DNA from: Bacteroidota bacterium
Lineage (GTDB): Bacteria > Bacteroidota > Bacteroidia > Bacteroidales > JAIFNL01
Assembly (NCBI GenBank): GCA_020047755.1
Contig: JAIFNL010000066.1
Span: 1-34,369 of the forward strand
DNA: 34,369 bases
Direction of reading: 5' to 3'
Every line of letters starts with the position of its first letter. Positions within the stretch are counted from its first letter, which is position 1. Under the pieces are notes generated by a model that ran no database searches, was not told where the DNA came from, and saw only the letters and a list, made by a program, of their open reading frames with translations. The position numbers and the translations under genes were made by a program. Below are positions 1-34,369 of this stretch, piece by piece.

Positions 1-72
1 CGACCGACTTGTCGGTCTGTCGGTTAGGCTGTTAGCAAATCATCGGACAGACCGGACAAGCCGGTCGAACCG
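1..72. repeat. Palindromic repeat family P, copy 1 (cut by window edge)
   Basis: First of four copies of a GC-rich intergenic palindrome. The left arm holds a small hairpin, GACCGAC-TT-GTCGGTC. The right arm holds a second one, GACCGG-ACAAG-CCGGTC. The two arms are also near-complementary to each other, so the element can fold either as one long stem or as two small stems. Its right flank (73-105) carries TTTTGCGTAGTTTTC and then AAACACTAAATA, which recur next to other copies. The left end lies outside the window. The element stands out in GC content from its AT-rich surroundings. Confidence 0.9.
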
Positions 73-149
73 ATTTTGCGTAGTTTTCTTTAAAACACTA
101 AATAACAGAACTTTGACAAAGTTTAACGAATTATTAATTACAAAAAAAC

Positions 150-647
150 ATGAAAATAGGTTATAAAATTATAGGTATTTTGTTTTTAGTTTTCGTATCG
201 TCGTGCAGTTGGTTTTCGGGTGGCGATGATTCCGAAATTATAGAGCGCGACCAATTTGTGCTTATGCTAGCCGATTTGCACCTTGCCGATGTGTTGCTTG
301 CTCAAAATCAACTTTTTGACAGCCAACTGAAAGATACTTCGGGCAAAAAATCGTATTATAATTATATTTTCAAAAAGTACGATACCAACGAATATGAATT
401 TTCAAAAACGGTTGAGTATTATGCTCTCCACAACGACGAATATTACGAAATTTATACCGAAGTAATAGAAGAACTAAGTAAAAGACGCGCCGAAATGATT
501 ACTCGCAAAGATGGCAACCAAGACAAACCCGATACCACAAAACAAAATCCGGCAGCAACCCCAGATTCAATAACTCCCGCAAAACAAAATACCTTGCTTC
601 CGGCAAAACATAATTTGGTACGCCCCAAAAAAGAGACAATCAAGTAG
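150..647 (+). CDS. DUF4296 family lipoprotein
   Basis: A 165-residue exported lipoprotein. The leader is hydrophobic and ends in a lipobox (VSSC, lipidated Cys19), so the mature protein should be membrane-anchored in the envelope. Residues about 30-115 (RDQFVLMLADLHLADVLLA..., then a tyrosine-rich helix with YYALHNDEYYEIYTEVIEEL) fit the DUF4296 family, a small all-helical Bacteroidota domain of unknown function. The tail from about residue 120 is low-complexity, rich in Lys, Pro, Thr and Asn. It is the first of three plus-strand envelope genes. The promoter is not clear, because the upstream 150 bases are mostly repeat P. The family assignment is fairly secure; no function is known to me. 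Confidence 0.8.
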   Translation: MKIGYKIIGILFLVFVSSCSWFSGGDDSEIIERDQFVLMLADLHLADVLLAQNQLFDSQLKDTSGKKSYYNYIFKKYDTNEYEFSKTVEYYALHNDEYYEIYTEVIEELSKRRAEMITRKDGNQDKPDTTKQNPAATPDSITPAKQNTLLPAKHNLVRPKKETIK

Positions 648-1111
648 TTTTGTGAGTAAAAACTAAAAATGAAAACAGGTAAAACAATTTGATCATGTAA
701 CTTGATAGTAAGAGGTTGTTTGAAAAATTTTAAAAGAGTATGTTCATGCAAATGGATATTGAGTAAATTTGATTAATTAAGCGGTATAATCTGGGAAAAA
801 AAAGTTACCACAAAGGCACAAAGAAGAACTCTAAGTTTAAAATTCGTTGTGTTCTTTGTGGTAGAATATTGAAATTACAATTTATTACCACATCTTGTTA
901 GCACTTGGGTAGCTGCTGCGAATTTTAACAATTAATAATTGGCAATTGGTTTGTTTTTGTGGTTTGAATTGTTTATTTTTGTAGGGATTAAAAAAGTAGA
1001 TGTTTGCGTAGTTGTGTTTACTGTTAAGGTATTCAAAAGCAGGGAACGTGTTTTTTAATGTATTGGTAATTAAGTTCTTTGCAAGAAGTTTGTATTTTTA
1101 GCTCTCACAAA

Positions 1112-1276
1112 CCCATTTCCAGTAAAACAAGGATTTTTTATAATTGATAATTGATAATTGACAATTGATATTTTCGTATAATTTAGGTTACACTATTCAT
1201 TATCAATTATCAATTGTTAATTATCAATTAATAAAAGCCCATTTCCAGTAAAACAAGGATTTTTTATAATTGATAA
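1112..1276. repeat. 39-bp direct repeats bracketing an inverted repeat
   Basis: Two identical 39-bp copies, 1112-1150 and 1238-1276, begin CCCATTTCCAGTAAAACAAG and end in AATTGATAA. Between and overlapping them, 1141-1170 (TAATTGA units) and 1201-1230 (TCAATTA units) form a long, nearly complementary AT stem. The arrangement could come from duplication of an AATTGAT-type array. It lies directly before the terminator. Confidence 0.85.
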
Positions 1277-1305
1277 AAGCCAGCATTTTAGCTGGCTTTT
1301 TTTTT
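1276..1305 (+). terminator. Intrinsic terminator
   Basis: A nine-base perfect stem (AAAGCCAGC / GCTGGCTTT) with a six-base loop is followed by an unbroken T run. It is more than 600 bases past the nearest upstream gene, so it may end a transcript that starts inside the intergenic region. Confidence 0.75.
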
Positions 1306-1464
1306 GTAATTTATAATTCAATGTCGCGCAAGTTCAGCCTTTGTGTGGAGTAAAACCTTTGAAGGGCTGATACGAACTCTTTTTTGGCAAAAATTTTGTT
1401 GTGAATAACCGAATGATTATTCAAAAAAGTTGTTTTGGGAATTTTCAAAAATCATATTCTAAGC

Positions 1465-2601
1465 ATGGAAAATAAAGCAAGTATTTCATCGTTTTTAAGT
1501 TCAAAGTTCAAATTTTGGTCGTTTGTGTCCATGGTTTTGCTGGTGTTTGTGCATGGTTACAATTTGGATATTCGATACTTGCAGCCTTGGAGCTTGGTAG
1601 ATGAGGCTTTCAATTTTACCAATTTTACCGAATATTTATTGGCAAACGGACTTTTTCGTTTCCGAATACCCATGTTGTTTATCATTTCAGGGTTTTTATT
1701 TGCATTGCACGATGCTACGCCGCACAAACAAAGGATTCAGAAACGCACACGCACGCTGCTTTTGCCCTATTTGCTTTGGAGTGCCATTGGTTTGCTAATG
1801 GTTTTTATTGCCGAATTATTTCCGCTGAGCAAACAATTGATTTTAGATTCGCACATTGCGCAAATCGACGACACTCGGCATTTACTCCACGACTACAAAT
1901 GGCACGAAGTTTTGGTGCGTTGGATTATTGCACCTTTGCCCTATCAACTTTGGTTTCTTAGGGTTTTGTTTGTGTATAACCTTATTTACTTGGGCTTGCG
2001 CTGGTGTGTGTTGCACAAAGTGGCTAAATATATTTTCTTTCCGTTTGCTATATTCCTGTGGTTCACCTCTTTCAATATAGGACTGATTGATGGCGAAGGT
2101 TTGTTGTTTTTCTCGCTGGGCGTTTGGATACAAAAAACAAATTTCGAAATTGAAAAACCCCACAAGCTATTCAATCCTTTGTGGTGGGGCATTTTGTTTG
2201 TGCTCCTTTCGGTGTTAAAAACCTACTTAGCTTTTCACATTGGCAAAGACCTTACACACACAGTATTCCTACTCATGTCGGCTTTGCACAAGCTCATAAT
2301 TTTGAGTGGTTTGGTTGCTTGTTGGTTTGGCTTGGACAAAATAGTAAGCTGGAGCATGAATAAAACGTGGTTTGTGAAAGCATCAGCTTTTTCGTTTATA
2401 ATTTATGCTTTGCACGCACCGCTGATTGCAGTAATCATTACACCAGCACTTTCCATAACTCAAGCGTGGATTGGGTCGCGTTTATTTACATTTGTTGCTT
2501 TGCCTATTGTGCTTGTAATGTGCTGTATTTTAGTAGGAATGGCTTTGCGCAGTGCCATGCCCAAAACATACAAAATCCTCACTGGTGGTCGTGGGTTTTA
2601 G
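1465..2601 (+). CDS. Membrane acyltransferase, acyltransferase-3 (OatA/WecH-like) family
   Basis: About 378 residues with roughly ten hydrophobic segments across the whole length, typical of acyltransferase-3 proteins that move acyl groups (often acetyl) onto cell-surface glycans across the inner membrane. The N-terminal part has the usual layout: a first helix ending in VFVHGYNLD with the family histidine, then FRFRIPMLFIISGFLFA, matching the 'R.PLFFFISGF' motif, and LLLPYLLWSAIGLL after an Arg/Lys-rich loop. The reading frame is open from a TTG at 1435. I prefer the ATG at 1465, because the first ten residues from the TTG look like untranslated sequence. The acceptor glycan cannot be read from the sequence. 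The downstream sulfatase-type gene also points to envelope work. Confidence 0.82.
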   Translation: MENKASISSFLSSKFKFWSFVSMVLLVFVHGYNLDIRYLQPWSLVDEAFNFTNFTEYLLANGLFRFRIPMLFIISGFLFALHDATPHKQRIQKRTRTLLLPYLLWSAIGLLMVFIAELFPLSKQLILDSHIAQIDDTRHLLHDYKWHEVLVRWIIAPLPYQLWFLRVLFVYNLIYLGLRWCVLHKVAKYIFFPFAIFLWFTSFNIGLIDGEGLLFFSLGVWIQKTNFEIEKPHKLFNPLWWGILFVLLSVLKTYLAFHIGKDLTHTVFLLMSALHKLIILSGLVACWFGLDKIVSWSMNKTWFVKASAFSFIIYALHAPLIAVIITPALSITQAWIGSRLFTFVALPIVLVMCCILVGMALRSAMPKTYKILTGGRGF

Positions 2602-2626
2602 TTTTGTTTACTCGCGAAAAAATGTA

Positions 2627-2785
2627 TAGTTTTGCAAAGAAAAGGAAGCAAAATCGGTTCGACCGGCTTGTCCGGTCTGTCCGGTGATTTTCTAACAGCC
2701 TAACCGACAGACCGACAAGTCGGTCGAACGGTTTTTATTTTTTTTTATTTTCAAAAATTAAAGAGTTTTCTTTCAAACACTATAT
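2627..2785. repeat. Palindromic repeat family P, copy 2, with flanks
   Basis: The 77-bp core (2655-2731) is in the opposite orientation to copies 1 and 3. Both flanks match copy 4: on the left TAGTTTTGCAAAGAAAAGG before the core, on the right a T-rich run, TTTTCAAAAATTAA, then GAGTTTTC and AAACACTA. The conserved unit is therefore about 160 bp, not just the hairpin. It fills the gap between the acyltransferase and the LTA-synthase-like gene and ends about 12 bases before the latter's start codon. Confidence 0.9.
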
Positions 2786-2796
2786 AAAATTAGAAT

Positions 2797-4746
2797 ATGT
2801 TAAAAAAATACATTCCCTCAACAATCTTTTTGTTTTTAAAAGTATATCTTGTTGTTATTGTTATTTTTACGCTGTTTCGTGTTGTTCTGTTTTTAACCGA
2901 ACTTGAACGAGTTGGCGATTCTAGTTTTGTGCACATTCTGCAAGCCTTTGTGATGGGAATTCGTTTCGATATTGTTATTTCGAGCTACATCATGTTCATT
3001 CCATTTCTAGTTATTACCATTTTTTCGTTGTTCAAAATACCAAACAACTATGTATTAAATAGCTTAAAATTTTATATAATCGTGCTGTTTTCGTTTGCTT
3101 TTAGCATAAACGCAGCAGATATTCCGTATTTTAATTACTTTTTCTCGCGCTTTTCGGTTTCAGCCTTTCAATGGATTGATAGCCCTTTGTTTGTAATTAA
3201 AATGGTTTTTCAAGAGCCTCGCTATTGGTTGGTTATTGTACCCTTATTGCTTTTGTTTTTCGGTTTTTACAAATTAATAACTCGGTTATTTTTAACATTC
3301 AAAACACACCCCAAACAGGTAAATTTGTATTGGACAATTGGCTTATCTGTGTTCTTTTTAGTTTTAATGCTTGCCGGTATCAGAGGGCGCATCGAAGAGA
3401 AATCTCCCATAAGAGTAGGAACAGCTTATTTTTGTAACAATCCGTTTCTCAATCAATTAGGGTTGAATCCCAATTTTACACTTATGAGAAGTTTCCTCGA
3501 TTCGAGGAAAAAAGAAAACCAATCCATTGCACTCATCGACGACCAAGTAGCCATTGCAAACGTGCAATCGTATTTGAAAATAACCAAGCCAAATGCTGAT
3601 TATCCTCTTTTGCGAAAAATAGATTTTGACACCTTAAAGCCTGCTAATCACAATGTAGTGCTTATTATTATGGAAAGCATGAGTGCCGCAAAAATGTCGC
3701 GACACGGAAACACCGACAAGCTAACTCCGTTTCTCGATAGCATTTCTCATTGTGGTTATTATTTTGAAAATGCTTACACCGCTGGCATTCACACGATGAA
3801 TGGAATTTTTAGCACTTTATTTTCGTTTCCTGCTCTTTTTATGCAACACCCTATGAAAGAAGCATCGATGCCTAAATACAACGGTATTTTTTCGACTTTA
3901 AAAGCAAACAATTATTCAACTATTTATTTCACCACGCACGACGGACAGTTTGACAACGTGGAAGGTTTTTTGAAAGCCAATGATTGCGAAAGAGTTATCT
4001 CAAAGGCTGATTATCCGCAAGATAAAGTTAAAACAACTTTGGGTGTGCCCGATGATTTTATGTTTGAATTTTCAATTCCTATTCTCAATAAACTAAGCCA
4101 GAAGAACAAACCTTTTGTTGCTGCCTTTATGACAGCAAGCGACCACGGACCTTATTTTTTACCAGAATACTTTAAACCCAAAAATACCGAAATAAAAAAG
4201 CAAATAGTAGAATATGCCGATTTTTCGTTGAATAAGTTCATCAACTCTTGTTCAAAGCAAGAATGGTTTGAGAATACAATTTTTGTTTTCATTGCCGACC
4301 ACGGCGCAGCAATGGATAATTTATACGACATGTCGATTGATTATCACCATTCGCCGTTACTTTTTTATTCGCCTAGCCACATAACGGAGCACAAAACATA
4401 CAGCAACATTGCCGGACAAATAGATATTTTCCCTACGCTAATGGGCTTGTTGCAACTGCCCTACTACAACAATACGCTAGGAATTGACCTACTAAGAGAA
4501 AGTAGAGATCATATTTTTTTAAATGCCGACGATAAATATGGAGTGATTAACAACGAGTGGTTTTTGATTGTAAAAAACGACAATACCCAAAGCTTATTTC
4601 GCTACAAAGACAAAGATTTGCACAATTATAGTGCTGAAAAACAAAATATAGCAAACGAAATGGACACTTATGCAAAATCCAATTTGCAAGCATTTCAATA
4701 CGTTAAAAACAACAACAAGCAAGCAGCAACTATACCCGTCAAATAA
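2797..4746 (+). CDS. LTA synthase-family membrane sulfatase/phosphotransferase
   Basis: A 649-residue inner-membrane protein with about five N-terminal transmembrane helices (residues 1-200) and a large periplasmic alkaline-phosphatase-fold domain (about 280-600). Metal and catalytic positions of the family are visible: Glu293 in LIIMESMS, the probable threonine nucleophile Thr333 in GIHTMNGIFS, His450 in ASDHGPYF, and Asp501-His502 in FIADHGAA. Relatives include lipoteichoic acid synthase and phosphoglycerol or phosphoethanolamine transferases. In a Gram-negative bacterium the likely role is adding a phospho-substituent to a lipid or glycan. The substrate is not identifiable. The start codon follows repeat P directly, so promoter elements may lie within the repeat's AT-rich flank. 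Confidence 0.85.
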   Translation: MLKKYIPSTIFLFLKVYLVVIVIFTLFRVVLFLTELERVGDSSFVHILQAFVMGIRFDIVISSYIMFIPFLVITIFSLFKIPNNYVLNSLKFYIIVLFSFAFSINAADIPYFNYFFSRFSVSAFQWIDSPLFVIKMVFQEPRYWLVIVPLLLLFFGFYKLITRLFLTFKTHPKQVNLYWTIGLSVFFLVLMLAGIRGRIEEKSPIRVGTAYFCNNPFLNQLGLNPNFTLMRSFLDSRKKENQSIALIDDQVAIANVQSYLKITKPNADYPLLRKIDFDTLKPANHNVVLIIMESMSAAKMSRHGNTDKLTPFLDSISHCGYYFENAYTAGIHTMNGIFSTLFSFPALFMQHPMKEASMPKYNGIFSTLKANNYSTIYFTTHDGQFDNVEGFLKANDCERVISKADYPQDKVKTTLGVPDDFMFEFSIPILNKLSQKNKPFVAAFMTASDHGPYFLPEYFKPKNTEIKKQIVEYADFSLNKFINSCSKQEWFENTIFVFIADHGAAMDNLYDMSIDYHHSPLLFYSPSHITEHKTYSNIAGQIDIFPTLMGLLQLPYYNNTLGIDLLRESRDHIFLNADDKYGVINNEWFLIVKNDNTQSLFRYKDKDLHNYSAEKQNIANEMDTYAKSNLQAFQYVKNNNKQAATIPVK

Positions 4747-4790
4747 TGTGTAATGTATTCAACTCTAAGAATATGTCTTTTTGTTTTTAG

Positions 4791-4828
4791 AAAAAACTAC
4801 CAGCAAAAAAATACAGGTAGTTTTTTTT
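4791..4828. terminator. Bidirectional terminator between convergent genes
   Basis: The stem AAAAACTACC (4792-4801) / GGTAGTTTTT (4816-4825) has a 14-base loop. It has a T run on the plus side and an A run on the other, so it can end transcription from both directions. It sits between the plus-strand sulfatase-type gene and the minus-strand gene ending at 4856. Confidence 0.7.
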
Positions 4829-4855
4829 GAACAATAGCAATTCAGAGCAACTGAA

Positions 4856-5260
4856 CTAATTTGTTAATAACCAATCTTTAGCAGATTTTTCGCTGTCGAA
4901 AAAACGAGCAGGAAATTCGTGTTCTCTTTCTTCGTCAATTGCTTGCTCTACAGATATTTGCGAGAAAATATCAAGGCTCACAACGTAAGCTATCTTTTGT
5001 AATTTCGATTCGATTAATTTTTTGATTACTAATTCATTTGTCCAAACTTGCAATTTTGGGTCAATCGGAAACTGAAAATCTTTGATATCAACAAACATTT
5101 TTGCTGCTCTATTTTCATTAAAGGCAACTACTGTTTTTTCTTGCAAGTTCTTGTAATCGTTCGTTTTCATATTCAAACTATTTGAAAACCAAATTTGTTC
5201 AAGAATTGAATCGTCTTGATTGAAGACAAGCTTCATGTACTCATTTTTAAAAATTTCCAT
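4856..5260 (-). CDS. Conserved hypothetical protein, paralogue of 16755-17162
   Basis: A 134-residue soluble protein with no signal peptide or membrane segment. I do not recognise a named function. It is clearly related to the protein at 16755-17162. Both share, in order, a hydrophobic strand, 'I.PK.Q.W', 'L...L.K....VS.DI....SVEQ.I.E' and a C-terminal 'F..R/KYFD..SA..WLL'. The alternating strand/helix pattern recalls STAS/SpoIIAA-like folds, but this is a weak guess. The reading frame is open to 5353. That longer start would overlap the upstream DCC gene and add a basic non-conserved tail, so the ATG at 5260 is preferred. It is last in the minus-strand run, 47 bases after the DCC gene. Confidence 0.7.
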   Translation of the reverse strand: MEIFKNEYMKLVFNQDDSILEQIWFSNSLNMKTNDYKNLQEKTVVAFNENRAAKMFVDIKDFQFPIDPKLQVWTNELVIKKLIESKLQKIAYVVSLDIFSQISVEQAIDEEREHEFPARFFDSEKSAKDWLLTN

Positions 5261-5307
5261 TGTCTTTTTTTTTAAAACATTATTATAAATTTGGGTTAAG
5301 CAATTGA

Positions 5308-5715
5308 TTAGGACAAAAACCGTTGTTTTAAATCGTCGGTGGGAAGCATGCAAACATCGCGTTTCCCAAACATTTGGTATCTATTTTTTGCAATTAGGTC
5401 GTAAATAAAATCTCTCAACGGTTTTGGTAAAAATATAAAAACATAAAGAAGTTTCCAAACACCGCCCAATTTCTTCAAAACACGAAGACCTGCTGTTGAT
5501 TTTAAATAGTGGTTATTGTTAATAATCAAAACAATAGAAGTAAAATTATCGGTTGGCAATCCTACTTTTTTTAGCAAAACTTGCCCTGCATCGGACTGCA
5601 AAGACGCAAATTTTATGGTTGCTTTTGTATCTCTTTTTATTACAAATTGCACCACGCGGTTGCAAAGATTGCACACACCATCGAAAAGCAAAATATGCGT
5701 TTGGCTACTGCTCAC
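5308..5715 (-). CDS. DCC family (DUF393/YuxK-like) thiol-disulfide protein
   Basis: A 135-residue protein of the DCC family, predicted to have a thioredoxin-like fold. The defining motif DxxCxxC is present near the N-terminus (Asp12, Cys15, Cys18 in LFDGVCNLCNRVV). The second family block, ending in RYQMFGKRDVCMLP with a further conserved cysteine, is also present. The length matches the family. There is no export signal, so it should be cytoplasmic. Its physiological partner is unknown. It is on the same strand as the corrinoid genes but 240 bases downstream of the DUF1638-like gene, and a dispersed repeat lies in that gap, so co-transcription is uncertain. Confidence 0.85.
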   Translation of the reverse strand: MSSSQTHILLFDGVCNLCNRVVQFVIKRDTKATIKFASLQSDAGQVLLKKVGLPTDNFTSIVLIINNNHYLKSTAGLRVLKKLGGVWKLLYVFIFLPKPLRDFIYDLIAKNRYQMFGKRDVCMLPTDDLKQRFLS

Positions 5716-5865
5716 TGTTTTTTAATTTTTAATTGTCTGTACAATAATAATGTATCGGTTTGGTTTCATTTTTACTTTACAAAGTTACAATTTTTTTCTT
5801 ATTCTTTTTAAATTTTTAATAGTGTAAAAAAATTAGTGATAAAAAAACAACTGAACAATGCAACA

Positions 5866-5950
5866 ATTTGATATTAGAATTTGGGGGAAATTGCATAATT
5901 TTGCTTTTATTAGAATTTCGGTAGCTATAAATTTACGCTATCAAAATATT
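5866..5950. repeat. Dispersed repeat family Q, copy A
   Basis: An about 75-80-bp AT-rich repeat reading TTAGAATTTGGGGGAAATTG, then C(A/G)TAATTTTGCTTTT, TTAGAATTTC, and ending ACGCTATCAA. The same sequence with few changes occurs at 18951-19018 and, in the other orientation, at 24977-25058; a decayed piece is at 8490-8567. It lies immediately past the end of the DUF1638-like gene. Confidence 0.85.
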
Positions 5951-5955
5951 AACCT

Positions 5956-6537
5956 TCAATCACTATCGTTCAAAAAAGCTTTGATGTAATTTGTGAAATA
6001 ATCTAAACTAAGAGGAATTATTTGTGCGGGTAAGTTTATTTTTTCGGCAAATTCGGATAATAGTTGGTTGCTATTTTGATTCAATCCAGTGTCGAGCAAT
6101 GCAATTTGCTCCGAAAATTCTTTGAAAAAATCACTCACATTTTCTTCGTTAAATCCCCAACGTTTGTACACAAATTCTTTCCAATTAGCCAACCATGCTT
6201 GGCTTATCAAATAATTTTTGTTTCTTACCAATTGATTTAACTCGTTGGTGGGCAAAAACATCTCGAAACAATTTCTCATTGCAACAAACTGGCAACTAGG
6301 CATTTCGGTTGAAATGTCGAAGCCTACACATTCTTTGGGCAACAGAAGTTTTGTAGTTTGAGCTTTGGCAGCAAGTTTTTCTATTATTTTTCGATTAACC
6401 GTTTTATCTTTCGAGTTTGCTTTGTAGCACGCGCAAGGAATACACGAAAATTCGACATCTTCGATACCTTCATTTTTAAGCACAATTTGCAGCTCTTTTA
6501 TGTAGTTATTGCAAGTTAATAATGCCAATTTTTTCAT
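5956..6537 (-). CDS. DUF1638-like protein linked to the corrinoid methyltransferase genes
   Basis: A 193-residue soluble protein rich in cysteine in its first half (for example FSCIPCACYK near residues 31-38). The start KKLALLTCNNYIKELQIVL, the central NCFEMFLPTNEL and then NYLISQAWLANWKEFV resemble the DUF1638 pattern, in which a conserved Cys and a Trp-containing 'ISxxWLxxW' segment occur. DUF1638 proteins are often encoded next to corrinoid-dependent methyltransferases, and here the next gene upstream is such a methyltransferase. Their biochemical role is unknown to me. A copy of repeat P separates this gene from the methyltransferase. The match is by eye and moderate. Confidence 0.55.
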   Translation of the reverse strand: MKKLALLTCNNYIKELQIVLKNEGIEDVEFSCIPCACYKANSKDKTVNRKIIEKLAAKAQTTKLLLPKECVGFDISTEMPSCQFVAMRNCFEMFLPTNELNQLVRNKNYLISQAWLANWKEFVYKRWGFNEENVSDFFKEFSEQIALLDTGLNQNSNQLLSEFAEKINLPAQIIPLSLDYFTNYIKAFLNDSD

Positions 6538-6615
6538 ACGCTACAAAACAAAAAATCACTTGTTAAATTGTTGAATAGACCTGTTTATAAAGTGAAAACT
6601 TTAAAAAAAACAAAA

Positions 6616-6692
6616 CCGTTCGACCGACTTGTCGGTCTGTCGGTTAGGCTGTTAGTAAATCATCGGACAGACCGGACAAGCCGGTCGAACCG
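6616..6692. repeat. Palindromic repeat family P, copy 3
   Basis: A complete 77-bp core in the same orientation as copy 1, differing from it by one base in the loop (GTTAGTAAAT against GTTAGCAAAT). It lies in the 198-base gap between the methyltransferase and the DUF1638-like gene, so if transcribed it would form a strong mRNA hairpin inside the module. Its outer flanks are shorter than those of copies 2 and 4; the right side runs into CCTAATT-type repeats (6703-6732). Confidence 0.9.
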
Positions 6693-6735
6693 ATTTTGCG
6701 TATTCCTAATTCCTAAATCCTAATTCTTAATTCAC

Positions 6736-7779
6736 TCAAAACCACTCGATAGGATATTTTCCATATTTCTGAACGGTTTCCGAAATTTTGTACAACACAC
6801 GTTCGGGTACTTGATACGGAATTTCGCCATGGTTGTCGGAAATAATTAAGCCGCCGCCTTTTGCCGCTTTTTTAATAATGCTTTTGACTTGGTTTTCGGC
6901 TTCTTGGTCAGTCCATCGGCACATTTCGATGCCGTTCAGGTTGCCAATAAGCGAAAGCTGTCCTTTCACTTTTTCTTTCATTTCGCCAATATCTTCCGAG
7001 CTGCTAATGCCTATAAGTATGGTGCTTGTTTGTGGCAAATCGTTTATTATTCCATTTATTTTGCCCGAAGCAAAATGTGTTGCAACCGGCGCATTAATCT
7101 TAGAAATGGTGTGTTTTGCAACCGGAAAACCTTTTTGTAGATATAAATTGCGTGGCAAAACGCTCGACGATGAAACTGGGTCGAAGTAACAAATGGCAGT
7201 TGCTCCGGCTTCTATTTGTGCATTTGCCCAAGTGATGCAAAACTCTTGATTTACAGCCATCAATTTGTCGAACAAAACGGGTTCTTTGTAAATCAAGTCG
7301 ATGTATTTATCAAAACCCAATTGCATAACAGGCAATGAAAACGGCGAAAGAGCAACCGAAATGATAGGTTTTGTGTCTGCTGCCTCTCGCTTCAGTTTTT
7401 TAATGGTTTCTAAAATGGTAGTTAAGCTTTTGGTTTCGAGTATATTTGGTACTTTTAAGTTTTCAATATCGCTCGCTTTTTTAATCACAGGTATTCCAGA
7501 GTTTGGCGAACCTTCTTTTGGAAAAAAAGTTGTTCCTCCAAAAGCTTCTAACTCCGCCGAAGCATACGAAAAGGAAAAAAGGCAGTCGTTGTTGAATTTT
7601 TCAGTCAAGCGCAATTGTGCTTCTACTACATTTTCAGAGTTAGAAAAATAATCTTGTATTCCTATTCCCAACTCTTTAGCTCCATAGTGCGAGAACAATA
7701 AAAATAAAGGAACTTTGTCGGGTTCTTTATGACTCAATGTGGTCAATACTCTTTGTAGTGAATTATAAGAAGTATTCAT
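6736..7779 (-). CDS. Uroporphyrinogen decarboxylase-like (MtaA/CmuA-type) methyltransferase
   Basis: A 347-residue cytoplasmic TIM-barrel protein of the UroD superfamily. In this superfamily MtaA/MtbA/CmuA-type members move a methyl group between a corrinoid protein and a thiol or pterin. The upstream gene encodes a corrinoid protein only 28 bases away, which favours methyl transfer over heme synthesis. The usual zinc site of MtaA-type enzymes is His-x-Cys plus a distant Cys. Here the first position is kept (His235 in VATHFASG), but the second is Ala237 and the distant position reads His317 (SDNHGEIPYQVP). So it either uses a different metal ligand set or no zinc. The acceptor molecule is unknown. 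Confidence 0.75.
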   Translation of the reverse strand: MNTSYNSLQRVLTTLSHKEPDKVPLFLLFSHYGAKELGIGIQDYFSNSENVVEAQLRLTEKFNNDCLFSFSYASAELEAFGGTTFFPKEGSPNSGIPVIKKASDIENLKVPNILETKSLTTILETIKKLKREAADTKPIISVALSPFSLPVMQLGFDKYIDLIYKEPVLFDKLMAVNQEFCITWANAQIEAGATAICYFDPVSSSSVLPRNLYLQKGFPVAKHTISKINAPVATHFASGKINGIINDLPQTSTILIGISSSEDIGEMKEKVKGQLSLIGNLNGIEMCRWTDQEAENQVKSIIKKAAKGGGLIISDNHGEIPYQVPERVLYKISETVQKYGKYPIEWF

Positions 7780-7807
7780 AATTTGTATAATAATTTATTG
7801 CATGTAT

Positions 7808-8434
7808 TTAACTTGATTTTAACCATAGATTTATAATATCTATTGCTTCCGAAGGGTTTTTTCCCATACCATCGGCACCTACTTGTTTCCATAATTCGGA
7901 ATCGAAATTGAAAGGTGCGCCTCCTACTAGTATTTTAATATTGTAGTTTTTTTGTTTGAAAAGAGTAACCACGCTTGCAATGCTTAACGCCGAATGTAGC
8001 ATGAGTGTAGAAATGAGCAGAATTTCAATTTTATCGGCAATTACTTTTTCTACCAGCTCATGCTCCGAAATTCCATGCCCATAATCAACCAAATCGAAGC
8101 CTGTTGTTCGCAAAATAGAAATAACAATTTTCTTTCCGAGTGCATGAAAATCATTTAAAGTAGCAATTCCTATTTTAGGGCTACTCGATTTTGCATTGCT
8201 CGGAAAATATTTGTTAGCCAAACGGTCGCAAATTTTGCCACTCATATAAATCTGCGACAGGGCAATTTCGCCTTTTTCCCACAAAAGACCTATTTCTCTT
8301 AAAGCTTCCTCAAGCAATTGAGCAATTTTAGCTTGATGATTTGGACTGTTCAATTGTTGTTTTATCACTTCCTCTGCTTTTTCTTCGTCAAAATCGATAA
8401 GCGCAACAATGAGTTGTTCTTGCATATTATTCAT
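7808..8434 (-). CDS. Corrinoid (B12-binding) methyl-carrier protein
   Basis: A 208-residue protein with the two-domain plan of MtaC/MtbC-type carriers. There is a helical cap (about 1-80, with GLLWEKGEIALSQIYMSG) and a Rossmann-like cobalamin domain (about 87-205). The base-off/His-on signature is complete: Asp95-x-His97-x-x-Gly100 (NDFHALGKKIV), then S142xL144 and the Gly171-Gly172 pair (LVGGAPF). His97 should be the lower cobalt ligand. It is encoded 28 bases before the UroD-like methyltransferase and almost certainly acts with it. No substrate-specific first methyltransferase (MttB, MtaB or similar) is in the window, so the methyl donor is unknown. Confidence 0.88.
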   Translation of the reverse strand: MNNMQEQLIVALIDFDEEKAEEVIKQQLNSPNHQAKIAQLLEEALREIGLLWEKGEIALSQIYMSGKICDRLANKYFPSNAKSSSPKIGIATLNDFHALGKKIVISILRTTGFDLVDYGHGISEHELVEKVIADKIEILLISTLMLHSALSIASVVTLFKQKNYNIKILVGGAPFNFDSELWKQVGADGMGKNPSEAIDIINLWLKSS

Positions 8435-8489
8435 AATACGAACTACTTACATTAAATAAAATGATGCTTTTCTAAATACTATTAGCAAA

Positions 8490-8567
8490 TTGATAGCGTA
8501 ACTTGAAAGTAATCAAAGTTATTAAAAAAACAAAATTACGTTGTATTTTCTAAATTCTAATATAGAA
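8490..8567. repeat. Dispersed repeat family Q, degenerate copy D
   Basis: Begins TTGATAGCGTAACTTGAAAGTAA as the reverse-oriented end of family Q (compare 24978-25000). Then follow AACAAAATTACG and TAAATTCTAATA, with internal changes. It occupies most of the 170-base gap between the amidohydrolase and the corrinoid protein gene. Confidence 0.6.
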
Positions 8568-8604
8568 ATTGTTAAATTCTTGAATTATTTTATCCTTTTT
8601 ATTT

Positions 8605-9792
8605 TTAAATCAAAACCGACAACTTGCTAGCACTGCTAATTGTTTGATTTGTAAAATCAAAGCCTGAGATAAGATTAAGTCCGGGTTTTTTGCCTACTTC
8701 GATACTGCCCAACGTCTGTTCTAAGCCCAATGCCTTGGCTCCGTTGATAGTAGCCCATTGCAAAAGCTCCGTGAATGGAATTTGTGGAAAGGCTTTTTGA
8801 ATTTCGAGCATTTCATCTACAATCGACAAGTTATCGTTTGAAGCCAAGCTGTCTGTTCCCAAGCAAATATTGGTGGCTTTTTCTCTAAAAAGCGGTATAT
8901 CTGGCAGTTTATTCTCGATATACAAATTGGCTTTGGGACAAAAAGCCCACGAAAGCTGCTCAAACTCTCGTTCTGCAAATTCAATATCGCTGGCTTTGGT
9001 AAATGTATTGTGAATGAGCAAAGTTCTGCTTTTTTTGTTCATTTTGGGCGCGTAATATTTGAGCGAACTTTCGGCAAAATGCTCTATATAGTTCATATCT
9101 AAGCCCCAAGAGCTGAACATTTCAAAGAGTTCGCCTTTTTTTTTGGCAAACAAATCGTCTTCGCTTGCGGTTTCTTGGTTGTGAATGGAAAGAATAGAAT
9201 TTTCTTTTTCCGAGTTTTTCTTAATCAATTCAAACAACTTTTTAGAAAGCGAATAAGGCGCGTGTGGCACAACAAATGCGGTTAAATTCTTTTTGGTAAA
9301 TTCTTTTTGAATCTTTTTGGCTTCCGAAAAAAGAAACTCGGCTTTGCTAATGTTTGTTCCGAAAGTTTCGATGAAATTAATATATTTGATTGAACTACTT
9401 GCTTTTATAGCAATTGTATAAGCATCGTTCGAAATGTCGCCCACGGCTACAATTCCGGCTGCACGCATTCGTTTATCAGCAGTTTGAGCTGCTTTTTGAA
9501 TTTCTTCTATGCTCAATTGCTTGCGTTTGCTTTGCAATTCTTTTATAAAACCATGTAAATGAGTATGCTTTGTTATTTCGCCTCGCAAATGCGAAAGCTC
9601 CAAATGGCAATGCGTATTAACAAAACCCGGCACTATAACTCCTCCATAAAATTGCATTCCGGCTTCTTCTTTCAAAACGCCTTTAGTATCAACTATTTCG
9701 GTTACTTCGCCATCTTGGTTTAGTTTAATAATGCCGTATTTTAGTATTTCACCAGTTCCTAAATAAATATAATTTGCCGAAAATTTGTACAT
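8605..9792 (-). CDS. Amidohydrolase (SsnA / cytosine deaminase-like metal-dependent hydrolase)
   Basis: A 395-residue cytoplasmic enzyme with a composite beta-sandwich plus TIM-barrel. Metal and catalytic residues of the deaminase/chlorohydrolase type are visible: His61-x-His63 (PGFVNTHCHLELSH), His177 (VPHAPYS), His204 with Glu207 (SIHNQE), a further His261 (LIHNT) and Asp314 (CLGTDSLASND). Such enzymes hydrolytically deaminate purine- or pyrimidine-like or related compounds. One relative, aminofutalosine deaminase, serves menaquinone synthesis, but nothing here proves that. The gene is first in the minus-strand run, with 170 bases and a repeat fragment before the corrinoid gene, so a functional link is uncertain. 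The start ATG is directly supported by the conserved N-terminal sandwich. Confidence 0.8.
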   Translation of the reverse strand: MYKFSANYIYLGTGEILKYGIIKLNQDGEVTEIVDTKGVLKEEAGMQFYGGVIVPGFVNTHCHLELSHLRGEITKHTHLHGFIKELQSKRKQLSIEEIQKAAQTADKRMRAAGIVAVGDISNDAYTIAIKASSSIKYINFIETFGTNISKAEFLFSEAKKIQKEFTKKNLTAFVVPHAPYSLSKKLFELIKKNSEKENSILSIHNQETASEDDLFAKKKGELFEMFSSWGLDMNYIEHFAESSLKYYAPKMNKKSRTLLIHNTFTKASDIEFAEREFEQLSWAFCPKANLYIENKLPDIPLFREKATNICLGTDSLASNDNLSIVDEMLEIQKAFPQIPFTELLQWATINGAKALGLEQTLGSIEVGKKPGLNLISGFDFTNQTISSASKLSVLI

Positions 9793-9845
9793 TGTTTTTA
9801 GTTTGTATGAATAAAAACTCTCCTTTTTTTATAAAAAACACTAAA

Positions 9846-10005
9846 TAGTATTTGAAAGAAAACGAAGCAAAATCGGTTCGACCGGCTTGTCCGGTCTGTC
9901 CGATGATTTCCTAACAGCTTAACCGACAGACCGACAAGTCGGTCGAACGGTTTTTATTTTTTTAAATTTTCAAAAATTAAGGAGTTTTCTTTTAAACACT
10001 AAATA
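9846..10005. repeat. Palindromic repeat family P, copy 4, with imperfect terminal inverted repeats
   Basis: Same orientation as copy 2; the 77-bp core is 9874-9950. The left flank (AGTATTTGAAAGAAAAC) and the right flank (GTTTTCTTTTAAACACT) are inverted relative to each other. The whole about 160-bp unit therefore looks like a small non-autonomous element with imperfect terminal inverted repeats around an internal double hairpin. Confidence 0.88.
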
Positions 10006-10190
10006 TTAATGAGTTTAGTTAAAAATAAATCAGTTAAACTAATTTTGTTTTCGTGTTTTTTGCAGGCATAAATATATAAAATTATTTTAAACTAAAAAAT
10101 AAAATTTAAAAGTTATTTTTTTGAAAAACACTTATCAAAAATCTTCGTATGTGTTACAGAAGTAATTGTTTTTGTTCAAACACTAAATAA

Positions 10191-10223
10191 TTTGTATAAT
10201 TTTCATAATTATTCGTATTTTTG
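10191..10223 (+). promoter_or_regulatory. Bacteroidota-type promoter upstream of panD
   Basis: TTTG (10191-10194) and TATTTTTG (10216-10223) are separated by 21 bases, matching the -33/-7 pattern of Bacteroidota primary-sigma promoters. Initiation would be near 10230, leaving a leader of about 240 bases before panD. Confidence 0.55.
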
Positions 10224-10467
10224 CAAACAAAATAAACGATAATATTTATATCAAAATACAAATATTATTTATAATTCTTATATCAAAATTTATTTATTTA
10301 AAACAATTAAAAGCAAAATTGATTAAATAGCAATTAGTTATAGCAGAAAACCCAGAAAAAGCTATCGACCATATTTTTAGCTATCTGCTCATCAAAAAAA
10401 ACGTTTAGTATATTACAATTTAATTTTTTGCAAGTAATTAGTTTTTAACATTTCATTTTATAAACAG

Positions 10468-10818
10468 ATGAATATAGAAGTAGTAAAATCGAAACTTCAC
10501 AAAGTAACTGTAACTGAGGCAAATCTACAATATGTTGGCAGTGTTACTATCGACGAAGATTTGCTCGATGCCGCCAATATTATACCTAATGAAAAAGTTC
10601 AGATAGTAAATATAAACAACGGCGAACGTCTCGAAACCTACGTAATCAAAGGGCGAAGAGGCTCAGGCGAAATTTGCTTAAACGGACCGGCTGCTCGCAA
10701 AGTAGCTGTGGGTGATGTAGTTATCATCATTTCGTATGCAAGCATGGATTTTGAAGAAGCCAAGAATTTTCAACCGTGGCTTGTTTTTCCCGATACCGCA
10801 ACCAATACCCTAGTTTGA
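10468..10818 (+). CDS. panD: Aspartate 1-decarboxylase
   Basis: A 116-residue pyruvoyl enzyme that turns L-aspartate into beta-alanine for pantothenate and coenzyme A synthesis in the cytoplasm. The family fingerprint is complete. There is Lys9 near the N-terminus. Gly24-Ser25 (QYVGSVTID) is where self-cleavage would convert Ser25 into the pyruvoyl group. Arg54 and Tyr58 (GERLETYVI) and the NGPAARKV block follow. The length is normal for the family and these residue numbers agree with the well-studied enzyme. The rfaE2-type gene starts 58 bases later on the same strand and is probably co-transcribed, although the two pathways are unrelated. Confidence 0.95.
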
Positions 10819-10876
10819 TAATGAATTAGGAATTATATTTTTAACTATTAAACTCGCAAATTCACAAAACTCATTT

Positions 10877-11368
10877 ATGCCCACAATAGATATTATAAAA
10901 GGAAAAATTTGCTCTAAAAAAGAAGAATTGACTCACTATTTAGACTTTTTGAAAAGCAAAAATCAGCCCATCGTTTTCACCAATGGCTGTTTTGATATTG
11001 TGCATCGTGGGCACATCGAATACCTTGCCAAAGCTGCCGACTTGGGTGCTGCACTCATTATTGGCTTAAATTCAGACAGTTCGGTGCGCCGATTAAAAGG
11101 CGAAACTCGCCCCTTGATAGATGAATATTCGCGTGCTTTGCTGCTAAGTGCTCTCTCGTTTGTAAACAAAGTAGTGCTTTTTGGCGAAGATACTCCCTAC
11201 GAACTTATCAAATTCATACAGCCCGATATTTTGGTAAAAGGCTCTGATTATGCACCGCAAGACATTGTAGGATACGACATTGTGAGTGCTAAGGGCGGAA
11301 AAATAGAAACCATTGATTTTATTGATGGTTTTTCTACTACTTCCATTCTCAAAAAAGCTTGTCAGTAG
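10877..11368 (+). CDS. rfaE2: RfaE2/HldE-C-type sugar-phosphate adenylyltransferase
   Basis: A 163-residue cytidylyltransferase-like protein corresponding to the C-terminal half of HldE. That domain forms ADP-heptose from D-glycero-beta-D-manno-heptose 1-phosphate for lipopolysaccharide core synthesis. The nucleotide-binding motif HxGH is seen at His43-His46 ([15 protein letters not shown]), followed by [22 protein letters not shown] and the C-terminal [10 protein letters not shown], equivalent to the family's ISTSxII block. Stand-alone versions are usual in Bacteroidota. The kinase partner (RfaE1) is not in this window. A glycerol-3-phosphate cytidylyltransferase is the main alternative, but the KGSDY motif favours the heptose type. 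Confidence 0.85.
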
Positions 11369-11470
11369 CTTTAAGCGCATTTTTGGCACAATCGAAAAAC
11401 TTTCAACTTACTATATTTTAAGTTTTTAGCAAATGCAACAGACAAATTAAATGAGTAGGTGCGCTAAATA

Positions 11471-11501
11471 TTTGCAAGAACTAAAAAAAGTTTGTACTTT
11501 G
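11471..11501 (+). promoter_or_regulatory. Candidate promoter upstream of the SiaB-like gene
   Basis: TTTG (11471-11474) followed, after 20 bases, by TACTTTG (11495-11501). The -7 element is one base shorter than the TAnnTTTG consensus, so this is only a candidate. The leader before the start codon at 11648 would be about 140 bases. Confidence 0.35.
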
Positions 11502-11647
11502 CACCAAAATACGAAGGCTTCATAGAGAAACCTCAATTTGCTCGTGCGAATAAGGATTTTTTTATAATAAACAAAAAAAATAAGCAATTTTACATAAAGT
11601 TGCCAAACGACAAAACAAAACTAACATTTATTTAATTCTATAAAAGA

Positions 11648-12145
11648 ATGGAAAATTTACTTTTTGAAATCAAATACTATGCAATTATAAAGAACTCTGC
11701 AAGCCTAAGGATTAATAACTTGGTGGAAAGTTCGTTGCAAAATGTATTTTCTGATGAAAAAATAAAATCGGTGCTTAGACTAGTGCAAGATTTAATAGAA
11801 GTAAGTAAAAAAGTAGAAAACAAAAAAAACAGGCTCTTTGAGCTTCAGCTAATTAAAAACAACGACAAACTCACCATTTTATTCAGAACCATTATCCAAA
11901 GCACTGAAATCAACAGTATTAGCTCGCAATTGGAGACGATAAACAAAACCATTCCCGATAGCGAAGCCTTCAAAATGATGTACAAAACCAAACTCAGAAC
12001 TGGCATTATTGCAGGAAACAATTCTGCCCAATTCCCAGACCTCAATCTCATCGATTTAGGTAGAGAATTGCAAGAAAAAATTGACTATTCGTTTGAAGAA
12101 ATTGACATACTTTCGTCATTTTTAAGCATGAAAATACAACATTAA
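11648..12145 (+). CDS. SiaB/DUF6272-like protein (putative)
   Basis: A 165-residue soluble protein without a signal or membrane segment. The C-terminal block PDLNLIDLGRELQEKIDYSFEEIDILSSFLSMKI resembles the 'GLGLIDIAR.S..KLEY.F..ID....FF.L' ending of SiaB-like (DUF6272) proteins. The middle SDEKIKSVLRLVQDLIEVSKKVENK fits their N-box-like helix, where a histidine-kinase-like fold would bind nucleotide. SiaB-type proteins phosphorylate small STAS-type antagonists in signalling switches. Glycine-rich ATP-lid residues are poorly kept here (RTGIIAGNNSAQFPDLNLIDLG), so kinase activity is uncertain. It sits alone, 153 bases before alr, with an AT-rich inverted repeat in between. Confidence 0.5.
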   Translation: MENLLFEIKYYAIIKNSASLRINNLVESSLQNVFSDEKIKSVLRLVQDLIEVSKKVENKKNRLFELQLIKNNDKLTILFRTIIQSTEINSISSQLETINKTIPDSEAFKMMYKTKLRTGIIAGNNSAQFPDLNLIDLGRELQEKIDYSFEEIDILSSFLSMKIQH

Positions 12146-12146
12146 T

Positions 12147-12295
12147 TCTATTGTTCTATGGTTCTATTGTTTAATTGTTCTATTGTTAAATTACTGATAA
12201 TATAATAAATAGTGCCTAAAAAAACTTAAACGCATCATTTTCTAATTTTTAGAAATGATAGAACCATAGAGCAATAAAACAATAGAACCATTGAA
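12147..12295. repeat. AT-rich inverted repeat before alr
   Basis: The left arm (about 12147-12192) is built from TTCTATTGTT and CTATGGTT units. The right arm (about 12259-12294) carries their complements, AGAACCATAG and AACAATAGAACCATTG. The arms flank about 65 bases and the right arm stops four bases before the alr start codon, so a transcript through it could hide the ribosome-binding region. The same units recur at 23049-23104. Confidence 0.75.
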
Positions 12296-12298
12296 TTT

Positions 12299-13405
12299 AT
12301 GTACGAGCAACAAAAAACCCATGTTTGCCGCTTAGAAGTAAATTTGAGCGCACTCATATTCAATCTGAACTATTACAAACAAAAACTCCCCGCCCACACA
12401 AAGTTTATTGCTATGGTAAAAGCCTTTTCGTATGGAAGTGGCGATTACGAAGTTGCAAAAGCACTGCAAGATGAAAATGTGGACTACCTTGGCGTAGCCT
12501 ATGCCGACGAAGGCATCGAACTACGCGAAAAAGGAATTACAATGCCCATTATAGTAATGAACTCTACACCTTTAGACTACGAAAACCTTCTAAAGTATAG
12601 GCTCGAACCCGAAATTTATTCGCTCGATACATTGCGCAATTTTTGCGAAGCTGTGAGTTTGCATTCTGCTGAAAAGCAAAACATTCACATAAAGCTAGAT
12701 ACCGGAATGCACCGTTTGGGTTTTCAGGAAGACGAAATTCCCAAAATGCTTGGCTATCTCAAAAATGCCGGAAGTCTTTGTGTGAAAAGTATCTTTTCGC
12801 ACCTTGCAGTAAGCGACGAACTACACCAAGACGAGTTTACAGAGCAACAAATTGCGTTGTTCGACCATTGGAGCAAGCAAATAATGGCGCAATTGGACTA
12901 TCCCGTTTTGAGGCATATTTTAAACTCGTCGGGCATCGAACGCTTTTCAAATTATGGATTTGACATGGTGCGCCTAGGGCTTGGACTTTATGGCGTAAAT
13001 GCTACAAACACAAGCACTTTGAAAACAGTAAATACCTTAAAAACAAGAATACTACAAACAAAGAAAATAAAACAAGGCGAAACCATTGGCTATTGCCGAA
13101 ACGGAATTGCTGGCGAAAATACCACAATAGCGATACTCGCAATTGGTTATGCCGACGGTTTTTTGCGAAAATTAGGCAACGGAGCTTACAAAGTACTTGT
13201 AAACGGCAAATTATGCCCCACAATTGGGAATATAAGCATGGATATGAGCACAATAGATATTTCGGGCGCAACAGCAAAAGCCGGCGACGAAGTTATAATT
13301 TTTGGAGAAGAACACCCTGTTTTTGAAATTGCCGAAAAACTACAAACAATTACTTACGAGGTGTTTACAAATATTTCGGCACGTGTAAAGCGTGTTTACA
13401 AATAA
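12299..13405 (+). CDS. alr: Alanine racemase
   Basis: A 368-residue cytoplasmic PLP enzyme interconverting L- and D-alanine for peptidoglycan. Lys41 (AMVKAFSYGSG) is the PLP lysine and Tyr265 (IGYCRNG) the opposite catalytic base. The numbering agrees with well-studied racemases. The barrel motifs IKLDTGMHRLGF, SIFSHLAVSDE, RLGLGLYGV and the beta-domain block PTIGNISMDMSTIDI are all present. In many Bacteroidota this domain is fused behind a MurF-like ligase. Here the protein begins directly at the racemase barrel and the upstream ORF is unrelated, so it is a stand-alone form. The start is fixed by the conserved LEVNLSALIFNLNYY beginning at residue 12. Confidence 0.95.
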   Translation: MYEQQKTHVCRLEVNLSALIFNLNYYKQKLPAHTKFIAMVKAFSYGSGDYEVAKALQDENVDYLGVAYADEGIELREKGITMPIIVMNSTPLDYENLLKYRLEPEIYSLDTLRNFCEAVSLHSAEKQNIHIKLDTGMHRLGFQEDEIPKMLGYLKNAGSLCVKSIFSHLAVSDELHQDEFTEQQIALFDHWSKQIMAQLDYPVLRHILNSSGIERFSNYGFDMVRLGLGLYGVNATNTSTLKTVNTLKTRILQTKKIKQGETIGYCRNGIAGENTTIAILAIGYADGFLRKLGNGAYKVLVNGKLCPTIGNISMDMSTIDISGATAKAGDEVIIFGEEHPVFEIAEKLQTITYEVFTNISARVKRVYK

Positions 13406-13440
13406 ATCAATCGGGTATTGAATTTTTATAAAACAAGAAA

Positions 13441-14607
13441 ATGGTTAGAAAAATAGCTTTTATATTCCTTATTTTTTCGTTTTTCAACAATATTTGTGCA
13501 CAAACAACGGCAAAAATAGACCAGATTAAAATCAATTCAAAGGAATTGAACCAGAAACGCGAGTTTTTTGTTTTCACTCCAACCATTTATAGTACAAGTC
13601 CGTATTCATATTACGATGTAATTTATGTTTTTGATGCTCAAAATAGAGAATTGTTCGATTACACACACTCAATAATCAGTTTTTTAAGCAATACATCAAA
13701 GAATTACATTGTTGTAGGAATCATTTCGCCGTATTACGAAAAACAAGATTATGGACGAAATAATGACATGCTTCCGGTGCTTCAGTCGGAGGAATCGAAA
13801 AAGCGTTATGGAAAATATTCGGGTAATGCTGACAACTTTTTGAAGTATGTAAAAAATGAAGTTGTTCCTTATGTCGAAGCAAATTATCGCACTTTGTCGC
13901 ATCGCACAGCGGTTGGGCATTCGCTAAGTGCTTCATTTATTTTGTATTCGATGTTCAATGCTCCAGAGCTATTTGATAATTACATTGCCATTTCGCCAAA
14001 TTTTGCTTTCGACAACGAACGATTGGTAAAAGATTTATCTCGTTTTGATTTCAATACAATCAAAACAACTCAATATTTGTATGTAAGCAATGCCGACGAA
14101 GGAATTGATTACTGGCAAGAATGGAAGCCGGCTCGCGAAAAAGCACACTCGTTTTTGAACGATTCATTGAAATCGGACAACATAAAGGTTGTAATCAAAG
14201 ATTTTTCGAGCGAAACGCATTGGAGTACTTTCCCGCCAAGTTTAAATTTTGCATTAACTTATTACTTTAATCAAATTAGCGAACAACAACAAAATGAGCT
14301 TTCTACGGCTGAATATGAAGTTACTATTTTGGTGAAAGTTCCAAATAAAAATGACGAATTATACATTACTGGAAACCAAACTTCGCTAGGAAATTGGAAT
14401 CCAGGCTTAGTGAAAATGACTAAAAAATCGGATTTTGAGCGAGAAATAAAAGTTAAACTGCATTCTCCGGCTCAATTTAAGTTTACAAAAGGTAGTTGGG
14501 ATACTGAAGCCGAAGTTAAAAATGGTGAAATGCAAAATTTAACAATCAAACCCGAAAAACAGCAAAAATATAAGTTTGAAATAGTAAAATATAACCAAAC
14601 AAACTAA
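13441..14607 (+). CDS. Secreted esterase (Fes/IroE-like) with C-terminal CBM20 starch-binding domain
   Basis: A 388-residue exported protein with a signal peptide (hydrophobic to about 19, cut after ICA). Residues 25-280 form an alpha/beta-hydrolase of the esterase D / siderophore-esterase type: nucleophile Ser161 in AVGHSLSAS, an acidic residue near SNADEG (216-221) and His260 in SSETHWST. Residues about 292-385 match a carbohydrate-binding module of family 20 (VTILVKVPNKNDELYITGNQTSLGNWNPG, then FKFTKGSWD), which usually binds starch-like glucans. It lies 35 bases after alr but shares no pathway with it. The next gene is a GH13 amylase-like lipoprotein, so an acylated or complexed glucan is a reasonable but unproven substrate. 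Confidence 0.8.
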   Translation: MVRKIAFIFLIFSFFNNICAQTTAKIDQIKINSKELNQKREFFVFTPTIYSTSPYSYYDVIYVFDAQNRELFDYTHSIISFLSNTSKNYIVVGIISPYYEKQDYGRNNDMLPVLQSEESKKRYGKYSGNADNFLKYVKNEVVPYVEANYRTLSHRTAVGHSLSASFILYSMFNAPELFDNYIAISPNFAFDNERLVKDLSRFDFNTIKTTQYLYVSNADEGIDYWQEWKPAREKAHSFLNDSLKSDNIKVVIKDFSSETHWSTFPPSLNFALTYYFNQISEQQQNELSTAEYEVTILVKVPNKNDELYITGNQTSLGNWNPGLVKMTKKSDFEREIKVKLHSPAQFKFTKGSWDTEAEVKNGEMQNLTIKPEKQQKYKFEIVKYNQTN

Positions 14608-15125
14608 TGTCTTCCTGAAAAAACTACTACTGTCAAACTAAAGCAAAGCATACAATTAATGTAGGTTAACTATTTTTTACACCCACCCGCAAAATTCGCT
14701 TTTTTGTTGTTTTATTTTTTTTTGAAAACAAAAAGTAAAAAATAAAGAATGAAAAATGAATAATTGATAATTATCAAGTAATTCATTGCAAACGTTGGAC
14801 TAAAAATATTTGTGATTTTTTAAAAAACAAAAACACTCACAATAAGCTTATAATAACTGAATTAACCAACACTATCCCTCCTTTTGAAAAAAAAAAATTT
14901 TATCGAAACAATAGTATTTTGTAAATTTGATGACTTACAATTTAATTACTTCAATTGTATATAAAGAGCCTATATGTTTGATTTATTGAGGCAGGTAATA
15001 TTTTGAAACCACAGATAACTTTATATCTGAGGCTTTATTGTTCAAATCTGGTCAAGAGAAAAAAATTCATAGAAACTTCTTTTAACTTTAACAAACAAAA
15101 TGTAAAACAAATATCTTAAAACTTT
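14608..15125. other. Gene-free AT-rich region before the GH13 gene
   Basis: 518 bases with no ORF of note. I see a small hairpin CAGATA-6-TATCTG at 15012-15029, about 100 bases before the amylase start, and an isolated AATTGATAATTATCAA palindrome near 14761. I found no well-spaced promoter pair and no obvious terminator for the esterase gene. Confidence 0.4.
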
Positions 15126-16526
15126 ATGAAGAATTTAATGATAATGATAATCCTTTTAGTTGGTTTTGTACTAGTAGCGTGCAATACAGCCACTGAGAAA
15201 AGTACAAAAACCCAAGACACTCTAGCGTTAGAACACCAAAAAGTAGTTCCTGAATGGAGTAGAAACTCGGTAATTTACGAAGTAAATATTCGCCACTATA
15301 CACCAGAGGGAACTTTTAACGCATTTGCAGCGCATATCCCTCGTTTGAAAGAACTTGGTATTGATATTCTTTGGATTATGCCCATTCACCCAGTAGGTTT
15401 GAAAAACAGAAAAATGACCGAAAAATCGCTAGGTAGTCCTTATTCAGTACAAGATTATTTAAAAGTAAACCCAGATTATGGCACAATGGACGATTTCAAA
15501 GCACTGGTAAAATTGGCGCACGACAACGGCATGAAAGTAATCATCGACTGGGTAGCAAATCATACCTCATGGGACAATGTTTGGGTTACTTCCAATCCTG
15601 AGTTTTACACTAAAAACGATAAAGGAGAAATGACAGTGCCCGCCGGAACAGACTGGGAAGATACTGCCGACTTAAACTACGACAACGATAGCTTACGTTC
15701 TGCAATGACCGAAGCATTCAAATTTTGGATAAAAGAAACTGATATTGACGGTTACCGTTGCGATGTAGCAGGCATGGTGCCTGTTGATTTTTGGGATAAT
15801 GTTCGTGCCGAGTTAGATAAAATTAAACCTGTGTTTATGCTTGCCGAGGCCGAAGAAGCTCCACTTCACAAAAATGCCTTTGATATGGCATACGCTTGGA
15901 ATTTTCACAATTTGATGAAACAAGTAGCTCAAGCAAAAGCAGATGTAAGTGTTTTGGATACTTATTTCGCTCAAATTGACACCGCTTTTCCCGAAGGAAC
16001 TTATATGATGAACTTCATTACAAACCACGACGAAAATGCTTGGACAGGAACAATTAAAGAAAGTTTTGGCGCAGTTGCAAATACCATGGCAGTTCTTTCA
16101 TTTACTGCTCCTGGAATGCCACTAATTTATACTGGTCAAGAAGTTGGATTAGCTAAACGATTAAGTTTCTTTGAAAAAGATTTGGTAAAATGGGACGTAA
16201 AAAATACCGAAACTGAGCTTTATAAAAATTTAATAAAACTTAAAAGACAAAACCCCGCACTTGATGCTGGTACATTTGGAGGTAAGTTGGTGCGTATCAA
16301 TACTTCTAATGACAAAGCTGTATTTGCCTTTATACGCCAAAAAGACGAAAACAAAGTAGTAGTTGTTTTAAATCTTTCAAAGAAAGCAGAAAAATTCACT
16401 CTAACAGGCGAAACTTTTGCCGGAAAATATACCGACTTTTTTGCAAACCAAGACTCTGAGCTAAAAGCAAACCAAGAATTCAATATTCCTGCTTGGGGTT
16501 ACAACGTTTTTGTAAGCAAAAAATAA
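15126..16526 (+). CDS. GH13 alpha-amylase-family lipoprotein
   Basis: A 466-residue exported lipoprotein (lipobox LVAC, Cys19) carrying an alpha-amylase (GH13) barrel. The four conserved regions are visible: DWVANH (141-146); GYRCDVAG with nucleophile Asp213; FMLAEAEE with acid/base Glu241; and FITNHDEN with transition-state stabiliser Asp302. The C-terminal 90 residues form the usual beta-sandwich. It should hydrolyse or transfer alpha-glucosyl links at the cell surface or in the periplasm. There is no SusC/SusD pair nearby, so this is not a standard polysaccharide-utilisation locus. The CBM20 esterase upstream fits a shared starch or glycogen theme. A terminator follows directly. Confidence 0.92.
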   Translation: MKNLMIMIILLVGFVLVACNTATEKSTKTQDTLALEHQKVVPEWSRNSVIYEVNIRHYTPEGTFNAFAAHIPRLKELGIDILWIMPIHPVGLKNRKMTEKSLGSPYSVQDYLKVNPDYGTMDDFKALVKLAHDNGMKVIIDWVANHTSWDNVWVTSNPEFYTKNDKGEMTVPAGTDWEDTADLNYDNDSLRSAMTEAFKFWIKETDIDGYRCDVAGMVPVDFWDNVRAELDKIKPVFMLAEAEEAPLHKNAFDMAYAWNFHNLMKQVAQAKADVSVLDTYFAQIDTAFPEGTYMMNFITNHDENAWTGTIKESFGAVANTMAVLSFTAPGMPLIYTGQEVGLAKRLSFFEKDLVKWDVKNTETELYKNLIKLKRQNPALDAGTFGGKLVRINTSNDKAVFAFIRQKDENKVVVVLNLSKKAEKFTLTGETFAGKYTDFFANQDSELKANQEFNIPAWGYNVFVSKK

Positions 16527-16550
16527 GAACGCTCAATAGAATTTCAAAAA

Positions 16551-16612
16551 AAAGCCTGCATAATATTCTGACTCGCACGTAGCGCATCTCTATATTATAC
16601 AGGCTTTATTTA
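16551..16612. terminator. Bidirectional terminator after the GH13 gene
   Basis: A long stem: AAAGCCTG, one unpaired base, ATAATAT / ATATTAT, one unpaired base, CAGGCTTT. Its loop is about 25 bases. A-rich and T-rich ends on both sides suit the convergent genes that end here. Confidence 0.75.
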
Positions 16613-16754
16613 TTAGAATTTGCCAAATTAGTATATTGTAATTTTACTGTAAAATTAAGCACCAGTCTATTTTATTATTGAGCAATTTTTTTGCTATTTA
16701 CTTATTTTTAAGCACTTGGCAAAATGAAATATACCATTAATTTGAATTCACTAC

Positions 16755-17162
16755 TTATTTTGCTAAAAGCCAATTTAATGCACTTTCTTGGTTATCAAAA
16801 TATTTTGTAGAAAAGGGCGCATTCTTATTTTCTTCAATAGTTTGTTCTACTGAAACTTCTGTAATAATATCTTTGCTAACCACGATGCTATATTTTTTTA
16901 ATCCTGCTGCCAATACATCAGGAAAATAATATTGAGCGATCCACTCTTGTTGCTTAGGTGTTATCGCATAAAACAAACCTGAAGTATCGCCGAGTATTCC
17001 ATAAGTCTTATTTTTGACAACAATTTCTTTTAGTGCCAGTAGTTCACTTTTGAACTCCTCCCAGTCCATATTTTGTGTTTCTTCCGACCATTCATTTTTA
17101 ACAATTTGGTTTTTCTCATCAACATAAACCACATCGTACTTTGTTCTTAAAACTTCTTTCAT
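16755..17162 (-). CDS. Conserved hypothetical protein, paralogue of 4856-5260
   Basis: A 135-residue soluble protein. It shares the C-terminal two-thirds with the protein at 4856-5260: AITPKQQEW, KKYSIVVSKDI, EVSVEQTIEEN and KYFDNQESALNWLLAK align directly with its counterpart. The N-terminal third, acidic and tryptophan-containing (WSEETQNMDWEEFKSELLALKEI), differs. There is no signal peptide. The function is unknown to me. The pattern of short strands and helices would allow a STAS-like fold. It stands alone on the minus strand, convergent with the GH13 gene, with a very long non-coding region upstream. A TATATTTG-type -7 element occurs on its strand at 17338-17345, but without a good partner. 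Confidence 0.7.
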   Translation of the reverse strand: MKEVLRTKYDVVYVDEKNQIVKNEWSEETQNMDWEEFKSELLALKEIVVKNKTYGILGDTSGLFYAITPKQQEWIAQYYFPDVLAAGLKKYSIVVSKDIITEVSVEQTIEENKNAPFSTKYFDNQESALNWLLAK

Positions 17163-17696
17163 GTTTTTTAATATTAAAGATTAAATGACATTTTATAATA
17201 CGTATTTTAAAATTAGTTATATATAATTAAAACAAGGCTTATTGATAACCAATACCTTAACAGCCTCGAGTTGCCCTTTTACTGAAAACAATCGTGATAA
17301 ACACTAGCCTAGCCATGCAGCTCTTCTTGCTTTATGACAAATATAATAAATTGTTTGTTATTTATTGCAATATATTTGAACTTTTTTTAAAAAATAAATT
17401 CAAACTAATTAGAGCATATCTTTAGCCAATTTTACCAAAGTTAATAACGTTGTGAAATTTCATAACCAAATAGTTATATTTTAATTTTTGTAAAAAAACC
17501 AGCTTTACGGGCATACTCCAATTAGAGTTCTTGCATTCGTGGCAAACAAAATAGATAGAACCTTCCTTAGACGTTGTTTAAATTTTATTTTAATTAGCCC
17601 AGACCTTCAGGTCGGGAAAATGAAAACCCCTTAGCTTGGGCTACATTGATTTCTAACTCGCAGTTCACCGTTCACAACTTGCGGTTCACAGTTTTC

Positions 17697-18185
17697 GACA
17701 TGATGTGGTATTTTGGAAACATGAGTTGAACGATTTTTCAAAAGCATGGAATACTTTTTTTTATGATGTATTTTTTTTCCGAAATGAATTACACGTTTTT
17801 TCATACGATTTGTGTGTTTTTTGACATGATGTGATGTTTTTTTGGCATGATATAGTGTTTTGTTGAAATGATGTGCATTTTTCAAAATAAAACAAACACA
17901 TCATATTGCCGTTTGCTTACATCATGTTGCCATTTGCTCACATCATATTGCCGTTTGAGCACATCATGTGGCAGTTTAAGCACATCATGTGGCAATTTGC
18001 TCACATCATGTTGCCGTTTGGGCACATCATGTTGCCATTTGGGCACATCATGTGGCAGTTTGAGCACATCATTTTGTAAAATGCTCATCGCATTTTGTCA
18101 AAATTACACTTCTTTTTTCGATTTATTTAGAACTTTTCTCGGATTTTGTAATACTTTTTGCGGTTTTTTTATATCATTTTGTTGA
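17697..18185. repeat. Bipartite 21-bp-period minisatellite
   Basis: The right half has nine units, CACATCAT (once TACATCAT) plus 13 variable bases, starting at 17897, 17918, 17939, 17960, 17981, 18002, 18023, 18044 and 18065. The spacing is exactly 21. The period fades on to about 18185. The left half shows the same period with an ACATGATGTG-like core at 17698, 17719, 17740, 17761, 17782, 17803, 17824, 17845 and 17866, several of them degenerate, with T-rich spacers. Between the halves the phase shifts by 11 bases and the centre base of the ACATSATGT core changes from G to C. Because 21 is divisible by 3, both strands stay open and encode heptads such as HDVPKRQ on the minus strand. Confidence 0.9.
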
Positions 18186-18515
18186 AAATTTAGTTGATTT
18201 TATAAAAAAACAAGACCATTTTCTAATTTTTTCTGCGCTTATTACCGTTTTTTTTGAACATTTTTTGCTATTTTAATCGCAAAATACTCTTTTTTAGGCT
18301 TTTTTTTAGGTTTATTTTGAAAAAAAATTACATCAAATTGATTTTTTTTATTTTTTAAAAAATCAACAAATAAAACAAAGAATTTTACAAGCTAAATTGC
18401 TATTTAACAATGAATTACATATATAAAAAGTAGTTAATTTTATTATAAAAAACAATTATTTTTATACTACAATTTCAATTAAAATAAAAAAAATATAAAA
18501 AAATAGTAGAAAGAA

Positions 18516-18547
18516 TTTGGAAAATGAAAAAATAGTGTTTATATTTG
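18516..18547 (+). promoter_or_regulatory. Strong Bacteroidota-type promoter in the gene-free region
   Basis: TTTG (18516-18519), 20 bases, then TATATTTG (18540-18547) is an excellent match to the -33/-7 consensus. Transcription would start near 18554, 25 bases before the short ORF at 18579. It is one of the two best promoter matches in the window, yet it leads to no normal gene. Confidence 0.6.
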
Positions 18548-18578
18548 CAGCATGATTTTAGAACAATATTAAGTAGTT

Positions 18579-18674
18579 ATGAAAATACTAAAAAATAAAG
18601 AATCAAAAAATCATACGTTTTTTTTTAACCTTCAAGATGGGGGTGTAAAAAATGGGTTCGTACCATTTTTTTAG
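18579..18674 (+). CDS. Short ORF behind a strong promoter (possible truncated gene or leader)
   Basis: A 31-codon frame, beginning MKILKNKESKNHTFFF and ending PFF-stop. Its first half looks like a normal AT-rich 5' coding end. Its second half (from about codon 17) lies within the palindromic block. I see two readings: a gene truncated by insertion of the palindromic element, or simply a chance frame. There is no recognised family. Confidence that it is a real protein is low. Confidence 0.2.
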   Translation: MKILKNKESKNHTFFFNLQDGGVKNGFVPFF

Positions 18675-18860
18675 CCTTCGTAGAAGGCAAATAGCGATAG
18701 AAAAAGAAATTCCCCCACGTATTTCGCCCCGCTGGGGCGATACCTGCGTGAGGGCGAGAACTTGTTTCTATCGCTATTCTACACCTACGGTGTAAAAAAA
18801 GAACGAAAATAATTTGAGCTGAAATTTTTGCAATAAATTGATATAACCTTTCAGGGTGCA
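18620..18860. repeat. Nested-palindrome intergenic element
   Basis: AATAGCGATAGAAA (18690-18703) pairs with TTTCTATCGCTATT (about 18765-18779). Inside this, CCCCACG pairs roughly with TGCGTGAGGG around the perfect stem CGCCCC-GCT-GGGGCG (about 18724-18739). Outside it are further small palindromes: ACCTTCAAGATGGGGGT, GCCTTCGTAGAAGGC, ACACCTACGGTGT and ACCTTTCAGGGT. The GC content is far above that of the surroundings. It looks like a mobile or structural intergenic repeat. The minus-strand frame through it (18625-18861) is a by-product. Confidence 0.75.
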
Positions 18861-18869
18861 TCTAGCTAA

Positions 18870-18900
18870 TTGATACGATGACTTTAAGTCATCGTATCAA
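18870..18900. repeat. 31-bp hairpin R, copy 1
   Basis: TTGATACGATGACTT, one base, AAGTCATCGTATCAA is a perfect 15-bp inverted repeat. A second copy with a changed centre is at 25246-25276. Both occur near a copy of repeat Q. It could act as a terminator-like stem, but no T run follows directly. Confidence 0.85.
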
Positions 18901-18950
18901 TATTGCGGGCTTTATTTATTAATAATTCAACAATTTAACAATTCAACATT

Positions 18951-19018
18951 TGTTATTAGAATTTGGGGAAATTGCGTAATTTTGCTTTTCTTAAAATTTC
19001 GGGCGCTATCAAAATTTA
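18951..19018. repeat. Dispersed repeat family Q, copy B
   Basis: Starts TGTTATTAGAATTTGGGGAA, continues ATTGCGTAATTTTGCTTTTC, and ends GGGCGCTATCAAAATTT. It closely matches copy A (5866-5950) in the same orientation and copy C (24977-25058) in the opposite orientation. It abuts the 3' end of the Crp/Fnr gene. Confidence 0.85.
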
Positions 19019-19026
19019 AACAACGT

Positions 19027-19722
19027 TTATCCAAGTTCGCTAATTTCTTGCAATTTTGGATAGTCTATGATTTTAATCGTTTTACCTTTCATATCAATTA
19101 TTTTGTCATCTTTAAATTTTTTGAGCATTCTAATAACGCTTTCGGTTGACATGCCCGAAAGCTCGCCCAAATCTTTGCGCGAGAGGGAAAGTTCAAACTC
19201 TGTTTGTTTGAAAATATTGTCGGCTAAACAAATCAAAATATCAGCCAGCTTGCCATACGATTGTTTGTAGGTAAGGCAGTAAAACCTTCCGTTTATTTGG
19301 GTTTTATTGGCACTCAGTATGTTGATAATTTCAAGAGCAAAACTAGCATTTTTGCTTACAATGTCTTTAAAAGTATTGGATTCGATTAGTTTAATTTCAG
19401 AATCGACATAAGCCAAAGCCGAATATTTCAAAATAGAACTATTCTCGGCAAGAGAAGTGAGCCCGAGCATGCCGCCTGTGGGTACTATCCTTAATATGAG
19501 CGTATTGGTATTTCCATCGATAAATACTTTTACCAATCCTTTTTGAACAATCATAATGTGCGAAGCAAAAGTTCCTTGTTTGCAAATAATCTCACCTTTT
19601 TTGTATTTTACAATTACTTCATTCTTTTTAATTAAATCCAACTCCTCTTGACTTAATTTATCAAAACAGTCGCATGGATTGCAATTACTTACTGTGCAGC
19701 TTGTTAGGTTGTTTTTTATCAT
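19027..19722 (-). CDS. Crp/Fnr-family transcription regulator with N-terminal cysteine cluster
   Basis: A 231-residue regulator. It has a cyclic-nucleotide-binding-like sensor domain (about 20-140: VKYKKGEIICKQGTFASHIMIVQKGLVKVF..., PTGGMLGLTSLAEN), a dimerisation helix and a C-terminal winged helix (about 170-230) with the recognition segment LSRKDLGELSGMSTESVIRMLKKFKDD. Upstream of the sensor domain are four closely spaced cysteines, Cys9, Cys14, Cys17 and Cys19. Such a cluster could hold an Fe-S cluster or metal as in FNR, though the spacing differs from the E. coli protein. It is transcribed away from the rhodanese genes across a 38-bp palindrome that overlaps its own promoter, so autoregulation and control of the rhodanese genes are likely. 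Confidence 0.9.
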   Translation of the reverse strand: MIKNNLTSCTVSNCNPCDCFDKLSQEELDLIKKNEVIVKYKKGEIICKQGTFASHIMIVQKGLVKVFIDGNTNTLILRIVPTGGMLGLTSLAENSSILKYSALAYVDSEIKLIESNTFKDIVSKNASFALEIINILSANKTQINGRFYCLTYKQSYGKLADILICLADNIFKQTEFELSLSRKDLGELSGMSTESVIRMLKKFKDDKIIDMKGKTIKIIDYPKLQEISELG

Positions 19723-19748
19723 GTGTTTTTGCTTTATTTTGTACCATG

Positions 19749-19780
19749 CAAATATATAAAAACATATTCATATCAGCAAA
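19749..19780 (-). promoter_or_regulatory. Promoter of the Crp/Fnr-family gene
   Basis: On the minus strand TTTG (19780-19777), 20 bases, then TATATTTG (19756-19749) fits the -33/-7 pattern. The -33 element lies inside the left arm of the 38-bp palindrome, so a protein bound there should affect this promoter directly. Confidence 0.65.
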
Positions 19781-19810
19781 TAAACTGACGTGCGTCAGTT
19801 TATTTGCTGA
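19773..19810. promoter_or_regulatory. Perfect 38-bp palindrome, probable operator of the divergent promoters
   Basis: TCAGCAAATAAACTGACG, TG, then CGTCAGTTTATTTGCTGA: two arms of 18 bases without a mismatch. The centre TGACGTGCGTCA resembles the dyad sites bound by Crp/Fnr-type dimers. It lies between the regulator gene and the first rhodanese gene, overlaps the regulator's -33 element, and is centred roughly 100 bases upstream of the likely rhodanese start site. No similar site was found elsewhere in the window by eye. Confidence 0.75.
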
Positions 19811-19852
19811 TTAGTTATACTCCAAAACATAAGCTATTGCAGATGTTTTTTC

Positions 19853-19883
19853 TTTGCTAAAGTTAAAAATCTCTCCAATTTTG
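19853..19883 (+). promoter_or_regulatory. Candidate promoter of the first rhodanese gene
   Basis: TTTG (19853-19856), 19 bases, then CAATTTTG (19876-19883) is one mismatch away from TAnnTTTG. A weak -7 element would suit a promoter that depends on an activator, for instance one bound at the upstream palindrome. Confidence 0.45.
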
Positions 19884-19929
19884 CAGCATCAAACAAACAT
19901 TATTAATTTTAATTATATTTTTTAAAAAG

Positions 19930-20484
19930 ATGAAAAGAATAGGATTATTTTTAGCTTCGATGTTTTTAGTATTTGCTTTTGCATGTACAAGTAAAACAGA
20001 AGAAAAACCAGCAGAAGAAGCTTCAACTCAAGCGGCTACTTTTGCTACTGCCGACGAAATGGTAGAAGCTGCCCTTAAAAATGTAACTCAAATTACTGCC
20101 AAAGAAGTAAAAGCAAAAATGGACGCCGAAGAAGGTTTTCTTTTAATTGATGTAAGAGATGCCGACGAGTTCAATGCTGAATTTATACCAAGTGCAGTGA
20201 ATATTTCGAGAGGTTTGTTGGAATTTAGAATTGACAACAAAGAATTTTGGGACGCTGAACAATCGACCCCTCCTACAAAAGAAGAATTGATTATCGTTTA
20301 TTGCAAAAAAGGACACAGAGGTATTTTGGCTGCGCAAGCTCTTCAACAAATGGGCTTTACCAATGTTAAAACTATCGAAGGTGGTTTCTTGAAATGGAAA
20401 GAAGCTTTCCCTGAAGATGTAGAAGTTGGCGTGGTAGCTCCTACCGGTGGTGCTGTTACAAAAAGCTCAGGTGGCGGTTGCTAA
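19930..20484 (+). CDS. Rhodanese-domain lipoprotein
   Basis: A 184-residue exported lipoprotein (lipobox AFAC, Cys19) followed by an acidic linker and one rhodanese domain (about 53-162). The active-site loop is CKKGHR with Cys125, which would carry a persulfide. LLIDVRDADEF and GGFLKWKEAF are the other family blocks. It should transfer or bind sulfane sulfur in the periplasm or at the outer membrane. The C-terminus is unusual: a Gly/Ser-rich tail ends in GGGC, with Cys184 as the last residue. This is the first gene after the divergent promoter region shared with the Crp/Fnr-type regulator. The next rhodanese gene follows after 218 bases. Confidence 0.92.
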   Translation: MKRIGLFLASMFLVFAFACTSKTEEKPAEEASTQAATFATADEMVEAALKNVTQITAKEVKAKMDAEEGFLLIDVRDADEFNAEFIPSAVNISRGLLEFRIDNKEFWDAEQSTPPTKEELIIVYCKKGHRGILAAQALQQMGFTNVKTIEGGFLKWKEAFPEDVEVGVVAPTGGAVTKSSGGGC

Positions 20485-20702
20485 TAAATAGTAAATAAAG
20501 TTCAAAGTTAGGTGTATCTTTATTGCATACATTTAACTTTGTACTTAACGTAAATTACCTAACTTACAAGTTTAACTTTTTAAAAGAATAACTTTCTTTT
20601 TAGTAAGCAAAAAAACGACAAAGAATATTCTATTAATTACATGCTTAGAATATTTCTTTAAAGAAAAAATCAAATCAATAACACAAACAAAAAAAAATTA
20701 AG

Positions 20703-21710
20703 ATGAAAAAGTTTAGATTTTATTTCTTTTTAATGCTGTTAATTCCTACGGTATTATTTACAAGTTGCAAAGATACAGAAAACGAAGTTACTGACCCTGC
20801 AATTACTACGCTAACAAATTACATCACAACTAATGCGTTAGATTTAGACGTAGTTACAACTGGTTTTGTAGTAGGTGCTCCTGCTACCGATGCCGATGTT
20901 GCTGCTTTTTTAACTCCTTATCATGTAATCGACCTTCGTTCGGCTACTGATTTTAATGCTGGACATATCAATGGTGCTAAAAACGTTGCTTTTGCTAATA
21001 TCTTAGCTGAAGTTGCTGCTGCCGGAACTAAAAAAATATTAGTTGTATGCTATACCGGACAAACTGCTTGCTATGCTACTGCATTATTAAGATTATACGG
21101 AAAACCTGACACTCAAGCTCTTAAATGGGGTATGAGTGGTTGGAATGTTGCTTATGACAAATGGACTTCAAACACAACAGGAAACCCTGCAAGCGGACAC
21201 GCAAACTGGAATACGAATGCTGCACCAACCGAAGCTACTTACGAATTGCCTGCTATTACAAGTGCGCTTACCGATGGTAATGCAATTTTGAAAGAAAGAG
21301 TTGAAAAAGTAGTAGCTGAAGGTACTAAAACTGTTACAAATACTGAATTATTGACAAACCACGCTAACTATTTCATCAACAACTATTTTTCAGCAACTAA
21401 CTATACCGAGTTTGGTCACGTAGTAGGTGCTCACAGAATCAACCCTATGACTTTGGCTGGTAATACAATGAAAAACCTCGACCCAAGCAAGAAAATTATA
21501 ACTTATTGCTACACTGGTCAAACTTCGGCTATCATTACTGCTTACCTTAGAGTATTAGGTTACGATGCTTACAGTTTATTGTTTGGTATGAATGGTTTGT
21601 ACAACAGCAATGCTGCTTGGGGAACTGATGCTAACGATACTGACTTTGCCAACAAATGGAAAGCGAGTAACATTAAAAGCTTAAGTACTGTTCCTAGTCC
21701 TAGTAAATAA
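20703..21710 (+). CDS. Tandem-rhodanese lipoprotein
   Basis: A 335-residue lipoprotein (lipobox LFTSC, Cys22) with two rhodanese domains, about 60-155 and 200-310. Both keep a catalytic cysteine in the same loop, CYTGQT (Cys116 and Cys269), and each ends in a 'GMSGW' or 'GMNGL' turn. Two active loops in one chain is less common than the usual one-active, one-silent pair. Apart from the loop, the domains are well diverged. Aromatic and Asn/Thr-rich linkers suit an envelope protein. Neighbouring rhodaneses and the porin suggest a role in uptake or exchange of sulfane sulfur. The exact donor and acceptor cannot be told from the sequence. Confidence 0.88.
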   Translation: MKKFRFYFFLMLLIPTVLFTSCKDTENEVTDPAITTLTNYITTNALDLDVVTTGFVVGAPATDADVAAFLTPYHVIDLRSATDFNAGHINGAKNVAFANILAEVAAAGTKKILVVCYTGQTACYATALLRLYGKPDTQALKWGMSGWNVAYDKWTSNTTGNPASGHANWNTNAAPTEATYELPAITSALTDGNAILKERVEKVVAEGTKTVTNTELLTNHANYFINNYFSATNYTEFGHVVGAHRINPMTLAGNTMKNLDPSKKIITYCYTGQTSAIITAYLRVLGYDAYSLLFGMNGLYNSNAAWGTDANDTDFANKWKASNIKSLSTVPSPSK

Positions 21711-21821
21711 TTATTTTTAAAATAGTGTATGAAAGAAAACGCATCTTTTGCTGTTTTCTTTCTACACATATTATCTATTGCAAAACATAAAACTAACAAA
21801 CAACTTTAAAGTAAAATATAA

Positions 21822-22853
21822 ATGAAAAAGATATTTTTCCTTTCCCTCACATTGGTATTTCTTTTTGCCTCGCAACTTGTAAAAGCACAAGGTTGCGAAA
21901 GTTCTTCTCCTTCTGAAGGCGAAGATGCTGGTGGTGTAAAAATATTTGGGTTTATTCAACCTCAATTTACTTACACACTTACCGACCCTGCTACAAACAC
22001 ATTCAGCTTCAAAAGAGCTCGAATAGGTGTAACTGGCGATATTCCTTACGATTTTTCGTATTATGTAGTAATGGAAACGAGTGCATTTGTAAGCCAAACT
22101 GGAAATCCTTATTTGCTCGATGCTTACGTTTCGTACAAACGTTTCAAATGGTTCAATGTATCGTTTGGTTCGTTCAAACAACCTTTCGGACAAGAAGTTA
22201 ATACTGCTTGCTCGGGTTTGCATACAATAGAGCGTTCGATAGTTTCTGACCAAATAGCTTCGCCACAACGCGACATGGGTATTATGTTTTTAGGTGGCGA
22301 CAACACCACAAAAGTAAAATACGCTTTTGCTATTATGAATGGCAGAGGTCTTGGAGTAAAAGACAACAACACTGCCAAAGATTTTATTGGTCGTTTGACT
22401 TTCAAACCACTTGAATTTTTACGCATTGGCGGTAGTTTCCGCTACGGTTTCCCTAATGTAAGCGATGTAGAACGTACATCTTTTGCCGGAGAATTAGAAA
22501 TTAACAAAAGTAATATTCTTCTTCAAGCCGAATATATTTATGACGAAGGCGACTATAACCGTGCTGCTGGCGGTGGCTGCGGTGCCGACCCACTTACACT
22601 TGGCGAAAAACGCGATGGAGCTTACGTTATGTTAGGCTACATGACTTCGTTTATGTTGCAACCTATCGTGAAATACGATTATTTTGATACTGACAAAGAT
22701 ATTGACAACAACAACATGAGTGTAATTACTGTTGGTGCAAACTATTTCTTCAACGACAATACCCGTTTGCAACTAAACTATCAATACAAAGCCGAACAAG
22801 GTGCGGAAGTTAAAAACGACGCAATAGGCTTACAACTACAAGTGAAATTTTAA
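21822..22853 (+). CDS. OprO/OprP-like outer-membrane porin
   Basis: A 343-residue exported beta-barrel protein. The signal peptide ends at about LVKAQ. The mature chain starts with a short Cys/Ser-rich segment (GCESSSPSEGEDAGG), then alternating strands such as VKIFGFIQPQFTYTL, FSFKRARIGVTGDI, WFNVSFGSFKQPFGQE and NYFFNDNTRLQLNYQY. It ends in LQLQVKF, with the terminal Phe typical of outer-membrane barrels. The pattern fits phosphate-selective porin O/P relatives, which pass small anions. Placed between rhodanese genes, it may admit a sulfur oxyanion or polysulfide; this is inference only. Antisense frames over it are shadows. Confidence 0.85.
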   Translation: MKKIFFLSLTLVFLFASQLVKAQGCESSSPSEGEDAGGVKIFGFIQPQFTYTLTDPATNTFSFKRARIGVTGDIPYDFSYYVVMETSAFVSQTGNPYLLDAYVSYKRFKWFNVSFGSFKQPFGQEVNTACSGLHTIERSIVSDQIASPQRDMGIMFLGGDNTTKVKYAFAIMNGRGLGVKDNNTAKDFIGRLTFKPLEFLRIGGSFRYGFPNVSDVERTSFAGELEINKSNILLQAEYIYDEGDYNRAAGGGCGADPLTLGEKRDGAYVMLGYMTSFMLQPIVKYDYFDTDKDIDNNNMSVITVGANYFFNDNTRLQLNYQYKAEQGAEVKNDAIGLQLQVKF

Positions 22854-22865
22854 TTGTTAATTGTG

Positions 22866-23104
22866 TTAAATTGTTAAATTGTTAAATTGTTAAATTGTTA
22901 AATTGTTTTTGAAGTCGTTCTTAAAGTCGATTTTAATCATTAGCTACGGCATTTATGCCGTAGTAAATTAACAAATGTGCATCTGGGCTTTAGCCCAAAC
23001 GTTTAGAGTAAGGGCTAAAGCCTAAATCTTCTTTCTTTTTTCTAAATTAACAATTTAACAATAGAACAATTTAACAATAGAACAATTTAACCATAGAACC
23101 ATAG
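22866..23104. repeat. Tandem arrays and hairpins between porin and sulfurtransferase
   Basis: 22866-22905 is five perfect units of TTAAATTG. 23049-23104 is a 16-bp unit, AACAATTTAACAATAG, in three copies (the third with one change) plus half a unit. The two arrays are partly complementary and could close a large stem. Between them are three small palindromes: CTACGGCATTTATGCCGTAG (about 22942), GGGCTTTAGCCC and AGGGCTAAAGCCT. The right array ends 12 bases before the sulfurtransferase start. Confidence 0.85.
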
Positions 23105-23116
23105 AAAAGATATAAA

Positions 23117-23965
23117 ATGAAAAAAATAGTATTTAGTATCAATTTATTTGTACTTTTCCTTTTGATAGGAAAAATAGCAACAGCTCAAGACGTAATCACA
23201 GTAACTGAGCTAAGCGAAAAAATGAAAGACAAAAACACAGTTGTAGTAGCCTGTGTAAAACCAGAAGATTATGCAAAAACTCACATCAAAGATGCCATTC
23301 ATATTCTTCACAAAGATTTGTACAAAACCAGTGGACCCGAAGGCATTTTGAAACCTTCTGCCGATATAGCTAAGCTATTAGGCTCGAAAGGTCTTAGCAA
23401 TACCAACCTTATTGTACTTTACGACGATGGCGAAGGTAAATATGCCGGACGTATGTATTGGATTTTGAAATATTTGGGTTGCAAAGATGTGAAAATTCTC
23501 GATGGACATATCAAAGCTTGGAAATCGGCACGCAAACCCGTAACAGCTACTGCCACAGTGGGCAAAAAAGTTACCTTTACTGCCACCCCTAACAGTGCTT
23601 TGTTAGCTACCATGAGCGATGTACAAGCAGGAAACGCTGTACTTGTAGATGCTCGCAGCGCAGCCGAATTTAACGGAACCGACGACAGCAAACTTGCTCG
23701 CAAAGGACACATTCCGGGTGCTATCAATTTTGAATTCAAACAAGTGCTTACCGATGGTAAACTAAAATCGAAAAGCGAATTAGAAGGTTTGTTCAAAAAA
23801 GCGGGCATGACCAAAGACAAAAACATCATTCTTTACTGCGAAACCAGCGTTAGAGCAGGTATTATTTTCTTTGCTCTTAGCGAATGTGGCTACACCAAAG
23901 TAAAAGTATATGATGGTGCTTTCAACGAATGGATTGCAACACCTGCTAATAAAGTAGATAAATAA
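23117..23965 (+). CDS. Exported two-domain sulfurtransferase (thiosulfate/3-mercaptopyruvate type)
   Basis: A 282-residue protein with a cleavable signal peptide (to about ATAQ, residue 24). It has the classic rhodanese layout. The N-terminal domain (about 25-140) has lost the cysteine: its loop reads YDDGEGKYAGR. The C-terminal domain (about 160-275) keeps Cys241 in YCETSVRAG. The blocks LVDARSAAEFNG and KGHIPGAINFEF are typical. Periplasmic sulfur transfer from thiosulfate or a similar donor is expected. It is the third rhodanese protein in 4 kb. The gap from the porin is filled by tandem repeats, and a terminator follows. Confidence 0.92.
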   Translation: MKKIVFSINLFVLFLLIGKIATAQDVITVTELSEKMKDKNTVVVACVKPEDYAKTHIKDAIHILHKDLYKTSGPEGILKPSADIAKLLGSKGLSNTNLIVLYDDGEGKYAGRMYWILKYLGCKDVKILDGHIKAWKSARKPVTATATVGKKVTFTATPNSALLATMSDVQAGNAVLVDARSAAEFNGTDDSKLARKGHIPGAINFEFKQVLTDGKLKSKSELEGLFKKAGMTKDKNIILYCETSVRAGIIFFALSECGYTKVKVYDGAFNEWIATPANKVDK

Positions 23966-24424
23966 ATTTAATTGATAATTGATAATTAAAAAAGAAATTG
24001 GCTTTCGTAGCTAATACCAAGGGGAAACCTTTCTTTTTCATCTTAAAAACCGTTTTTGCAGTAAATTGCAGAGGCGGTTTTTTTGTGATTAAAAAGTAGC
24101 CTGTTTGTGAATTGTTCTTTAGGTAAACATAGTAATGAACCAAAATTAATTGTATCTGTTGTTTTGCCAAATGCTTAAAAATAAATCTCATGCCTTATTG
24201 CTGTATTTTATATAAATTCAGTTAGTCATCTAAAGTACTAAATTTTAGTAAATTAATAATTGTCCACTTTTTATCCACCCTCATATTTATGGTTTGTATA
24301 TCTATTTTGATTAATTTTGCGTTTAATATTAACCTGCTTATCTGTTACCAAGTATAAGCAAAAATTGCAAGGCGTAATCCGAAAAGCCAAAAGAGTAGGA
24401 AAAAATGGAATAACACAAAAAAAC
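23966..24424. other. Intergenic region with terminator and candidate promoter
   Basis: Holds a short AATTGAT array (about 23970-23989), the terminator at 24045-24084 and, for the next gene, a TAATTTTG -7 element at 24312-24319. The nearest TTTG lies only 15 bases upstream, so the promoter is doubtful. No gene is seen. Confidence 0.45.
24045..24084 (+). terminator. Intrinsic terminator after the sulfurtransferase gene
   Basis: AAAAACCG (24045-24052) pairs with CGGTTTTT (24075-24082), with an inner TGCA/TGCA pairing and a T run after the stem. It probably ends the rhodanese/porin transcript. Confidence 0.75.
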
Positions 24425-24940
24425 ATGAAAAAATTTAGCTTTAAATTAGTATTAATGGTTTTAGCTCTTTCGATGGTATTTGTTTCGTGTAAAAAAGATG
24501 AAACGGAGTTAAGCAACGAGGCAACTTACGACGGCACAACGCTTACCTTGAAAAAAGGGTTTCATGAAAACCATGGCGGCTGGTATCAAACTATTTATTT
24601 TGCAGCCAAAGACATTACTTTCGACCAAAACGCATTTTCTTATTCCGAAGAAAGCGATGGGCTTGTTATTGATTTCTACCTTCCAATAGGAGCTTCTTTT
24701 GGTGGTACTTACCAATTGACCAACGAATTTGAAGTAGATAATACCGTGAGAAATGCAGAGATAAGAATAAATGGTGTATCGATTTACTCTACCGATGAAG
24801 ATACAGGAAGCGTAGTAATAACAAAAGATGGCGATATTTACGAAATAACTTGTTCTTTTACTATCGATGGTAAAAAATTGGAAGCCTACTACAAAGGAGA
24901 ATTAACTTATGCCAACTTATTCATGCCAGGCAAAAAATAA
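24425..24940 (+). CDS. Small Bacteroidota lipoprotein of unknown function
   Basis: A 171-residue lipoprotein (MKKFSFKLVLMVLALSMVFVSC, lipidated Cys22) with a beta-rich mature domain (THR/GLY-rich strands such as GTTLTLKKGFHENHGGWYQTIYF, then GDIYEITCSFTIDGKKLEAYYKGELTYAN). I do not recognise the family. The pattern 'TLxxGxxxxxG.....IxF' followed by a terminal 'ITCSFTIDGK.LEAYYKGEL' is common in secreted Bacteroidota proteins that may bind ligands. The frame is open from 24317, but the lipobox sets the start at 24425. It lies downstream of a terminator, so it is probably its own unit, convergent with the cytochrome operon. Confidence 0.75.
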   Translation: MKKFSFKLVLMVLALSMVFVSCKKDETELSNEATYDGTTLTLKKGFHENHGGWYQTIYFAAKDITFDQNAFSYSEESDGLVIDFYLPIGASFGGTYQLTNEFEVDNTVRNAEIRINGVSIYSTDEDTGSVVITKDGDIYEITCSFTIDGKKLEAYYKGELTYANLFMPGKK

Positions 24941-24976
24941 ATAGTGCCGTAATAATCGAAAACCTTCTAAAAATAA

Positions 24977-25058
24977 TTGATAGCGTAACTTGATAGTAAC
25001 TGAAATTCTAAGAAAAGCAAAATTACGCAATTTCCCCCAAATTCTAATAACAAATTGT
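24977..25058. repeat. Dispersed repeat family Q, copy C (inverted)
   Basis: Reads TTGATAGCGTAACTTGATAG, then GAAATTCTAAGAAAAGCAAA, then ATTACGCAATTTCCCCCAAA and TTCTAATAACAA. It is the reverse complement of copies A and B with very few changes. Confidence 0.85.
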
Positions 25059-25245
25059 ACAATTGTTATTTTATCGTGGAGAACTGGAAAATTTATAATT
25101 TTAGCTAACTTTTTTTTAAAAATCACCATTTTTTTACGCTATCAAATATTAAAGAGCTAATCGAGTAAGGAAGTAATCTAGAAACAGTCTTTGGGAATGA
25201 TAGTATTTTTTTGCAATTAAAGTTTAACTGTGAATGTAGGATTAA

Positions 25246-25276
25246 TTGATACGATGACATGGAGTCATCGTATCAA
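25246..25276. repeat. 31-bp hairpin R, copy 2
   Basis: TTGATACGATGAC and GTCATCGTATCAA form a perfect 13-bp stem around ATGGA. It differs from copy 1 only in the centre. It lies 14 bases past the stop codon of the cytochrome gene and could act as that operon's 3' stem. Confidence 0.85.
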
Positions 25277-25290
25277 TAATTATGTTATTG

Positions 25291-26160
25291 TTATACATTT
25301 TTTTTAGCAAGTCTTGCTATTTTTAATATTTGTAAAACAATGTAGATAATAACTACCCAAACGCTTCCTGCTATACCAATGTATAGCAACATTATCCACC
25401 AAGGCGCATTTGCGCTGGTTCCCCAGATGCTTGCTTGAGCCGTTAGGTCGTGATGTTTTGAAGGCGTAGCCCAGTCTATTTCTATTTTTTCTTCTTGTTT
25501 AAATCGTTTGGCAACAACTATAATGGTTGCTTTTCCGAGCGAGTCGCCAGGTAAATCTTCGGGAAGGTTTACGCTAAATGCACCCGTAGCATTGGTTTTG
25601 CCTTTTCCAATAGTCAAGTTACCAAAGATTCGTTTGATAGAGATTTCGATGTCGGCACCCACTAGTTTTACTTCTTTTCCGGTAGCATCTTTGGTAGTAA
25701 TGCTTGCCGAAATACTTTTATCGTCGGGATTGGCTACGATAGAAAGTTTTGCGTTTTTATCCACGGTAGCATCTGTTTTGTCGCCAGCACGCAGGTAAGC
25801 AATCACTGCCCAACGCTCGTCGTCGGAAAGAACAGCTTTAAAACTAGGCATTGCTCCTTTGCCAGTAGTCATTTTGTAAAAAATCTCGCCATCGGTATTG
25901 GCTGTTTTGAAGGCAGCAGAGCCTAAGTCGGTGGGTGGGGGAACTAAAGGCATAAAATTAGCCGCTCCCACATCGCCGTGGCACGATTTGCAATTCTTTT
26001 GATATACTTCAAAACCTTTTTCGGAGTTTGCCGCGTTAAGTTCCAAAGGGTTTGTTTTGCTCTTTTCGCCATCGGGAATTTCCCACGCTTGCGCCTGTAC
26101 AAATGTAGCAAACATCAATAACAAAACACTCAGGCTTATTGTATTTTTTATATGTTTCAT
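25291..26160 (-). CDS. Membrane-anchored mono-heme cytochrome c
   Basis: A 289-residue exported protein. The signal peptide ends at about VQAQA. A class I cytochrome c domain (about 45-130) binds heme through Cys57-Lys-Ser-Cys60-His61, with Met104 (GKGAMPSF) the likely sixth ligand. It is followed by a beta-sandwich like a carboxypeptidase-regulatory domain (about 135-230: ADIEISIKRIFGNLTIGKGKTNATGAFSVNLP) and a single C-terminal transmembrane helix (about 258-282). The heme domain thus faces the periplasm on an inner-membrane anchor. It is the last gene of the Fe-S/NrfD operon, 96 bases after NrfD, and probably passes electrons to or from that complex. The gap holds a 7-bp tandem array. Confidence 0.88.
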   Translation of the reverse strand: MKHIKNTISLSVLLLMFATFVQAQAWEIPDGEKSKTNPLELNAANSEKGFEVYQKNCKSCHGDVGAANFMPLVPPPTDLGSAAFKTANTDGEIFYKMTTGKGAMPSFKAVLSDDERWAVIAYLRAGDKTDATVDKNAKLSIVANPDDKSISASITTKDATGKEVKLVGADIEISIKRIFGNLTIGKGKTNATGAFSVNLPEDLPGDSLGKATIIVVAKRFKQEEKIEIDWATPSKHHDLTAQASIWGTSANAPWWIMLLYIGIAGSVWVVIIYIVLQILKIARLAKKNV

Positions 26161-26199
26161 TCTAAAAATATATTAAAATTTCGTTTTTAATTGTTAATT

Positions 26200-26241
26200 A
26201 TCAATTATCAATTATCAATTATCAATTATCAATTATCAATT
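26200..26241. repeat. Tandem array of ATCAATT
   Basis: Six perfect 7-bp units, followed by CCTAATT-type units to about 26264. It fills the gap between the NrfD and cytochrome c genes. The same heptamer in inverted form builds the stems at 1141-1230 and 23970-23989. Confidence 0.9.
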
Positions 26242-26256
26242 CCTAATTTCTAATTC

Positions 26257-27618
26257 CTAATTATTTTTATAAGCTTCTTCAAGTTCTTCTTCTCTTACAC
26301 CTTTTTCGAGGGCAATTTCCCATACTGGCATAATAGGAATAACTTTAGCTAAAATGGTGAGAATAAGCAAGGCAATAGAAATAGCTCCCATAGTAATAGC
26401 CCATTCAAAACCATTAGGCCAATACACCATAAAATGTTCGGGAACATTTTGCACAGGCAAAAATGGGTGCTCTAAGGTAGGAGCAACAATGATGAAGCGT
26501 TTCAAAAAAGCACCAATTACCACAAAAACTCCAATGATAAGCATAGGAAATGGTTTGCGCATTTTTTTGAACAACAACAAAACGATAGGCAAGATAAGTC
26601 CGAATATTTGAACAAACCAGAACAATAAAGCATATTTGCCCACAAAAAGCATTTCTAAGTGATGACCATCGGCGGTTTTCATTTTGTAACCTGGCACAAG
26701 AAACTCGTTGAGGTTGAAATACAAATAAAGTAAACTAGTCAAAACCAAAAGTTTACCAACCAAGTCGAAATGTTTTTCGGTAATGTATTCTTTCAAATTG
26801 TATGAGTTTCTAAACACAAACAAGGCAATAGCCATTGCGCCTACACCTGCCGGAAAAGCACCTGCCACAAAGTAAGGACCAAAAATAGTAGAATCCCAAC
26901 CCACACGCAAAGTCATAGCAAAAAGCCAAGAGGTAACTGTGTGAATACCAAATGCAACAGGGATAATTAAAATAGAAAGCGTGCGCATCGATTTGTAAAT
27001 GATTTTCTTTTGCTCTGGCAAACCAGCGAAGCCAAGCGATAAGATTTTATAAATCATTACTTGCCATTTTGGGGCATCTTTGAAGCGGTTGCGCATAATT
27101 GCCATATCGGGAATGAGTGGCAAAATAAGCAACAACAAACTGATAACTATGTAAGTAGTAATAACGGTAATGTCCCAAACAATGGGCGACTGAATGCGTC
27201 CGTGTAGGAAAACATTCAAAAGCCTGTCGGGGCGACCCATATCGAAAACGATAATAGCACCCGCCATCATCACAAACGCAATGGCAATAAGTTCGGCAAT
27301 GCGTGTAATTGGGGTAATTCCAGGAATTTTGAGCAGTCCAAGTACTGCACTAATCAACATTCCTACCAAGCTAACAGCTACAAAAAACACAAAGGTAGAA
27401 ATGTACAATCCCCAAGAAACGATGTCGCGCATGGCGGTAACTCCCAAGCCATCGCGCAATTGAATAAAGTATGCCATTGCGGCGGTAATCAACACAGTAG
27501 CAAGAACTACTATCCATGCTGTAAACCCATAATGCTTAGATAATGGCGCAAATAAATCCGTTTGAATTTTTTCAAAGAGTTGTTTCGACTCCTCTTTTGG
27601 TAATGCTTCGTGATTCAT
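26257..27618 (-). CDS. NrfD/PsrC-family quinone-interacting membrane protein
   Basis: A 453-residue integral membrane protein with about ten transmembrane helices, belonging to the polysulfide reductase C / NrfD family, which exchanges electrons between the quinone pool and a periplasmic Fe-S subunit. Family landmarks include FDMGRPDRLLNVFLHG (about 125-140), GIHTVTSWLFAMTLRVGWDSTIFGPYFVAGAFPAG and, near the end, LKRFIIVAPTLEHPFLPVQNVPEHFMVYWPNGFEWAITMG. The length suggests the ten-helix subtype found in complexes such as ActC or DsrP, rather than the eight-helix one. The partner Fe-S subunit is encoded 92 bases upstream. No large molybdopterin subunit follows or precedes, which is atypical for polysulfide reductases. 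Confidence 0.9.
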   Translation of the reverse strand: MNHEALPKEESKQLFEKIQTDLFAPLSKHYGFTAWIVVLATVLITAAMAYFIQLRDGLGVTAMRDIVSWGLYISTFVFFVAVSLVGMLISAVLGLLKIPGITPITRIAELIAIAFVMMAGAIIVFDMGRPDRLLNVFLHGRIQSPIVWDITVITTYIVISLLLLILPLIPDMAIMRNRFKDAPKWQVMIYKILSLGFAGLPEQKKIIYKSMRTLSILIIPVAFGIHTVTSWLFAMTLRVGWDSTIFGPYFVAGAFPAGVGAMAIALFVFRNSYNLKEYITEKHFDLVGKLLVLTSLLYLYFNLNEFLVPGYKMKTADGHHLEMLFVGKYALLFWFVQIFGLILPIVLLLFKKMRKPFPMLIIGVFVVIGAFLKRFIIVAPTLEHPFLPVQNVPEHFMVYWPNGFEWAITMGAISIALLILTILAKVIPIMPVWEIALEKGVREEELEEAYKNN

Positions 27619-27710
27619 TTTATATTGTTTTTATAAATTGGTATTAATTTTATCTGTTTAAATTATAAAAAAACACTGCTAAAAACAGGTTTGTTAATTT
27701 TTTAGCGCAA

Positions 27711-28643
27711 CTAAACGTGCTCGTTGTTGTCTAAAGTTGTTTTGCCATTCAAATTGAATTCAAACAAACGGTCTTTTGCAGGCAAGTAGTAAACGCTAGG
27801 TTTTGTACCCAATTCAGGGAGCAAGGTATATCCGGCGTTGTTTTTGATTAACTCGCTAAAACGTACAGTTTCTTTGGTAGTTCCGTTGGTAACAGCATCT
27901 TCGTTCATGTCGCCAAACCAGTACACACCGTTAGGGCAAGCACTTGCGCAGTAGGGCATTTTTTCGTCGCGCAATTGGTCGGCACTAAACAAACATTTAG
28001 AAACGGTACCACGTTTTTGAGGCACGTTGAGTTCTACATCATACTCTCTGTCATCGGCAGCCACTTTGGGCTCTGACCAGTTGAAAATACGAGCCGAGTA
28101 GGGGCAAGCTGCAATGCAAAAGCGGCAACCAATGCAACGCTCATTGTCGATAAGCACAATTCCGTCGCTGCGTTTGAAGGTAGCATCTACTGGGCATACT
28201 TTGGTGCAAGGCGGGTTGTCGCAATGCTGGCAAGGCTTTGGCATAAAGAAAGGAGCTGTTTTTTCAGCATCTTGCATAGCCAATACGTTGATGTGGTGCT
28301 GTTCGGGTTTAAGTTCGTGTGCGCTTTGGCAAGCTGCCATGCACATACGAGCGTTTCGGCATTTAGAAAGGTCAATAACCATAGTCCATTTACGACCGGC
28401 GATTCCTTTCCTGCCTCTTTTTTGCAAATCTTGTTCTGTTTTTTTGCCAAATTCTTTTAAATGCGAAGTGTCCACTTCCATTATTTTACCATCGGCGGTA
28501 AGTACCTTGGCAAGTTTTCCGGTTTCAGCTTTTACGCCATCAATGGTAGAGAATAAACCCACTCCGGCAAGTGAACCGGCACCAAATGCCAATCCGGCTT
28601 TTAAGAAATCTCTTCTGGTTTTTTTGTTTTTCTTATCTTCCAT
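27711..28643 (-). CDS. Tat-exported ferredoxin-type Fe-S subunit (PsrB/DsrO-like) with altered cysteine motifs
   Basis: A 310-residue periplasmic electron-transfer subunit. The twin-arginine signal KKTRRDFLKAG is at residues 7-17. Four cysteine motifs follow. II (Cys138, 141, 146, 150) and III (Cys170, 173, 176, 180) are complete. Motif I reads CRNARMCMAAC: Cys95, Cys101 and Cys105 with Ala98 where the second cysteine is usual. Motif IV has Cys217, Cys232 and Cys236 with Ser220 in the corresponding place. In this fold motifs I and IV share two clusters, so the paired losses affect exactly those two, leaving perhaps 3Fe-4S clusters or none. It should link the NrfD protein to a periplasmic partner. 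It is first in a three-gene operon with nrfD and cytochrome c. Confidence 0.9.
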   Translation of the reverse strand: MEDKKNKKTRRDFLKAGLAFGAGSLAGVGLFSTIDGVKAETGKLAKVLTADGKIMEVDTSHLKEFGKKTEQDLQKRGRKGIAGRKWTMVIDLSKCRNARMCMAACQSAHELKPEQHHINVLAMQDAEKTAPFFMPKPCQHCDNPPCTKVCPVDATFKRSDGIVLIDNERCIGCRFCIAACPYSARIFNWSEPKVAADDREYDVELNVPQKRGTVSKCLFSADQLRDEKMPYCASACPNGVYWFGDMNEDAVTNGTTKETVRFSELIKNNAGYTLLPELGTKPSVYYLPAKDRLFEFNLNGKTTLDNNEHV

Positions 28644-29364
28644 AAATAAAATGTAACTGTTTGTATATTATAGTTTTCTGTTTTATAATTCAATTTGTAT
28701 GGTTGCTCTTCATTTTAATAATCGTTTTCAGAACCCCTAAATTATAATTGAAGGTTCTAAATAGTTTAGACTTGGTATCTATATGTTGAAATTTAAAGAA
28801 CTAATGCCAAAATTATATAAAAAAAGATAAAAAGTTCTTAAACTTATTATTAGAATGATTCTAAATTACATTTAATTGAAAATCAATACAAAAACAAACC
28901 TAGCGTTTTCATTTTTCATTTAGAGCAAGCCTATAAAAGGTTTCAATTGCAATAAAAATAGTTACAAGTAAGCACCTAAAAATGGAAAAACAACAAAACA
29001 AATCAAAATTTAAGCAATAAAATACTAGAAGAAACCGAAAAAAAGCAAGTTCGTTTTTAATGTGTTAATTGTTGAATATCAATTAATTTTCAATAAAAAA
29101 AAAGATTTTGAGGTTAAAAATTTTTTTATTGATTAGCTATATTTATATTTGTAGTTTAAAGTAAAGTAGTTCGTTATTTGAGATAAATAAACTTTTCCAT
29201 TTTAAAGATTAAGATGTATTTGCTTGATAATAAATTATTTTACCTTCAAAACATAGCGTATTTTAATATTTCAGATGAAATAGAAAAATTTACAAAACAA
29301 AACAAAAACAAACAATGATTCATTGAAATTTCATTGAAATTTAACTTTTAAAAATAAACGATTT
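28644..29364. other. Divergent AT-rich intergenic region
   Basis: 721 bases between the Fe-S operon and the lipoprotein gene, with no ORF and no strong repeat. On the plus strand TATATTTG at 29144-29151 is a good -7 element but has no clear TTTG at the right distance. On the minus strand TAATTTTG (28815-28808) is a possible -7 for the Fe-S operon, again with a poor -33. Near 29325-29340 there is a short direct repeat, CATTGAAATTT. I saw no copy of the 38-bp palindrome here. Confidence 0.45.
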
Positions 29365-30180
29365 ATGAAAATTACAAAACTAAGTATTTTAGCTTTTCTT
29401 TTTGCGTTTGGCGTTTTTGCTTGTACAAGCGGAACTGACGAAAATTCAGAAAATAAAGATTCTTTAGCCGTGGAAACAATCCCCGATGTGGAAGTAAAAA
29501 AGATTGATTACCCTCTAAATAATCCAGTTGAAATTAGTAAAATGCTTAACCAAGCAGGGGCAGCTTACACAACAGATGTAACGAATTCGCCAAAAAATAT
29601 AGATAAATACATGACCGAAAAAGACAAAGCCTTGGCTTTGGGTATTTACGGTGCTGATTTAGCTTATGTTTCTACTTACAACAAATCGCAAGAAACCAAC
29701 TTACTTTTTGAGGTTTGCAAAAAAACAAGCGACGAGCTTGGTATTTCAAATATTTACGATGAAGCTACTTTGGCAAAAATAGAAGCAAATATCGAAAACA
29801 AAGATACATTACATAGTATTATATCTAATTCATTTCATGGAACTTATCAATCGTTGCAAGAAAACGGCAAAGGTGCTGTTTCGGTATTGGTTTTAGCTGG
29901 TGGCTGGGTAGAAGGTTTGTTTATTTCGCTCGAGCTTACTCAAAATGCCATTGACAAAAAGAAAATGATGAGCGGTATTGCTAATCAAAAACTAAACTTA
30001 GACAAATTGTTGGTAGCTATGGAAGTATATGCTGACAATGAAGCCGTTAAAGCTACAATAGCTGAGTTGCAAAAAATAGAAGCTGTTTACACAAAAATAA
30101 ATCCTGAATCGCTTACGCCTGCTCAATTAAAAGAGTTATCGAAAGTTACAGGTACCGTAAGAGCTGCAATGGTAAAATAG
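29365..30180 (+). CDS. Lipoprotein, paralogue of the partial gene at 33610
   Basis: A 271-residue lipoprotein (lipobox VFAC, Cys20) with an acidic linker and a mostly helical mature domain. I do not recognise a named family. It is clearly related to the partial protein starting at 33610: ALGIYGADLAYVSTYNKSQETNLLFEVCKKTSDELGISNIYD matches FGIYASDLAYSVVSENKQQSIDYFNVTKELADALHIAKGYS, and VLAGGWVEGLFISLE matches IIAGGWIESIYIAVN. The two flank the ABC transporter, which suggests a shared envelope role, perhaps as accessory or substrate-contact proteins. It is divergent from the Fe-S/NrfD operon across a 721-base gap. Confidence 0.8.
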   Translation: MKITKLSILAFLFAFGVFACTSGTDENSENKDSLAVETIPDVEVKKIDYPLNNPVEISKMLNQAGAAYTTDVTNSPKNIDKYMTEKDKALALGIYGADLAYVSTYNKSQETNLLFEVCKKTSDELGISNIYDEATLAKIEANIENKDTLHSIISNSFHGTYQSLQENGKGAVSVLVLAGGWVEGLFISLELTQNAIDKKKMMSGIANQKLNLDKLLVAMEVYADNEAVKATIAELQKIEAVYTKINPESLTPAQLKELSKVTGTVRAAMVK

Positions 30181-30210
30181 TTTTGTTTTATTAGGAATTT
30201 TGTTAATTCC

Positions 30211-30265
30211 TAATTCAATGTCGTCCAAGTTAAGCCCTTCAAGGGTTTTAAACTCTTGAAGGGCA
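30211..30265 (+). repeat. Hairpin and dispersed fragment upstream of the ABC transporter
   Basis: GCCCTTCAAG (30234-30243) and CTTGAAGGGC (30255-30264) form a perfect ten-base stem with an 11-base loop. The preceding AATTCAATGTCGTCCAAGTT closely matches AATTCAATGTCGCGCAAGTT at about 1316-1335, where the following stem is decayed, so this is a two-copy repeat. It lies between the lipoprotein and transporter genes and could terminate or attenuate transcription, although no T run follows directly. Confidence 0.65.
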
Positions 30266-30335
30266 GTTTCGCAAGTAACTTTAACTTTGGCGGCATTGAT
30301 TACTAATTCTTTATTTTATTAAAAACCTTTAGAAA

Positions 30336-33300
30336 ATGGGTGATTCAATTTTAAGAGCATTAATGCGCTTGTTTGCAATTCTTGCAACAGTAAACAAAGA
30401 TGGTGTTTCAAAATCCGCTCGAACAATTGTAGAAGCCTACCTAAAACAGCACTTAACACCTCGTTTGGTGTCTGAATATTTGAAACTTTTTGATGAATTT
30501 ATCAATCTTCACCACAAAGCCTCAGATAAAGAAGATAAAAAAGAAAGAAAGCGCAATTCGGTAAACTCGGTAAAAGTACTTGTTATTTGTCAGCAAATAA
30601 ATGAAACACTGCAACAAAAAGAAAAGATAATTGTATTTTTGCGTTTGCTCGAATTTGTAAACGAAGAAGGGTTGGTAAATGAAAAAGAGCTTGAATTTAT
30701 CGACACAGTAGCCGATGTATTTAACTTTGACCTAAACGAACGTGAATTGATGAAAACGTTTATTATAGGTAAAGTTCAAAACCTTGAAGACAAAACCGAT
30801 GCGTTAATAATCAATGGCGATAGTGTTTTGCAACCTCCATTTGTAACTCTCGATTTGCCCGAACATTCGACCAATAAGTTTAAACATATTTACCGAAATG
30901 GATTTGTAGGCAGAATCAACGTAATTCATATCAAAAGCACCAATATTTTTGTATTCAGATATTTGGGTGGCGATAATCTGTTTTTTAGTGGACACCCGCT
31001 TATTCCGCGCCGCACGTACATTATGGAGAATGGTGGTGTAATAAAAGGTGGGAAAATAAAACCAGTTTACCACACCGATATTGCCGGAAAATTTTTCCAA
31101 GCCGAAACAAAATCTACCGTTGTTTTAAATGTCGAAAATGTTGTATTCAAATTTAGAGGTAGCGAGAATGGCTTGCACGAATTTAATTTTTCAGAGAAAT
31201 CGGGACAACTCATAGGCATTATGGGCGGTAGTGGAGTTGGGAAATCCACGTTGCTCAATATATTGAATGGCAGCATAATACCCAATAGCGGAAAAATAAC
31301 CATCAATGGACTAGATATTCACCAAGATAAAGAAAAACTAGAAGGCGTTTTGGGTTTTGTGCCACAAGACGACTTATTAATTGAAGAATTAACGGTATTT
31401 CAAAACTTATATTTCAATGCAAAGCTTTGTTTTTCGGAGCTAACCGAAAAACAAATTATTAAAAAAGTTGCCAAAGTTCTTTCCGATTTGGAACTCACCG
31501 AAATTAAAAACTTAAAAGTAGGATCGCCACTTAATAAATATATTAGCGGTGGGCAACGAAAACGTTTAAATATAGCACTCGAACTCATTCGCGAACCCGC
31601 TATATTGTTTGTAGATGAGCCAACTTCGGGCTTGTCGTCGATGGATTCTGACGCGGTAATGCTGTTGTTGCGTCGCCAAACGTTGAAAGGCAACTTGGTA
31701 ATTGTGAACATTCACCAACCCTCGTCGGATATTTACAAGCTGTTTGACAAAACCCTTATCATGGACAAAGGTGGCAGAATTATTTACTCTGGCAACCCGA
31801 TTGATGCCATTGAATACTTCAGAATAGCAGCACATTACGTAAATACCGAAGGCGGCGAATGTATTACTTGCGGCAATGTAAACCCTGAGCAAATACTACA
31901 AATAGTAGAAGAAAAAATAGTAAACCAATACGGAAAATTTACGCGCAACCGCCGATTTGCTCCGTATGAATGGTTTAATTTATACAAAGAAAAAATAGAA
32001 AAAAATATTCAACGCATAGACAGCACGGAAGAAATTCCAACAAGTGCATTCAAAGTTCCATCACGTTGGAAGCAAATGAATATTTTTATTATCCGAAATA
32101 TATTATCGAAGCTAACCAATTTGCAATATTTACTTATTACATTTTTGGAAGCTCCACTTTTGGCTATCATAATTGCTTATTTTACGAAATACATTAGCGG
32201 CGATGTAGGAAGCCCCGATTTGTATATCTTTAGCGACAACCAGAACATTCCTGCCTATATTTTCATGTCGGTTATTGTAGCCATCTTTTTAGGTTTATCG
32301 CTTAGTGCCGAAGAAATAATCAAAGACCAGCGAATTTTGAAACGCGAGAAGTTTCTAAACCTTAGCCGATTTAGTTATATAAACTCTAAAGTATTGGTTC
32401 TGTTTGTTATTTCGGCTATTCAGATGCTTACCTTTGTGCTCATTGGCAATACCATTTTGGATATGGAGGGCATGAATCTGTCGTTTTGGTTGATGTTGTT
32501 TACAGCTACGGCGGCAGCTAATTTAATAGGCTTGAACATTTCATCAGCACTTAACTCGGTAGTTACAATTTATATACTTATCCCGTTTATTTTGGTGCCT
32601 CAATTGCTTTTTAGTGGTGTAATTGTCAATTACGACAAACTTCACAAGAACATCACTTCGCATTATTATGTGCCAGTGATAGGTGATGTGATGATTTCGC
32701 GCTGGTGCTACGAGGCTTTGACGGTAGAACAATTCAAAAACAATGCCTATCAAAAGCTTTTTTTCAATACTGAACGCAAAATGAGTCAATATTCATTTAT
32801 TTCTACCTTCTTAATTCCTACTTTGACCGACGAAATTAAAGATATTGACAATTTTATACAAAAAAAAGACTTAGAGAATGCAAAAAAGCAACTTAATAGA
32901 TTAACCAACGAGGTTGTTTCTATAAATGAGCTGCCTAAATCTCTAACTTCAAAATTTAATGTTGATAAATTGACCCCTCAAAAGTTTGATGCCAAAGCAC
33001 AAACAGAACTTAAAAACTATTTTAAAGTTATTAAAAAATATTACAACGAAAAATACAAAATAGAAACCAACAAGCGCGACTTGCTTTACAACAGTTTGAT
33101 ACAAAAAGCAGGTGGCGTGGAAGCTGTATTGTTACTTAAAAAAGAGCACCATAACAAAAATCTTTCGGATATGTTGCTAAACAAAAATGAATTGAAAAAG
33201 ATTTTTGCTACGGAAGATTATTTTGTTCAAAAAAGCGACCCTATTTACAAATATCCAACCAACAAATTTGGGCGTGCTCATTTTTACGCACCCGTTAAAA

Positions 33301-33458
33301 AGCTAGGCAATAGCTTTATAGATACTTATTGGTTCAATCTTTTGTTCGTTTGGTTGTCGAGTTTAGTTTGGTATTTTGTTTTGTATTTCGATTTGCTTAG
33401 AAAATTATTAGAAAAGCTATCTAACTTTTCGTTAAAAAAGAAAAAAATACTGGGATAA
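30336..33458 (+). CDS. ABCG-like ABC transporter fusion with N-terminal TerB-like domain
   Basis: A 1040-residue half-transporter. Residues about 1-150 are helical and resemble a TerB-type domain. About 155-250 form a beta-rich linker (GRINVIHIKSTNIFVFRY...). Residues 260-480 are the ATPase: Walker A GGSGVGKS (297-304), Q-loop Gln344, signature ISGGQ (403-407), Walker B ILFVDE (423-428) and switch His460 (NIHQPSSD). About 585-780 and the last 60 residues hold the ABC2-type transmembrane helices. Between the penultimate and last membrane parts is an unusually long soluble segment (about 795-995), Lys/Glu-rich and probably helical. The overall ATPase-then-membrane order is as in ABCG proteins. 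The substrate is unknown. Two paralogous lipoproteins flank it. Confidence 0.87.
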   Translation: MGDSILRALMRLFAILATVNKDGVSKSARTIVEAYLKQHLTPRLVSEYLKLFDEFINLHHKASDKEDKKERKRNSVNSVKVLVICQQINETLQQKEKIIVFLRLLEFVNEEGLVNEKELEFIDTVADVFNFDLNERELMKTFIIGKVQNLEDKTDALIINGDSVLQPPFVTLDLPEHSTNKFKHIYRNGFVGRINVIHIKSTNIFVFRYLGGDNLFFSGHPLIPRRTYIMENGGVIKGGKIKPVYHTDIAGKFFQAETKSTVVLNVENVVFKFRGSENGLHEFNFSEKSGQLIGIMGGSGVGKSTLLNILNGSIIPNSGKITINGLDIHQDKEKLEGVLGFVPQDDLLIEELTVFQNLYFNAKLCFSELTEKQIIKKVAKVLSDLELTEIKNLKVGSPLNKYISGGQRKRLNIALELIREPAILFVDEPTSGLSSMDSDAVMLLLRRQTLKGNLVIVNIHQPSSDIYKLFDKTLIMDKGGRIIYSGNPIDAIEYFRIAAHYVNTEGGECITCGNVNPEQILQIVEEKIVNQYGKFTRNRRFAPYEWFNLYKEKIEKNIQRIDSTEEIPTSAFKVPSRWKQMNIFIIRNILSKLTNLQYLLITFLEAPLLAIIIAYFTKYISGDVGSPDLYIFSDNQNIPAYIFMSVIVAIFLGLSLSAEEIIKDQRILKREKFLNLSRFSYINSKVLVLFVISAIQMLTFVLIGNTILDMEGMNLSFWLMLFTATAAANLIGLNISSALNSVVTIYILIPFILVPQLLFSGVIVNYDKLHKNITSHYYVPVIGDVMISRWCYEALTVEQFKNNAYQKLFFNTERKMSQYSFISTFLIPTLTDEIKDIDNFIQKKDLENAKKQLNRLTNEVVSINELPKSLTSKFNVDKLTPQKFDAKAQTELKNYFKVIKKYYNEKYKIETNKRDLLYNSLIQKAGGVEAVLLLKKEHHNKNLSDMLLNKNELKKIFATEDYFVQKSDPIYKYPTNKFGRAHFYAPVKKLGNSFIDTYWFNLLFVWLSSLVWYFVLYFDLLRKLLEKLSNFSLKKKKILG

Positions 33459-33609
33459 TTTTATTCAAAATACACTTGGGGTTAGTTCAAATGAAAATTG
33501 TTTGGGCTAAAACTCTAATGTATTTTTTTTGAGTTAATGAATAGACTGTAATTAAAAAGAACATCTGTATAAAAAAACTTAGTAACGATTACGCATAATT
33601 TTTATAACT

Positions 33610-34369
33610 ATGAAATACCTTTTTTATTCTTTTCTAATCTTCGCGCTCATTTTGGCATGTGCCAATGAGAAAAAACCGCAAGCCGAAATAACGAGTGTTG
33701 AAAACGATATACTCAACGACAAAATAGATACTCCTATTTTGGTTTATACAAAATACAATTTGCCTTTGCCTGTCGATTTTTATCGCTTCATCAAAAGCCA
33801 TGAATCGAATGTACAGATGAAAAACTTTTTGAATCCCATAACCAATTGCGAAAAATATATTTGCAATAAAAAAAGAGGTATAAACTTTGGTATTTATGCT
33901 TCCGATTTGGCTTATTCGGTTGTGTCGGAAAACAAACAGCAAAGCATTGATTATTTTAATGTTACGAAAGAACTTGCCGATGCCTTGCACATTGCCAAAG
34001 GTTATAGCCTTGAGGTAGTAGAACGCCTTAACGACAACTTGCAAAACAACGATTCGCTACATCAAATAGCCTCCAAAGCTTATTGGAATGCTTGCAACTA
34101 TTTAGAAGCCAACGATGAAGTGAATATTTTGCCGCTGATAATTGCAGGTGGCTGGATAGAAAGTATTTACATAGCAGTAAACTCGGTAGATGAAAACAAC
34201 CCGCCTACACAAATTCTCAAAAGGCTTACCGACGAAAAGCAATCGCTCGAAAACTTGATTCAGTACCTGCTCGATGTTATTACCGATAGCAATACCTTTG
34301 AGATAAATGCTGATATACAAGAACTTGGAACCAACTTCAAAGAACTTAGAGCCGTTTATGCCACAGTGC
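33610..34369 (+). CDS. Lipoprotein, paralogue of 29365-30180 (partial at window end)
   Basis: An open frame of 253 codons running off the window. It starts MKYLFYSFLIFALILAC with a lipobox (Cys17), so it is an exported lipoprotein. It matches the protein at 29365-30180 through the GIY.(A/S)DLAY and (A/I)AGGW(V/I)E blocks and in helix spacing, but at modest identity, so the duplication is old. There are two extra cysteines (NCEKYIC, about residues 84-89). Start: the ATG at 33610 is the only one giving a signal peptide. The gene is 151 bases after the transporter and may be co-transcribed. The antisense frames 33634-34044 and 34102-34320 are shadows. Confidence 0.82.
   Translation, partial: MKYLFYSFLIFALILACANEKKPQAEITSVENDILNDKIDTPILVYTKYNLPLPVDFYRFIKSHESNVQMKNFLNPITNCEKYICNKKRGINFGIYASDLAYSVVSENKQQSIDYFNVTKELADALHIAKGYSLEVVERLNDNLQNNDSLHQIASKAYWNACNYLEANDEVNILPLIIAGGWIESIYIAVNSVDENNPPTQILKRLTDEKQSLENLIQYLLDVITDSNTFEINADIQELGTNFKELRAVYATV

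Follow-up and report, generated by a model that had tools for sequence, protein, structure and literature searches.

The question raised by this locus is whether its exported rhodaneses and the FeS/NrfD/cytochrome c genes beside them form one sulfur-handling system of the cell envelope, with the cytochrome taking the place of a molybdenum subunit, as the initial annotation had proposed. In the window (the whole stretch of DNA analysed, 34,369 nt), ORF calls and Pfam assignments recovered every gene named there as an intact ORF in its place (Table 1). The composition of the block stood, but a further lipoprotein gene, which probably belongs to neither side, separates the halves. We think it rather probable that the block consists of two unrelated gene sets lying side by side, unit 1 (19027-23965) and unit 2 (25291-28643). 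Judged from its sequence, unit 1 would be a cassette widespread in Bacteroidota that encodes sulfur carriers of the cell envelope; the enzymes that they partner are likely encoded elsewhere in the genome.

Table 1. Features of the two gene sets and the intervening gene, in window coordinates
Feature	Position	Strand	Basis
Crp/Fnr-type regulator of the cassette	19027..19722	-	Pfam HTH_Crp_2 and cNMP_binding
Probable operator, 19-bp perfect inverted repeat	19772..19811	.	Crp-family core CTGAC-N4-GTCAG at 19785-19798
RhoA, single-rhodanese lipoprotein, active-site Cys125, disordered tail ending SSGGGC	19930..20484	+	Pfam; Cys125 and tail conserved
Tandem-rhodanese lipoprotein, CYTGQ loop in each domain	20703..21710	+	Pfam
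OprO/P-like outer-membrane porin	21822..22853	+	PF07396 (Porin_O_P), 89 bits
Exported two-domain SseA-like sulfurtransferase	23117..23965	+	NCBIfam SseA-like, 129 bits
Lipoprotein between the halves	24425..24940	+	No family match
Exported monohaem cytochrome c, CKSCH, Met104, Ig-like domain, C-terminal TM helix	25291..26160	-	Pfam
NrfD-family quinone-interacting membrane subunit, DsrP-like	26257..27618	-	Pfam, NCBIfam
Tat-exported (RRDFLK) 4Fe-4S subunit, NrfC/DsrO-like	27711..28643	-	Pfam, NCBIfam

The cassette of unit 1 (Crp-type regulator, RhoA, tandem rhodanese, OprO/P porin and SseA-like sulfurtransferase) is conserved across 80 related loci, where it stands alone, lies beside an octahaem tetrathionate-reductase-type cytochrome (OTR) and a cytochrome b, or lies beside PsrABC–YeeE–YeeE. 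The porin gene adjoins the tandem rhodanese in these loci, and the sulfurtransferase is kept in the OTR-linked and stand-alone cassettes. The active-site loops in the window are CKKGHR in RhoA, CYTGQT in both tandem domains and CETSVR in the SseA-like protein, which has its active Cys in the second domain only (YCETSVR). Rarity of the cassette, suggested by a tandem rhodanese in 3/295 class genomes, was dropped: a wider search of genome contigs found it common in particular lineages, with at least about 560 relatives of the tandem rhodanese in Bacteroidota genomes. Among the matches listed, the Psr-type cassette turns up often in marine Flavobacteriaceae (Polaribacter and Winogradskyella, for example), and a gene for a 10-12-haem cytochrome adjoins these loci.

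No molybdopterin gene was found within the window, and the initial annotation was right that none lies beside the FeS/NrfD/cytochrome c operon. A molybdenum subunit nevertheless exists, because the genome encodes PsrA on another contig (C254), as the search elsewhere in the genome that had been proposed revealed. This Tat-exported MopB subunit of the Psr/Phs branch (742 aa) has its own PsrB and PsrC adjacent (FeS, 177 aa; NrfD, 341 aa), which rules out a missing molybdenum subunit. Its best PDB match is Thermus Psr (2VPW/2VPZ, 655 bits, nearly full length), and its score lies below the PhsA equivalog cut-off (479 vs 694). The same contig carries two YeeE/YedE transporters and three further GGC-tailed exported rhodaneses. 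OTR lies on a third draft contig (C240; TIGR04315, 597 bits against a cut-off of 375; PDB 1SP3, 459 bits) with its own PhsC-like cytochrome b and one more GGC-tailed exported rhodanese, and its relatives present 8 CXXCH haem sites. Ignoring phylogeny, PsrA occurred in 41/50 cassette genomes, OTR in 26/50 and at least one of them in 49/50; in the class sample, each was found in 3/295. All genomes with a stand-alone cassette, the type seen in the window, encode PsrA elsewhere (13/13). The earlier suggestion that the rhodaneses handle sulfane sulfur outside the cytoplasm thus gains support at the level of gene content, with rhodaneses and porin forming a conserved gene set that is associated with PsrABC and OTR.

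The FeS/NrfD/cytochrome c genes were present in none of the 80 cassette loci, and about 40 FeS/NrfD loci had no rhodanese of the cassette family as a neighbour, except for one with a divergent NrfD paralogue (G172:C51). Relatives thus keep one half only, the pattern that the initial annotation had named as refuting its proposal, and the same-genus relative G345/G295 retains the cassette, PsrA and OTR and has no NrfD ortholog. A search of the 300 bp preceding the FeS gene yielded neither an FNR-type site nor a perfect Crp-core palindrome. Together with a molybdenum subunit that has its own PsrB/C, these observations make it quite improbable that the rhodaneses and the redox operon form a single system, despite the adjacency of the halves in the window and two further points in its favour. 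The NrfD ortholog was found in 8/13 stand-alone-cassette genomes vs 2/37 others (p=9e-5, phylogeny ignored), and the two closest NrfD orthologs of the class sample sit in the two non-self genomes that have PsrA. The ortholog is enriched in stand-alone-cassette genomes and therefore may have a loose functional link with them, visible as a genome-level association for which a reading as two independent units does not account.

With a Tat-exported FeS protein, an NrfD and no molybdenum subunit in the operon, unit 2 is, as far as its genes tell, a mobile NrfCD-type quinol module of a known kind. A plasmid search returned NrfD relatives at only about 30%, and one annotated example resembles an alternative complex III operon. 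Unit 2 itself lacks the marks of that complex: it encodes a FeS protein of 310 aa, one NrfD and one monohaem cytochrome c, with no ActB bearing a MopB-like domain, pentahaem ActA or second NrfD. It is not DsrMKJOP (DsrO 181, below 200; DsrP 136, below 350; no M, K or J in the operon), nor MccACD/SirACD, as the window holds no octahaem catalytic subunit and the OTR on C240 has its own cytochrome b. We suggest that it would work as a menaquinol:cytochrome c module, from FeS and NrfD to the membrane-anchored monohaem cytochrome, linking quinol to redox proteins of the periplasm by electron transfer; a catalytic subunit would not be required.

Many of these exported rhodaneses, RhoA of the window included, terminate in an arm closing with Gly-Gly-Cys or GGCGG; GGC is the usual ending, and GGCGG is seen in a few orthologs only. 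The GGC tail was present in 38/38 Rho3, 31/31 Rho2 and 27/31 RhoA (96/100 in total) and in 0/933 non-rhodanese neighbours; the exceptions are a few RhoA, and the tandem rhodanese of the window also ends without it. In the window's own genome, only six ORFs of at least 60 aa end in GGC-stop, and five of them are exported rhodaneses. The catalytic Cys is absent from all 69 Rho2 and Rho3 proteins (69/69), which retain the terminal one. AlphaFold models predict the arm to be disordered, with pLDDT values in RhoA of about 95-98 for residues 41-160 and 38-50 for the last 15.

The arms, with Lys-rich or Glu-rich linkers, are homogeneous inside one genome. Identity over the last 10 residues of Rho2 and Rho3 was 94% within a genome vs 79% between genomes (0/5000 permutations), although the bodies of the two proteins are only 25% identical. 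A larger genome set gave 87% within vs 62% between, with a charge correlation of 0.90 (n=43). Gene conversion between neighbouring paralogues could explain this similarity, as an alternative to co-evolution with a protein on which the arms dock.

The ortholog of the regulator is divergently oriented in many cassette loci, and the inverted repeat in front of it in the window is probably its operator, to judge from the letters. At the equivalent divergent promoter, 25/31 related loci carry TTGAT-N4-ATCAA-like sites (0.7 expected), whereas the window promoter carries the variant CTGAC-N4-GTCAG. The cysteine cluster ascribed earlier to the regulator is not the canonical one of FNR: among 37 relatives, only Cys9 is invariant, Cys19 occurs in 27/37 and Cys47 in 24/37, and the additional Cys14 and Cys17 of the window protein are not conserved. 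Thus, the four-cysteine [4Fe-4S] signature of FNR is lacking.

We favour, with reasonable confidence, an anchored swinging-arm relay of sulfane sulfur that feeds (or empties) PsrABC and OTR beside an independent quinol module. Unit 1 would be this extracytoplasmic relay, controlled by its own Crp/Fnr-type regulator and whatever signal it senses. Thiosulfate, tetrathionate or polysulfide, all anionic, may enter through the OprO/P-like porin, and the tandem rhodanese and the SseA-like sulfurtransferase would load sulfane sulfur on their active-site cysteines. By persulfide transfer, lipid-anchored RhoA could hand it to the terminal Cys of its own flexible SSGGGC arm, which would swing among partners as the SoxY GGCGG arm does, its clients being the Mo-enzyme PsrABC and, together with its cytochrome b, the octahaem OTR. 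We give an even chance to a broader proposal, an undescribed class of extracytoplasmic carriers widespread in Bacteroidota: anchored pseudo-rhodaneses that lost catalysis would hold sulfane sulfur on a C-terminal GGC swinging arm. A genome would encode several of them, their arms having co-evolved to dock on a single Psr-type molybdoenzyme or octahaem cytochrome, and a rhodanese scaffold would thereby have arrived at a solution like that of SoxY.

The direction of flow may be the opposite, with sulfane sulfur from sulfide or polysulfide being oxidised via PsrABC (as a quinone reductase) and multihaem cytochromes. The frequency of the Psr type, with its adjoining multihaem cytochrome gene, in marine Flavobacteriaceae would suit this, members such as Polaribacter and Winogradskyella being mostly aerobic. 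We regard an oxidative cassette as somewhat unlikely, since those namesakes of OTR and Psr/Phs that have been characterised act as reductases, regulation of the Crp/Fnr type suits anaerobic respiration, and the window genome has an OTR with a PhsC-like cytochrome b. Unlikely too is a role of the GGC tail as a tag for sorting or for attachment (anchoring or cross-linking) instead of a sulfur-carrying arm. Tail homogeneity within a genome is typical of processing signals, and the charged linkers fit as well; against it, these rhodaneses already carry an N-terminal anchor (lipobox or TM helix), the tail is almost confined to rhodaneses in the genome of the window and is retained in the very proteins that have lost the catalytic Cys, and some orthologs end in GGCGG. 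Selenite or tellurite handling like that of Geobacter ExtHI, a rhodanese and porin pair whose cluster also includes multihaem cytochromes (PMC5877670), seems very improbable: the NCBIfam matches are partial (NF040900/NF040901; ExtI 65 bits, below 150; ExtH 52 bits, below 200), and in relatives the cassette is partnered by Psr and OTR and not by the ext cytochromes.

There is no settled answer to how sulfane sulfur, insoluble or anionic as it is, reaches Psr-type enzymes in the periplasm, and for the swinging-arm relay that we favour, the single conserved terminal Cys makes the carrier role directly testable. The cassette occurs in hundreds of genomes of Bacteroidota, a phylum rarely counted among sulfur respirers, including culturable marine Lutibacter, Polaribacter, Winogradskyella and Carboxylicivirga. 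A literature search returned, in the papers that it covered, no prior description of a GGC-arm rhodanese or of a Bacteroidota psr/otr-rhodanese cassette, an absence that is no proof.

Among known systems, Wolinella Sud is a periplasmic rhodanese-type protein that supplies polysulfide sulfur to Psr; it is one soluble protein, whereas here there are several anchored rhodaneses with arms. Geobacter ExtH/ExtI resemble unit 1 in the exported rhodanese beside an OprP-like porin (PMC5877670), but differ in family scores and in partners. The PsrABC operon of Desulfurivibrio dismutans co-localises with YeeE/YedE, a porin and rhodaneses that are either secreted or lipoproteins, a set proposed to supply PsrABC in the periplasm (PMC12142623), which is in line with our cassette. 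That system belongs to another phylum and has a triple-rhodanese protein, and the passages considered here do not mention a GGC arm, a dead-rhodanese carrier or an OTR-linked version. Unit 2 is similar to NrfCD, MccCD and DsrOP-like quinol modules without a Mo subunit (PMC3534657, PMC8076601) and to the dsrOhPh-tetrahaem locus of cable bacteria (PMC13047784), all combining FeS, NrfD and cytochrome c, but its cytochrome is monohaem, carries an Ig-like domain and is anchored C-terminally, and the module falls in its own Bacteroidota clade. Finally, SoxY of SoxYZ is also periplasmic with a C-terminal Gly-rich Cys arm, GGCGG, that functions as a swinging arm (PMC6067878). RhoA does not have the SoxY fold with its SoxZ partner but a rhodanese fold (Pfam, AlphaFold); the arm is borne here by a membrane-anchored rhodanese and usually ends in GGC, with Psr and OTR replacing the Sox enzymes.

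The rhodanese half of the window is a conserved cassette. A tandem-rhodanese alignment, scanned against some 85,000 species genomes, returned at least 560 confirmed relatives, of which 80 were kept and their loci annotated; these carry Bacteroidota names, save one labelled Chlorobi. In Bacteroidales, Carboxylicivirga and others, a Crp regulator is divergent from an octahaem tetrathionate-reductase-type cytochrome (OTR), cytochrome b, the exported rhodanese RhoA, tandem rhodanese, porin and SseA-like sulfurtransferase. The Flavobacteriaceae order is PsrABC (a molybdoenzyme complex), two YeeE genes, the exported rhodaneses Rho3, Rho2 and RhoT, tandem rhodanese and porin. The window has the stand-alone layout (Crp divergent from RhoA, tandem rhodanese, porin and SseA-like), and in a fourth layout a fused YeeE precedes the cassette. 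Psr and OTR types adjoin in L118, L127 and L169. In most Psr-type loci (L106, L107, L110 and other Flavobacteriaceae), psrA is divergent from a gene for a cytochrome of about 630 aa with 10-12 haem motifs, which may be a further redox partner.

The eight genes named in the initial annotation are intact ORFs with the domains assigned there, and an extra lipoprotein gene without known family lies between both halves. The idea that rhodaneses and FeS/NrfD/cytochrome c genes form one system was not borne out: the latter occurred in none of the 80 annotated cassette loci.

The genome to which the window belongs, as contig C218, is a Bacteroidota draft of 4.64 Mb in 313 contigs. Searching it for molybdopterin-enzyme and rhodanese families revealed two more sulfur loci, on contigs C254 and C240. 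The first encodes a 742-aa Tat-exported molybdoenzyme with PsrB-like and PsrC-like partners, two YeeE/YedE proteins (PF04143) and three exported rhodaneses; the nearest solved structure to its catalytic subunit is Thermus polysulfide reductase (655 bits). The second encodes an OTR-family cytochrome (TIGR04315, 597 bits, cut-off 375; PDB 1SP3 match); it also holds genes for a tandem rhodanese, a Crp-type regulator and a cytochrome b that carries PAS domains. This PAS-fused cytochrome b is a membrane sensor-like quinol subunit, of 444 aa vs about 205 aa in most OTR-type cassettes. Thus, the premise of a missing molybdenum subunit holds for the window but is wrong for the genome, because C254 encodes a Psr-type molybdoenzyme.

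PsrA was present in 41 of 50 cassette genomes and OTR in 26, with at least one of them in 49; the single genome with neither, a MAG of 2.3 Mb, still has the OTR-type cytochrome b next to RhoA in its short locus L150. In a class-wide sample, each was found in 3/295 genomes, own genome counted in each (Fisher p = 5e-43 for PsrA and 2e-25 for OTR, phylogeny ignored). All 13 genomes with the stand-alone cassette carry PsrA elsewhere, and the PsrA loci inspected there have GGC-tailed rhodaneses.

The window's NrfD falls in a subfamily whose members showed 43-59% identity in the first sample and up to 63% in cassette genomes. The ubiquitous matches of about 30%, probably ActC, lie outside it. Among its neighbours, FeS protein and cytochrome c are constant and others variable. 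By alignment, the window's cytochrome c is a fusion of haem domain, Ig-like domain and TM; elsewhere two separate proteins take its place, one of ~300 aa and a monohaem cytochrome of ~140 aa. No cassette-family rhodanese was found as a neighbour of the NrfD-subfamily loci examined, and one contig of genome G172 has a divergent NrfD paralogue (35%) about 10 kb from a cassette. The same-genus relative G345 (treated as the same genome as G295, since contig numbers agree) keeps cassette, PsrA and OTR, and its NrfD search gave no match. NrfD orthologs of at least 56% identity occur in 8/13 stand-alone-cassette genomes vs 2/37 other cassette genomes, and therefore a loose link between module and cassette is possible. 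NrfCD modules without molybdenum subunit have been described as quinol-linked donors to periplasmic cytochromes (PMC3534657), and a DsrOP-like/tetrahaem locus also lacking it has been described in cable bacteria (PMC13047784).

A related module (FeS, NrfD, ~300-aa protein, ~140-aa monohaem cytochrome c; L060-L091) occurs in about 30 Bacteroidia genomes, accompanied by a DUF5777 barrel, a lipoprotein of ~130 aa whose CX4CH motif is unusual, and EB_dh-like and YceI-like proteins. It is possibly an outer-membrane respiratory system.

At the regulatory level, 25 of the 31 related promoters between divergent genes contain FNR-type sites (at most one mismatch), vs 0.7 expected from shuffles, and an exact site lies upstream of psrA in the own genome. 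The FNR cysteine set was not found in the Crp/Fnr-like cassette regulator. For most FeS operons, the window's included, the 300-bp upstream region contained no FNR-type site. This distribution of predicted sites fits two regulons. The window's Crp-RhoA promoter has a perfect 19-bp inverted repeat; L109 carries a different one of 18 bp, and in L101 the FNR-like site upstream of RhoA lies within a large hairpin.

Coordinates of individual features (window positions unless another sequence is named)
Sequence	Position	Feature
Window	5956-9792	Consecutive DUF1638, URO-D-like, B12-binding and amidohydrolase genes; resembles a corrinoid methyltransferase cluster
Window	19772-19811	Crp-RhoA promoter: perfect 19-bp inverted repeat, 2-bp spacer, variant core CTGAC-N4-GTCAG
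Window	29365-30180	Exported lipoprotein without known family, adjoining the 1040-aa ABC protein
Window	30336-33458	ABC ATPase and ABC-2 membrane domains in one 1040-aa protein
G000 (own genome), C240, L022	250-1584	OTR-adjacent cytochrome b fused to PAS domains
G000, C120, L232	~2790-3088	96-aa exported Cys-containing protein ending GCGTTKTHGGC; sole non-rhodanese GGC end found in the genome
G172, C51, L098	2167-4845	893-aa cytochrome b/multihaem fusion, 11 CXXCH, behind a Rieske-like protein; shares its contig with a rhodanese cassette; similar 900-aa 11-haem protein near psrA in L222

The window's RhoA ends in SSGGGC. Across the 80 loci, GGC lies at most two residues from the C-terminus in Rho3 (38/38), Rho2 (31/31) and RhoA (27/31), and in 0/933 non-rhodanese proteins. 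When the own genome was scanned for the pattern GG-GG-Cys-stop, six ORFs reached 60 aa or longer; five of them encode exported rhodaneses, and the sixth an exported protein of 96 aa. The Rho3 alignment shows GGC without exception, and all Rho2 and Rho3 proteins (69/69) have Gly, Ser, Asn or Ala at the rhodanese catalytic position. Some orthologs end in GGGCGG or SGGCGG, sharing the GGCGG motif with SoxY, whose cysteine bears the sulfur substrate (PMC6067878).

Over their final ten residues, Rho2 and Rho3 share 94% identity within a genome and 79% between genomes (0/5000 permutations), the bodies being 25% identical. Gene conversion is the main alternative to a common docking partner as an explanation of this tail similarity. 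RhoT tails follow the same within-genome pattern, and in the enlarged set of 43 genomes tail identity was 87% vs 62% permuted, with a tail net-charge correlation of 0.90. AlphaFold models gave a confident rhodanese domain and low-confidence tail for RhoA; the model of one Rho3 combines a TM helix and a rhodanese domain with a disordered tail. Tail conservation, within-genome matching and modelled disorder considered, the GGC tails therefore look like flexible carrier arms with a common docking partner.

The observations are best explained by an anchored relay of sulfane sulfur, which would link the outer-membrane porin to Psr/OTR; we infer its flow direction (reduction or oxidation), its substrate and the sulfur loading of the arm. 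For Desulfurivibrio it has been proposed that exported rhodaneses, porin and YeeE/YedE serve PsrABC (PMC12142623), a proposal related to our cassette, and on that account this kind of system is already known. Within the searchable literature, four features appear to be new: the arm, the carriers with a dead rhodanese, the version linked to OTR and the wide occurrence in Bacteroidota.
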